Of a DNA stretch of 64,000 nt, positions 1 through 64,000 are shown piece by piece. Each line of letters starts with the position of its first letter. The stretch's first letter is position 1. The stretch comes from Eretmocerus hayati. Taxonomy: Eukaryota > Arthropoda > Insecta > Hymenoptera > Aphelinidae. The notes under the pieces are model-generated. The model made no database searches, was not told where the DNA came from, and saw nothing but the letters and a program-made list of their open reading frames with translations. The stretch lies in the NCBI GenBank assembly GCA_029851415.1, contig CM056744.1, forward strand, positions 56,879,797 to 56,943,796, read 5' to 3'. A program made the position numbers and the translations under genes.

Positions 1-99
1 GTTATTTCGAGAGAGATCAAGCAAGCAAGGGACCTATGAGAAAACTAAGAGGGCTGAAATGAGTGAATCATAGTAAATCTTGTGATGATTGGACGAAGT

Positions 100-415
100 T
101 CCACTGAAATTGAGATGTTCAAGCAGAATGGGCAGCCCGGAATCTGTGTTGTTACCGGAATAAGTCCCAAAAGAAAGTGTTAGAGCGATGACGGTGAGAA
201 TATCCTCTTCAACGCACCGAATCGAAAAATAGAATAAATGAGGGACAGCCAGAACCTGTGCGGTTGCTGAAATGAGTCCCTTTTGTGAGAGATGTAAAAA
301 CAAGGAATGGAGCAAAGTGCACTAGAACAGATCGAATCAAAAAGAGGAATTGTTGACGGGCGGCCCAGAACCTGTGCGGTTGCTGGAATAAGTCCCGCTA
401 GTGAGGGTGACAATG
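100..415. repeat. Degenerate ~114-bp tandem repeat, about three units
   Basis: A motif ending in ATAAGTCCC or ATGAGTCCC recurs with ends at about 168, 280 and 396, so the spacing is 112-116 bp. Each copy has an upstream block near GAATCGAAAAATAG followed by AGAACCTGTGCGGTTGCTG. The copies are diverged. No coding signal is convincing, and the minus-strand ORFs here are repeat translations. Confidence 0.7.
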
Positions 416-2280
416 ACAGTGATCAAAATATAGTTGTTATAGGTCCATGCGATAGATTTAGGAGGGGCGCCCCAGAATAAGGAAGAATTCAGAAAGGGAT
501 GATAGACAACGGCACAGACTTGCATAGGTAAATGGTATCGATAGTTAGAACACACACTCCAGCATTATGAACCGAAACATTTGTCTTAAAGCGCGTGATG
601 TCCTTCACTTTGTAAACGAGGAAATGTTATTGAAGTATTATGAGATTTTGAGTCAATGCTGAACATTCACACATAGACTGAAAGGCCATTTCCGAGGTAT
701 GCTCCAGGCAATCGGTAGATTCACTCATGGAGAGGAAATTGACGAGGTGAAGAATTTCAAAACAGTCTTTTCGGTTCGAGATTCGATGAAAAATACAAAT
801 GATGGTGGCTCGATAGCATTTTACTTTCGAATCAGGAACCCAGAGCTTACAAAAATTATAGATTGCGAGCCATATAACTATTGCAAATGAGAAAATATGG
901 CTTGATGAGGGACTTTCGATGGAAATTCTTTCAGAATTCGGATATTTAGTCCACTTCTTACGGGCGTTATCAACTTTTACAACAGATATCGACGGTCATT
1001 TCTGTGGAAACATCAAACATTCAAATGATATGCTAAATGTGGAAACTAGAATCCTATGATTTTTGATAATTCTATTCAGAGTGGTTGTCGGGCATTTTGA
1101 AGAGAATTGTGATAGAAACCAATGATACGAAGGTTGTGCATGTTATTCCCCTGTCCGTTGTGCCGAAGTAACGATAGTCAACGACGCTTCCAAAAATATG
1201 ATTTATAATTTTACATTATCTATCATTGTGAAAATGGTTCCCTGGTGCATCTAAATTGATAATTTAAATGCACGGAGAAAATAAAGGCAATCAGGAGCGC
1301 GAATAGTGATTTCCGAGCTTATTGCTGGTGCCAGTCTCCACCTTAATCAGCGAATCACTACTAAACCTTAACAGGGCTACCTTATTCAAAGAGTTGGACA
1401 GCTGAAATGGGTTTACAGAGTGTAATTTTGACATGGAGCTACTTTTCCAGGTTGATGTACGGACTCCTTGATTCATCATTATAGTATATATTGAGTTCAA
1501 GTATAGCTTGACATAAACGACATCCGGGAATGAGAGTATTATGAATTTGATATAGAGATTGTTTTGATCAAGACATAATTCTTGCAACCAAAAGAGAGAT
1601 CAGAGAAACGGGAGGTCAACTAGTCAAGATAAAGTGCAAGATATTCTGAGTAGCTTAGAGTATGCAGATGATCTAGTGGTCGAATGGATCTCATGGATGG
1701 AGCCACATGTGGAACGGGGAATAATTCATGGAAGTAGAAGTGGCTCCATTGACTTATGAAATATACACAAGCGTGATAATTTATCTAATGGAGTGAGGAC
1801 AAGATCATCATGAATATCAGAAACAAATATCAATATTAGCAATTTTAGTAGGAGTCAGCACCTTCATGATGCGGAATATGCAAAGTATACTCTTCAATCT
1901 TCGAAGAAAAATGCATGTAATTAGACTTTTCTGACATCTAACACTTCATAGCCGGCTGTGTTCAGGATTCATGGTAACGTGAAAAGCGCAAGCCATTGGC
2001 TTGCGTTTTCTAGTAGGGGGGGATTGTGATATAGGTATATGGGGCTCAGTAAAATTTCGACCCGACGCATCTTGAGGTACGCGATGCATCTACAATAACG
2101 ACAAACTCTCGGCTTGATCATTGACAGTTTCACATAATGTAGAGTAAGGGCCAGAGGGCCAAATATGATGAACGATTGTCTGAGAAGATTTGGGCCCTCG
2201 GGGCACTGATTACAGATAACACAGATAAGATCAACACGCACAAGGGATACGCAATTCCGCCAGCACGCCACATCAAATCT
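416..2280. other. Gene-free stretch, no recognisable feature
   Basis: AT-rich sequence with only short ORFs below 105 codons. I see no conserved motif, no splice-consistent exon chain and no repeat beyond simple AT-rich text. Around 1610-1960 there are weak pol-like short frames, which could be very old retroelement debris, but nothing can be named. Confidence 0.4.
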
Positions 2281-2720
2281 AGGTGACCTCGATTACATCA
2301 TGAAGCATCCGCATAAATACCACTCACATGCGTTGTGCCGCAACGCAGCTGTACAAACAGGAAGCACTCACACAAATAACGTTGAGTGACAGGTGACCTG
2401 GATTGCAACATGACGCAGTTGTACGAGTACGATTCACAAGCGTTGCGCCGCAACGCAGCTGTGCAAACAGGAGGCACTCACATAAATAACGTTGAGTGAC
2501 AGGTGACCTGGATTGCAACATGACGCAGTTGCACGAGTACGATTCACAAGCGTTGCGCCGCAACGCAGCTGTGCAAACAGGAGGCACTCACATAAATAAC
2601 GTTGAGTGGCAGGTGATCTGGATTGCGACACGACGCAGTTGTACAAATACGATTTACAAGCGTTGCGCCACAACGCAGCTGTGCAAACAGGAGGCACTCA
2701 CGTAAATAACGTTGAGTGAC
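2281..2720. repeat. Tandem array, four 110-bp units
   Basis: The block starting AGGTGACCT begins at 2281, 2391, 2501 and 2611, with a partial fifth at 2721. GTTGAGTG falls at 2381, 2491, 2601 and 2711, so the period is exactly 110 bp. Units 2 to 4 are nearly identical and unit 1 is more diverged. Each unit holds the near-palindrome GCGTTGCGCCGCAACGC. The array lies directly upstream of a TATA box and probably sits in the U3 of a solo LTR. Confidence 0.9.
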
Positions 2721-2808
2721 AGGTGACCTACATAACACGCCACAATATCATCGCCGCACTACGCACGGGAGCGCATTCTGCGCCGACGCATTCCTAAGCC
2801 ACCAAGAG

Positions 2809-2845
2809 TATATAAGATGCACGTACTGTTGTAGCCGTTCAGTTA
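2809..2845 (+). promoter_or_regulatory. TATA box and TCAGT initiator
   Basis: TATATAAG at 2809 and TCAGTT at 2839-2844 are spaced 32 nt from TATA start to initiator A, the usual arthropod core-promoter geometry. Confidence 0.6.
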
Positions 2846-3173
2846 GTTGTCTGTCGCTCGGCATGCGGACCTGTTCTGATATATTATTGTACAGCTCAGA
2901 ATAAATAGTTCAGCCACTTACAGTCCACTTCTCGTTGCTTCTTTGGTGTCTATACCTCAATCAGACAACGAACCCAGGCCCAAGATTATTGATATTATTT
3001 CACGTGCCCTGCGCTACGTCTCGCCAGTAGGATAGAATCGACGGCCACAAGTAGAGCAGCCTCAATCGCCAAACGCATAACAGACGCAGCCGCTACAGAC
3101 CGAGCCTAAAGTCGCTCGCGCACCTCTTGCGCTCAACAAGGAAAATCCCCACCAATAATTCATAACACCGGTG

Positions 3174-3300
3174 ACGGTGATCACTGATCAGTTCCGTGGG
3201 AAACCGCCATGTATAAGCGAGGGGGCGCTAGTTGTTGATGTAGAAGCGCCCCCTCGCTTATGCATGGCGGTTTTCCACGGAACTAATGAGCGATCGCCGT
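3174..3300. repeat. Long hairpin: 56-bp inverted repeat with 15-nt loop
   Basis: The left arm 3174-3229 and right arm 3245-3300 are reverse complements. The inner 40 nt (from AGTTCCGTGG to GGGGGCGCT) carry only two mismatches, and the outer 16 nt have several. The spacer is 15 nt. It may be a foldback MITE or a replication-generated palindrome. It carries no ORF. Confidence 0.9.
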
Positions 3301-3774
3301 ACCCGCGTAATCAGCGTTCGCGCGTATCAACTTCGGAATAAGGCTCCTGGTCGTTCAATGGTATCATTGGAGGCGAGTGGATCTCGACACGCGCGAGTGC
3401 AGGTGGAGTGACAGTGCGTGGGGGAATCAGAGCTCGCACAGGGTCGAATCTGTGTATTCGATGCGGGACTTTTGAGAAGTTTGGTTTTGGATGGAATCGC
3501 CGACAACAACGGCCTCTTCGAGGTCCAGAAAAGACATCCTGGCCCCAGTGTAGCAGTTTGCAACATTGGTTTTGGGAGTGTTGCAGCATCATCGTGTAGA
3601 AACGTTAGCAAGGTAGCGCCTTGGTTTCGGTGCGCTTCAGGGGACTTTTCTGCGGATCATGATCGAGCCTGCTGTTCGCTGCGGTGACGCTACAGCAGCG
3701 TCATCAATCAGCCGACCACTCCTTCCAAATCCGGGTTGATCGGCTTCGCGTCTCGAGAGGGGACTTGCAATAGA
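3301..3774. other. Moderately GC-rich stretch, identity unknown
   Basis: Overlapping frames of 89-94 codons exist on both strands, but none has a recognisable domain and they exclude each other. The base composition differs from the AT-rich flanks and may be remnant coding sequence of the element whose LTR-like piece lies at 2.3-3.0 kb. Confidence 0.3.
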
Positions 3775-4290
3775 AAACTGACATGACTACAAAAATTATT
3801 CGAAACTGCTCATATTATGGAAGTTCACGTTGAAATAGATACTATATGTGGAAATTCGGGGGAAAAATATTGTCAAAGTGACTTGAATTTGAGTCTGCAG
3901 TTTTTCAGGTTTTGAATCCGCGCCATTCAATATGGCGGCGACTGCACATGAGTCACGTGACTTCAGAATTTATTCCACGATGATTCTGAGGCAAACTTGC
4001 GTTTCATCACCGCGAATTTCTATTATTTGAATAAAATAAGCTCTCGATTGTGATTCAGATGAGAATTTCCGATGAGAAATGACATCACAACAATTGTGGA
4101 ATTCAGCGGCACATGTGTAGACGCCGCCATATTGGATGGCGCCAATTCAAGTTGTCAAAATTTCAATGATGATTTAAAAACCATAGGGGCGTCGTAAAAA
4201 TTATGAACTTTTTTTTCCTATATCTATTTTGCCGCGAACTTTCGAAATATAACATTTCCCGGAATTATGTCAGTTCCTTATTGCGCGACG
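3775..4290. mobile_element. Degenerate MITE with long inverted repeats
   Basis: GCGCCATTCAATATGGCGGC at 3920-3939 is mirrored by GCCGCCATATTGGATGGCGC at 4123-4142. The outer parts also mirror: ACTGACATGACT near 3778 against a reverse-complement ACTGACATAATT near 4270. The arms are interrupted by indels, so the element is old. There is no ORF and no clear target duplication. Confidence 0.5.
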
Positions 4291-4766
4291 CTACTGCCTA
4301 AGTGACTCGGCGCGTACACATCGCTGGTGGGAATGAGCTGGCTGCGTTGCTTCCCCAGTTCGTCAAGCAAGGATCTTGGTGAGCGTATCATTCCATTCAT
4401 ATATATATCTCAGGTTTGGATGTCTGATTACGTGCGCTGCGTGCATTGTCTCTCTCGCACTCACGCACCGAGATACGCTCAGCTAGTGGAAGACTCGTCA
4501 AGCACGTATACAGTCTGATTCATCAAAAATGTACATATCATAACCGAGATGTGGAAAAAATTTCAGTGAATTCATTCGAATAAATTCGTAATGATCTTCA
4601 GAATTTGTAACTATTGATGGTGAAAGAATTTGTAATCATCACATTTGAAATGTTCAAAAGCGGGTGCCAACTTCACACGCTTAATGATCTGCCTCCAAAG
4701 CATCACATAACAAACACGTGTTCATCATGTCATGATCATTGTTTCATGATTGTGGTCATGTGTCGC
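4291..4766. other. Gene-free flank of the 5' LTR
   Basis: AT-rich sequence with palindromic dinucleotide-rich text near 4720-4760 (ATCATGTCATGATCATTG). Nothing else is recognisable. The last bases before the LTR, GTCGC, do not match the first bases after the 3' LTR, ATGCG. Confidence 0.4.
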
Positions 4767-5008
4767 TGTGATGATCGACTAGGATCATCTTTTATGGGAA
4801 CATGTGCACGAATAAGGGCTGATTTTTCCCTTAGGAGACGGTAAATAGGCCCTTGCCATACAGATGTTTTACCAAGGACGAGCTCTTCCCTTTTTCCATT
4901 ATCTTCAAATTTTTTTGCTCAACAGCCAAAAGCCGATGAACCTTGCGTATGACCACGGAATAAACAATCCTCCAAATTGAAGAGTGTGTGTGTGTGTGTG
5001 TGTGTGTA

Positions 5009-5450
5009 ATAAGAGTGTTAGTGTGTAAACTTCATTTTAGGAGGCAACTTGTTATTTGATATCCATTATTGACACCGTTTCTCTGAGTATAATGGAATAA
5101 GAAGGCGTACGTGCTCTCGCCAAAGAAACTACAGCCTTGAATCCACTCCCGATGAATGAGACCAGAGAATAAATAGATTAATCAAGCGTCAAATTGTTAA
5201 GCTACCGGTGGTGGGTTATGTTAGTGTGTAAACTTCAATGCAGGAGGCAGGTATCGTATGTGTACCTTCAGCCAATTTTTGAATTACGCATCTCCGAGTA
5301 TAATAGAATAAGAAGGCGTACGTGCTCTCATCAAAGAAGCTAAAGCCTTGAATCTTCACCAGATAGATGAGATCAATAAGCAAATACATTCATCGAGTGT
5401 GAAGTTGTTAGTTTTCCTAGACTATCGGTGGTGGATTACCTTTGTTCTCA
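5009..5450 (+). repeat. Internal ~210-bp duplication within U3
   Basis: Two copies share GTTAGTGTGTAAACTTCA, AATAAGAAGGCGTACGTGCT and a GGTGGTGG..TTA end. The shared GAGTATAAT starts fall at about 5085 and 5296. The same duplication is present in the 3' LTR, so it predates this insertion. Such U3 duplications often hold enhancer sites, but no function is shown here. Confidence 0.75.
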
Positions 5451-5825
5451 ATACGTACGATCATCAAGAATATGTAAATGAGTACAATGAGTACCAGAAA
5501 CTCATGAGTACCTCATAGATCCGAATTGAGAATATTATATATATGTTTGTGTGTGTATGTGTGTATTTAGAATCACAAAATAGGCGAACTTTTGTTAAAA
5601 GTCAGTGAGTCGAATCTGTGTGAGTCCTTTGAATCCGCTGGCGTAGGCCTTGACAATTCCGCCCTCATGAATTATATTTATGACGTGTCGAATTATGCGG
5701 AATTGAACGACCAATCAGCAACTTTCCCTGCCAAAAATCGAGTCGAAGATTGGGTGTAAGAAGGCCCGCAGTCTTTGCTCGGGGCTTCTTTTTCTTCCCG
5801 GTACACTAAGTATAAGCATTAAGGA

Positions 5826-5930
5826 TATAAGATACCAGTTTTATTCTTGTTCCGTTATCACGAGCTCCTCGAATTCACGTCATTATTTCTTGGATCATCC
5901 GAACTCACCTGTACGATCTGACTGAATAAA
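5826..5930 (+). promoter_or_regulatory. LTR core promoter and polyadenylation signal
   Basis: TATAAGATA at about 5826 lies some 100 nt before AATAAA at 5925-5930, so R is probably short, starting near 5856. The 3' LTR equivalents are a TATAAAATA site near 42526 and AATAAA at 42628-42633. The exact start site is inferred. Confidence 0.5.
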
Positions 5931-6166
5931 ACTACAAGTAGGTAAGCCAAACTTCTGACTCCATGGAATCTATTTGATATCCCCTTGCCCTGATATTTAA
6001 CTTAGTAGAATCTAAAATATCATAACACTTGAGAGAAAATCACAAGCAATAATCGTCCCAGGGTCATTAGCGTTTCGGACTCCAGACCCTAAATTCAAAC
6101 AAAATAGGTAGTCCGTACTACCAAAGAAGGAGAGGCCCTTCTATGAACACCTTTCGCTCTCAACAT

Positions 6167-6182
6167 TGGAGGCCCCGGAGGG
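6167..6182 (+). other. Candidate primer-binding site
   Basis: TGGAGGCCCCGGAGGG begins two bases after the 5' LTR terminal CA. Its reverse complement ends in CCA, as a tRNA 3' end must. I do not assign the tRNA identity. Confidence 0.7.
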
Positions 6183-6278
6183 ATAATTATTGTTTTGTCT
6201 TCTCTCAAAAGTGTGCGGATAGAAGAGAAATCAAAAAAAAATCTGAAACATAAAACCTCCCGCCCTATACTCGAAACA

Positions 6279-6310
6279 TATATATGAGGAAAGAGAGACT
6301 ATAGTTCAGT
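6279..6310 (+). promoter_or_regulatory. Internal TATA-TCAGT promoter in the leader
   Basis: TATATAT at 6279-6285 and TCAGT at 6306-6310 (A at 6308) are 29 nt apart, ideal core-promoter spacing, and lie outside the LTR between the PBS and the first gag ATG at 6366. It could drive an LTR-independent transcript of that gag. It could also be chance in AT-rich text. Confidence 0.4.
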
Positions 6311-6365
6311 AAGAGACGATTGTATCCCGTTCTCGCATCTCAGAACCTCAGCTAAGATTAAGAAA

Positions 6366-7298
6366 ATGAACCTCAGAAAGAACCAATCATTCGTCCTTAA
6401 TCTCGCCATTTCGATGGTCCCCTTCTACGACGGACGAAATTTGTCAGTAGATGAATTCATAGACGAACTAGATCTGGCACATTCGATCATCGAGCCACAA
6501 ATGGAATCAGTTTTTCTTAGATTCGTAAAAACCAAGCTATTCGGCAAAGCTCGGGAGTACATGAAATTTTCAGAGTCAGATGAGTATTCGGCATTCAAGA
6601 TAACACTCTATGACGCTTTCAGATCTTACGAAACCATCCCACTATTATTCGGAAAATTAGGAAGTGCTGTCCAAAATGATGATGAATCCATTATACGTTT
6701 CGCGAATCGAGTCAGTAAAATTGGACGTCAAATAGTCAACGTAGCCCATTGTGAGGGCAAAAACCCCGTCATTCTCGAGGAATTGGTTGAACAAACTATG
6801 ATAGACACGTTTCTTAGGGGTCTTGAAACGGATTTATCCATTTATTTTGATAAAAAACCTGACCGAATCAATGAAGCGGTTTCGCTGGTACATGAAATCA
6901 TTAGAGGATATAGGTCAAGACAAGAGCCGGAACAGATTTCACAAGTCACCGATTATGAATTGAGTAAAAATATCAAAGAAGCCTCGGCGTCGGAAACTAT
7001 CCGTCGAGACGAACCGCTGGTCGATACCTTTTCCGATGATAAAATTTGTAAGACAGATCGCAAAACGTTCCCATTCTTGCTCTTGCTGCTCATTCTCGTG
7101 CGCAACTCATTGGGAAAATCATGGACCTGTGTGACGCAGAAGTTTTGCAATAATTTGTTGGCTAGAACAATCTCTTATGAAACCGTGTCTGCCCCTTCTA
7201 GGGGAAAAAAGACCCATCTTATGTCCGCTCACAAGAGGGGCCATCTCAGAAATATTACTAAATTTATGTTGTATTTGAAATTCCCAGGAAAACCGTAG
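6366..7298 (+). CDS. gag: Truncated errantivirus-like Gag (first gag copy)
   Basis: The 310-residue frame starts at an ATG 184 nt after the PBS. Residues about 15-200 read like a gypsy/errantivirus Gag capsid region: VPFYDGRNLSVDEFI near the start, then LFGKAREYM, a helical stretch and TMIDTFLRGL. The same order of blocks occurs in the second gag at 31.9 kb (VPDFNGSNIPLSQFL ... ECVKRGL), so I infer homology. After residue ~210 the text loses similarity and no zinc knuckle or pol follows. It is therefore a 3'-truncated gag, or an accessory gag duplicate. It lies in the normal gag place behind LTR and PBS, about 25 kb from the main gag-pol. Confidence 0.75.
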   Translation: MNLRKNQSFVLNLAISMVPFYDGRNLSVDEFIDELDLAHSIIEPQMESVFLRFVKTKLFGKAREYMKFSESDEYSAFKITLYDAFRSYETIPLLFGKLGSAVQNDDESIIRFANRVSKIGRQIVNVAHCEGKNPVILEELVEQTMIDTFLRGLETDLSIYFDKKPDRINEAVSLVHEIIRGYRSRQEPEQISQVTDYELSKNIKEASASETIRRDEPLVDTFSDDKICKTDRKTFPFLLLLLILVRNSLGKSWTCVTQKFCNNLLARTISYETVSAPSRGKKTHLMSAHKRGHLRNITKFMLYLKFPGKP

Positions 7299-10200
7299 AT
7301 CGATATTTTTCTCGCTACAATTTCATCTTTCCCACGGATCTTTTGTTGTCAAAGCTCACAATTGTCGAAATTTTTCATCTCCGACCTCGTTGATTTTCTC
7401 GGATTAGAATGCTATACAAGATCCGAGCTGAATCATTATAGTTATATCTCCCTTCTCCTTCCCTCTCGCTTTCCTTGGCTTAGGCGCGGAGTCAATAGTT
7501 TGAGTTTACTCGCGAGATGGAACGAGGTAAAGTTAACAGTTTGACCTGACTGACACCCAAAATTTTGCTTTAGATCATTCGAATATTGTTCTTGTAGCGT
7601 TAATAACACGATAAGCCTTCCCAGACGAGTCGAAAATAAAAGCAGCATTTCATAGTATTCTCGGCCGATGACCCTTATCTTTCGAGTTTGGCTGCGCGCG
7701 AGGTCGTGCTCGTGCAGCCCAATATCTCTATGTGTAACCCAGAGATCAGTAACTAAAGCTTTCCACACTTTCAAACGATGAGAAGGTGAATGATGAGAAT
7801 ACTATCGGTTTTCTATGCGTACGACGCACTTCGGCGCCAGCTTATCTCGAGGTCTAAAAGTATCACGCACTACTGATAGGCACTACACGACCACCAAATC
7901 GACCCTTTCCCTAGCTTATCTTGTCTAAGATATAGTCGATGTTGAATGTAGGGCTTGTCACTTCTATGAGTCCTCGATATCAGAGAATCATCTCGACCAC
8001 ATTTTTTTTTCTTCTCTTTCTTTTGACGGGAGACAATCAGCCTGAGTTGAAGATCTTTTCGTTGGAAAATTCGCAGAAATCGGATTTTGAGACATAAAAT
8101 CAATTTTGTGTGGTCAATCGCTATTCTTTTGATGCAGAGGTTAGAATAAATCAGTCGGTTTCGAGGGGAGAACCAAGAAAATTCTCCGACAAATGTTACA
8201 AACTACCACGATTTGTTTGGGCTGGTGCCCCGCCGGCCCGCAAACTCGTATTTCCTCGGCTAACGTATTCGGCGGAGTCCGCAGTGGTGTTAATAACAGT
8301 TCGAAGAATCTCTCAGCGTTCCGCGATGACGTGCATGTATTCGTGAAGTTGCATGTCTATTATCTTAACAAAGATTGAAATATCGCTGCAATAAGGATTG
8401 GACGCATCAAACTCCCGTGAACGCACGTTCGTGCTCTCAGTTATATGATAATCCTCAAGCGGCACGGCACGAGGCCATTCTTGCTTTACTCAGCCAAAGG
8501 CTGGAAAAATGTTAATTCAAAAAAAAATTTGAGCACTTGAAATATTCATTATGGGACCATGAACCATAATGCCTGCTTCCAAATTCTAAATTTTAAAGAA
8601 GTGTGCCAAATAGTGGAATTACTTTCTCAAGAAAGTCACACTGTCATGAGTTGAGGATGGGTTTTCTCTCCTGAAGAGATCCCAAAAAGAAATTTTGTTC
8701 TCAGTATTTATGAATCCAGGTTCCGAACCTAGATGAGAATTGGCTGCTGGAGCTGTATTTTGAGGTGTAGACACCTCCAAGAGATGCCAGAAGCTAAACT
8801 AAGCCACCTTAGCAGTTACCGATTACTAAAATCTAATTAAAACCTGATCTGGAGCAGTAGGCGTAGTCGCCCTTTTCAGTCATAGGCCTCTTACCCCCTC
8901 TGTCCAGTAAATGGGATGCACCTGGCCCAGAGGTGGTTCCAGAATAGCTCAAAATCTTACAATTGATATATTCAATCAATAAGTTCAGCTACCAACACCA
9001 TAAGGTCCACTAGCCTAATTTTTACTAAAACAAGTTGGATACTCGAACTTTCTTAAAGAAGTCAATAAATGTAAATTCCACATTAGGAACAATAATTGAG
9101 CCAGCTAGTATTTCATGTAGAGATGACATTCATGGCAGAGTTGAACCCTCATGATGAGTCGAGCAACGTCAAACTCCAAACTATGATTGAAAAAGCTATA
9201 ACACCTTCTTTCACAAATAAGTAGACCACTTGATATTTTTGTATCTGAATGAGCAGCTGAAAACCCACTACTCCCACTGGAGAAAGTTGTTATTGGAAAC
9301 AGATCTGTCTCCTTGAGACTTTGGCAGGATGGAATCCAAGAGTCGACTTTTCTAGATTGTACAATCTTTCTGCATCAAGGTCACATTTCCATACATCTTA
9401 TCTACCTCAAAACGGTCTCAATCAACATAAAGCTTGATTAATGGTTATGTACCCAAGAAAATAGTTGGAACTCTAAGCCCGAATAAATCCCATTATACAT
9501 TAGCGCAGTTCATGGATGACTTGATGGCTCGTATATTAATGCTAAACTTGAATAGCTCAGTTGTTGTGAATTCGCTTGAAAGGAAGCTTCACTCCCCTGA
9601 GTGTCTAATTACAACCGAATAAAGATTCCATGGAATTTCCTGAAATACACTGAAGATAGGAGATAGCCTCGAACAGAAAGTTTTCCCTGATGAGTTCTTT
9701 GCCAACTCTGCTTGAAACTGTTCTGTTTTGATCCTCGCTCTTGAGTCACTGGTTGAGAGGTATACTGATTTTTCAGATGATTTTGGTTTTATATCTTGAA
9801 TAATGTAACTAAGGTTCTACAGCTACAAGACAGATGCTGGCAAATAATAACTTATGCCATAGAACGGTGAAGTCAATTAATAAAACAACTAGAAACTCTT
9901 CACGCGCGCAAGCGCGCTGATTTTCGTATTTTTTAAGAGTAATTTGATAACATTCGTTTCAGTACATTTATTTTATATGGCGCAAGATCAGATTCTATCA
10001 TTTGATTTGTGATCGCCTATTGATGGTACGCTACTTGGAAAGTATAACACATATTTATTGAGCCAAAATTGAAAGAAACCAGAGGCAAGAATCTGTTTGG
10101 CAACTCGTGATTCTCAAATCTCTCATCTCCTTCAAAATGAGAACGTGCAGGTATTCGTTAACTCTGTGGGCACAGTCATATATCAGTAGATTGCTCACTT

Positions 10201-10711
10201 ATATGACCGCATGGTTAAAAAAAATCGAAACAGGACGAAGGTGCGGCATTTGATAGGTAAATAAAAATGCGAGACAAAGGGGCGTCAAAGGGCTGCACGA
10301 GTATACATTTTCATTAAATAGTTTGCAGCAGTGACGCCGGCGACGCGTCAGATGGGGGGAGGGGGGTTGTCTAGTATCAAACACGTCTCGTATCGTATTC
10401 CTTTGAGTTGTAAATTGTGATCGCACAATCAACATCAAGCAGATATTATCAATTACATCATCTTGGATGATTTATCTCTTGAATCGAAGATGATGATTTT
10501 CTGTCTGTTTAGGAAATGTCGATCACAACTTGACTTTTCGGTGATTATGTTGGATACCATACTTAGTCCCTACAAATGCAGCCAAATGACAACACAGAAG
10601 CCATATTATCATCTTCATTAACTATACAAATGTTCAAATTTAGTTCATGAAATTATATCGCTGGATTGCAAAACTATTCTTCATTGGTTATGAATTCATA
10701 CATTCGAATTC
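7299..10711. other. Long stretch without a supportable gene
   Basis: Only short frames on both strands (up to 110 codons near 7442-7774, minus) with no motif. There is an A/T-rich interval at 8500-9900. CACGCGCGCAAGCGCGCTGA at 9901-9920 is a small GC palindrome in AT-rich surroundings. The sequence may be decayed element interior or host DNA between two insertions. The missing pol after the first gag is not recognisable here. Confidence 0.4.
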
Positions 10712-11448
10712 TAGCTACCAAGATTACCGACGCATTGGTGGGGTCGCTGAGTGCCAGCTCTTCCGATCATCGAAGTTAAGCAACGTTGGGCGCGGTTAGT
10801 ACTTGGATGGGTGACCGCCCATCTCGGTCTAATCAACCCCGGCTTGCTGACTTTTCTGATCGGTTGGTTGATGCTTACGACTTTTCAATGTGAACGGGAG
10901 GTGTAAAGTGTCGCAGATTGGGTATTTATATCCGAGATATATGCCCAATATGTAACACGATAGTGGCACCGAGCTCTCCGGGGCGGGTTTTCTTCCCTCA
11001 CAAGGAAGTTTTCCCTTGCCCCACGGGTTAATCAATCCCGGGCGAATGCGGAGAGTGTACTCGTTACAGTCATCACACTGACACAGTCTCACTCACGCGT
11101 TACTCGGAGGGAATTCTCACTCTGTCAGTAAAACGCCGTAAGCATCGGAAGCAGGAGTTTTCAGGTGCTCTGACTACGGAGCTGGAAAACGGGGCGGGTG
11201 TTCTGCACAGCCCACGGATGATCTGACTACAGTGACTGTTCTGTTAGTAGATGACGAAAGTGTCGAAATTCAGAGGTACGGCTCTCCTATACAAGAGGGT
11301 TCTCTAAAAATGTATACACGACGAGTTTGACCCACAAATCTACACCAGTTTCTCCTACAAGCCACAGTTAGTAGCCATATGGGACTCCAAGAGAGGACCT
11401 GAAGAGGCTTGGATAAAAAAAAAAAAAAAAAAAATAGCTACCAAAATT
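10712..11448 (+). mobile_element. 5S-rRNA-derived retroposon (SINE3-like) with poly(A) and target duplication
   Basis: The direct repeat TAGCTACCAAGATT (10712-10725) recurs after the element as TAGCTACCAAAATT (11435-11448), one mismatch in 14. The insert of 709 bp starts with a 5S-like head and ends in 20 consecutive A (11415-11434). This is the signature of LINE-mediated retroposition. The 600-bp body after the head is not recognised and has no convincing ORF. At about 0.7 kb it is long for a SINE, so it could be a chimera of a 5S head with another transcript. Confidence 0.85.
10752..10828 (+). rRNA. 5S rRNA-like segment (retroposon head, not a functional gene)
   Basis: From CCGATCATCGAAGTTAAGCA through GGTTAGTACTTGGATGGG to TGACCGCC this reads as the central and 3' part of eukaryotic 5S rRNA, including the internal control regions (A box AAGTTAAGCAACG, C box around TACTTGGATGGGTGACC) that recruit TFIIIA and Pol III. 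The 5' third is altered and the 3' terminal stem is missing, so it is a promoter-bearing derivative rather than a 5S gene. Confidence 0.8.
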
Positions 11449-12984
11449 GAAATTGAGAAATCGCTTCAATGATGAACAGTCTCATGGCGCTGTTCTTGTT
11501 GTCTAGTCAAAATCAAACTTAACTCTACACAAGAAGAGAATTCCAAAATCTCATTAAAAATGTTAATATCTCGTTCTTACCTTATCATTTTTTTTCATTC
11601 AATTTATCGTGAATTTATTATTTACTGTTGATGAATTTTCAGCAGACTTACCGCAACAAAATTTCAGGAGAGAAAAATTCAAATCAAGGGTCAGGAGCAT
11701 CTTTTCAATATTCGGGAAAGTCATTGATTGAAATTTATGCTACAACAGAATCTCGAGTCTTACTTGACCTGGGGTTTCCATCCTCACTCTCCTTCATAGT
11801 TTTCCATGTGAGACGAGAAAGATATTCCTGAATCTTGATTATCAATTTTGCTTCCAATTTGCTTCTTCACGCACTTCTTGATTAAATCTGCATAGCTCTT
11901 GCTCAATAGAAGAATAGAGAACAGATCTACAGATACCAAAATATCAACCTAATCGGAATCAAACCTCAATTTTCATCACAACAAAAACATTGGGATTCAA
12001 AACCAAAACAAACTTGATATATCGAAAAATTCGATATTCGCTAACTTCTCGATGGGCCTGCGGATTAATAGGAGGGATCAGTTGAAACTGGTTTAAAATT
12101 TCTGCTCGCTCTGGAACTGTTAATCAGTTTGGCCAAATATCGCCACTGGTTCTTCTTGTGTGATGTGAAGCTCTGGTGAGAGGATGATGCCTCATTGCCT
12201 TGGTGAACCAAGGTTGGTGAATTGTTTTTGAAGCAAAGCTACAAGAGTTGAGCAAGCGATTTTGGATCATAAGGAGTAACAAGATGAATTAGTGGCTCTT
12301 AAACAGTTGTAACCGGCAGTTTCCTCGGAGTGAATGAACACTAATGTCTCTAGCTTAAAAAAAAAACAAAAACAAAAACAAATCATTCAGCCTCTCAGTA
12401 CGCTATTTTCAGCAAATGTCTTGTTTATCTGAAATTTACAGTTCACCATCTGTGCACCCTGGATACCAGTGATTCAGAGAGAATGTACCTATATCAGTTA
12501 GTAAATTGGAGTCAGGGAAAATTGAAGTCTTCAGATCCATAAGAAAACTTGCCTTGCCGCCTTCGCACACAACTTAAAAATGTCAATTCATCAAATCCTG
12601 TGCCACTTTGTTTTACCCAAGAAGAAAACAAGCTACACCATAGAGCTCTTGTTTTCCAGTAATGCAATAGTATCTCGAGAAGTTTCTGTAAAAGCACGTT
12701 TAGCCCCGAAAATTTGATGATAAAGTTAGCCTTTTTCTCCAACTCAATGGACTTTTGGTAATGAGCCTGACCTAATCTCTGAAATTGGCACGTCAAGAAT
12801 TATCTCACTTCCCCGTCCCACAGTCCAAAACAGTTACATAGATCACCACCTTATTCAGCAAATCTCTATACTATTGAACCCATTGATCATTGATCCACTC
12901 CACGCCCACGCACCGACGCTACAAAATTTCCCCACTAATTCTCGTCAGGAACAAACATCACGAAGTTAAGAACCTGCCTAACGC
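11449..12984. other. Gene-free stretch with an A-rich tract
   Basis: No supportable gene. An A-rich run with spaced C (12357-12381) follows about 250 bp of mixed sequence and might be the tail of a decayed retroposon, but no target duplication is visible. The small hairpin CCTTGGTGAACCAAGG lies near 12198-12213. A minus-strand frame of 94 codons at 12512-12796 has no motif. Confidence 0.35.
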
Positions 12985-13202
12985 GAAAGACAGGGCCGTG
13001 AGATAGTAGATGTGAGCTCGTCGATTCATACAACGTGAGATAGTAGATGTGAGCTCGTCGGCGTGAATATATACAATGTAAGATAGTGGATTCAAGCTTG
13101 TCAGCGTAAATACATTCAACATATGACTGAGGACGAGAGCTCATCATAATTGTAGATGTGAGCTCGTCGGGATAGTGACACTGTAGATGTGAGCTTGTCG
13201 GC
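12985..13202 (+). repeat. Degenerate minisatellite based on GTAGATGTGAGCTCGTCGG
   Basis: The core recurs at about 13005, 13033, 13078 (diverged), 13121 (diverged), 13151 and 13180, often preceded by GTGAGATA and with irregular spacing of 28-45 bp. It lies about 200 bp upstream of a short exon-like segment, so it might be upstream regulatory DNA. That is inference only. Confidence 0.65.
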
Positions 13203-13393
13203 TTTTCCTCGAGTCGAATAACAGTGGTAAGCTAGTTCAAAGTGCATCGAGGACGTGCATCGGTCCCGGCGTGAAAATCATATCCCCGAGTAGATACTAC
13301 GCTCTAGTTTACGTGAACCGTGGAATGCATCGGCATTTAGTGGATGTGGAAAAAGTGTGAAAAATTCGATAAGATCCTACCAGAGTTCTCACG

Positions 13394-13541
13394 ATGCCTC
13401 TTCGTTACCGAGTGAATAAAACTACCGATTCCGCCCCCGAAAACCCTCATCTTGGAGGTAACGACTGTTAAGGGCTTGGCAGCCCTAGAGAAATACCTGC
13501 GGGATATGCCCGAAGAATCATACGCATACGACGTTATAATA
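13394..13541 (+). other. Exon-like segment ending at a consensus splice donor
   Basis: An ATG at 13394 opens a short frame and a strong donor (ATA/GTAAGT) closes the segment at 13541. The frame leading into the donor is offset by one base from the ATG frame, so the putative exon is frameshifted or starts elsewhere. No downstream acceptor-exon could be paired. It resembles the small leader exons of the spliced genes at 19.5-21.5 kb, but no product can be proposed. Confidence 0.25.
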
Positions 13542-14162
13542 GTAAGTACCTATATCAGATCATAATTTATAAATAAAAAGGAGCTGTTTATTAAGGGGGT
13601 TCGATAGCGACTCGTGAGTCAAGGTGAAAACCAATTATAGCAATAAACCCAAAAATCCATTTTCGCATTCTTGACTGCTTCAATTTCCATCTGTAAATTC
13701 AAATTATGAATTTAGATGAGGCCAGAAATAGTTTTCACAATGATAAAGTCTGTAAAATCATAATATATAATTTCTGGTGCATCGCTTGACTACCGTAACC
13801 TCGCTGCAACGAGCACGGGAATTACATGTATGACCTCCGCGTCATCAGTTTGTATTCAAAATTTCTCTTCGAAATGTCCGTCAACCCCTCATTGCTTTCT
13901 CCAAAGAGAAAGCTTCGTTTTCACACCAGCAAAATTTTGATCAAGCTTTCTACTAAATCCAATATTGTCTTCAACAAAATTCCGTTTATCTAAAAAAAGC
14001 TTAGACCATTCTCTTCCTCTCGCCAAAATCTATCAATCGTAGGTAACACTTTTCGTCCTAATGGTCTTCCACATCAGCCAGAAACTCATCTTTACACCCC
14101 TTTGTCCGTGTTCGTGTGTGTGTGTTTCTTGTTTTATACCGGACACGCTTTCTCTTTTACTG
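13542..14162. other. Gene-free AT-rich stretch
   Basis: I see nothing recognisable beyond T/C-rich text. Confidence 0.35.
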
Positions 14163-14642
14163 CACTGAGAGAAGAATATAGCCCGGGGTACTATATGCGT
14201 GAAGTATATGCGACCTCCATCGAAGTGTAGCGCCCAGTCGCGATGAAGTACGGGGTACTATTTAGAAATTTCGGAGCGCTCATTGTTTACTTCCACGTCG
14301 TGTTTACATATTTCGATGCGCGACTCATAACCTCACATAACCTGTCCAAACCTACATGCAAGACGCGTCTTCATCAAAATAAAAGATTGCAATGAGTCGG
14401 ATGGATAATTTCGGCATTCAAAACTATCAAAGCATTTCATAATTGTTAGTATATTTACATTGAGACGACATTTATGTCTCTAAACCCATATTCAGATATC
14501 ACAAAGGTGCCTACTCTCCATAAAGTACTGGGGACTTTATGGACAGTACGGGTTACACTGTGAAGAGTAGGCACAGAAGTTACTTTACGTATAGTACCAG
14601 GTACTATATTAAAGTACACACGACTGTATTCTTCTCTCAGTG
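14163..14642. mobile_element. 480-bp MITE with CACTGAGAGAAGAATA termini
   Basis: It begins CACTGAGAGAAGAATA at 14163 and ends with the reverse complement at 14642 (TATTCTTCTCTCAGTG, apart from one inserted difference). Subterminal blocks GGTACTAT and AGTACC also mirror. There is no ORF, and the target duplication is unclear. It is non-autonomous and its superfamily is not determined. Confidence 0.75.
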
Positions 14643-14845
14643 TGGTCACCTCATCAAACTTTTGGCTTCCTACAAGTTGTCCAGAATACAATTTCTGAGA
14701 GCCCAGTGATTTTGCACCTTTCGGCTCCCAGTCAAATTTGATCCATGGGTTTTTTTCTTCACCCAAAAGTGCTCAAATTCCGACTTTTAATACATAAATG
14801 TCTTTTTCTCACACAATCTCACAACAAATTGAGTCACCTACACTA

Positions 14846-15430
14846 TGATTTTTTGTTTTCTGCGAGATCTATCGATTGGTTAACACCGAAATTTCATTTA
14901 ATCTTTACAGATCTCAAATTTTCAAAAAAATCAAAATTTTCACCAAAAATTCCTTTTTGAGCCTTTTTAAACCCACCGCATCCAAATTCTGTCTCAACCA
15001 AACGATAGATATCATCAAAAAGGAAAACCTCAGACTAGATGGCCCAAATCCCTCTGAAAACCTTCCTCCAAAGAATAACTCAAAAAATAATGCAAAATTT
15101 TTCTTAATATTCATTCTTTCCTCGTACCTTCCTTCATCACTCTTTTGTCTCAATTTTAATGACCTAAATTATCATCTTTTCTGCACGATCTATCGATTGA
15201 TTAACACCGAAATTCCATTTCATCGCTTTAATCTAGGATATTTTGAAAAAAAATTGAAATTTACATCAAAATTCTCATTTTTATCACCCTTCAACCAATT
15301 TCATCGAAATTCTGTCTCAACCAAACGATGGATATTGGTGATAAAGATATAGTTTATATTCCCCAATTTCCACTCACAAGCTTCCTCGAAAAGATAACTC
15401 GAAAAATAATCTACATCATCTGGATCACCC
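14846..15430 (+). repeat. Two diverged ~320-bp direct copies
   Basis: GATCTATCGATTGGTTAACA near 14864 and GATCTATCGATTGATTAACA near 15188 start matching blocks that both run to CTGTCTCAACCAAACGAT (about 15005 and 15328). Copies are roughly 320 bp apart with many substitutions. The overlapping 158-codon plus frame here lies in AT-rich repeat text and has no motif, so I do not call it a gene. Confidence 0.65.
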
Positions 15431-17580
15431 TAAGAGGTAATCTCGTGAGAGTAAGTCGTCAAAATCCAATCTAAAACTCTTTTTATTCTCATATGTCGTA
15501 CCACAATGAATCGACAAGCTTTTCAATCCAATACAGATACACTTACATATCATTCTACATCAATCGGTTGGAAACTAATTTGATCCACTCAAAGTCGAAG
15601 TCGCTTCAAAAAGATGTATAGAAGAGTGAATGGAAAATTGTCACTAGAAAAAATTACACTATTGCTCAGTTATCGCAGATGTCGCCAAGAGAAAGCTTTC
15701 TGCTAATCTCTTTTAGCAGCGTATTTTCATCGATTTATAAGAAAGTATGGAATCACAGTTCCCTACACCTAGTTTCTCATCATTGTGTCCGATAAATAAG
15801 CCCAGCTCCGGATCAGAACGGTATAAGCCCACCATTTCTAGGAAAAATCCACATTCAATATTTAGATAGGGAGAAGTACTTAATATGATGAATTTTCACT
15901 GTTTGAAGTAGGAAAATGTCGAGAAACTATGAGTTTCCACCTTTGAGATTAAAGAACGTTGAAAAAAACCACGAACTTATGCCGATTTGAGCGAGAAAAA
16001 AGGGTGGAAAAATTCTCCAGATCACAACGAAGTAAATTGAGAATTCTTTGGATTTTTTTTATGACTGTTCTCGACTTTTCCTCGCAGTAAACAAAATTCC
16101 TCTCTAATTTAGGATGACTTCTATAAAATGCGTCTACTTGGAAATCCAGTCAAGAAGAGTTTACTCAAGCGGCCCGGTGCGAAATATAGTTTTGGGGATC
16201 ACATAGCATGCAGCTTTACGTCATGCATTCAGAGGCAATTTGAGGGTGTATAGGAAAAATCGCAATGCAGAGACTTTAATCGACCAGAGAATCCAAACGA
16301 TGAATTGGGACTGATCCCCACTCAACAAACAGAATTGTTGATCAACCGTAGAATGAGGAAGGCTATCTCCATCTACGAGATTTGCCCAAATGACGTTCAC
16401 TTGTACCTAGTGGCGAGGAGATCGAACCGGAGGCCGGATGACTGTTAATGGAAAGAACCCCAGTTGATAGATCACAAACATTCATAGTGAAATTGTAACC
16501 GAAATTCTCCAATGAAGCTTAGGCTTCCTCTACCATTGGCATTGTTCGTAAGGAGGAAGTGCATAGCTTAGTTGCGTTCGGCGTATCATGGACGTAAATG
16601 ATTTTTCTCTAGAGAAGATGCCTGAAAAACATGGAGCAAAATCAAATTCCTTTGCAAGCTCAGTGCCGATCGCTCTTATAACTACGCTTTTGGAACCATC
16701 ACTAAGAAATTCGGCTCTTTCAATGACGATAAGAGATAAGAAAATGAGACTTCAGGGCTTCTAGAGAAAGATCCCAGGCCCATGGGAGTACTGAGCCGAG
16801 GTTGTTCATTTTTGTAAGGGCTTGCCTGTGTCCAAATGCGTCAAAAGGAAGTGATCGGACGTCGGCCCACCTCCTTCGGAACCATCCGATGCAATCATTT
16901 GGACAACATAGCGACCCTAACTTGTAGTTTCTGAGAGTAGCTACCGACTCTAACTACTTGTAAAAGCACGACAGCTAAACGTGGATGACCCAAAGGCGAT
17001 ATTATTGATCGAGAACATGGACTTATACTATTCTGATCCGGAGCCGCCCAAATACAGAAATATATCGCGTCACTTCCTGCCGGAAAATTTGATACGCCCG
17101 TAAGACGTGGGTTAAACGTCCAATTCTCGAATAAGTTTCTCTCGAAAAATATCATCATTAACCCATATTTTTCTCAACGGCAATCGATCCAGGGGCTCTC
17201 AATCTACAAATTGTATCAATCCCATTTGCCTGGCTGAAAAAGTCAGTAACTATCGAACCCCCTTAAAGAAAAGGGTAGGCTACTTAACGTCGCCTTCACC
17301 TTCCATACCGCATGGCTCATCAAGCATGCTCTCCTTCCTACTTGTTGATTCTACAATGCCTGTATGCAGGTCGTCAGCGGACTCGAACCAAACTTTCGGA
17401 AGCGATCAGAAACTGAACACCTTGTCGAAATTTCCCTTGTAAAACATTATTATTTGAGATCTTTGCATGCTAATTCGATACGCATATTTGCATCCAATGT
17501 ACATCCAACTCTCCGCATAAAAAAAAATTGGGCGAGTCAAATCATGCTATCTTTTACCAGCGAACTGTTTATATTTCCAG
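15431..17580. other. Long stretch without a supportable gene
   Basis: Short frames only. The end of this stretch (17360-17580) may hold the first exon and intron of the JmjC gene: TATATTTCCAG at 17570-17580 is a good acceptor opening directly into the JmjC frame. Confidence 0.35.
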
Positions 17581-18618
17581 TTTCGGGGCGTACTACCGCA
17601 GAATTGCAAGGAAAATCGCCGGTCAATCAGAAGGTTATGCGAAAAATATGGGAACCTATTCCACCACGAGCGTACAAGGGAAAGCTCGGTATCAGGAGTA
17701 TGGATCAGAAGTGAGGAGGTACCCTTCAAGCAAACCCCCGGAAGCTTGTACGACCTTCTGGATAACATGGGGAGCGTCACGATATTTGATATGAAAGATC
17801 AAGCGAAATTAGCATCAACCCACGACCAATGCATAAAAAAGATAGGAACTGGTCTCGTCAATCCCATGTATGGGATGAATCTGCAATTGAATGAAACTTG
17901 TTATTTGAATAACATACCGTTCTTGATAACGCCCGAACAGAATAACAAGATCAGCCCGGAAGATCCCATGATAGGAATCAATCGCCTCACCAAATATATA
18001 GGATCACCATTTTCCTACACACCCTTCCACTGGGAAGATGGTGGGTGTGACAGCGTAAATATGGTGACGGAAGGTTTCGAACCCGATGCCAAGCTGTGGA
18101 TGTTTATCAGGAACGCGGATAATGACCCGATCCAGAAGAAATATACTCAGAACACCAGGACCATGATTAGGGAGGGAGATTTTCCAGATGAATCAATATT
18201 ACCAGGATGTCCATGGCCCGATTGTCATGAAATCTTCTTGCGGACTCATGAGTATGTGTCCAAGACTAAAGCACGCACAGAGTTTTTGGTGCAACAGGTC
18301 GGGGACGTTGTCTATGTAGCACCCCACGTGCTCCTTCAAGTGATTAACCTCTCTACAAATTATGCAGAAGCCGTCAACGTCGGGAGTTCTAGGTGGCTAG
18401 AAGGTAATCAAGGCTTCGTAAAATGTGAGTGTCCCGGCTGTGCAATCGTCAACATCTATCGGCCAGCGAACATTTATGGGCGCGTTCAGTTATATTATAA
18501 AGAAACCTATACCTGCCGCGAAGATGGATGCGGTAATGAGTATCACACTGCCGAAGCCCTTAGAAACCATCTCCTCCACCACACCTGGAGCAACCTCGAG
18601 CAAGCAAAGCTCCGCTAG
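17581..18618 (+). pseudogene. JmjC-domain protein with C2H2 finger, N-terminal part
   Basis: The frame is open from an acceptor-like TTTCCAG at 17580 to a TAG at 18616-18618. A JmjC double-stranded beta-helix is visible. Counting from the TTG codon at 17746, TPFHWEDGGCDSVNM (His95, Glu97) is the HxE iron pair in a KDM4-like setting. GDVVYVAPHVLLQVINLS (residues 186-203) is the distal strand pair, followed by NYAEAVNVGS. The distal iron-binding His expected there reads Leu (LLQ at 196-198), so catalysis is doubtful. A C2H2 finger follows (Cys257, Cys262, His275, His279). Family members demethylate histone lysines or hydroxylate proteins in the nucleus. After the TAG the same frame continues as a zinc-finger tail. 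The true N terminus is unknown. Confidence 0.75.
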
Positions 18619-19326
18619 CCCGATCTGGACAACCTCTTGCCCGATCCCAAGCCTGCTCTGTTTGGGGAGATCCGAGAATCCTCCAACTACTGTCAAAAGC
18701 TTATGGGTAGTCCCTCGCATTCCGAGTTCCAAGAAAAATCCAGCTCGCACAGCCCGGACGCCGTGTCGCACTACCCAGACCTCAAAAATCACAATACTAG
18801 TCTTGTACAACCAAGCGAAAGGTCAACCTCAGACCCAGGCCTGACTCCGAGTCCCAGCGACCCTACTGGAGTCGGATTGAGCGAAATCAATGGTATCATG
18901 GAGGAAGCGGATAGAGAAATAGGAGTAGTGCACACCATCGCAAGTCAACCTCACCTTGGCCCAGTCACCACTGTATACGTCCCAACGGAAAATCACGTCT
19001 CCACAAATCAGGGTAAATACGTAATTAAGGGTCCCGCTGTAGCCCCACCGTCTTCTCGTTTCCCCTATTCTAAACCTGGCTGCCCACGATGTGGTTACGC
19101 AGGAGAACAACTCAACCGCCACCTTAGGAAATGCAAGGATCTGACCTGCCCCAAGTGTAAGAAAGTACAGTCCAAATACAGTTATACTAGGCATGTAAGC
19201 ACTTGCGGAAAAGATCCCGATATCCAGAGATTGCTGGGAAATAATGCCCGTCTCGCAGCAAAATTTGCCTCGGAAAATTTCACAACGCAGCAAAAACAGA
19301 CAAAAGATAATCTATCTGGGAAATAA
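18619..19326 (+). pseudogene. Zinc-finger C-terminal part of the JmjC gene
   Basis: This is in the same frame as the JmjC part, beyond the single TAG. A Ser/Pro-rich low-complexity linker (about 18640-18850) and an acidic stretch lead to two C2HC-type fingers near 19078-19210: CPRCGYAGEQLNRHLRKC and CPKCKKVQSKYSYTRHVSTC. A basic, Gln/Lys-rich tail ends at TAA 19324-19326. The combination suggests a nucleic-acid-binding module attached to the JmjC domain. The TAG could be a nonsense mutation or a readthrough point. There is no intron signal between the two halves. Confidence 0.65.
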
Positions 19327-19454
19327 GGGCAGAATCGGAATCCGCGATGGACCAGCGTTCTTCTAGGCGAAACTGAATGAACTCAATGAAACTCGAGAGC
19401 AATTATGCAAAGTTCTATTCAATTAATAGGTTACAAATTTGAATACAAACCAGA

Positions 19455-20654
19455 TTAACAAAACATAACTTGACCCCCAAAATTTTCGGTCTGGGGATGT
19501 TCATCAGTAGACCATTCGATTCGGCGACTATTACTGGGAGGCACATGCCCTATAATATGCACGATGAACAACAATGAGATTCCACACCAGTCGACTCTGA
19601 CAGGTAACACCATCCTTAATGGCTTGTCACCACAACTCACAAAACGTACATTGCCCCCTACGAGATCGAGCCGCCAGTAGTCTACGACAGGAAGTTCGTC
19701 CTGCATATCTTCATACAACAATAAGCTGGACCGCTGAAGGAAAGAGAATGAAAAATGAAGTGAAAATTAGGCAAAGTAGTTTCAACTCCTCTTCAGCGAA
19801 GAGATGAGTTCAGAAAGCTTACCTGGCCATTATCACGCCTCAATCTTACCACCAGAGGGTGGCCGGTGAAATAGATATTTTCCATCTTGAGTTGTGCAGC
19901 CATTAACTGGTGATCATGCCACACAGTTGGAACCTTCAACTCCAAAGCAAGGTACCTATACATTCTCGAGCCGACCTAAAAAATTGAGGTACATGACGGA
20001 TGGCCCATTCGAAATTATACGGCAATAGGAAGGAATATTTGTTGGCTCACCAAGCTACAACTCAAACAGGTCAAAGGCAGTAAACTCGGCCGACCGTGCG
20101 GTAAGACATAAAGCCCGCCACCGTAGGCGAGCTTCCATATCCCAACTACATCATTAGACGACATTGTATCCGTGCAGACAACCATAATAATGAGCTTTTC
20201 ATGGAGCAAACCAAGGAGAAGAAATCAGATAATGGAAAAATTAATAAGAAGACATATTAGTGACCTCATTGATTTGGAGACTCACCCAGTGGCACCGACC
20301 ACAAGGAAAATGATCACGGACGACGCCGCGCTTCATCACGGTGAACGCCGTCCGGTCAAGTATGATGACGTCACCACAGCAACCATCGTGGAACTCCCTT
20401 CTGGCCCGTTCATCGGAAACAGCTTCGATTTGCCGTACAGACCGGAAAATCCAGGGATGAACCCCGTCTGGAGGTGTGCCGAAATCCGCTGTGAGTTCTG
20501 ACGCATAAGCGTCAGGATGTTCTTCCAATTCTCTGGTCAATACTCTCCGACGAGCAGCGAGAGAACGCACCAGGTCCCTGGCTTGGTCTAGATCCATCGT
20601 CACGGTTAAGATCTCTAGATGCACTGGAGAAAGCTGCGGCTTCAGCCGTTGCAT
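19455..20654 (-). CDS. Four-exon gene of unknown function, Cys-containing
   Basis: Exons, minus strand: 20654-20286 (or ATG at 20597), 20194-20051, 19975-19823 and 19733-19455. All introns are GT-AG and all junctions are phase 0: donors GG/GTGAGT, TG/GTGAGC, AG/GTAAGC, and acceptors AAAAG, TTTTTTAG and CCTTCAG. The product would be about 314 residues (295 from the inner ATG). It has an Arg/Glu-rich helical N terminus (ARDLVRSLAARRRVLTRELE) and CxxC pairs CGRC and CLSC close to the first two junctions. The last exon has an INR-like aromatic and hydrophobic core and ends at TAA 19455. I recognise no family. It diverges from the small gene at 21.07 kb, with a ~0.4-kb shared upstream region. Intact frames across four exons argue against chance. 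Confidence 0.65.
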
Positions 20655-21013
20655 CAAGAAGGAAACCCACGAATTTACGAGGAATATTATTCAATAAAAA
20701 TAACGAAGATGGGGGAGTTATAAGGAACGCCCTACATGAAGGCCCCGCGCTTACGAAACCGAGATGTTTTGTTCGCTAGGCAAACATCGTATTCTCCTAC
20801 GACGGTGCGTGGCATGGAAGGTTATCGCACTCCGCTTTGAATATTTTTATCAGGAAAATGCGGAGCTTCTCGACGCCGCAACCCAGTGTTTACCTAAGCC
20901 ATCAGAAACACATACCTAATCTTTTGTCATGGGCAAAAGAGTCGAATGATTCCAGCTGCCAATAAGAAGTCGATGCGCAGCAATTGAAAGCAAGTGGGAC
21001 AACATCTTGTGGA

Positions 21014-21050
21014 TATATAAGACCCACTCTCTCAGTGCGGAGCCTCATTA
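21014..21050 (+). promoter_or_regulatory. Core promoter of the small spliced gene
   Basis: TATATAA at 21014-21020, TCAGT at 21032-21036 and TCATTA at 21045-21050 precede the ATG at 21070. The TATA-to-TCATT spacing is close to the usual 30 nt, while the TCAGT spacing is short. Confidence 0.5.
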
Positions 21051-21069
21051 ACAGTCGCTCGCGTGAACT

Positions 21070-21471
21070 ATGGCTCGCACCAACCCCGCCGTGATACCTG
21101 TAACTTCAGAAGACGAGGAAATTCGGAGGTAATAAAATTCAATCTTAAATGTTATCTTGAAAGAAAAAATAAGGAGCACCTCCCTCGGAGGCCCTTTCTC
21201 CTCTGTATTCATTATTCTCAAGTTCTCTCGAGAACAACGATACTCCTAATAATCCACCTTTGACTTAGTGTAACTAGAGACAAAATTTTACAGGATTTGG
21301 TCGAATCAGTTGAGCGGGGACGAAGTGAAGGCCCCTGGGACCGATCCAACAGCAACCAACTCGAATATGCTACCTGTTCTTGGCAGTCACAAAGAGACGC
21401 CAAAGAAGGTCGAGACAACCGAGACAGAAACCGGCTTGCATACCGCAAATGAGCCAGCGAACCAACAATAA
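21070..21471 (+). CDS. Small two-exon gene, 78 residues, unknown function
   Basis: Exon 1 is 21070-21128 (donor GAG/GTAATA) and exon 2 is 21294-21471 (acceptor TTTTACAG). The junction splits an Arg codon and the joined frame is open to TAA at 21469-21471. The predicted product begins MARTNPAVIPVTSEDEE. It is hydrophilic, Ser/Thr/Glu-rich, with no hydrophobic segment and no cysteine. A TATA promoter sits 50 bp upstream and a perfect-looking hairpin begins 3 bp after the stop. No family is recognised. The compact promoter-exon-intron-exon-hairpin design is virus-like. Proof of expression is lacking. Confidence 0.55.
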
Positions 21472-21473
21472 GT

Positions 21474-21531
21474 GCGAAAATTAGCCTGCCATGACGTAAG
21501 TACCTCTCGTCACGGCAGGCTAATTTTCACG
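21474..21531. repeat. 23-bp inverted repeat directly after the stop codon
   Basis: Left arm 21474-21496 and right arm 21508-21531 pair around GAAAATTAGCCTGCC and GGCAGGCTAATTTTC with an 11-nt loop and about two mismatches. It starts 3 nt after the small gene's TAA, so it would form a stem in the transcript's 3' region. It could be an RNA-end or stability element, or simply a palindrome. Confidence 0.85.
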
Positions 21532-22299
21532 TTCGCGAGCCGGCTGCTAAAATTCCGCGGAAATTAAGAGCTATTTCCGTTTCTTCTGTTCCGCGATTTG
21601 TAAATTTCTAAACTCATGTTCCACTCAGTGAAAATCGCTCTTCTCTTGCCTCAAATGAAGTACTCGACCCATCTTCCAAACGATTTGTCCCATAGCCTCG
21701 CCGTCAAGTCCCCAAAGATCTATACCACTAAGAAGGAAGTTCCGGGTTTTGCTGACAAAACTGACGATAAAGTCACCCAATTTGTAATTTGCACGCACAC
21801 AGCATTCAAAATAATGGAAACTACGTTACAATTCCTCTGAGTATCCTCTCATTACGTGACTTCTTGAGCCTTCGATATTGCTAAATAATAAAGTACATAT
21901 AATGATTCACCAGTGCTAGTCCAAAGGACGGACCGAATTCTAATTCTACATAATAAGTTTTTGGGTACGCTTATGAGCATTCGAAGTTGTGAGAGGAGAG
22001 GGGTGAGCTCGTATACTTCGTAGTAACAAAAAGAAAGCTTCTTTAATTTGAAGACCTCACTCAGTGAGTTCGTCATTTAATGACTTAACCACGCGAGAGA
22101 TACTAGTTAATGCCATCGAATCTTATTAATTTGATGCGTCATTTGGATAGAGGTTTATAACCAAAACTATCCTTCTTTTCTTTCGGGTATTCGGGAAAGC
22201 TTGAAATTCTTGCGAAATGTAGTGGAGTGCGCCCCTTTTAGAAGCCAAACTCAATTCAGTCAGTCCATATTTGGCTATTTCTTCCTTCTTCCATATGAA
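21532..22299. other. Gene-free stretch
   Basis: No AATAAA was noted directly downstream of the small gene's hairpin. Short frames only, nothing recognisable. Confidence 0.35.
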
Positions 22300-24978
22300 C
22301 CCTTATCTCTCTCTCCCAGCTTCGTGATTTGTCCAGAGCCCTATTGGGAGTGAGTTTCCCTAGGCTCGCGAAAAATCTCCCAATTCTGTTGTGCTCTCGG
22401 TTGTATTACTCCCCCCATTCCGCCAGAAAGCAGTCTCCCCAAACTTGTCATGAACCTGATACTTTCACCAACGGGTCAGTGACATGAAAAACTCGTTTCC
22501 TCTAACCTCTTGTACAAACGGTACCGATCTTTTCTTTCCCTTCGAGTTTCACCACTCTCGCCCCTCTGGGAGATCTCAGACGGCCCATTTTTCCCCTCAG
22601 GGTTACGGTTACTTCATCGGATGAGGGACCAAATTAATTATGGCTCCAAGGTCGCCCCTAGGAAGACCGCCAATTCCCAAACCCTCGGAGCTCCCGCGTT
22701 CAGTATTCAATTGAGAATATCACTCTTTTATCTCGGAAAGTCGGTTTCACTCATTTCTCTAACTCGTGCACCTCCATAGCGTCTGATTTTCATTGGTGGT
22801 ATCCTTTCGGCGATTCTTTTTTGCCCGCACTATTTTTTTTGTGATCTGAAATATGATCATTGTGCTCAGAGGTTCCTTTCACATTGTTTTGTCCCGTGGG
22901 GGCCCCCAGTTCCAGTAATATGCGACCTCGGGTGTCTGTGCTTGGTAAATACTCACGCTTCCAACGTCATCTTTTGCTTTACGGAAATCTTGGGACCTTT
23001 TCCGTTCAACTTTGCGATGATCCAGTGATACATTTGATTAGCCTCTCCTCCGATTTTGCTTATTTCCTCTTGGGCCCTCTCGACGTAGATATCGTCCTAA
23101 TTCTTATTGCAAATCGGCCATGCTATTTTTTACAAACACCTCAGGGTTTGGGTTCGCCATATCCTTTCTCCTCCCCCCTTGATTCTATGCGAAGTAGACC
23201 GATGAAATAAGTTCATTTCTGATTTTCGAATGAGACAAAACAAAACTTACAACACGGAGCTCCATTCCCTTTTTATGGTTGGATCTCGTGAAGCTTCTTC
23301 TTACCACGGCGGTGGGATGATTCTTTTCGGTCAATGGCCTTCTCAATTCGATGTCATTTTTTCTTCCTCGGTTCCTCCCGAATCGCATTCACGACGAAAT
23401 TGGCCCGCACCACGGGTTTATTCTTGTCATCAACGCCCTCTTGTTCAATGTCTTATCCGTTCGATCTATTCCGATCCTGCACAGGGAATCTCTACTCGAT
23501 TACTCGATTTTCCACCTCCTGTAAGCGACCCTTATCAAGAGAGATTCTCTCGACCCCGGTAGCAGTTTCACGGTTCTGAATTTCTGGAGGTCTTGTGGTG
23601 TCCTGGTTATTTTGCTCATTGGGCCGTAGGTTTTCGCATTTCTATCGGATACGGGGACGAACAACATTTTCCCCGGCCCCACGAATTTCTCTTGAACTCT
23701 TGCGGATAATGGAATTCTCCTCCAAATGAACTATGTACGATTCGGAACGGAAGGCGACCCTAGCTAATCTCCGGCGGTAATCATTTATGGAAGCCGTGTT
23801 CGGAACCATATCGACTTCGGTATCATGGAAAGAGCAGAACGCCCTTTAGTAACCATTCGTGGGAAAAGATGACGGCAACTTTGACTGAGAAACCCCTGTT
23901 CTGCATCAAAGGTTGTACATCGTTGTCCCTCTTGCCAGCGTTGGATACAATGAAAAAAAATGCTCTGGGTCATATAGCTCAATCTCAAACTCCGATTCCC
24001 CAGGAGAAGGTTCTCCCCAAAATGTGATGGTCAACTTGAAATATCACTTTCTCTCTAAAAATTGATTGGACCTCCGCTTACAACGGATTGATCAAATTCC
24101 CTCTCTGGTTTCGCTATCTTATTTGAAGATCTTCAATTCCGACAAATGGAACGCATTTGCTGTAGAAGCTAATGAGACCTCTCCCTTTATCCCTCGCGAA
24201 CGCAATTCGATGATCTTTCTTTCCGTTGAATTGGTATCTTCCATGCTGAGATCGAATCGCTAGATGGAGTGGTGTGTAGCCATCCATATTAGTCGGTCAA
24301 CGGCTATCTCTGTACGCGTCAAGTTAGTTTCTTTGCCTTAAGTTCGATCCTCCAGTCTTGCATTCCGAACAGCTTTGTTAGAAACAGCTATTCTGCTTAA
24401 CTTTTCGGCATCAATCGATATGGAAAATCCGCCTCTGAAGGGGTGATTGGTATTTAACCCATATCACAGCCTCATGGAGTTGACCCCCAGGAGGTTGATG
24501 TCTCACATCGACGGAGGTTCTCGCGCTTCCATGAACTATTCTCGAGTAATGAAGAACAGACCCGGGAGATTGATACGTCATTGCTCTTGTTTCACGTATT
24601 TCATTCTCGGAGGAAATCGCAGCTCTTCATTGAGACCTTAAATATTCTTCGGACCCCTTTAATTTCTTTCTCATTAGCCCGTAATGCATCGCAGCGAACC
24701 AACACGGTCCTCAAGCTTCACCCCGGTACTCGTTGCGACCCCCCTTGGCACGACCGTTCTCCAGATGTGATGGTATTCGCGCTGGAATCATATTATTTGA
24801 CGGGCTTCTCTCTCTTTCCGTAATTCGGACATGTCTGTTGGAAAATGGATTTTGCAGTTTTGCGTTGGTTACCATGCATTGAATCGGGTTACCAATAAAA
24901 AAAAAAAGGTACAAGGCCATTACTTATACGCTTCATCGGGCGCTCGCGTCGCATTTTAGCCTCTGATATCACAAATTA
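22300..24978 (-). pseudogene. Purine-biased, coding-like decayed tract, identity unknown
   Basis: The plus strand is strongly T/C-rich, so the minus strand is purine-rich like insect coding DNA. Reading the minus strand gives protein-like pieces interrupted every 30-70 codons by stops or frameshifts: MSELRKEREARQI near 24.83 kb, DTEVDMVPNTASINDYRRRL near 23.78 kb and NDIELRRPLTEKNHPTAVVR near 23.36 kb. I cannot match them to a family; a retroelement gag is one possibility. The same composition resumes at 26.09-26.6 kb beyond a MITE, so the MITE split an older tract. Confidence 0.35.
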
Positions 24979-26085
24979 GATGGTATATGGGCAAATCTCA
25001 GGAACTATGCGGTTTCGACTTTGAAATTTCGAGAATTTCCAGAATGGCAGCACATCTCCGATAAACTTTTGTTTGGTCCAAGTAATGCTCAAACAATGAT
25101 GAAATACTTGCGTAAATCATTTTGGAGCCCCGCCGTGGATTTGTGAGGGTGTAGAAGTTTTTCCCATGTATTTGCGTGGGACCCTCATATTTTCGTAATT
25201 CTAATTGGCTCGTGTGTATGTGAATACATGGCATCCTTGGTGTTGGAATAGAAGAAGAGAGATGAGTTCAATGGTTTACAGTGTTTTCTGAAGGTCTGTG
25301 GTACAAAATGTAGATGTGCCTCAACCGTCGAAACGCTCATTTTCGTCATTTGTCGATCCTCACAAGCCTCGCATCGCGACCGATATGAGGCTGTAGTAGG
25401 GGCGATTCTCATAGGCATTTCTTGAGGTACAAATATCAGTTTACACGTGGTTTCCATCCCAACGGAATCGAAATTTTCGTGTGCTACACGAAAAACGATT
25501 TTTTTGACCCCATTTACGCGAAAATAACTTTTCTCATTTCAAGCCGCATCGTCGTGCGGAATCGAGCACACTATCGTTCTTGGGCTATATTTGTAGGTTT
25601 TTGGATGTAGAATAATATGTCGTTTCTACAGATACGAAATATTCACCGCCCCGAGTGCTGCATCCATTAGAAGAGCGATACAGGAGAAAATGTAGAATCG
25701 GAGTTCGCTCCAACGAATCATCGGCACTCCGACGCATTGATAGGCACAGCCTCGGGCGAAAATTATATGTTTCTATGTATTATAATCCATCACATATCCA
25801 ATTTTCAGACCGATCGGTGAACCGCCCCGCCTGTGGCGAGCTAAGGCGTGAGAGAACTATGGCCCTGTTCGGTCGAAAATTGTGATTTTGTCACGAAGAA
25901 GCGTCTCCCAGTACCTTTCTATAGCAATTTTTAGACTTCTGAATGATGCAGAACTATTAAATATGAGTAGATCTTCAAAATGATCTAATGCGAGCGGCGG
26001 AAATAACGCGACTGTTGTTCTGACAACGTGAAAATAGGCCTGTTCGGCCAAACCGCATACTTCGTGAGATTTGCCCATATCCATC
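24979..26085. mobile_element. ~1.1-kb MITE, copy 1 (ATATGGGCAAATCTCA termini)
   Basis: The left end ATATGGGCAAATCTCAGGAA (from 24985) and the reverse complement of the right end (ATATGGGCAAATCTCACGAA, to 26080) agree over about 31 bp with two mismatches, and flanking GATGG/CCATC extends the mirror. A second copy in opposite orientation lies at 52199-53291. Both copies keep a 70-codon open segment next to one end (containing FNSSASFRS), perhaps the relic of a transposase end or just conserved DNA. Confidence 0.8.
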
Positions 26086-26640
26086 ACGGCTCGGCTCGTT
26101 CTCTGTCCCTTAGTCTTGAGACACCTTGTCCGGTCTCTAATCCTCCCTCGTCGACCGATCATCGTCTGAGAAACCCTTCTCTCTTTTTCCGTGATTTGGA
26201 CATCGTTGCCCTCTGCAAAACAACGTGTTCTCTCGCTAGATTCCTGAGAAAATCAGTCTACGGGGTTTCTCTCTCTCTACTTCGGAGGCTCTATTAGAAC
26301 TTCTCTGTTAACGAATAACTCGAGCCAATCAAAATTTGCGTATTTGATCATCGAGTTGTAATTATCTCGACCCACTACGTGAAGGTCAGAGAATTTCGTT
26401 TGACAAAATTTGTTATGTTGAAATCGCGGTATCTCCATTACGGGAACCGGGCAGTTGAACGAAATTAAGCTCGAATTACAAACGTAAATATTTGAAAGGA
26501 ACGTTTGAGAGAAATGACTTACATCTACCAAAGTCGCGATATCAGCCGGCGCGCGGACGATAGATGACATAAAACTGTGAGGCCATTCATGGCAGCTATT
26601 GCGAAGCAACCTTCACGAATACTGAAAATTGACTGTCAGA
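26086..26640 (-). other. Continuation of the purine-biased tract, exon-like pieces
   Basis: On the minus strand, MSSIVRAPADIATLVD ends at a strong donor GAT/GTAAGT (about 26523) and could join an acceptor TTAACAG near 26308 in phase 0, reading a further 20 codons to a stop. A second MSKSRKKREG start follows a TTTTGCAG acceptor near 26210. These suggest the decayed 5' end of the tract at 22.3-25.0 kb. Confidence 0.25.
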
Positions 26641-26739
26641 AAATTGTGTGGAATGAATCAATAAAACCTTGAAATGTGAATCTTGTTCCTGTTCTACCCT
26701 TCATATAAATACCGAACTCCCTTCAAAACCACCTTTCAG

Positions 26740-28846
26740 ACGCCCTTGATTCGAATAAGAATATATGGAAGGAGATGCGCGACCTTGGCCTCTTACCGAA
26801 GAGCAAGGAGGAGGAGCTACATGGCTTCACACCGGACGAGCTGAATACTCACTTTGCGGGGGTCTCCGTTTCACAGCACGAGAATATTGAGGAAGCAATC
26901 GATGAAATAATGTCAGCCTCAGAAGACGGGTTTAAATTCAAGCCCACAAATTTCAATGAAGTAGTCCTTGCTGTAAAACATTTCTCCTCGCAGGCTCGTG
27001 GGGCAGACGGAGTCCCCCAAAGCGTGATCGCGAAGGCTCTTCCGGCCTTAGGTGATCTTATTGTACACATTTTCAACTCCTCCTTCGCTCATAGCACTTT
27101 TCCCGAGACCTGGAAACAAGCCCAGCTGATTGCTTTGAAAAAGACTGCAGCTCCATCAGCAGTCACGGACTTCCGTCCCATTGCATTGCTGTGCTTCTTA
27201 TCTAAGGTTCTGGAAAAGATTGCGCACGACCAAATCACGGAGTATCTTAAAAGTAAAAATTTGTTAGATCGCTTCCAAACTGGTTTCAAGAAACATCATA
27301 GCACTCAGACTGCCTTGTTGAAGTTGACTGATGACATTAGAGTCGGAATTGACATGACAGGAAGAAGATCACCTTGTTGCTGCTTTTTGACTTCAGCAAG
27401 GCTTTTGACACGATTTCACCATCAAAGCTACTGAGTAAACTCAGACATCTCGGTTTCTCAAGATCAGCACTACTGTGGATCAAATCATACTTACAGAATC
27501 GCACCCAAATGGTCACCACGAAAAATGGAAATTCCGATTGGCTTGCAACCAATCTCGGCGTTCCGCAGGGATCTGTTCTTGGACCTCTACTCTTTAGCCT
27601 GTATGTCAATGACCTCCCTGAGTTGCTTCACGGAAAATCGGTAAATCATCTCTTTTATGCAGATGACCTCCAAATCTATCTCCAAGTTGAGAAAGAGAAC
27701 ATACTGGAGGGGATCGCTCGGTTAGGAGAAATCGGAAGACTTGTCGCAGGATGGGCTCAGGGCTCCGACTTGCGTCTCAACGCTGGTAAAACCAAAGCAA
27801 TCTTCTTTGCTTCCGACAGGAACATCGCGGATCTGCAGAAAATTGATCTACCGGGGGTTGAGATACAGGACGGAGTATATGTCCCATTCAGTGACACTGT
27901 CGTGAGTCTCGGTGTGACATTAGATAGTGAATTATCGTGGAGACCGCATATTCATCAAGTTACAAAGAAGGTTAATAAGGCCCTATACGGTCTGCGGTTT
28001 ATGAGGGCATGCACTACCGAGACACTCCGTATTCGACTGGTCGAGACCTTAGTCCAACCACACCTTGACTACTGCACAGTCGTGTATCTAGACGCCACCG
28101 ACGAACTAAGGACGCGGGTACAGAGACTGAGTAATTCATGTGTGCGGTACATCTTTGGAATTGAGAAGAGCGAACATATCACCCCGTACAGGGAGCGTTT
28201 GGGTTGGTTACGTACTGATTCGCGGAGAATGTACTTCGCAGCCCTCTTAATGCACCAGATCATGCATTTGGGAGAACCTGGCTACCTAGCTGCGATGTTT
28301 GCTAGGTACCAATCCGAGCGCCCCCAGCGTGGTGAGGCAGGAGCACAGGAACTCAAAGTTCCAAGAATGCGTCTTGACCGTGGACTAAGATCGTTCCAAA
28401 GTCAATGCGCACGATTTTGGAACTTCCTCCCTCTCGGCTTTCGGCGAGTAAAAGAAGTTTCCCTGTTTAAAGAAGCAGTGAAAGAATTTCTGAAAACTCT
28501 CCCTCCCATGAGGATGGATGTGGACACTGGGCAATTTTTTAATCTTTGAGGGCACTTTTATATATGTCTATTGAGTGATTTTCTTGTTTCTTGTTCAAGT
28601 CTTCCAGTGGCCCAATTGTTATGCAAACTATGATTGTAACTATTTATTTCTAACCCATGCCATTTATGATCTCGTCTGTGAACTAGAATAACTCGAGTTA
28701 TATTATTAGCAAACGACTAGTCACATCTGTGATGGTAAATCCTTGACCAAAATGCTATTACTGGATTTGTATATGTACGAGTATTGTATGAATGATTGAT
28801 GTTTTTTGCCCAAGGGCGAATAAAAAGGATATTCTATTCTATTCCC
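26740..28846 (+). mobile_element. 5'-truncated LINE (Jockey/CR1-like)
   Basis: The fragment starts just upstream of the RT and runs through the RT C-terminal region, a ~290-bp 3' UTR and a short ATTCT microsatellite tail (28826-28845). The same family occurs at 62.4-64.0 kb, and a tail-only minus-strand fragment lies at 44588-44760. There is no endonuclease, so it is a dead 5'-truncated copy. The target duplication is not identified. Confidence 0.85.
26775..28549 (+). pseudogene. LINE reverse transcriptase, frameshifted
   Basis: The first frame, 26775-27434, holds RT motifs up to FRPIALLCFLSKVLEKIAHD and the GFKKHHSTQTAL block. Between about 27350 and 27375 the reading moves to the frame of 27374-28549. 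That frame holds motif A (FDFSKAFDTISPSKLL), motif B (LGVPQGSVLGPLLF), the catalytic YADD at about 27656-27667 and the LINE thumb and C-terminal region through HLDYCTVVY. One indel breaks the enzyme and the upstream endonuclease is missing. The product would copy LINE RNA at nicked target DNA. Confidence 0.85.
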
Positions 28847-30001
28847 TTTCCTTCTATCCAGCACCGAGAAAAGGTACATGAGATTCACCGATGAGATCGG
28901 CTCCCCATGAGGGCAATCCGAATGCCGGACTCAAATACATGTTTCTCTTTTTCTAATTATCTCCATCTTCACTAAATAGAGGATTTTTGCGTGAAATCAG
29001 ATTCCGAGCTCTAGTCTACCTAATAATGATTGATGGCGATTATTCTGTATTGCTCTTCAGGAAATTTTACGGATTTTGAGTCTAATAAACAAGTCATTGG
29101 AAATATTGGCCCCAAGTCAAAAGATCAAGATGGCCTAAGAATCCGCAGAACATCATTAAGCTTTGATAATCCTCGCCAATATTTTCCCGACCCGTACCTT
29201 TGTGAACCATTTAGTTTGAAAGGTCTATTGAAGTTTCCTCATTTTTATCTTAGCAAACATTTTTCTGTACAGTACCCCTGATCGTTTTTTCCTGAAGCAA
29301 TCACCAATAATCTTTTTCACAGTACTAGATGGTTCTGTCGGATGGGTCTCAATGTATGTAATCAATAAGAGACTAGTTACTAATCAATTTTACTAAAACG
29401 AAAATAGTCACCGCGAAATCCACTCTCGTAGCCAATATTGAGTTCATTAATTAATCAATTATCATGGGTCTTTTACTATGGAAGATGATGGAGTATCCCC
29501 AAATATTTTCGTTTGATATCAGAGAAAACATTCACAATGTCCATTAATATAGTCTCCGGGATAATATCATGATGACATGATGTGGGGCCAAAGGTCTGGG
29601 ATGCTGATAACGGTAAGATTACATTGTCCAATGTCTCTCTCTCCAGAAGAAAAATAACGTACGCATATGAATATCCTTTGTATGAGTGAAAACCTACGCG
29701 AATCCCATCCCTACGCAGCAAAGTAAACATTTCATATTCCTCGTTCCTCCCGCAGAAACAAAGGAAAGGCTATACAACTACCGACACGATCAGTCAAGAA
29801 TCCAGGTGGTCTACGGCTTCGTCCATTCCTTTTGTACCTCCGTTCTATGTGAAGTCGTGACCAATCAGACTCCGTTAAAATTAATTGTGTAAAACACTAC
29901 ACATATAGAATTTCTCCAAGAGCGAACTTTTTCTTTCTGTAGTTTGTCGCTACCATTCCTGTGCAACTTGCTCACGAAACAGATGGGATGTAGAATCATT
30001 T
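28847..30001. other. Gene-free stretch before the accessory ORF row
   Basis: There are two modest frames (29030-29281 plus; 29476-29730 minus) without motifs. No LTR, PBS or clear TATA promoter is visible immediately upstream of the ORF row at 30002. If the row is virus-expressed it would depend on splicing or on the distant 5' LTR. Confidence 0.35.
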
Positions 30002-30283
30002 ATGTTAACCGCCAGGGAAAAGAGAAGATTCTATAGAACCATCTCGAAAATCCGTAAATTACTGGATGATCCTGTGTTACAATATTTCATTTCCTCTGAA
30101 CCTTTTCTTACCGTTCATAACCGACAGACCTTAAACAATTTACCTACTCAGACGGTGACAGAACAGCTCCAGGAGAACTTTGGGCCCCCTCACGCAAGTG
30201 ATTACGAATCACATACGTCATCTAGTGACGACGAATTACCCGACTCAGCCCGGGATTCAGGAGCTCCTGATACGGACGCGTGA
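30002..30283 (+). CDS. Accessory ORF A1, unknown function
   Basis: 93 residues from an ATG. The N terminus is basic and helical (REKRRFYRTISKIRKLLDDP), followed by FISSEPFLTVHNRQTLNNLP and a Ser/Asp/Glu-rich acidic tail. The first ~45 residues are paralogous to ORF A2 nine bases downstream, with the same spacing of the SEPFL..HN..TLNNLPT block, so this is a tandem duplication within the element. No database family is recognised. It heads a row of five closely spaced same-strand ORFs leading into gag, as accessory genes do in complex viruses. Confidence 0.65.
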   Translation: MLTAREKRRFYRTISKIRKLLDDPVLQYFISSEPFLTVHNRQTLNNLPTQTVTEQLQENFGPPHASDYESHTSSSDDELPDSARDSGAPDTDA

Positions 30284-30346
30284 AAATAGATCTTGGAAGG
30301 ACAATCAGGCCTTGGGATAGAATACGTCCCATGGCAAGGCGCACAC

Positions 30347-30922
30347 ATGAGGAAAATAACGAGACGCGAAAGACTTAGACATTCCATTTGTAAGATTAGG
30401 AGATTTCTGAACGATCCTGAAATTCAAGAAATCATCTTTTCCGAGCCCTTCCTTAAGGTCCACAATCAAAGTACCCTGAATAATTTACCCACCGTATTAT
30501 CCGTAAATATTAAGGGAACGAAAACATTGCGTAATCGTAGCAGCACGGAATCCTCCCAAAGCTCACATCCTCGAAGCAACGCCCACCACGAGATTGCAGC
30601 TGAGTCATCACAAATCTCTGATAGTGAACACTCTGTAGAAACCAACGAACCTCTCTCCTCAGGAGAAAACTTCGCAATTCCAAGCTTCGAAGAAATCCTG
30701 CAATCTCCAAGAAGATATTTCACTACAATTTCCGGTTACAAGCGATACCTCGCCTTTCACGGTTTCGACTCTACCCAATCATTCCCAGGGACTAACCTCA
30801 CCTTCCTCGGGAACGATCCGTGGTCATCAACTCCCGTGGGGAGGATTTTAGAAGACGAATACATAGCTAACAACCTTCGACTCTATCTCTGTAATCCAGA
30901 ACTCTTCAAAGTTCGCGATTAA
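30347..30922 (+). CDS. Accessory ORF A2, longer paralogue of A1
   Basis: The frame is open from 30293; the first in-frame ATG is 30347, giving 191 residues. The N terminus (RRERLRHSICKIRRFLNDP, then SEPFLKVHNQSTLNNLPT) matches A1. A Ser-rich acidic middle (about residues 60-115) and a unique C-terminal domain follow, with FEEILQSPRRYFTTISGYKR and a hydrophobic core up to CNPELFKVRD. The stop is 9 bp before ORF B. A1 and A2 suggest an ancestral gene duplicated, with A1 losing the C-terminal domain. Confidence 0.65.
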   Translation: MRKITRRERLRHSICKIRRFLNDPEIQEIIFSEPFLKVHNQSTLNNLPTVLSVNIKGTKTLRNRSSTESSQSSHPRSNAHHEIAAESSQISDSEHSVETNEPLSSGENFAIPSFEEILQSPRRYFTTISGYKRYLAFHGFDSTQSFPGTNLTFLGNDPWSSTPVGRILEDEYIANNLRLYLCNPELFKVRD

Positions 30923-30931
30923 CAATCCTGT

Positions 30932-31270
30932 ATGACCTATCGTAGCCACCAATACATATCTCAGCCAGATTGGCTCAATACAATATCGGTAGAGGACGCG
31001 ATTTGTGTTAGGAAACGTGAAAATTTACCCACCTTCTTCAGGCATAAAAGAACAAGGAAAAACTACTGCACAAATTGTTACTGGGCTAAAAGAGGCTCTC
31101 TATCCTACCATCCTAAGAAATATTGCAGGATCAGCAGATTGCACGGCTGTGCCCGGACAAAATTGAGACCTTTGCGGTGTCATATGTGTCGAATCCATCT
31201 AGTTACTTCTAGACCTGCATCACGGTGCACTCAGTGCATGGAATTGATCATAATCACCCAAATAGCCTGA
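30932..31270 (+). CDS. Accessory ORF B, Cys/Arg-rich, possible zinc-binding protein
   Basis: 112 residues from an ATG 9 bp after A2. It is very basic, with clustered cysteines: CTNCYWAKRG, a later single Cys pair around KKYCRISRLHGC, then CHMCRIHL and CTQCMEL. Four CxxC-type pairs suggest one or two zinc ribbons that might bind RNA. No family is recognised. Position and strand tie it to the row of accessory ORFs. Confidence 0.6.
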   Translation: MTYRSHQYISQPDWLNTISVEDAICVRKRENLPTFFRHKRTRKNYCTNCYWAKRGSLSYHPKKYCRISRLHGCARTKLRPLRCHMCRIHLVTSRPASRCTQCMELIIITQIA

Positions 31271-31306
31271 TCACAACAGCATTGTTGCGGGGTTTGATGA
31301 ATTCGA

Positions 31307-31477
31307 ATGACTGACATAACTGGACGATATCATAGAAGGTCAGGTCCAAAAACCAAGCCGGAATCTAACGAGAGACCAGATCCCCGACTAGTGTTGGGAA
31401 TTCTGCGAAGACTTCTGGCAGCATTCAACCTGAACAGGCCCTTCGTCTACGTAGACGACTTGAACGTTCAACCATAA
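31307..31477 (+). CDS. Accessory ORF C, 56 residues
   Basis: ATG at 31307, stop TAA at 31475-31477, immediately followed by the gag ATG at 31478 (TAAATG), an arrangement compatible with termination-reinitiation. The product has a basic N terminus (RYHRRSGPKTKPESNERPD) and an amphipathic helix (RLVLGILRRLLAAFNL). It is too short for assignment. The exact abutment to gag makes chance less likely. Confidence 0.45.
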   Translation: MTDITGRYHRRSGPKTKPESNERPDPRLVLGILRRLLAAFNLNRPFVYVDDLNVQP

Positions 31478-33138
31478 ATGCCTAACGATAGGCCCTTGAC
31501 CCGCAGTCAAACACAAAAAACGAAGGCTCCGAAATTCAGGTCCCGAATCAGATAACCTCATTCAGTAGAATACCAGAAGGATCAAACCCCTGGTACCAGG
31601 AGACCCTGCGTAAAACGGATAAAACAAAGGAACCAGGTGACCAGAGCGGAAACGCAAGAAATACAGATCCATTTGCGACTCGCAGCCACCTTCATCACTC
31701 TTCAGAGACAACCTCTACCTCGGTATTCGAAGACCCAAAAGAAGGCGATATTTATTCATCTACCCTGCTAGGTCAAGACGAACTAGGGGGAACCCAGATA
31801 GCTGCATCTAGGTCCCCAAGGTTATCTCCGGTACAGTCGCCTAAGGAGTCAGAGAAAGAGTCAACGAGTAATTCATCACGACAGTCTGAGAACATGCAAT
31901 CCTCAGAAGAAGAAGAAGAAGCCACCATTGCACCGCAGCCAGTCCCTCTTAAAGATGCCTTGAAGGTCGTTCCCGACTTTAATGGGTCGAACATTCCACT
32001 TAGTCAATTTCTTGAGAGAATTTCTGAGGCGGGAAAGATGATTGATGAGGCAGCCGAAAGCAACCTCACCAAATTGTTAAGATCGAAAGTATGCGGTGAA
32101 ACAAGACAAGCCATCTTCGGAGAATCTTTCTCGTCACTCGAAGAGTTCAAAGATTTCCTAAAAAGCATTCACGCCCCTGCAAAAACAGCTCACCAGTTGA
32201 TGGGAGAACTGGGACGGGAATATCAGGAAGAAATCAAAAGCGTGGTGTCTTTCACCAATCGGATGCGTGACCTATGCAACCGGATTAAGGAAGCTAAGAA
32301 AACCGAGACTGGTACAAAAGATGCAGTCTTTGAAACCGCCACGGATCAGAACACATTAGAATGCGTCAAGCGCGGATTAAAACCCGAAATTGGACAGAGA
32401 ATCACATCGATGACCAGCCTAAACGCGTTAATTAAGAACGCCATCAGTGTTGAAAGACAACTGGAGGCCCGGAAAGCACTAAGAGACGATGTAAAACTTC
32501 CCGTTGAGCCTTCTCCTACCAGAAACCCACGCAAGAACATCCACGCATGCTTCCTTTGCGATAGCGAAGACCATGTTGTTGCGGACTGTCCTAAAAGGAC
32601 CAGGCCAAAACAGTGCGATTACTGTGGAGAGATGGGCCACCTAGTGGACACCTGTTTCGAGAAGGTCGAGTACGAAGCCAAGACTCATCGAAAATGCCAA
32701 CTGTGTGGTCAAGAAGGACACATCGCTGTAAATTGCCCATCCCGCGCTAAGTGTCAGTTATGTGAGAAGGTAGGCCACCAAGCGGAGAATTGCCCATCCG
32801 AAGCCTCTACCAGTCCTGAGCCACCTAAGCCCACGAGCACATGCCAATTCTGTAACAAGACAGGCCACACCGCAGACCGGTGTTGGGCTCTGCGAAAACA
32901 ACTGGGACAGTGGAATCAAGCTACCACACCGAGCAAACCCCCGATAATCTGTAACATTTGTAGACAACCAGGGCACATCAGCATCAATTGTCCTGCCACG
33001 CAGAAAGCACTCCCACGCAACTCGGATATTATTTGCCACTATTGTAAGAAACCCGGGCATATGATAGCGGAGTGTCGAAAAAGAGCTTATAACAGGAATC
33101 AGGGAAATGGCCCGAGTCTCCCAAACACGAGCGGGTAG
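31478..33138 (+). CDS. gag: Gag polyprotein with seven zinc knuckles (second gag)
   Basis: An ATG at 31478 starts a frame that is shifted by one base near 31545-31560 into the main frame, which is open to TAG 33136-33138 (first in-frame ATG 31894, 414 residues). A Ser/acidic N-terminal region precedes a capsid-like helical domain (VPDFNGSNIPLSQFLERIS to QRITSMTSLNALIKNAI). Then come seven CCHC knuckles, all C-x2-C-x4-H-x4-C: CFLC..H..C at about 32548, followed by those starting CDYC, CQLC, CQLC, CQFC, CNIC and CHYC, to about 33080. Gag assembles particles and the knuckles bind the RNA genome. One to three knuckles are usual in this group, so seven is exceptional. The slippery site near the 3' end joins it to protease 1. 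Confidence 0.85.
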
Positions 33139-33146
33139 AGGGAGAC
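33102..33146 (+). promoter_or_regulatory. Programmed -1 frameshift signal at the gag/pro junction
   Basis: GGGAAAT at 33102-33108 is an X-XXY-YYZ slippery heptamer in the correct gag phase (CAG GGA AAT). After a 7-nt spacer, GTCTCCC (33116-33122) can pair with GGGAGAC (33140-33146). CCCG (33111-33114) could also pair with CGGG (33132-33135), the strand order of an H-type pseudoknot. The -1 frame is open from here through protease 1, and the gag stop lies 28 nt after the heptamer. Confidence 0.75.
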
Positions 33147-33611
33147 GAAACCAGAAACACGCCCGCAGGAACCAACCAGATTGAATGTCCTCCTTGGAGA
33201 ATTATTACCTGCAGTTTAGATCACGCTAGGGAATATTCTCCCCACGTCAGCACGAAATTTGCATCAAAAGGGAAACCTTATAGATTTCTCCTGGACAGTG
33301 GAGCAGAAGCAAGCATCGTGAAACTCCACGTCATAAAAGACCTAGGATTCATCAATGAAAGAACGCGTCATGTTCTCAAAGGATTGGGATCTCAAACTAC
33401 GCGCTCTTTCGGGACCATGAGGATACTAATCCTGGGGGTAGCATCAGAACTGATCGTAGTACCCGACGCATTTCCTTTACAGTATGACGGCGCCTTTGGC
33501 ACCGATTTCTTCCTCCGGAACAAGGCTCGGCTCGATTTTTATAAAAAAACAATTGCAGATAGACGAAAAAACGTTCAATTCTCATTTTGGAGGCACCAGT
33601 GGCCGCGATAA
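33108..33611 (+). CDS. pro: Retroviral-type aspartic protease 1 (-1 frame)
   Basis: The frame is one base behind gag, entered at the slippery site, and ends TAA 33609-33611. It carries FLLDSGAEASIVK (about 33285-33323) with the catalytic Asp of a retropepsin, and the second half GAFGTDFFLRNKARLDF that closes these domains. The protease cleaves Gag and Pol in the particle as a homodimer. At an A7 run (about 33542-33548) the sense moves to the frame of protease 2, so either an indel or a second recoding event separates the two. A second complete protease domain follows. Confidence 0.8.
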   Translation, partial: WPESPKHERVEGDETRNTPAGTNQIECPPWRIITCSLDHAREYSPHVSTKFASKGKPYRFLLDSGAEASIVKLHVIKDLGFINERTRHVLKGLGSQTTRSFGTMRILILGVASELIVVPDAFPLQYDGAFGTDFFLRNKARLDFYKKTIADRRKNVQFSFWRHQWPR

Positions 33612-34611
33612 AATCCCGCGAATAAACGGAATTAATACCCTCGGGTATGGAAAACGCCTCCCCTTCCTGGAGGTATCGGGCTATGCAGCTTTCACAGGTG
33701 GATACTTTTTGTTGGACTCTGGAGCCGAAGTTAACATCATCAGGGAAGGCTTAATTAGAGACCCCAAGCTGGTTGATACCACTAAAAAGATAGAAATACA
33801 GGGCATTGGTAAGGGTCTCATTTCTACCCAAGGAACCATCACACTCACCATAATAACCGGAACTTCCACATTCCACGTCGTACCTGATGACCTACAACTC
33901 CCCGGCGAAGGGATTCTGGGAGCCCAGTATTTGTCGGAAGCACTCGGAGTCATTGACTATGAAACCGGATGTCTCTCCATCTCGGGATTCGAAGAGAAAA
34001 TAATTCTCGAACCTGCTCGAACCTTCCTACCTGAACGAAAGGACATCGCTCAGGAGGACAAAGACATCCTAGAGGACTTTGAGAATTCTTTTGGAGATCT
34101 ATATATGGCGGAATATGAAGAATCCAATAGAACATGCCGAAAATGTTTATTAGGGGAGGGCGATGGTTCAGAATGTAACTACATGACTCATGAAGACTAT
34201 GGAGTCGCTCCCCAGCCTATAATAGAAGAAGTTAAAATTTATGATATAAATCGGACCAGACTAAGAGATATGCTTCACCTAGACCACCTCGAAGGCGAAG
34301 AAAGAGACTTTGTGTTACGGATCGCTGAAGAAAATCGGGATATCTTCTATCTCCCTGGGAATGACTTACCAGGAACGAGACTAGTGACCCACGAGATCCC
34401 TACTACTACTGACGAACCCATCAACGCACACCAATATAAATTCCCTCACGCGTATAAAGCGGAGATTGACCGCCAAGTCCAAGCGCTCCTAGCCCAAGGA
34501 ATTATTAGGCCATCAACGTCCCCTTACAACATGCCGCTTTGGCTGGTGAAAAAGGAACTAGACTCACAAGGAAACCTGAGATGGCGAATGGTACTGGACT
34601 TTCGCCCATGA
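33484..34611 (+). CDS. pol: Pol part 1: second aspartic protease and RT N terminus
   Basis: Same frame as gag. After a linker (FGGTSGRDKIPRINGINTLG) comes another full retropepsin: FLLDSGAEVNIIREG near 33708-33752, then GIGKGLISTQGTITLTI, and the closing GILGAQYLSEALGVIDYE. An acidic spacer leads to the start of the RT (IIRPSTSPYNMPLWLVKK, then WRMVLDFRP). A TGA at 34609-34611 interrupts the RT inside its conserved N-terminal region, with the same frame continuing directly after it. Two proteases in one Pol are unusual, and loss of one would be tolerated. The TGA makes this copy non-functional unless read through. Confidence 0.82.
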   Translation: MTAPLAPISSSGTRLGSIFIKKQLQIDEKTFNSHFGGTSGRDKIPRINGINTLGYGKRLPFLEVSGYAAFTGGYFLLDSGAEVNIIREGLIRDPKLVDTTKKIEIQGIGKGLISTQGTITLTIITGTSTFHVVPDDLQLPGEGILGAQYLSEALGVIDYETGCLSISGFEEKIILEPARTFLPERKDIAQEDKDILEDFENSFGDLYMAEYEESNRTCRKCLLGEGDGSECNYMTHEDYGVAPQPIIEEVKIYDINRTRLRDMLHLDHLEGEERDFVLRIAEENRDIFYLPGNDLPGTRLVTHEIPTTTDEPINAHQYKFPHAYKAEIDRQVQALLAQGIIRPSTSPYNMPLWLVKKELDSQGNLRWRMVLDFRP

Positions 34612-37365
34612 GATGAAGTTACAATAGGGGATGCCTTACCCATGCCCAACATAACTGAGATTTTCGACCAGGTGGGCGGAGCTAAGTACTATACAGTGCT
34701 TGACTTGGCCCAAGCATTTTTCCAAGTGCACATGGCGGATAAGGATGCTCCGAAAACGGCGTTTTCAACCTCGTATGGGCACTGGGAGTACGCACGTATG
34801 CCCTTCGACTCGAAAAATGCTCCAGCGACCTTTCAGCGACTTATGAACACGGTGCTAAAAAGGCTACAAGGGAAAATTCTCTTTGTCTACCTCGACGACA
34901 TTGTGGTATTCGCAAACAGCTTGGAGGAAATGGACTACAAGCTGAATATACTGTTTACTCGGCTAAGAGAAGCCGGACTAAAATTGCAGGTCGACAAGTG
35001 CGAGTTCTTGAAGCGGGAAGTTATCTATTTAAGACATATCCTGAGTGAGAAAGGATTGCAGCCGGACCCCAAAAAGGTTCAGGCTGTCCGGGAATTTCCC
35101 AGGCCAAAAACGGTCCGAAACGTTCGATCTTTTCTTGGCCTCGCTGGGTACTACAGGCATTCTATTAGAGACTTTGCAAAGATAGCGAAACCCCTCACCA
35201 AACTGTTGCAGAAAGATGTAGAATTCCAATGGGACGACAAGGCTCAAATTGCCTTTGAAACGTTACGAGAAGCGTTATGCACCGCCCCGGTGTTACACTT
35301 CCCTGCGCTGGATCAGGACTACATCATTACGACCGATGCGAGCCGGATTGCGGTAGGCGGAATTCTTTCACAAGGTGAAGTCAATAAGGACTGGCCCATT
35401 GCTTATACCTCGAGAGTACTCCGTCCCACGGAAGTGTTATACGAAGAATACGAACTAGAAGCACTGGCCATGATTCACAGCGTTAAATGCTTCAGATCAT
35501 ACGTATATGGCCGAAAAATTACTTTTGTGACAGACCACCAACCTCTCACCTGGTTCAAAACGGCCGATCTCAATACCAGGGTACAAAGATGGAGGTTTCA
35601 GCTGTCGGAATACTCGTATGAAATCGTTTATAAGTCAGGAAAGACTAACGTTGCCGCTGACGCTTTGTCTAGGAACCCAGTCGAAGATTCATCCATCAAC
35701 ATCGCCACCAGGGCGCTAGCCAAACACCAAAATCACGAAAAAACAGATAATTCATTTCGCGAAGTGTCCGATGTTCCAGAACTTCCTGAAGAAAACGAGA
35801 TTCCGTTATCTCCGCCCCTAGATGAAGTTAACACACGCTGTCCCGAGACTCAGATAATTGACGAACCACAGAAACTGGCGACCCCTCGCCCAACCAAAGA
35901 CGAACCAGGAGAGGAACAAACACGGGTTGATGATGTCAACCAACAAGGAGGATCAAGCCAACTACGCACATATCGAAGGAAGATGATTGAGATTAAGGAC
36001 GCGATACAAAATCGCGATAGTAATATAGTTCACTTCATAGCCAGCGACGGGACTCCGTGTGATGAGGGAGCTCGCCAGCTTCTCGAAAAGAACAAAATGA
36101 TACCCAGTGTGAACGTAGGAGTAAGAGAAGTCCAACAGATACCCTGCAAGTCCGCGGGATACAACTTTGCGCTATGCATGAAGGACACAGCCCCGGCTAC
36201 CTTAACCGCAGTACGAGAGGATGTTTACGCATCTCTCATGACCCTAGGTGCACTATTGAAGGAATTGAAGATCAAAGAGATAAATATTGGCAAGAGTAAG
36301 GAAATAGAGAACCTGCCTTGGTCGGAAGTTATAAGCCTCCTAGATTTAATGCTCAAAGAGAGCAATGTGAAAGTTCTCATCTGCACCGGCACCTTGGAAT
36401 ACATATGTGTAGATCGCAGGGATGCCATATTCCACAAGCTTCATGTATCACCTATTGGAGGCCATCGAGGCATTTCGAAGACGTATAATCGGATTGAAAA
36501 CAAATATTATTGGGAAGGCCTGAAGGAAGACATACGTCGACGTATCCAGCAATGTATAAATTGCCAATTGAGAAAGCTGGTTCGACTCAAAACCAAACAG
36601 CCAATGGTTATTACCGACACACCTGGAACAGTATTCGATAAAATCGCTATGGACATAGCGGGCCCCCTGCTCAAAACAAATAACGGGGATGAGTATATCT
36701 TCAACATACAAGATCAACTTTCTAAATACTGTATGGCTATTCCCTTAGCAGATACGTTAGCATCCACTGTCACCGATGCATTTATTAAAAGATTTATATG
36801 CGTGTTTGGAGCTCCAAAACGCATACTAACTGATCAGGGCCGCAATTTCGTAAGCAAGTTATTAGCTAGAATTGCGAAACGATTCCGTATCAGGCGCATT
36901 ACCACTAGCGCATATTGCCCTTCTTCTAATGGATCTTTAGAACGATCGCATCATGCCCTTGGAGAGTTTCTAAAACAATACGCAGACGCTGACACTAACT
37001 GGGACGAATGGGTCGATTTAGCAAGCCTCAATTACAATTCCTGTGTGCATTCAAGTACTTGCCACACCCCTTACGAGGTTGTATTTGGACGATTAGCCCG
37101 ATTTCCATCCACTGAACCGTTACGCGAACCAGATCTCGAACCCACCTACAAAGGATATATCATAGACCTTGTATCTCGACTCACCGGGATACAACAATTA
37201 ACATACGAGACTCTCGTAGCCTCTAAGGAAAAATCTAAAGAGTACTACGACCGTCGCCTTAACCCAAATTCAAAACCGGTGATTACGTGTACCTATTGGT
37301 CGGACCAAAACCCGGAAAGTTCGGAGACCACTATACAGGCCCCCACAAAGTCCTCGAAATTCTAG
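34612..37365 (+). CDS. pol: Pol part 2: RT, RNase H, macro-like linker, integrase
   Basis: RT: VLDLAQAFFQVHM, the MPFDSKNAPATFQRLM block (usual Gly-Leu replaced by Asp-Ser) and the catalytic YLDD at 34888-34899. RNase H: TTDASRIAVGG near 35331, TDHQPLTW, then AADALSRNP. A ~220-residue linker contains NIVHFIASDGTPCDEGARQL and downstream alpha/beta text like the macro-type domain seen in some insect gypsy Pols. Integrase: HHCC finger HVSPIGGHRG..CINCQLRK (36445-36580) and the DDE triad in MDIAGPL (about 36650), TDQGRNF (36830-36850) and NGSLERSH (about 36935). Near 37274 one base appears lost, so this frame ends early at 37365 and the natural C terminus lies in the next frame. Confidence 0.9.
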   Translation, partial: DEVTIGDALPMPNITEIFDQVGGAKYYTVLDLAQAFFQVHMADKDAPKTAFSTSYGHWEYARMPFDSKNAPATFQRLMNTVLKRLQGKILFVYLDDIVVFANSLEEMDYKLNILFTRLREAGLKLQVDKCEFLKREVIYLRHILSEKGLQPDPKKVQAVREFPRPKTVRNVRSFLGLAGYYRHSIRDFAKIAKPLTKLLQKDVEFQWDDKAQIAFETLREALCTAPVLHFPALDQDYIITTDASRIAVGGILSQGEVNKDWPIAYTSRVLRPTEVLYEEYELEALAMIHSVKCFRSYVYGRKITFVTDHQPLTWFKTADLNTRVQRWRFQLSEYSYEIVYKSGKTNVAADALSRNPVEDSSINIATRALAKHQNHEKTDNSFREVSDVPELPEENEIPLSPPLDEVNTRCPETQIIDEPQKLATPRPTKDEPGEEQTRVDDVNQQGGSSQLRTYRRKMIEIKDAIQNRDSNIVHFIASDGTPCDEGARQLLEKNKMIPSVNVGVREVQQIPCKSAGYNFALCMKDTAPATLTAVREDVYASLMTLGALLKELKIKEINIGKSKEIENLPWSEVISLLDLMLKESNVKVLICTGTLEYICVDRRDAIFHKLHVSPIGGHRGISKTYNRIENKYYWEGLKEDIRRRIQQCINCQLRKLVRLKTKQPMVITDTPGTVFDKIAMDIAGPLLKTNNGDEYIFNIQDQLSKYCMAIPLADTLASTVTDAFIKRFICVFGAPKRILTDQGRNFVSKLLARIAKRFRIRRITTSAYCPSSNGSLERSHHALGEFLKQYADADTNWDEWVDLASLNYNSCVHSSTCHTPYEVVFGRLARFPSTEPLREPDLEPTYKGYIIDLVSRLTGIQQLTYETLVASKEKSKEYYDRRLNPNSKPVITCTYWSDQNPESSETTIQAPTKSSKF

Positions 37366-37502
37366 AGAAACATAACGTTCGAATCCAAACAAAAAAAGCT
37401 AGTAAGGTTGTACACTCCAACAAACTACGCATATCCCACATTGTACCGAAAATACCTGAAAATAAAGCGGTAGGAACGATAAAGACGAAAAACAAAAACT
37501 GA
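37287..37502 (+). CDS. pol: Pol C terminus in shifted frame
   Basis: This is the integrase C-terminal tail: YLLVGPKPGKFGDHYTGPHK is the GPY/F-like module, followed by VVHSNKLRISHIVPK. It overlaps the end of the previous frame and is offset by one base, so a single-base deletion near the run CAAAACC at about 37272-37278 explains the break. The stop lies 27 nt before the first env ATG. Confidence 0.8.
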   Translation: MYLLVGPKPGKFGDHYTGPHKVLEILEKHNVRIQTKKASKVVHSNKLRISHIVPKIPENKAVGTIKTKNKN

Positions 37503-37515
37503 TCATCATCGAATA

Positions 37516-37532
37516 TTTCTTACAGGAAAATG
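37516..37532 (+). promoter_or_regulatory. Splice acceptor for the first env gene
   Basis: TATTTCTTACAG ends at 37525, five bases before the env ATG at 37530-37532. Errantivirus env genes are made from a spliced subgenomic RNA. The donor may be AG/GTAAGC in U5 at 5942, but that is inferred. Confidence 0.6.
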
Positions 37533-39138
37533 CTGGCAGCCTGGTTGATCTTCTACCGGCTAGCCGTGACTCTTGCCCAAACCCAAATTATCCCCATCGA
37601 TCAAACTCGAGAATTAGACTTCCAATTAAATCATAGGACATGTAAGAGACATTATAGGTCATTGGCGCGGTGAAGTGGTACTCCCGCTAAACCGATTTTC
37701 CCAAGAACCACCTGAACTTCTAACATTCAGAAACCTACTGAGTTAATTATGTACGACCCTTCATCCACTTTGTGGCCTTTACGACTCTGAGATAACCGAA
37801 CTACGAGGTCTTTTTGATTCCACCAACCGCATGCAAAAAGAGATGGAGACAATTCTTGACAATAACAAAAGGAGGTGGAAGAGATCACCAGCCATCATTC
37901 CTGACCCATTTCCAGACGCGCACAGCTACATCGCTGGTTCAACCATGACCATAACTGGTTCCCTTGAAAGATTAATGCATGACCACTCTTACGGGAAATT
38001 TCGTGAAATTGTTTTCAAGGGAATACAAGCGTCCTTGAATGCTTCAGAATCGTTTCGAGATATCAATTTTCGGTTACTCGACGCACTCCAAGCAGCAAGA
38101 AAAAAACAAACCAGTGAAAATTTATTAAACAATATGGCTTGCCAAATTATCCTACCTCAGGCCAAACTCGATTCTCAAGAGGATTCATGCGCTCCTTTGA
38201 AACGCCTTGCCCAGACAATCAACTCTTCCAATGAGACGCATTTACATGTCTCCATCACTGTTACGATTTATGGGAATCATGCTCACACCCTTTTCAGTGC
38301 CGGACTAACTCCAAAATCGCGGGTAGAGACCGAGATTCGAGGGTATCGGGAAATTATAGCAATCGATTGTCAGTCGATCGGCCACCACTTCCTTGATAAT
38401 CGGAATGACTGTACTGCCTACAACAATCAGACCTACTGTTTTGAATACCCCATATTAATGAACACCTCTTGTGAATATCAACTCGCTCGACATCATCCCG
38501 AACGACCGCTCGATTTTTGTAGAGCAAGATTTCCGAACAACCCTCATTCCGTAGAAAAGAATATACGTCTATGGGTACTTTCTGCCCCCAACTTCACTAA
38601 GATCACCGTGCGATGTAAACAAAATCTCAAAACCATTACCAGCTTCGTTGGAACCGGAATTCTCGAGATTGATAGAGAATGTTCCATCTACCCTTCAGAG
38701 TCACGGCTAGACCCCACGGGTAACATACAAAAATTCCCTATGGCGTTCTGTCCAAACTTAGAAATAGCCAGAAACCCGACTACACCCATTATCAAGCTTC
38801 CTTACGAGTGTCCTCAAGAATGCCTATCTAGAACAAAATATCTCGTTTACTTTGGTATTATCACGTGTCTGGCAATAATAGCTACTGCCACAACCACATG
38901 GTACTTGAAAAACCAAAATCAAAATGCTAAGCCAACAATCATAGTTTTGACTCCGGCAATACTGGAAAAAGCGTGCGAGCAACGATTCACAAACCGGCGC
39001 TCACACTTATATAATCAAAACCTATATGAATCGATCCCTGTAAACAAAAACTCTACGGAAGAGTCAACCCGGATTCACCTCCTTGAATCCAGAGACACCC
39101 CAAGAGGAAATAACAATATCCAAACCCTAACGACATAA
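37530..39138 (+). pseudogene. env: Envelope 1: errantivirus Env-like glycoprotein, N terminus broken
   Basis: ATG 37530 opens a signal peptide (MLAAWLIFYRLAVTLAQ); that frame stops at 37671-37673. The remaining reading is in another frame with a further stop near 37742, then is open as 435 codons from 37831 to 39138. It holds a basic furin-type site RRWKR (about 37870-37884), a long ectodomain with many Cys and N-glycosylation sites (NAS, NSS, NET, NTS, NFT), and one transmembrane segment near 38845-38905 (YLVYFGIITCLAIIATATTTW) with a ~75-residue tail. The layout matches the baculovirus-F-like Env of errantiviruses, a membrane-fusion protein. At least one frameshift and one stop disable this copy. 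Confidence 0.7.
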
Positions 39139-39196
39139 CCAAACAACCACTAACCAATCTGCCATTCTCCACTACTATGTACTAAAGCCCGCCTTG

Positions 39197-39214
39197 AAAC
39201 TGTTACAGACAATG
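39197..39214 (+). promoter_or_regulatory. Splice acceptor for the second env gene
   Basis: CTGTTACAG ends at 39208, four bases before ATG 39212-39214, repeating the TTACAG-just-before-ATG arrangement of the first env. Confidence 0.5.
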
Positions 39215-41314
39215 ACGACCTCGAACGGCCTGAGAGTAATGATTCTAGTTTGGGCAATACGCCGAACGGAAAGTCTGATTGGTTATGATTGCGGATCACG
39301 GTCACTCAACGTCACAACCTCGTCCCTGCTAGACGTAGATGAATGCGGCAAACCAGTGAATTCCGTGGAGGTCACCAGCCGGTATATCCAGCTGTTACAG
39401 ATCAACGAATTTCGGGAAACTACTGTTATACAATGCAAAGTAGAGATCTCCCGCACGGTACAGCGATGCGGAATGTTCAGCCATAACTCCGCTGTATCGG
39501 GCGGAAGCTCAAGCGGATATGTATATGAGGTTAACGCTCAAACGTGTATGGATATGCATAGGACCGGAACTTTAGCATTCTCCGGAAGTCAAATTATACG
39601 CGGACTCAAAATCAATGGAATACCAAATACCTTCCCGGTACTCTTGGCTGGTTATGTAGATAAAGAAGGGCACTGTGGGGGAAGCGGATATGCCGACCCT
39701 TACGGGTCCTGGACCAACGTATTTGTTCAAGGAACCATCTCAATAACATTAACCAGTCAAATCGCGAATATCGAAGTCGCCAAAAACCGGATAGTGCTGA
39801 AGTCCGGGCAAGTATGTACTCTAACTGATGGGTCATGTGTGGATATGGCCGGAGGACAGACTTATTGGCGGCCGTTGCCTGTAGATTCCTGTAGATTTAA
39901 ACGATACGGCGTTCTTTATGAAGGTATTGCAAGGAAAATGGTGGATAATCAAATGAGAGACGCAGAGACAGTGTATTCTGTACAAAATTCCGAAACCCTA
40001 TTTGCTTTAACCGCAAAGGCCACTGAAAGTGTATGCGGATATACTGTCATACGTACGGAGCATCCGAGGCTAGTCATTTGCGAAACACGACAAGGTGAAA
40101 ATTTTGCAGACCAGAACGCTACAACCCCATTAAATATGGACATGTTCGCGTATGTCAACTCCAAATTCATATATGTAGAAAAATGGATTAGAGTTCAATT
40201 CAGTACCCTATACCGGGATGTTCTCGTCAATAGATGTAACCTAGAACGTCAAATCATCCGGAATGCTTTATCTATAGCTGTTCAGTCCCCGGACGAGTTC
40301 GCATATAACCTGATGAAAGGACCAGGTTATATGGCTTTGGTCGCTGGTGAAGTCGTACATCTCATAAAATGTATCCCCATCAAAGTCCGTATTGAACACG
40401 GAGAAACATGTTATACTGAGTTGCAGGTCAGTCATAATAACTAAACTTTCTTCCTGCAGCCGAAAACTCACGTACTGAAGAAGAAAGGAACCCAGATCTC
40501 TTGTAACACCTTGCTACCCGCTTACTATTTTGTAGGCGACCAATGGTATAAAATCACGCCTCGGCCGTCAGAAGCCAAAGCCCCGGCAAAGATAAAGCCT
40601 ATGACCAAAAATACTTGGGAATACATGAGTCCCGAAGAGCTAGCTACTTCAGGTATATACACTAGTGAAGATCTCAACAGCTTGAGGGAACGTATCATGT
40701 TTCCTCTAGAGAGCCAAGGCCATCTCAACGATGTCGCTAGGGAAATGCATGGTGGAACAGCCACAAGCTCCCAAAGTACCCTCATCAAACTGATGAATGA
40801 AGATGTGGTATCCAAACTGGCAGCCTCTACCTGGGACAAGATCTGGGAACGTTTCATGAGTTTCGGCACGGCCAGCGCCGGATTCATAGCCATTTTCTTC
40901 ATAATTCACATTTTTAAAACCTTCCTAGATATCCTTATAAGAGGATACACCTTGCACACCGTCTTGGGATGGTCTTTCCACCTTCTGGGAGCCGTTTGGA
41001 GTTCCCTTTCCCACTGCCTATCAGTGGCATGTAGGAAAGCGCCATATTCCAGACCCGAAGGGTGCCCGGAGGAAGGAGAGTCTCTAGGGTACTTGAAGAA
41101 TAGTGAAATATTTCAAGAACCGCTAGATGGTTCTCCTCCTGAGCAAGAAAACGTCAACACTTTTCGGTTTGAGAAAGCTGATACTTCACCGAAAACGCCG
41201 GTACCTTGCCGAGCGACAGGTATCAGCACACTCGACCCCAATCTTGCCACACCCTCTTCTTCCAGGAAAGTAAACATATCCGATCCTTCTCCCCTCCCAC
41301 ACCGCAAGCAATAG
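39212..41314 (+). pseudogene. Envelope 2: Chuviridae-like glycoprotein, one in-frame stop
   Basis: About 700 codons in one frame, interrupted only by TAA at 40442-40444. The signal-like N terminus is followed by IGYDCG and LLDVDECG, then a Cys-rich ectodomain with GHCGGSGYADPYGSW, VCTLTDGSCVD and TYWRPLPVDSC. The segment after the stop has CNTLLPAYYFVGDQWY, a WEYMSPEELATSGIY block and the membrane anchor ASAGFIAIFFIIHIFKTF near 40870-40925, then a second hydrophobic stretch and a long cytoplasmic tail. The order and Cys pattern resemble glycoproteins of Chuviridae (Jingchuvirales), which are known to be captured by arthropod LTR elements. It starts 73 bp after envelope 1, so both belong to the same unit. 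The expected role is receptor binding and fusion. Confidence 0.72.
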
Positions 41315-41464
41315 TAAAAATTTCATTATCCTGATCCACGCTGCTCCTCTTTCCATGTACTATTCACCAGTTGAACATAAACTAGATTCGATGGACTGGC
41401 CAGCATAGAGTACCGTGAGTAGCACTTCGTTCTTAGTTGACTTGTCAACCATAACGAAGTGTTT

Positions 41465-41475
41465 AAGGGGTGGGG
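41465..41475 (+). other. Polypurine tract
   Basis: AAGGGGTGGGG, purine except for one T, ends exactly where the 3' LTR begins (TGTGATG at 41476). It is the expected plus-strand primer site. Confidence 0.8.
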
Positions 41476-42868
41476 TGTGATGATCGACTAGGATCATCTT
41501 TTATGGGAACATGTGCACGAATAAGGGCTGATTTTTCCCTTAGGAGACGGTAAATAGGCCCTTGCCATGCAGATGTTCCACCAAGGACGAGCTCTTCCCT
41601 TTTTCCATTATCTTCAAATTTTCTTGCTCAACAGCCAAAAGCCGATGAACCTTGCGTATAACCACGGAATAAACAATCCTCCAAATTGAAGAGTGTGTGT
41701 GAGTGTGTGTGATAAGAGTGTTAGTGTGTAAACTTCATTTTAGGAGGCAACTTGTTATTTGATATCCATTATTGACACCATATTTCTGAGTATAATGGAA
41801 TAAAAAGGCGTACGTGCTCTCGCCAAAGAAACTACAGCCTTGAATCTACTCCCGATAAATGAGACCAGAGAATAAATAGATTAATCAAGAGTGAAATTGT
41901 TAAGCTACCGGTGGTGGGTTATGTTAGTTTGTAAACTTCAATGCAGGAGGCAGGTACCGTATGTGTACCTTCAGCCAATTTTTGAATCACGCATCTCCGA
42001 GTATAATAGAATAAGAAGGCGTACGTGCTCTCATCAAAGAGGCTAAAGCCTTGAATCTTCACCAGATAGATGAGATCAATGAGCAAATACATTAATCAAG
42101 TGTGAAGTTGTTAGTTTTCCTAGACTATCGGTGGTGGATTACCTTCGTTCTCAATACGTACGATCATCAAGAATATGTAAATGAGTACAATGAGTACCAG
42201 AAACTCATGAGTACCTCATAGATCCAAATTGAGAATATTATATATATGTTTGTGTGTGTATGTGTGTATTTAGAATCACAGAATAGGCGAACTTTTGTTA
42301 AAAGTCAGTGAATCGGATCTGTGTGAGTTCTTTGTATCCACTGGCGTAGGCCTTGACAATTCCGCCCTCATGAATTATATTCATGACGTTTCGAATCATG
42401 CGGAATTGAACGACCAATCAGCAACTTTCCTCGCCAAAAAACGAGTCGAAGATTGGGTATAAGAAGGCCCGCAGTCTTTGCTCGGGGCTTCTTTTTCTTC
42501 CCGGTACACTAAGTATAAGTATTAAGGATATAAAATACCAGTTTTATTCTTGTTCCGTTATCACGAGCTCCTCGAATTCACGTCATTATTTATTGGATCA
42601 TCCGAACTCACCTGTACGATCTGACTGAATAAAACTACAAGTAGGTAAGCCAAACTTCTGACTCCATGGGATCTATTTGATATCCCCTTGCCCTGATATT
42701 TAACTTAGTAGAATCTAAAATATCATAACTTTTGAGAGAGAATCACAAGCAATAATCGTCCCAGGGTTATCAAAGTTTCGGACTCGAGACCCTAAATTCA
42801 AACAAAATAGGTAGTCCGTACTAACAAAGAAGGAGAGGCCCTTCTATGAACACCTTTCACTCTCAACA
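41476..42868 (+). repeat. 3' long terminal repeat
   Basis: 1,393 bp matching 4767-6165 and carrying the same internal duplication. It has TATAAGA at 42458-42464 (GTGTAAGA in the 5' copy) and AATAAA at 42628-42633. It ends CTCAACA, and the flank begins ATGCG. This copy looks promoter-competent and could drive transcription outward into 42.9 kb and beyond. Confidence 0.92.
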
Positions 42869-43519
42869 ATGCGTTTGCACATAGTGCCGTGATGTTGTGT
42901 GTGCAGTCTCAATGGTTTCAACTCAAGATGATTCTCGTCATCTTTCAGGTTCTCGTAATCTTGCCGCAGATCCTCGCCTTTCCGCAGCTGATGGCTTCGG
43001 TCTGCAGCAAGTGTGTACCGCAGGTGGGCGCAATGCATGTAGACTGCAGAGGATGCAGCGGAGCGAATCATTATTCTAATTATTTCTCGAGTGTTGCTTG
43101 ATGTTGGTATCAGTGTTGAGTTTTTGTGAGTTGCTGACGCCTTGTCGCGGTTTCGCGCATTAATTTGAAGTTGGTGGTTCTAGATTAGTCCCCCACTCCG
43201 GGCCCTGATATATGTACACAATGTCTGCTAGTGTCTGCGAGGACAGAGTAGTACAACTCTGTTCTTATGTCATGATTCATCCCAGGATAATTTGATTGCC
43301 ATCGTGTATTGCAGGATTATTGTTCGTTTGCTAATCTCCTGAATTGAGGGTGATTGAGTGTCCAATAAGGATATCCTGCAAATAGAAGGGCCATCTCAAT
43401 AAACTTCCTCTTTTCGAGTTGGAATTCGTTATTTGGCAACGGTAAGCGAATCGATCTCTTGAAAATCTGGCCGAGATCTCTTGCATCATTTTATTCGAGG
43501 TGAGTGTAACAAACTGAAG
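42869..43519. other. Flank between the 3' LTR and BEL/Pao remnant
   Basis: Near 42930-43080 a short GC-richer block reads DDSRHLSGSRNLAADPRLS in one plus frame, possibly decayed coding. There is no named feature. It may already be part of the BEL/Pao element. Confidence 0.3.
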
Positions 43520-44587
43520 ATGTATGGTCAGAACATTTTCAGCAAACTTATTCTCAGGACCCTAGTGGTCATTATATGGTTCGGTTGCCAGTCAGAGAGA
43601 ATTCAATTCGAAGTTTGAAGTTTGATCTTGGTGATTCTGATTCTTCTTCATGGCGTGCTTCAGGGTTTCACAGAACAACGGGTTGTTTTCAATGGATCAA
43701 ATCCTGTTTGCGGCACGTCTCTACATAATCTACTCTTCGCTGGAGAGAATTTGCTCCCAGAATTGATTGATCCGATCTTGAGGTGGTGTAGATATGAGTT
43801 TGTTTTCGTTGCAGACATAGAGAAAATGTCTCGGCGAATTTTGGTTGATCCTAGGACCGTCATCTACAGATGATTCTCTGGAGAGAGTACTCAGATCCAG
43901 AAGAACTTTTATTCCTCCTGAAAACGATCACTTACGAGTTGAAGTGTTCGCTGTATCTAGCCATCTGAGATTTAAGGCAATTAGCGCAAGACTACGGGCA
44001 CCTATTCACCTGAGCTATTGAAATCATCCAAGATGAATCTTGCATGGATCATTTCATGTCGGGGGGAGAAATAGTGGAGGAAACTCAAGAGAAGCGAATT
44101 CAATTGACTGAACCTCTCAAGGTGGGTGGTTTTGAACTAATGGAATGGGCAGCAAATGGTGTTAAGCTAATTGAGCAAATTCCTATTACTCATTGAATCA
44201 ACGGTTCAGCTCCTTCGGATTCTGAACATATTTCTACTCCTATATTGGGCCTTTCATGGGCTCCGAAAGAAGATTGTTTGCATTCCAACATCGAGCCTCG
44301 AGTCTTCGATAGTCAACAGATGACGGGAAGAGTGGTCTCATCTCTTACTGCTAAGAAATTCGATCCTTTGAGTTGGTTGGCTCCGGTCGTTATTTGGGCG
44401 AAGGTATTCATGTCATCATTGTGATTATTGGAATGTGGTTGGGATGATATTCTTCGACATGATTATTCAGATCGGTGACTTGACTGGTATAGTGAATTGT
44501 CGAACTTGGAAGAAATCAGGATACCTCGATGGATAGGGTGTTCAGGTGATGGGATAAGAATTGAGTTGCACGGGTTCGCAGATGCAT
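43520..44587 (+). pseudogene. pol: BEL/Pao pol remnant (RT and RNase H region)
   Basis: Frames switch repeatedly, but the order of BEL/Pao RT blocks is clear. HYMVRLPVRE near 43570 is followed by RVVFNGSNPVCGTSLHNLLF, then LIDPILRWCRYEFVFVADIEKM (43770-43830) with LVDPR. Later come ILGLSWAPKEDCL and DPLSWLAPVVIWAKVFM (44220-44420), IPRWIGCSG and ELHGFADAS (ending 44587), where a LINE tail interrupts. Many stops show it is dead. It is a different lineage from the errantivirus and probably older. Confidence 0.85.
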
Positions 44588-44760
44588 CATAGAATAGAAT
44601 AGGATAGGGTAGAATAGAATAACCTTTATCTGTCTCCTGACGAAACTCCTAATACATTGGGTGAGGATACAGGATTTCAGTCTTGAATCTCGTGACAATA
44701 TCACAGGTCATAATAGGGAGTATAAACTATGTGGAGAAAATCATCTTCGATATCAACTCA
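44588..44760 (-). mobile_element. LINE 3'-end fragment inserted in BEL/Pao pol
   Basis: On the minus strand the fragment ends in repeats of TATTCTATTCTA (plus-strand AGAATAGAATAGGATAGGG at 44591-44609), the same tail type as the LINE at 26.7-28.8 kb. It interrupts the BEL/Pao frame right after FADAS. The upstream limit is approximate. It is a severely 5'-truncated insertion. Confidence 0.6.
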
Positions 44761-44917
44761 TTACGTATCATGGTTATCACAGGAGTCTTCTGTAAATCCT
44801 CACAGTCTAGAGGACTAGGTCATATTCATTAAAAATCTGATGAAGTACCATACTACATAACAAATTCTTTCAAACGTAAGTGTCGGAGACTCTCAATCGC
44901 GACTATGGAAGATAGTT
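44761..44917. other. Short unassigned stretch
   Basis: Nothing recognisable. It may include more LINE 3' UTR or BEL/Pao debris. Confidence 0.3.
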
Positions 44918-45412
44918 AACCCTCTAGCGCCCAGTGGGTCCTGTGGGACCCACTTCCAAAACCCAGACATGACAAGCACCACGGAAATATTTCGGCAATT
45001 GTGCATGGTAATGGCTTTCTTCTAAGCCAAAACTAAAAGTCTGTCATGGTACGAGTCCCTGATGAAGCGTACATAGTTTTCGGGATCCCGCGAAACTCAG
45101 CTCTCGCACGTCGATCGACGAGGATGTGAGTTTACGGTCTAAATCGATTCATGTAGAGATGCGAATGACTCCTAAGTATCCAATACCTAGTGGAACATCT
45201 TCTTTGAGCCCCCCTTGGATGTATTCATGCGTTGGAATGGTTCAAATGGGAAAATTGTCCAAGGGCTAGTCAATTTAGAAAGTGGGTCCCACAGGACCCA
45301 TTGGGCTTCCGCGACATGGTATTCATGCATGGATATCTTTCACGTAAAAAAATATCTGGGCGTGTAATTGGGCGTGAAGTGGGTCCTGCAAGACCCATTG
45401 GGCATTCACCTT
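44918..45412. mobile_element. piggyBac-like terminal fragment with GTGGGTCC repeats
   Basis: TTAA at 44918-44921 is followed by CCCTCTAGCGCCCAGTGGG, a piggyBac-style end. The palindromic block AGTGGGTCCTGTGGGACCCA and its relatives recur at about 44934, 45279 and 45380 in both orientations, like subterminal repeats. No matching opposite end or transposase is visible, so it is a fragment or an asymmetric MITE. Confidence 0.45.
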
Positions 45413-46135
45413 CATAGAAGTCACGTGGTCATTCGAATCGATCCCTATCAAGCTTAGCTCAGAATCCCAGCCGTTGAAACTCTGAGAAAATTGTTGTGGA
45501 TATCAGGTATGAGTAGATAGAACTGTACTGATTCTGCGGCAAGCTGGTGATAAATCCTCTACTGGAACAGAACCCCGCGACGAGGACCTCCTCATATCGA
45601 GGACGTCCCCCAGGGTAGCTCCAGTACGAGGATTCACCAGGTCGTGCAGCCTCAGTACAGTTCTATATATACATCTTCTATGCAAATTAACCCTAGACCT
45701 GGTGCAAGTACCCGGGTGACTTGCTGTGCCCGCGGTTGTCAAGCGAATGAGCCACACGTAATCGCAATTCAATGCAATCTCTCTCTCTCTCTCTCTCTCT
45801 CTCGCACACTTCCTTATTTGCATGTCTGGAGGACAAACGAGATGTATATAGTCAGTTTTAACGCGACTGCATCTCGAACCCGAGATGTTACAGAACACCA
45901 TAGGGCTCCATATGCTAGCATCGGTCACTACAGGTAGGTACGCGCTCAGCGAATGATGATGTCTCATTAATTATCTTGCAGGCGAGCGCAGCGCGGGCCG
46001 GGGAAAGAAGTCGATCTGATTATCATGCGATCGCGAGCATTCTCCTTCGGAGAGAGGGGCCACCTCGTGAAGTGATGCGCATCATGCACTTCAAACGAGC
46101 ATACTTTTGAATGTGATCAAGATCGTAATAATAAT
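45413..46135. other. Gene-free stretch with a CT microsatellite
   Basis: A pure CT run lies at about 45779-45803. A 154-codon minus frame crosses that microsatellite (its Arg-Glu repeat is CT read backward), so I do not accept it as a gene. Nothing else is recognised. Confidence 0.5.
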
Positions 46136-46136
46136 A

Positions 46137-46171
46137 TTCTGTGTATAAGCGCAAGCGCCTATACACAGAAG
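46137..46171. repeat. Hairpin palindrome TTCTGTGTATA / TATACACAGAA
   Basis: Two 11-nt arms plus inner GCGC/GCGC text around AAGCGCAAGCGCC form a compact stem-loop of about 35 bp. Function unknown. Confidence 0.7.
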
Positions 46172-46259
46172 CATCTTTTGAGCAAGGAAGCTTGATGCTT
46201 AATACCGGTCGAGGGCACAGTTTTCAGAGGAAGAATCTGCATATATATCATGGCTTCGA

Positions 46260-46420
46260 AGAGAGAGAGACAATATAGTCTCTTTTTTTTCGAATATCTT
46301 ACATACTCATGATGGCCGATTCAAATCCACACGAGAGAGACAATGTATTCCTCCCCAAAATACTCTGCATATCCATGATGGCCACAGAGGAGCAATGTAT
46401 TCTCTTCCGAATGGTATGTC
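46260..46420 (+). repeat. Degenerate tandem repeat, about three ~60-bp units
   Basis: GAGAGAGACAATATAG, GAGAGAGACAATGTATTC and GAGGAGCAATGTATTCTC start successive units. The first two carry CAT(A/C)CTCATGATGGCC or CATATCCATGATGGCC at matching places. Confidence 0.6.
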
Positions 46421-46531
46421 TACAACATCCGACGGCAATTCACAATAAACTCACCGTTGACTATTTATTTTTGAAAAATATTGATTATGTATTTAATATG
46501 ATTATTGGGTACATCAATAGGTTTTCGTACA

Positions 46532-48034
46532 TCATTCGGTATCAGCTTCGTTGCCACTATCGATGGACAATGATTGCATATCATTCTGTATGTGGTGCGT
46601 GAAATCAACATCATTTTTCACGATTAAAATTTCAAAAAAATTTTCTCCACATGCACATCTCAATCCGTAAGTGAGAGATGTGCTTGGTGGCAATAGTTGC
46701 ATTACTTGTATTACAAAAATAGGAGGGCTACCAATAAAGTCCTCCGTCTCCGGGTAAAAGCTCCTTTCCTCATGCTCAATGATGGAGTATGTCACGTTCT
46801 GGGGAAATATTATCGTGTGAGATGACAACTCTACCGCATGGTGTAATTAAATTTTTCTACTCACATGCCCGAATGCACATTCCGTGTGGTAAATCACAAG
46901 CTCTTCGTCGTAAACCATTTCACTGACTCTGATTTGTCTGAGTACATTAACATGGTAATTCATTCTAAGCAGTAAGCCGGGACATATGTATCCTCTTGTG
47001 CCGATCTAGATGTATAAAATGGGTATATTCTCTTTTTTTCCATCAAAAAATATTTGAAAGTAAAACTCACCATGCCACAATGTTGACAAAAGACTGGCGC
47101 AACCATATACCCTGATTCAGGCATAAGAAATGTACCACCACCCTGTTCACGACTCAATCCAACCGTCCTCATTAATGTCGGATCTCGGAATACTGTGATG
47201 TCGAAGCTCTTTTGGGAAAATTTTGCCCAATTAGTTTTTTGACGCGATTGATGGGTTGACTAATGAGAATGGAAAGTTTACCTCAAGACACTGTACACAC
47301 TCAAACCGTTCATCTAAGAACGATTTTTCCACAATGCCCCAGTCGTACTCTGAAATTACGACATATTCGTTTTCCATCCGCCAGTCCGGATTGCGTTGAC
47401 CCTCTAGTCTATAATACATGACCGATCTCCCTAATTCAACGATTTCTTCCCTAGCTATTTCGCTTCGGGGTGGGAGTCCCATTCCCCCAACATCTGCAAT
47501 AATAATACACACTTGATCACTTGTTTCACAAAATTTTGCACACACTAGCACATCTTCTCACATCCATGAAGCATTTCACGACGTCTTGCAAACGATGGGC
47601 GGGACATTTTCTCTTTTTTTATCTTTTTTTCAAATCAATACCGCACGCTCACGCAAAAGAATCAGCGCGATGTCACCTCTGCGTACAGTGGCGAGGTACT
47701 GACCAGATCTGTTTTTTTTTTACTCAACAGATCCCCCATGCATACCTTATACCCAGCTCCCGCATGTCAAGCAGATGGAAATCGATCTTCCGATCACCCA
47801 AGATGAATCTCGTTCAGCGTCGGAATAGGCTTCCATGCTCCAAGCGCCACTCGTGCCTGTTTGTATTGTACCATCAAACGATGCAAGAGTGGTGCATTGG
47901 AGCTGGTTGCTCTCAGCATCTTCTCTCTTGAGCCTCTTTGGTAACCAGGCATACTCGATGCCACCCGACGGGAACCTTCGCTGCGCGATCACATCTATCT
48001 TCTCACCTGCGTAAAGTGCGGCTAGTCTCAACAT
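46532..48034 (-). CDS. Five-exon Cys-rich gene, unknown function
   Basis: Minus-strand exons: 48034-48007, 47493-47282, 47208-47071, 47005-46865 and 46798-46532 (stop). All introns are GT-AG with strong donors (CAG/GTGAGA, GAG/GTAAAC, ATG/GTGAGT, CAT/GTGAGT). Phases agree throughout, and four introns of about 513, 73, 65 and 66 bp join to 786 nt, 261 residues. The product has paired cysteines spaced like a zinc-binding protein: CVQC, CQHC, a Cys in GYICPG, HTECAFGH and CACGE. The C-terminal tail is acidic. No hydrophobic anchor is seen. I recognise no family. The first exon could instead begin after an acceptor near 48056, with more exons upstream. This is the best-supported intact gene in the window. 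Confidence 0.8.
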
Positions 48035-48805
48035 GGTTCTGAACGACTGATGTTTTCATTTCTCTCATCGTTCGAACAGAATCATGTATGAGTTTGTCAC
48101 CGATTAATTCGAGCAGAACACTTTTCTTTCCTCGATCACGTTGTGATTTAGGCATATCTCTTTCAATTATTACACAGTGCATTCAATATACGATGGGAAG
48201 AATTAAATGTTCAGAGTAATAATGGACAGAGACAGCATTCTTCATCTTCTTTTTCTTCTTTCTTCAATTCTCAAACTTTCGATGAAATTAACCATCTTTC
48301 TTCCATACCTTCTAGATGATCTCTATAATTCTGACTCAATAGATAGATCTTCCAAAGATATCAAAGCCAGCATGGTTTCCAGAGTGTGATGTTTACGCCT
48401 GTCGTATGCCCCATATCTCATCTCGTTGATTTGCTATGTTCCCCTTCAATCCACCACGCACTTTTTCGATTTTGGATAACACTGAAAAAGTGCGTGGTAG
48501 ATCAGACGGGTCACAGCCGGTTTTATTTTCTCTCTCTTATATTACACAGTGATATTTTTACAATATTAATTGTTCGAACAATTGATAGTAAACACTGATA
48601 TCATGACTAGAATAACTCTGATATATATCTTGGATATACGTGTTATCCTACACTGATATATATATCATCCATAAAAGATACATCAAATTTATAACTTTGA
48701 AATTGATACAAATTATTCCCATCACCCGTATGAACTTATTCCACCTTCCATGAGTGATACATAAGATTTATAATTCTAATACTATCATCCATCACCAATA
48801 TAATC
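48035..48805. other. Intergenic stretch with a hairpin
   Basis: ACCACGCACTTTTTC (48454-48468) pairs with GAAAAAGTGCGTGGT (48483-48497), a perfect 15-bp stem with a 14-nt loop. Repeats of CTGATATATATC surround 48610-48670. No gene. Confidence 0.6.
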
Positions 48806-49396
48806 TTACTTTTCCCGTCTCAACTTAATTTTAATGTTGTATAGTATGTCGTCTAAGCAGTTTGCAATTATGCTGTGCTCCGCAGCACCATCTCTATTAC
48901 TGTCTCTCAAAAATTGAATTACTTGCAATTTATCATCAAGCTGTATTTTTCTCTCTCTCGCACTCTTCTCAATGGATTTTCGCAGCGATTTGAAAGTCCT
49001 GGACAGACTCAAGTCCAAGTCCATGAACTCGATATACTTCATTTCTACAAAACTGTCAACCACGATCATACTCAAAAAATTGTCTAGGGTCGAATAGATC
49101 TCATTGTTTTCGTGTGTCAAGGTGATTCTGTTATAGTACATCCTTTTTTCATAATACATAGTAATATTTGAACCAATATCGCAGCCTGACAATAAATTTT
49201 GTTTACAATCGTCGTCATTTTTCAAATTTTGAAGGTACTCGACAAGCTTTCTCCACGAAACTTTATTCAAAGCCAGTCTTTTTCGACCATTCCTCAAATA
49301 TATTTGGAATAGTGATTTACTGTCATTCATGTTCATTGTTACCTCAATCCTTAGTGTTTGACGACCAGCCCTGAGCAACTCGCTCACATGTTTCAT
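48806..49396 (-). CDS. ORF of 196 residues, unknown function
   Basis: A single open frame from ATG 49396. The sequence is hydrophilic and helix-prone: IYLRNGRKRLALNKVSWRKL in the N-terminal third, a middle with Tyr-rich text (MYYEKRMYYNRITL) and a basic C terminus ending IKLRREK. No signal peptide or domain is recognised. It follows two other minus-strand ORFs and could be the last exon of one spliced gene or an independent gene in a compact cluster. ATG lies 1-3 bp after AAAAGGAG, which could serve as an acceptor. Confidence 0.55.
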   Translation of the reverse strand: MKHVSELLRAGRQTLRIEVTMNMNDSKSLFQIYLRNGRKRLALNKVSWRKLVEYLQNLKNDDDCKQNLLSGCDIGSNITMYYEKRMYYNRITLTHENNEIYSTLDNFLSMIVVDSFVEMKYIEFMDLDLSLSRTFKSLRKSIEKSARERKIQLDDKLQVIQFLRDSNRDGAAEHSIIANCLDDILYNIKIKLRREK

Positions 49397-49498
49397 CTCC
49401 TTTTTGCTATACAGTCGAACGGAATGAAAACAAAATGAAACATTAGTTTACACACACAAGCGCGCTCACTGCCGACTCTTTGTACATAAATATGTGAT

Positions 49499-49930
49499 TT
49501 ACCTAGTTTCAATGGTGATAGATGATGTATTTCCAATGTGGTAAGTTTCCCTCTGCTCATCTTCGTACTCCGATATATAGCCTTCGCTGTCCCCCTCTGC
49601 CTCTTCTTCTTCTCCACTATTGTTACCTTCCGATATTCTCGGCGATTGGGTCGGTGGCGTCAGAACGTCTGAGGAAGATAATCTTCTCTTCCGTGATGGT
49701 GATGCACCGACGTTCGCTACGGGCAAGTAATGCGACAGCAATCCTGATGGTCCTGGATTCTGTGTTGTTGTTGCTGAATTAAGAGACATAGATATAGGTA
49801 TATTTCTACCCCTGCATTCACTGTTCCACACGAATTGAGCCAGAGACACGGCCGGTGTGCATGGTGGTATATTTGCCGGGGGTATCTCACTCGGTGCTGA
49901 AATCCAACTACCTGATTTGCCAGACGACAT
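49499..49930 (-). CDS. ORF or exon of 143 residues, Ser/Pro-rich with acidic tail
   Basis: ATG 49930. Low-complexity Ser/Pro/Thr text with a basic patch (SPSRKRRLSSSDVLTPP, a nuclear-localisation-like signal) and an acidic run (GEEEEAEGDSEGY). The last codons overlap a consensus donor ACTAG/GTAAAT, so translation may continue in a spliced exon. The frame at the 48806-49396 ORF does not fit in simple phase. Likely a disordered regulatory protein, product unknown. Confidence 0.45.
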   Translation of the reverse strand: MSSGKSGSWISAPSEIPPANIPPCTPAVSLAQFVWNSECRGRNIPISMSLNSATTTQNPGPSGLLSHYLPVANVGASPSRKRRLSSSDVLTPPTQSPRISEGNNSGEEEEAEGDSEGYISEYEDEQRETYHIGNTSSITIETR

Positions 49931-49939
49931 ATTTATGAA

Positions 49940-50194
49940 TTAATCTTGCTGTTTTGAGGTGGATGCGCACGTAGTCGGCTCAGCACTCTCTTGTCTATCC
50001 TCTTCCTCGCTCTCGCTTGAACCCGACTCTTCCTCGAGCGTGTCGTGAAACTTTATTCTGTTGTACTTGCCGATGGGGCAGAACCTGCAGTACGTCGTGC
50101 CACCATTTTTATTCAATCTCTGCAAGTAATGATCCCTTTCTTCAGATATCGAGTCCAGAGTACACTTTGGTGCGTAAATTGAGAATTTTCCATT
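49940..50194 (-). CDS. Exon-like segment with CRFC zinc-finger-like motif
   Basis: The frame is open on the minus strand from about 50194 to TAA at 49940-49942. It has KNGGTTYCRFCPIGKYNR and a His at FHD, then a Glu/Ser-rich acidic stretch. There is no early ATG in frame; TTGCAG at 50120-50125 could be an acceptor, giving an internal or last exon. Its stop is only 9 bp before the ATG of the next ORF downstream (49930), a virus-like tight packing. Confidence 0.4.
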   Translation of the reverse strand, partial: NGKFSIYAPKCTLDSISEERDHYLQRLNKNGGTTYCRFCPIGKYNRIKFHDTLEEESGSSESEEEDRQESAEPTTCASTSKQQD

Positions 50195-50319
50195 CTTTTC
50201 GTTTTCCCGTCACTCGGCAGTCTGGCCCGAAACCCAGCCCAGCGTGCAGCCCAGTTCTCGAGTGAAACAATTCGGCCGTTCCTCCCATCATAAATTGGAG
50301 CCCGTTATAATAGGGCCTC

Positions 50320-50516
50320 GATAAGAAGTTCCCGCGCCTGTCCGCAGTCCACGTGGCCGCGGAAAAATACATGGGAAGCAAAGGGAGTGGAGCGCGCATG
50401 TCCGGGCATTAGAGCGAGCCGCGGGCAGACCTACCCCCACTCTTCCCAACACTTTCCATGTATTTTATTTTGCGGCCGCGCGGACTGCGAACATGCGCGG
50501 AAACTTCTCGTTGAGG
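50320..50516. repeat. GC-rich inverted repeat around NotI/SacII-like sequence
   Basis: AGAAGTTCCCGCGCCTGTCC (50330-50349), with GCAGTCCACGTGGCCGCGG next to it, is mirrored at about 50440-50515 (CGGCCGCGCGGACTGCGAAC, then ATGCGCGGAAACTTCTCG). The arms are ~60-75 bp with indels and the spacer is ~70 bp. GC content is far above the surroundings. Possibly a foldback element or a CpG-rich promoter region of the minus-strand cluster. Confidence 0.65.
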
Positions 50517-50769
50517 CGCTTAGCAAGCCCCTTGGTGGCGCTCGTGCTGGATAACATGTGTGTGAACTAGCAAATGCGCATGTGTGTACACAAACAACAC
50601 AAAGCGCTGAATAAGAGGCTTGAATACGCTCTTGCACTGGAATTTACGGAAGCCCTTATGGACATATAGTGAGCTGCTCATAAATGTACGAAATTATTCG
50701 GTTTGATGAGCAGTTTGAGCGAGTGAGTTGCTCGCTCGCTCTGACGTTTTTCGCGGCGCGGCCTGCTAT

Positions 50770-50845
50770 ACATAGAGATCAACTTTTTACAATCACAGAT
50801 CCGAAGAGCCGGGGTTCGAGCCTCACCCAAGGCAAATTTTTCTTC
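50770..50845 (+). other. tRNA-like B-box segment inside the foldback arm
   Basis: GATCCGAAGAGCCGGGGTTC followed by GAGCCTCACC resembles a tRNA T-arm/B box (GGTTCGAGCC). The mirrored arm has a diverged copy near 55805-55850. It does not fold into a full tRNA, so it is at most a Pol III promoter relic. Confidence 0.3.
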
Positions 50846-50928
50846 ATTTTTCTCATCTCCACGTTACAGGTGGGTGTTGGAGGCAAATGAACTCATCAGC
50901 TGAGACTGTCGAATAGTGAGTGTGCCCA

Positions 50929-51321
50929 TTAAGGCGATGCGGTCACCGTGCACGCTGAACTTTGTTCACAGAACTCTCAAAATCTTTTCCATTATGGGCT
51001 AAACGACGAGTTATCCCGGCTTTATTATCATCTAACTTGGCCTGGATAAGTCTTCGTTTGGCCCAAATCAGACTAGATTTTGCGAGTTTTGTGAACGAAA
51101 ATGTGCCAATTTGTAGGTTAGAAAGTACCCGTTGGCAAGTTATTCTCGTTTATTAGTGATAGTCTTGTGATTGATTGGTGACAAATAATGAGTTGTCCAC
51201 CACAATGCAAATGATAATACGTAATGGACAAATCGTCTCCAACTTCGTTTCGTGAAAATTTTTTGATTTACATCCAAATAAGATATAATTTCCGGGTTGC
51301 ACGGTGACCGCATCGCCTTAA
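50929..51321. mobile_element. 385-bp MITE with TTAA target duplication (piggyBac type)
   Basis: TTAA (50929-50932), then GGCGATGCGGTCACCGTGCA at 50933, and the element ends TGCACGGTGACCGCATCGCC at 51317 followed by TTAA (51318-51321). The terminal inverted repeats are perfect over 19-20 bp. The mirrored foldback arm has a single TTAA at the matching place (about 55707) and no insert, giving an internal empty site. Confidence 0.93.
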
Positions 51322-52198
51322 TGCCTACCTGAAATTCTGTAATTCTCTACCTCTAACGCATCTTGATATTTTTCGCTTGCACTCGTTTTGGAGCTCATTT
51401 CGGGGATTTTCACAAAATTTGAGTTGTCTTCATAATGCCAAGTGAGATGAGTTTAATTGTTTGAATGGCAAATGAAGAATGGCGCCCTGCGATATCTCGA
51501 GGGGGTTTCCACCAAAGTCCGTGCTCTCACACCCTTATATCTTACTCAAAATAATATTCATACCCGTATTATATATGGGCACTATTGCGCAAACTTTCTC
51601 ATTTATGTCCAAAAATCCGGGGATTGGATATTAAGTATCTGCGTGTTCCTGCAAACTTTTCAAATTCATTTTCGTCACGGTTGTATAATTTTTGTATATG
51701 AAGTGCCGATTGAGGTGCATCTAGAGTTGGGAAGTGATATAAACAAGAATTTCAGGAGTTTCGTGAGCGATTGTGAGAGACTCTGCAAAGATGGGGTGAC
51801 CAGGGCGCCTGCAAGTTTTCACTCTCTCTTGAGAGTACTTCGATGTGAGAAACGTAGCAAAATTAGTTTGGCGAAGAATTCCGAACAGAGACCAGTTCAC
51901 CCTTCACAACACTGAGTAGTCTATTCATCTAATTCGTCGCATTTTGAATTCGAAATCACTTCAGTTGTGAAAGACATGTGGGCATTATCGCGCAAACTTG
52001 TCAAAAAGCGTGCGCGTGTCTTCCATTTCGACAGCCAAGTTTCGAATCAACTCATTCAAATTTTCCCACCCGTATTCTATTGAGTCGTGGCATGAGAGTC
52101 TGGGGCCGACCCGTGGAGTCATCTTATATTTTTTCGAAGACTGAGGGTGTAACGGTCAAAATAGCACATGCGCAAGCTGTGAGTTTTGAGGCCCTGCG

Positions 52199-53291
52199 TA
52201 TATGAGCAAATCTCACGAAGTATGCGGTTTGGCCGAACAGGCCTATTTTCACGTTGTCAGAAGAATAGTCGCGTTTTTTCCGACGCTCGCATTAGATCAT
52301 TATGAAGATCCACTCTTATTCAACAGTTCTGCATCATTCAGAAGTTCATCACTTGCTATAGAAAGGTCCTGGGAGACGCTTCTTCGTGACAAAATCGCAA
52401 TTTTCGCCCGAACAGGGCCATAATTCTCTTACGCCTTAGCTCGACATAGGCGGGGCGGTTCACCGATCGGTCTGAAAATTGGATACGTGACGGATTATAA
52501 TATATCAAAACATATAATTTTCGCCCGAGGATGTGTCTATCAATGCGTCAGAGTGGCGATGATTCGTTGGAGCGAACTCCGACTTCACTTTTTCCTGCAT
52601 CGCTCTTCTAATGGATGCAACACTCGGGGCGGTGAATATTTCGTGACTGTAGAAACGACATCTTATTCTACATCCAAAAACCCACAAATCTAGCCCAAGA
52701 ACGATAGTGTGCTCGATTCCGCACGACGATGCGGCTTAAAATGAGAAAAGTTATTTTTGCGTAAATGGGGTCAAACAAATCGTTTTTCGTGTAGCACACG
52801 AAAATTTCGATTCCGTTGGGATTGAAACCACGTGTAAGCTGATATTTGTACCTCAATGAATGACTATGAGAATTGCCCCTACTACAGCCTCATCTCGGCC
52901 GTATGCGAGGCTTGTGAGGATTGACAAATGACGAAAATGAGCGTTTTGGCGGCTAAGGCATATCTTCATTTTGTACCACAGACCTTCAGAAGACACTGTA
53001 AACTATCAAATTTATCTCCGTTCCTCTATTCCAACACCGAGAATGCCATGTATTCATTTACACATGAGTCAATTAAAATTACGGAAATATGAGGGTCCCA
53101 TCCAAATACATGGGAAAATCTTCTATTCCCTCAAAATCCACGGCGGAGCTCCAAAGTGATTCACGCAAGCATTTCATCATTATTTGAGCATCACTTGGAC
53201 CAAACGAAAGTTCATGGGAGGTGTGCTCCCAATCTGGAAATTCTCGAAATTTCAAAGTCGAAATCGCATAGTTCCTGAGATTTGCCCATAT
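52199..53291. mobile_element. ~1.1-kb MITE, copy 2, opposite orientation to copy 1
   Basis: It ends with ATATGAGCAAATCTCACGAA on the left and the mirrored CTGAGATTTGCCCATAT on the right. The body matches 24979-26085 in reverse complement at high identity, including the segment encoding FNSSASFRS. The copies differ by scattered substitutions and small indels. Confidence 0.85.
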
Positions 53292-53322
53292 CCTCAGGCC
53301 CAGCGTCTGAGTAACCAACCCA

Positions 53323-54578
53323 CCCACACAGCATGGAAACATTACAGAAACGGTTCGGAAAACATCTCAGAAATATTTTACTGGAACATTTCTGAAATAT
53401 AGGTATGTCCGCGGCTGGAAATGTTCCTGAAAGCTTCCAAGGAGATATTTCTGAAAACCTTTCTTCTGAAAAACCTTTCTATGTTTCAGTGATGTCTCAG
53501 AAGCATTTCAGGAACATTTTCGGAGACATCACATTGGAATATTTGCGGGAATTCAAGATAATGAATATTGCGACGACTGAGCAAAAAAAATTCCATATTC
53601 AAATTGAGAGTATTCACATCCAGATTTGTTCTTTGATTATTAAACCCCTTGAAATTGTGATCAGTGGAGGTATGGATATGATGTGATAATGCAGTACATG
53701 AATGTAGCCGGTGGGTTTTGAACCTGCCATCTTCGGATTACTAGTCTGCAACGTTGTTCACTGAGCTATTTACGTATTTGCACGTAGTGGCTCAAAACGT
53801 ATATTTAGCTAGACGCAAGTTTTTGTGATGTGGAAATGAGTTGGTGATTGAATTTCATTCGTTTTTGGCGATTTGATACATACAATGAGGATTGTAATCC
53901 AAGTTTTAGATATGAAAATGGTAAATTTGTTCTCTGACGGACGAAGTGGGAGAGAAGACTGTCTACTGGAATAGGTGGAATTCAGAGGAGAAGAAGCAAA
54001 GAAAATGAAACAAAATTCCAAGTCAGAGGTGACGCAAAACTTTTCATTTTACCAAAACGAATCATGTAGATGCATCATGATTTTGTTTTCCGAAATTCCC
54101 ATATTTAACAATTTCGTTATCAAATTGGGCCAAAGTTTCTAAGGAGGCTATCGAAGACCTTTTGAAAATCATTCGGAAAGCCCTCAGTAAGTCCACAAGA
54201 GTCTATCATCACGAGATTGCTCCAAAAATGTTGTGCAAAATTCCTCAAGGAATTTCAAAGTCGTATCCATGGAATATAGCGATGAAATATCCCAGAAACC
54301 TTTCCAAAATCTTTCCGAGAAATATTTCTGGAACACTTTGAGTCATGTTCCATGGAATGTTTCGAGGAGCTCTCCGAAAGATATTCATGATATATTGCAA
54401 TAAAATATTACAAAAACATTTCTTGAAATGTTTCTGCAAGAATCCTGGGCGAAATCATTGAAATATTGCGATGACATATTACAAAAACTCCCCTGGAATG
54501 TTTTTGCGAGGTTTCTGCAATATCTCATTGAAATATTCCACTGAAACGTTTCCCTGAAACATTTCCATGCTGTGTGGG
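53323..54578. mobile_element. 1.26-kb MITE with CCCACACAGCATGGAAA termini
   Basis: Starts CCCACACAGCATGGAAACAT and ends with its mirror ATTTCCATGCTGTGTGGG at 54578. Subterminal zones are packed with short degenerate repeats around GAAATATTTCTGGAACA and GAAACATTTC in both orientations. No transposase. A tRNA-like segment lies inside. Confidence 0.8.
53704..53772 (-). tRNA. Degenerate tRNA-like sequence (Thr-AGT-like), not functional
   Basis: The minus strand reads ATAGCTCAGTG (D arm/A box), CTAGTAA in the anticodon-loop position (anticodon AGT), GGTTCAAAACCCACC (T arm/B box) and ends CCGGCTAC. The anticodon stem is mismatched and the 5' acceptor half does not pair with the 3' half. It is a tRNA pseudogene or tRNA-derived SINE head captured inside the MITE. 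Confidence 0.5.
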
Positions 54579-56029
54579 CAATGGGATTCCTCCAATTTTC
54601 ACCTCAAAGTACAATGTTCGACAGATTATTTTCCATAGGTCTCATGACTTTAATGCTCAGACCCCGAACCACGTACATTTTTTCTTGTAATGAGATTTCC
54701 AATGAAAATGAGAGATTGTTAACCCCAAGAGTGCACCCTAAATTTATTCAAGGTCGTTTTGTTCCACTTGAAATTTCGAGGAAATGTAGTGTCAAATGAT
54801 CGGATCCGCGTGCGAGAAAAGGCCCAGAGTTGAAATTGTGGTTGCTGCATGAACATTGCTGTATGTATTGCCAAAAATTAGGATGTAATCATCTTTGTCA
54901 GTTCTGTGAGCACCATTCTAACCCAGTCATACTGGTAATAACCGCTAATATCATGTGTCGAGCGCACGAAAAACTTCATTCTTTGCGGAAACCTTACGTG
55001 CAGCATGGTTTTTGTGAGAAACAAAGTTTTCAGTACGAGATGCATGTGCTTGTTTTAGGTTTGCACGCGTGGATTCATGGAAATCCAAATATCTGGTTGA
55101 AAACAATTCCTTACATCAATGTATGACAAAGATTGATGGGATTGGCACGGGAACGTCTCTACGTCAACTCTAATATTCTCGCGACCGATTTCAGAGCCAA
55201 ATGTCACTTTTATGTATGTCAGATATAGGTGGACTCAAGAGCTGTATCGTGGAATAGTCAATAGGACAAACACACACAACCGAAACTATACTTCTCTATG
55301 AGTTCTATGACAAATCGTCGTTCATATGCAAGAATTATACAACCGTGGCAAAAACGAATTTAAGAAGTTTGCAGGAACACGCGGACAATCAATTACCAAT
55401 CCCCAGATTTGTGGACATAAATGAGTAAGTTTGCGCGATAGTGCTCATATATAATACGGGTATGATTATGATTTTGAGCAAGATATAAGGGTAGTGTGTG
55501 AACACGGAATTCGGTGAAAACCCCCTCGCGATCTCACAGGGCGCTATTCTTCATTCGCCATTCAAACAATTAAACTCATCTCACTTGGCATTATGAAGAC
55601 CTCTTGAATTGCCTGGAAATTCCCAAAATGAGCTCCAAAATGAGTGCGAGCGAACAATATCAAGATGCATTAGGGGTGGAGAATTACAGGATGTCAGGTG
55701 GACATTAATGGGTACACTCACTATTCGACAGTCTCAACTGATAAGTTCATTTGCCTCCAACACCCACCTGCAACGTGGAGATGAGAGGAAACGAAAAAAA
55801 AATTTGCCCTAGGTGAGGCTCAAACCCCGGCTCTTCGGATCTGTATTTGTGAAGAGTTGATCTCTATGTATAGCAGGCCTCCCGGGCGAGCGAATGAGTC
55901 GCTCAGGTTGATGCCGCGGAAAACGTCGCAGCGAGCGAGCGACTCACTCGCTCAAACTGCTCATCGAACCGAGTTATTTTGTACATTTATGAGCAGCTCA
56001 CTATATGTCCATACGGGCTTCCGTATGGA

Positions 56030-56062
56030 CGTATAGATTCTTATCGGGTATAAGAATCTCAA
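56030..56062. repeat. Small palindrome AGATTCTTA / TAAGAATCT
   Basis: Nine-base arms around TCGGGTA lie immediately outside the right end of the foldback composite. Confidence 0.6.
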
Positions 56063-56098
56063 AGACAGGAATTACTGAAGCAGAAACTGTACTGGCCG

Positions 56099-56590
56099 AA
56101 TGAACGTCCAGGAAAAATCATCTTTCTTTGAATTTTCTGAACTCAGCAAAAAAACTTGCTCATCCGAGCCATTCCAATCGAAATCATTCGCATCGAAAAT
56201 TGATCGTAGCAATATGCTCTTCTGCTTGAAAAACTCTACTCGAACTGAAAAGAACTGCACCACCTCGAATCTTCAGATTGATGATCAAAAGCATGAAAGT
56301 CCAGGTCAACCGTTTACTTGAACTTGTAGTAGAGGAGCATGTGTGGGTGATGTATGAGATAGCGAGTATCTGGCCTTTATGCTAATCATTCACTCATTCT
56401 ACGGGAAAACAAATAGGATAACGTGGATATTTGAGGTTGTTCAATTATTTCCTGTTCAAGTAGAGTTTTCCTCGCCTGAGAGAGCATTGCTACGAACGAC
56501 GTTCGAAGCGTACTGGAATGGCTCACATGAGCATTTCTTCTGCATACTGTCAACTATGGGCTCACCTGGCCATTTGTTCATTTTCTAGAT
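56099..56590. mobile_element. ~490-bp foldback MITE
   Basis: About 165-bp arms (56100-56290 and 56410-56588) are diverged inverted copies. GAGCCATTCCAATCG and the mirrored CGTACTGGAATGGCTC, plus CGTAGCAATATGCTCT and the mirrored AGAGCATTGCTACG, are landmarks. Short frames on each arm are translations of the repeat. Confidence 0.65.
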
Positions 56591-56819
56591 ACATTCGACG
56601 GCAGCTCCGAATAAATTACTGGGTCATTTAGTACTCCCGTTTGGGCTACAATTACTCTATGTGCCTGCTTTATGCACAAGAGTGCGTCGAAGATATCACC
56701 AATCTGAAGCATCGGAGCAACAGCACATAGTGTACACTCATTCAACATCTTCACTATCGACACTTTCACTCAATAATAGTCGCCCAAAGTGTGTTTTTCC
56801 TCAATTGTTCTTCCACATC
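56591..56819. other. Short gene-free stretch
   Basis: Nothing recognised. Confidence 0.35.
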
Positions 56820-57372
56820 CCTGTTTAGATTCGTTTCGTTTAGGTTCGTTCAGTTTCGTTTTTGGTCAACGATCTTAGAATCGCTTTCATTCAGTTCCAT
56901 TTATCTTGAACATAATCATGTTTCGTTTGGGTTTCGTTTCGTGAGTTTCAACGAAATCATTGTTGGGATTTTCTTTGTTTTCAACAATATTAGGGGTCAT
57001 TTTCGTTAAGTTTTGTTTTTTTATAAACTAAACTGAACTAAATCAGAAGTTTTTGTCTCGCCAACATTCAAAGAGAGCACAAGCCTTGGTTCCGCTAAAG
57101 AAGGCAACTGAGACAACAAGATTGAGTTATGATCGAACCTGTGAAAAAACGGAACCAAATCAATTTCGATTTTGTTGAGTGTCCATTCAGCGAAACTAGA
57201 AGCGAGTTTGTTTAGTTTAGTTCAGTTTCTCAAAATTCCTTGAAGTATCGTTTACGTTTCGTTTCGTTCATCATCAACGAAATCAGAACTTGATTAAGTT
57301 TCGTTCCGTTTTTCAATAAACGAAACTAAACACATTGTTTTTCTTAGTTTAGTTTCGTTTAGTTACAAACCC
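56820..57372. repeat. TTTCG/CGAAA-rich low-complexity region
   Basis: Dozens of GTTTCGTTT and TTTAGTTTAGTT variants and their complements (ACGAAACTAAAC) fill the interval, forming a degenerate minisatellite with inverted segments. No coding signal. Confidence 0.7.
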
Positions 57373-57730
57373 TGCTTTCCATTCCCTTGGATGGTAACGG
57401 TGTCAGATGCTTAGAGAGAATTTTCACTAGCTCGCCGTAAGACTTCCCATTCGATTCGTTGTGGCATAGACTTTTGGATAACTTGTATGTATCTCCATCT
57501 ACATGTGTAAGCAATAAAGCCCGTCTCATCTCGACTTCTGTTATTCTCTTCGTGAAGAAATGCAGTTCAAGTCGGTCTGCAGAAGAATCCCGAATGTCTC
57601 GATGAAGTTTGAAGAATATCTTGGCGTCATTCGACATATTACTCAACTTGTTATCGGGGATTTCGGAGGCCTGTTTTCCTCCGTTATTGGTTGTGGTGTC
57701 GAGCGCTGATAACTTTATCGTAAATGCCAC
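57359..57730 (-). pseudogene. gag: Ty3/gypsy Gag fragment
   Basis: The 123-codon minus frame contains RLELHFFTKRITEVEMRRAL and YKLSKSLCHNESNGKSYGEL, then LVKILSKHLTPLPS. This is the core of the Gag N-terminal region of K02A2.6-like Ty3/gypsy elements, a different lineage from the errantivirus Gags at 6.4 and 31.9 kb. It is cut off by the TTTCG-rich region and lacks zinc knuckles and pol, so it is a short relic. Confidence 0.7.
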
Positions 57731-59159
57731 TATGTTCTGGTCCCCTGATTCGTCGTATACTGCATTCTGCTGTCCGGGAGTGATCGATCCTGAATCCTCC
57801 AGTTTGTAACTTTCTTGCGTATCCTTCTGTTGTCTGTCTCAAAACTTGCGCAATACGGCTCGCAGAATGTGTATTGATCGTAGACCAGGTTATTTGAAAA
57901 TTCACTTATTCACAGAATCAGCAAGGAGTCTGCTTCAAGTCCTGGATATTCAACTCTATAATCACTGAAAACTTGCTTCCCACTTGCTCTGGTTCGGTGG
58001 TCCTCGTCGCCAATTGTAGTTTATGGAAACTTGTGAATATTTGTTCACAATAAGTTCAGTCATTTATTCAAGATAATGTTACAAGTGTCGGCCCAGTATG
58101 CACTGAGTTCCACCAATGCGGATATGTCTTATATACTATTAATTATGAAGCCTGCCCATGAGAAAGGCTTATCAGTCATCCGGGAAATGCTGACCACATT
58201 TCTCCAAAGTAGAGCATCAGAGAGGATGCGTAATATCACATTGTATATACCACACTTTTCCTTGAGAGTTACCTCGAACATTAGAATTCTAGTTTGATAA
58301 AGGTACGAGCAGTTACCGAAACAATGCTGATATAGATAAAATGAGTTTGAATGAATCGACTCGGTGAATCAAGTAAAAAAATGACCACCTTCTCCTGAAA
58401 TAGCCGAAATATTTTGAGCTGAAGACTGAATTTGACTTTGGAACGTTCTTGATGAAACAGATCTGAAATTTGGAAAACAATTTTCTGATGGGTCCAGTAT
58501 AGCATACGTCGTTTTTGATTGTTCGGTCATGATATTATACATACATATAATACATAGTTGGTATATATAATACATTTGTCTCAAATATCACCTCGAGATT
58601 GCGATCCGATTGCTATTGTGAGCCTGGGGACTGATTCTGCCATAAATATCAAAAGGCGTGGCAGCGCCTTGCTGGCGATTATATATGAAAGAATGTACTT
58701 TTGAATCTTTTGAAGAAATAGCTCTTTGAGGAAAAAATAAAAGACGGTTCTCATGAAATCATACATATATAATTGAGGTTCTATGAGAACCAAAACTCCT
58801 AAGTGATTTTTGATAGGTGTTCTGCTCACTTTCCAGATGCGCTGAGCCGCGTCTCTCCATCTGCGATGAACTTTGAGCTATAACGATTTGAGTGTGAATA
58901 AGTCACGAAAATTTTGCAGGAAAAAAGTTGAAAACATAGTTTTGATTTGTGTACCAGGGTCCGAAGAAGATTTCATACTTCTTTCATGGTAACGGAGGTC
59001 TATTTCCCAACCTATGAAATCGAAAAAGTTCACTTAGAAAGAAATCTGGGACCTAACTGTCGACCATATATCGTTTTCTCGTGGAATTACTCATTTGTGA
59101 TTGCATGTTCCTAACACACTCATACAAGCCAGAGAATCAATCGCTCGTAAGAGGGTAAG
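57731..59159. other. Gene-free stretch
   Basis: Short frames only. The upstream part may include leader sequence of the gypsy gag relic. Nothing else is named. Confidence 0.35.
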
Positions 59160-60354
59160 GACGGTGTGTTTAGTGAGGAAGCAGGTGAACTAATGATTTC
59201 GGTGACACCATAAATTGAATGAATGATCAAACTTTATTGAAAATCTCATTACACTAACACGAGGTGGTGCGTTCGGCTGCTGAGCGGAAACTGGCGCAAG
59301 CCGCTGAAGGTGATGAGCGCGGTGGCGTGAGACCTGAGTAAAAACAAGGAAATGGTGGCGGCGTGCCAAGATTTGATATAGGTTTAAGCGCAATGAGAGT
59401 GATACTAAACATTCCGCCCGGCTCGACTGGTCACACCTGAGCAATCCGTGACTTGAGTAACTCCATTCCACAAAAAATATCAGTGAATTGACTCGAATAC
59501 GGAACGGACATGATGCAGACATGGCACTGCCAGGAGAAAAATAGAAATCGAAGAGAGCAATAGGTTCAAGAGCTATATTTCACTCTGAATTGAGAAAAAA
59601 AAATGAAACTTATGATTGAAGAACCGGGAATCTCAAACAATTCTCAATTTATCGCGCTTAATGAGTGCCTTTATGCTGATAATATGGAGGGGAAAGATTC
59701 TACTAAACTCAATATCAAGATGAATCACTGAATATAATAGAATGATTCCTCGGATAATCATAAGCTGAGCAATGAGCACGAGAGCACCATTTGGCTTCAA
59801 AAAATCAAATATGTACAAGAGGAGAACCCGAACGGGGTAGGAATTGAATTCTTAGAACTCTTATTAGTTGTTCAAATTTCAAATCCGAAATCTTTGGGTC
59901 GAAACAAAAACAAGGAACGAAGTGATGAAATTAGTAAGAAGTTTTAGAATCTGAGCCCTCAAGTTGTCCCAAAAGTCACGAAAAACGAACTAAGCTTCGG
60001 CCACTTGGGAAACAAGTCCCAGGAGGAGGCGCGTTCGCTCTTCTTGGAGATGAACGTCCCGAGCAACCACGCAATCGATCCTACTCTTGTATAGTGCTAG
60101 CAAGCCCACAGAACGCTAACCGAGCTCCTGAAGGCTTCAAGACGCTCATACAACTTCCAATGACTATAACCCAAGGAGTATGGACTATAACCCAGAGGAC
60201 TATAACCCAGAGGAATGAAATTCGATCTACTCAAACTCGTTGAGTAGGAACTCACTAAAATTATGCACTAAATCAATCACTTTTAATCACTTAGTGTCAA
60301 ATATGAGATTTTGATTCTCTTAACTGTTTTCTCCCGACGAATCTGGTACCAACA
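59160..60354 (-). mobile_element. Probable 3' non-coding end and LTR of the BEL/Pao element
   Basis: It lies directly downstream of BEL/Pao pol on the minus strand. It has a minus-strand AATAAA near 59236 and three tandem GACTATAACCCAGAG-type units at 60160-60216. No second LTR is present to fix the borders, so limits are guesses. Confidence 0.35.
60160..60216. repeat. Tandem ACTATAACCCAGAG repeats
   Basis: Three units: ATGACTATAACCCAAGG, ATGGACTATAACCCAGAGG and ACTATAACCCAGAGG. Confidence 0.8.
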
Positions 60355-62372
60355 ACAAAAACTTGACGATTGGTCGAGTGAACACCGATGTAGCAGTACG
60401 AAGCTTGACTACTCAACTCAAGGCCAGGGAGCAGGTGCTCGGCACTCATCTGGAATCAAGACGACATCTCCAACTCGATAAGCTCTCGAAGTTCTCGACG
60501 ATTTGTGTCGTTCTTGCAGTGCTTGTAGATAATCCTTGTCCCGAGACGACCAGAATTCCTGTACTAGGTGGTTCACCCACCGGTATCGCTTGCCAACCGA
60601 AGTTGGCTCAGATGGAACGGATGGGTCTGAAATTATGGAGGAGGGCTTTGTATTGAAGAATGAGCAGGTGTGAGCGCAACGAGATCAGAAAGGTCATCTT
60701 TGAGAGAGGCAATGGGCCTTGGATTCATGCAAGCTTCGATTTGACTGAGGACAGTAGAGAATTCAACAAAGATTAATACGTGATCACCAACTATACTTTT
60801 GAAGTGATGCTTGGCGGACTTGACAGCCGTCCCCCAAATGCCCCCGAAGTGAGGAGCAGACGGTGGGTTGAATCTTCACTCAGATCCCATGTTGGTCAGA
60901 TCGATAGCAGTCTCCTTGAATTCCTCGGTGGCCTCGTGGAAACGCTTTCGAATCTCAGACTCTGCTTCAACCAAGTTCAGCGCGTTGTCGCATTCCAATT
61001 TCGAACGATGCCCTCGACGTGCTGTGGAGCGTTTAAAGGTGAAAATAGAGGCTCCTGGAGTGCAATCCTCTACAGCTCCCAGGTGAGTAGCTCTCGTGCT
61101 TAGACATATGAAAACACAAATATAAGCTCTCATGGTGCCTCTACCGCGAGCTTTTGTGATTCATATTTTGGAAGGACCATCAAAGTCTACACCAGAGTGC
61201 TCAAGGAGATGAGCGGGCGTGACTCGAACCTTGGGAAGGTCTCCCATCAGTTGAGTTGACATTTTGGCGGAATAACGCAAACAGCCCGTGCATCGATTTG
61301 TGTGACCTCCACTGCTTGCCTGCCTTTGAGGATCCAAAACTGATTACGTAGACAAGCCAAGGTCGATTGCGTGCCTCCGTGCTAGCTTTCCAAATGCGTG
61401 CGTCTGATGGATAGAACAGTCAATGAACTTTGACAGGGTGGGATCAGGGGTTGCCTTGCCGAGTGGTCGAGGAAAACATGCCAAAGTCTGCGACAAACTC
61501 TCAGTAGCCCTTGATGCAGGAATATCCGTAACTTTAGTAAATTGGTATCCTCGAGTCCCCTTCCCTGCTCGAAGCATCTGAAACTTGCACCAAAACTATT
61601 TTTCTGGTCGAGATAAATCCAAAGCAACTCAGCATTTGTCAATTCCCTAGGTTTCAACAAACCCTCTGAAATAGCGTCAAACTCAATGGCTCTCAACTTC
61701 ACGAATCTAATTTTGTCTCCTCTTCCGTTGCTCAGACGGAGGCTTAGCTCCGTCGAAGAACGGAGACATAATGCCGTAATCCGTAGAAGCCTTGTTACGG
61801 TAGAGTACCCACGCACAAGATCGTTCTGAGTCATGAAATCCGGACACTGACTCGCCGTGGTGGCATAAAAAGGAGTTCTCTCTACAAGAGGGGATTAACT
61901 TGCAGATCCTCAGCCTCAGTGGTCCACGGATCACATGACTCTGTAAGGAACGAAGGATATCCCCACCACAGTCCCAATTTCGATAAGCTTTCCGGACTCA
62001 AACCTCAAGAAACCACATCAGCGGGGGATTCTTGGACCTGACGTGAGGCCAATGTGCCTGAGGTAACAACCCCTCGATGTGCGTACAGCGATTGGCAACG
62101 AAAGTCTGCCGCTGCCCTGGTAGAGCTCTGACCCAATGCAACACATCTCGCGAATCGGACGACAAGTGTACTGACTCAATCTTTAATGGCATAGTTTTAA
62201 AGAAATGGTCAGTGAGACCAGCTAACAATCGAACTGCACATAGCTCGAGGCGAGGTATGCTGATAGTTTTGATGGGAGCTACCTTCGACTTAGCACACTG
62301 CAACGAGACTATATTATAACCTGCCCATTCTTGATCATCTTCAAATAGAGGACCGGTCCATAAGCTTTTCAT
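60355..62372 (-). pseudogene. pol: BEL/Pao pol (RNase H and integrase), broken
   Basis: Read right to left on the minus strand. QCAKSKVAPIKTISIPRLEL and LSSDSRDVLHWVRALPG are the BEL RNase H region (62300-62130); LTNAELLWIYLDQK marks the integrase N-terminal side (61640). The integrase core follows with GVDFDGPS (about 61170), AYICVFICLSTRATHLGAVE, then LECDNALN and FNPPSAPHFGGIWG (about 60850). FWSSRDKDYLQALQERHK and a GDVVLIPDE tail end near 60360. Frames shift several times. The third catalytic residue, normally Glu in GGxWE, reads Gly. The 5' part of the element is missing, and the break near 62370 abuts a LINE. Confidence 0.85.
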
Positions 62373-62540
62373 GATCGTTCAGCATGGAGCAACTCACCAT
62401 ACGAATACGTTCCACACATGGATTGATCATATTTACATTCATGGAAACGAGAGCATCACTGAGTTTCAGAACAGAGCATTACCTAATTTCAGAGGACATG
62501 CAGTCATTGATCTTTCATCGGTATCTTCTCTCCGGCCCCT

Positions 62541-62984
62541 GTGGGAGACTCGTTCTCTTACAGGTCCCTCAGTAAGATTACGCCAGAACAGCTTGATTAC
62601 TGCCTGCTCCGCTGTAATTGGAGTGCTCTTAATCAAGCCAAAACCAGCTTGGAAGATGCGGTAAAATGTCTCAATGAAAATTTGAATGCAGTTTTGGATG
62701 AACTGGCGCCAACGAGATCGGTCTGCCCACGAGACAGGGATGCTCCATGGATTGGTCTAGAGCTGGAATGGCTCATCAGCAAACGCAAACCACTAGGGAA
62801 GCGATGGGAGCGTGCACTACGCAATCAGCACCCCTGTCGTGAGCTTGGAGATGAGTACTTCCGACGATCGGAGGAGGTCGCGGTGCGCATGGAACAAGAG
62901 CGTCATTCCTCCTATCACGTCCATCTGTCAGATGCTATTAACCAGGAGAAGGATATTTTTTTTTTTTTTCATTTGGTTATTTAG
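62541..62984 (+). pseudogene. LINE ORF2 segment between endonuclease and RT
   Basis: 147 codons. It reads LNENLNAVLDELAPTRSVCP and WIGLELEWLISKRKPLGKRW, the typical linker before LINE RT domains. The frame is interrupted at 62959 by a T-rich insertion carrying a 15-bp target duplication and resumes at about 63036. Confidence 0.7.
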
Positions 62985-63035
62985 AGACGCTTTTGAGCAC
63001 TTTCATGCTATTTAGCGTCTAGGAGAAGGATATTT
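62944..63035 (-). mobile_element. 62-bp retroposed insertion with poly(A) and 15-bp target duplication
   Basis: AGGAGAAGGATATTT occurs at 62944-62958 and again at 63021-63035. Between them, on the minus strand, lies a short sequence starting AGACGCTAAATAGCATGAAA that ends in a run of A (plus-strand T at 62959-62969). The host LINE frame is restored after the second duplicate. This is a clean case of LINE-style retroposition of a very short RNA. Confidence 0.8.
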
Positions 63036-63043
63036 GGAAGGGA

Positions 63044-63697
63044 ATGCGTAACCTCCGCCTCTTGCCTAGTAGCAAAGAGGAGGAACTCCATTGTCTTACA
63101 CCAAATGGACTGTATGATCACTTTGCATGGGAATCTATATCAACCCACGAAAACATTGATGGAGCAGATGAAATTATTCCGTCTGCCTCTGAGGATGGTT
63201 TTCAGTTGAAACCTGTCAATTTTTCTGAAGTAGTCTTGGTTGTCAAACACTTTCCATCCCAAGCTCGTGGTGTCGATGGAATCCCTCGGAGTGTCATTGC
63301 TAAAGCTCTCCCAGTTATCGGAGAGCTACTGGTAGATATTTTCTACTCCCCTTATGCTCAGGGAACGTTTCCTGGAGCTTGGGAACAAGTCCAGCTGGTC
63401 GCGCTGGAAAAGACAACAACATCATCTACTGTTCAGGACTTCCGACCTATTGCTCTTCTGTGCTTCCTTGCTGAGGTTCTTGAAAAGATTGCCCATTGCA
63501 AATCACGGAATATCTTGAGGAGAAGAAACTTTCGGATCCATTCCAGACTGGTTTTCGACAAAATCATAGTACACAGACATCTTCATTGGAACTCACTGAT
63601 GACATTCGGGTGGCAATTGATTAGAAGAAGATCACTTTGTTACTGCTGTTTCATTCTAGCAAAGCCGTCGACACTATCTCACCGGCTAAACTATTGA
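63044..63697 (+). pseudogene. LINE RT N-terminal half
   Basis: 217 codons homologous throughout to 26775-27434: MRNLRLLPSSKEEELH matches MRDLGLLPKSKEEELH, and the SASEDGFQLKPVNFSEVVL and FRPIALLCFL blocks align. A frameshift near 63505 and others follow; the rest of the RT (LLFSLYVNDL, YADD) lies in further frames up to the window end. Confidence 0.8.
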
Positions 63698-64000
63698 GCA
63701 AACTCCAAAAAGCGAGGCTTTTGAAGGACGGCGCTCTTGTGGGCGAAATCTTACTTGCAAGGTCGCACCTAAGAAGGAATCTCAAAAAAGGCGAATCCGA
63801 TTAGCTCACCACCAATTTGGGTGTACCACAAGGGTCCGTCCTTGGACCTCTACTCTTCAGCCTGTATGTGAATGACTTGTCCGAGGTTCTTATAGGAAAG
63901 TCGGTCCGCCACATTTTCTATGCAGACGATCCCCAGATCTACCTCCATATTGGAAAAAAAACTTGGCAGAGGAAATTACTCGACTTAAGAAAGCGGCAAG

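What the first reader, a model, noticed from the sequence alone, without database searches (positions are those of the whole stretch)
39212..41314. A second envelope gene of Chuviridae type directly behind an errantivirus env
After pol and an errantivirus-like Env comes, only 73 bp later, a ~700-codon glycoprotein whose Cys pattern, YDC start, SAG membrane anchor and length resemble chuvirus glycoproteins. Capture of chuvirus glycoproteins by arthropod LTR elements (mainly BEL/Pao) is known. A Ty3/gypsy-type element holding both its own Env and a chuvirus-type one would be a two-envelope endogenous retrovirus, which I do not know to be described.
Basis: partly seen in the sequence, partly recalled or inferred. 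Interest (0 to 1): 0.9.

Follow-up and report, generated by a model that had tools for sequence, protein, structure and literature searches.

The report
Wasp retrovirus-like element with two envelopes
In a parasitic wasp genome, a family of very large retrovirus-like elements carries two unrelated envelope genes side by side, one of the baculovirus/errantivirus type and one of the chuvirus type, an arrangement I found no description of.

Summary
The frame at 39212-41314 is a chuvirus-type glycoprotein (PF24664: 2e-144 and 5e-56 for its two open pieces; closest solved folds are herpesvirus gB, class III). It lies 73 bp behind an F-type Env (PF12259 in relatives) in a Ty3/gypsy-type element. This copy is dead: an in-frame stop in the glycoprotein, stops and frame breaks in Env. 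The pairing is a family trait: 20 of the 22 nearest copies were fetched and all 20 have both genes; 48 of the 100 best glycoprotein hits have an Env upstream (0.05 by chance), 54 with a second Env query. Five of the 20 have both genes open; selection keeps both, Env weakly. Related elements carry the glycoprotein alone, and a distant second group has both. The host is Eretmocerus hayati. The element spans 4767-42868; a sister copy with near-identical 1.4-kb LTRs and a 4-bp target duplication is 32,055 bp long. Between 5' LTR and gag lie a gag-like gene, a JmjC gene and two unknown genes. I infer two spliced env mRNAs, the class III protein fusing and the F-type protein helping; that is not shown. 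The most relevant paper could not be read.

The parts
4767..6165 (+). 5' LTR (TGTGATG...CAACA)
   Evidence: 95.9% identical to the 3' LTR over 1402 columns; ends set
6166..6185 (+). position of the primer-binding site behind the 5' LTR; the same 20 bases in sister copy L009
   Evidence: no tRNA was identified
6366..7298 (+). gag-like ORF (310 aa) just inside the 5' LTR
   Evidence: no family above cut-off; called gag-like by eye and from weak relatives (23-45%), some upstream of other GP loci; 12 of 14 loci at >=70% have a listed GP downstream on the same strand
17746..18618 (+). JmjC ORF (fragment here; open frames of 615-641 aa at other loci)
   Evidence: PF02373 E 1.6e-8, above cut-off; 10 of 13 loci at >=76% have a listed GP 6-31 kb downstream on the same strand
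18637..19326 (+). Cys-rich ORF behind the JmjC piece
   Evidence: only sub-threshold zinc-binding matches; shared with L015 and L016
30293..30922 (+). UP1, unknown protein, partly duplicated upstream
   Evidence: 20 matches, 27 of 27 candidates scored; 20 of 20 have a listed GP within 25 kb downstream; 49% in L019
30932..31270 (+). UP2, unknown Cys/His-rich protein
   Evidence: 94% in L009, 41% in L019, 28% in L023
31894..33138 (+). gag with CCHC zinc knuckles (7 stretches)
   Evidence: PF00098 4.8e-24
33484..34611 (+). protease region and start of RT
   Evidence: RVP below cut-off (E 0.034); 93% in L009
34642..37365 (+). RT - RNase H - integrase, Ty3/gypsy domain set
   Evidence: RVT_1, RT_RNaseH_2, RT_RNaseH, Integrase_H2C2, rve
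37516..37525 (+). possible splice acceptor before the env ATG at 37530
37530..39138 (+). env, F type; open only in pieces, the long one 37831-39138
   Evidence: 528-546 aa open in sister copies
39200..39208 (+). possible splice acceptor before the GP ATG
   Evidence: weak here on its own: 41% of background ATGs score as well (L009 site)
39212..40444 (+). chuvirus-type glycoprotein, open piece 1 up to the in-frame stop
   Evidence: PF24664 2e-144; fold
40445..41314 (+). chuvirus-type glycoprotein, piece 2 with membrane anchor and tail
   Evidence: PF24664 4.9e-56 for 40511-41314
41464..41475 (+). polypurine tract directly before the 3' LTR
   Evidence: same in L009 and L021
41476..42868 (+). 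3' LTR

Best explanation
It is one dead copy of a family of very large Ty3/gypsy-type endogenous-retrovirus-like elements of the wasp Eretmocerus hayati that carry two unrelated envelope genes in tandem: an F-type Env (baculovirus F / errantivirus kind) and, directly behind it in another frame, a class III chuvirus-type glycoprotein. Shown: both genes, their order, their presence across copies and subfamilies, selection on both (weak on Env), LTRs and a target duplication in a sister copy. Inferred: each gene is translated from its own spliced mRNA; both proteins, each with a signal-peptide-like start and a membrane anchor, sit on one particle; the strongly conserved class III protein is the main fusogen, and the fast-evolving F-type protein, with no conserved furin-type site and no obvious fusion peptide, is mainly an attachment or helper protein.
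For: Families and folds. Pair in 20 of 20 fetched near copies. Of 100 listed GP hits 48 have an Env with one query, 54 with two, plus L049 by sequence. By GP identity: 17 of 17 at >=88%, 15 of 16 at 63-87%, 16 of 26 at 55-62%, 0 of 41 below with the first query. Both genes open in five of 20 copies. Selection on natural open frames: GP pN/pS 0.11, 0.12, 0.40 (3 of 3 pairs, p <= 3.5e-4); Env 0.48, 0.53, 0.59 (p < 0.005) and 0.75 (p 0.21); two of the Env pairs share L009 and are not independent. L009-L019: dN 0.62 Env, 0.20 pol, 0.06 GP. Acceptor-like sites, scored by my own simple matrix against 1103 other ATGs: env, 6 loci, combined 5e-7; GP, 11 loci, combined 3e-4. Sister copy L009: 1413-bp LTRs with no substitution and two gap columns, TSD TTTG, span 32,055 bp.
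Against: No RNA or protein data. Individually, 4 of 6 env sites and 3 of 11 GP sites lie in the top 3% of background, the GP site of the window's subfamily not (41%), and the loci are related. Env constraint is weak; near-identical pairs give dN/dS 0.89 (L011-L012) and 1.80 (L022-L023, hardly any change). Furin-type motifs are not absent: RIRR in L047, RPKR in L054, RWKR in the window, RWQR in L009 and L012; only their position is not conserved, and the fusion peptide was judged by hydropathy alone. The Env fold failed (pLDDT 31.5). The GP fold matches have TM about 0.3. The window copy has no matching target duplication.
Confidence: 0.6

Rival explanations
1. Envelope turnover: the F-type Env is the old envelope on its way out after capture of the chuvirus-type glycoprotein, and contributes little.
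For: GP-only gypsy elements exist in the same genome: 4 of 7 distant loci fetched (L043, L044, L046, L048), and 11 of 17 GP hits at 40-45% identity have no Env with either query. Env evolves far faster than GP.
Against: Env stays a frame of 528-546 aa across copies about 21-35% identical and shows constraint in 3 of 4 pairs. A second, distant group also has both genes.
Confidence: 0.22
2. Dual tropism: both proteins are independent fusogens used for different cells, for example ovary-to-oocyte transfer and spread between hosts.
For: Two protein classes, each with a possible splice acceptor; selection on both; furin-type motifs in some F-type proteins.
Against: No conserved furin-type site or clear fusion peptide in the F-type proteins of the window's group.
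Confidence: 0.15
3. The pair is an accident: a solo chuvirus insertion beside an env in a dead copy, or nested elements.
For: The window copy is broken and holds later insertions (about 26723-28843 and 24985-26080).
Against: Pair in 20 of 20 near copies, mostly about 60 bp apart in the closest ones; 0.05 of 100 expected; L009 has LTRs and a target duplication around it.
Confidence: 0.01
4. One or both proteins serve not entry but exclusion of competing viruses or elements (decoy or receptor block).
For: Proposed for solo chuvirus glycoproteins in mosquitoes (PMC7642597, passages).
Against: Here the genes travel inside the mobile element; nothing specific supports it.
Confidence: 0.05

Closest known systems
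Errantiviruses / insect ERVs (Ty3/gypsy with F-type Env; PMC12992720, passages)
   Same: Ty3/gypsy pol, F-type Env behind pol, possible spliced env
   Different: Second envelope gene behind env; gag with several zinc knuckles plus a second gag-like gene; 32-38 kb (usual size of about 7-9 kb recalled); furin-type site not conserved
Anakin (BEL/Pao with a chuvirus glycoprotein, mosquitoes; PMC7642597, passages)
   Same: Chuvirus-type glycoprotein behind pol between LTRs
   Different: Gypsy-type pol; has an F-type Env as well; Hymenoptera
Gypsy-associated Jingchuvirales glycoproteins in Hymenoptera (PMC10084718, abstract and passages)
   Same: Chuvirus-type glycoproteins near gypsy fragments in Hymenoptera
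   Different: That paper reports no clear evidence of capture by gypsy; here the GP sits directly behind gypsy pol or env in many copies, with LTRs and a target duplication in one checked
Gypsy elements with type III fusion glycoproteins (PMC13172572, Discussion and passages; Chary and Hayashi, eLife 2025, nothing seen)
   Same: Class III glycoprotein in gypsy elements
   Different: No element with both types is mentioned in the parts I saw
Chuviridae (e.g. Hymenopteran chu-related virus OKIAV146)
   Same: Glycoprotein, 44% identity over 84%
   Different: Here in an LTR element with reverse transcriptase; chuvirus polymerase or nucleoprotein were not looked for

Membership tests
Ty3/gypsy (Metaviridae) LTR element | RT - RNase H - integrase order with gypsy-type domains | tested here: met
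Ty3/gypsy (Metaviridae) LTR element | Paired LTRs, PPT, short target duplication | tested here: met
   L009: all three; window copy: LTRs and PPT, no matching duplication
Errantivirus | F-type Env (PF12259) | tested here: met
   Through relatives: L019, L023, L026, L045, L047, L054 above the curated cut-off; L009 and L012 below it; window piece no match
Errantivirus | Furin site and fusion peptide in Env | tested here: inconclusive
   motif and hydropathy only; motifs in some copies, not at a conserved place
Errantivirus | RT groups with errantiviruses in a tree | not tested
   no reference RTs at hand
Monjiviricetes/Chuviridae glycoprotein family | PF24664 profile | tested here: met
Monjiviricetes/Chuviridae glycoprotein family | Class III fusion fold | tested here: met
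Anakin | BEL/Pao pol | tested here: not met
   gypsy-type domains; no BEL/Pao family among the matches up to E 1 (which Pfam families mark BEL/Pao is recalled)
Exogenous chuvirus or simple chuvirus EVE | Glycoprotein outside any retroelement | tested here: not met

The most novel reading that the evidence does not exclude
A lineage of giant (about 32 kb) endogenous retroviruses with a two-part entry apparatus from two unrelated virus groups and different fusion classes, one part fusing and the other attaching, plus a captured JmjC gene and a second gag-like gene, kept together as one mobile unit and recently active in a living wasp.
Probability: 0.4. Interest if true: 0.92.

Novelty: new variant of a known kind. 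Interest (0 to 1): 0.82.

Why it matters
Retroviruses and env-carrying retroelements are understood to use one envelope gene (recalled). A lineage that keeps two, of different protein classes, through long divergence would show that a retrovirus-like element can evolve a two-protein entry system, and it offers GP-only and dual-envelope relatives in one genome to test why. It also fills a gap left by PMC10084718, which found no clear gypsy capture of a chuvirus glycoprotein. The size and the JmjC gene widen what such elements can carry.

Tried and rejected
LTRs were first sought at 30-46 kb and between 20-33.5 and 41-55 kb: none; the 5' LTR is at 4767. A short intron over the stop at 40442 was considered from the local GT...AG and dropped: the other copies keep the same spacing between the two pieces and several are open across it. 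L054 was fetched as a supposed F-only element; it has a GP piece right behind Env. Of the 65 hits of the window Env, 54 have a listed GP behind them; of the 11 others, three are the L054 kind, one (L055) has a frame-broken GP, one (L056) shows none in the 1 kb seen, the rest were not looked at. IMG/VR gave no relative in two pattern scans. Env homologue searches found only two E. hayati proteins (the second scored a capped candidate list). The Env fold failed. NCBIfam gave only noise, as did GP against PDB sequences (best E 0.8). The Env profile also hit a flagellar hook protein (1.6e-5), probably by coiled coil. Papers: no two-envelope retrotransposon (0 papers; 12 listed, judged by title and start of abstract); two searches gave 0 papers. 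Chary and Hayashi, eLife 2025, is not held; nor is a giant-retroelement paper that I recalled. The two GP trees differ on the nearest outsiders (two unnamed proteins; Trichogramma kaykai).

Full report
Host. The window lies at C4:56879797-56943796 of a 692.13-Mb genome. A close Env homologue, P0001, is annotated in Eretmocerus hayati on a contig of 204,958,428 bases, the length of C1. The published assembly has 692.1 Mb, four chromosomes and scaffold N50 192.5 Mb (PMC10482854, abstract and passages). A later paper reports a recent burst of gypsy elements in this wasp (PMC13116730, passages).

This copy is dead. The glycoprotein has an in-frame stop at 40442-40444, env has stops in its first fifth, and the pol ORF leaves the frame of other copies near its end. 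Open copies of both genes exist elsewhere.

Copies. Of the best 22 GP hits after the window 20 were fetched; all have an Env match upstream, at 70-93% in the near copies and 20-33% in the others. Five have both genes open at full length; in three of these (L009, L019, L023) the visible part of pol is open too. Of the 100 best-scored GP hits, 48 have an Env hit upstream with the window Env as query: 17 of 17 at GP identity >=88%, 15 of 16 at 63-87%, 16 of 26 at 55-62%, 0 of 41 below. A second Env query (L054) adds six, making 54; L049 has one by sequence. These are hits, and one copy is split in two. Only 100 of 369 first-look candidates were scored.

Relatives. Of seven distant loci fetched, four (L043, L044, L046, L048) have the gypsy pol frame ending within about 150 bp of the GP start and no Env match; three (L045, L047, L049) have both. 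L045 and L054 form a second two-envelope group: GP 62% to each other, 33-41% to the window's, Env 31%. L045 also has an ankyrin-repeat ORF before Env. Only 6 of 66 hits of that group's Env have one of the 100 listed GPs behind them; since L054 itself has an unlisted GP, this leaves open how many are F-only. In a GP tree with 120 public proteins the eight sequences of the window's group are monophyletic (support 1.0), beside Trichogramma kaykai (0.91), while L045 falls elsewhere with weak support. Whether the pair is ancestral with losses or arose twice is open.

Selection. On natural open frames GP is strongly constrained (pN/pS 0.11, 0.12, 0.40), Env more weakly (0.48, 0.53, 0.59 with p < 0.005; 0.75 with p 0.21). 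Two of the Env pairs share L009. Among near-identical pairs Env dN/dS is 0.89 and 1.80 on few changes. Decay after insertion raises these values. Between L009 and L019 the synonymous difference is 0.54 in GP against 0.80 in pol and 0.72 in Env, which suggests exchange of GP between subfamilies; pol and env are near saturation.

Expression. By eye, a pyrimidine-rich stretch ending in AG stands before the env and GP start codons in most of the copies listed. With a simple matrix of my own, against 1103 other ATGs of the same loci, 4 of 6 env sites and 3 of 11 GP sites are in the top 3% (combined p 5e-7 and 3e-4); the GP site of the window's subfamily is unremarkable. Loci are related, so combined values are optimistic. 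Two spliced messages are an inference.

The element is giant. LTRs of 1.4 kb stand at 4767-6165 and 41476-42868 (95.9% identical). L009, L010, L011, L013, L015 and L016 share stretches of the window between 7.4 and 31 kb in the same order, with different internal deletions; one 143-bp piece in L016 is an exception. A gag-like ORF just inside the 5' LTR has a listed GP downstream on the same strand at 12 of 14 loci, a JmjC ORF (PF02373) at 10 of 13, UP1 at 20 of 20 matches. One of the JmjC and gag-like loci (C3:169.1 Mb) has a GP of only 56% identity; the other linked ones belong to the window's subfamily. JmjC hits do not lie near L019, L020, L022 or L023. L009 has LTRs of 1413 bp with no substitution and two gap columns, a TTTG target duplication (one in 256 by chance) and spans 32,055 bp, so it inserted recently. 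The window copy spans 38,102 bp with later insertions and has no matching target duplication.

Novelty. PMC7642597 describes BEL/Pao with a chuvirus glycoprotein (passages); PMC10084718 states no clear evidence of capture by gypsy (abstract, passages); PMC13172572 mentions gypsy elements with type III glycoproteins (passages, Discussion in full). None of the parts seen describes two envelope genes in one element, and searches listed none. The eLife paper by Chary and Hayashi, the likeliest place, was not seen. I therefore call it a new variant of a known kind.

Noticed in passing
window 17746-19326: JmjC hydroxylase gene inside a retrovirus-like element, linked to a listed GP at 10 of 13 loci; the genome holds many more diverged JmjC hits at 22-47% identity.
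   Followed up: partly
window 6366-7298: Second, gag-like ORF directly behind the 5' LTR, about 25 kb before the zinc-knuckle gag.
   Followed up: partly
window 30293-31270: Two unknown ORFs before gag (UP1, UP2); all 20 UP1 matches lie before a listed GP; UP1 is duplicated in L009 and L019.
   Followed up: partly
L045:512-1903: Ankyrin-repeat ORF (464 aa) directly before Env in the second two-envelope group.
   Followed up: no
L019, L020 against window: GP 82-84% identical at DNA level while pol is 70-72% and env does not align as DNA: likely exchange of GP between subfamilies.
   Followed up: partly
L010, L011, L012, L013, L015, L016: Copies lacking pol by two shared deletions (about 30121-37122 in four, 29784-37462 in two): probably amplified non-autonomous forms that keep env and GP sequence.
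   Followed up: no
window 26723-28843 and 24985-26080: Later insertions absent from other copies at these sites: a LINE-like piece (RVT_1 below cut-off) and a repeat also at 52200-53291 inverted.
   Followed up: partly
window 2324-2729: Tandem array of a 110-bp unit, 3.7 copies.
   Followed up: no
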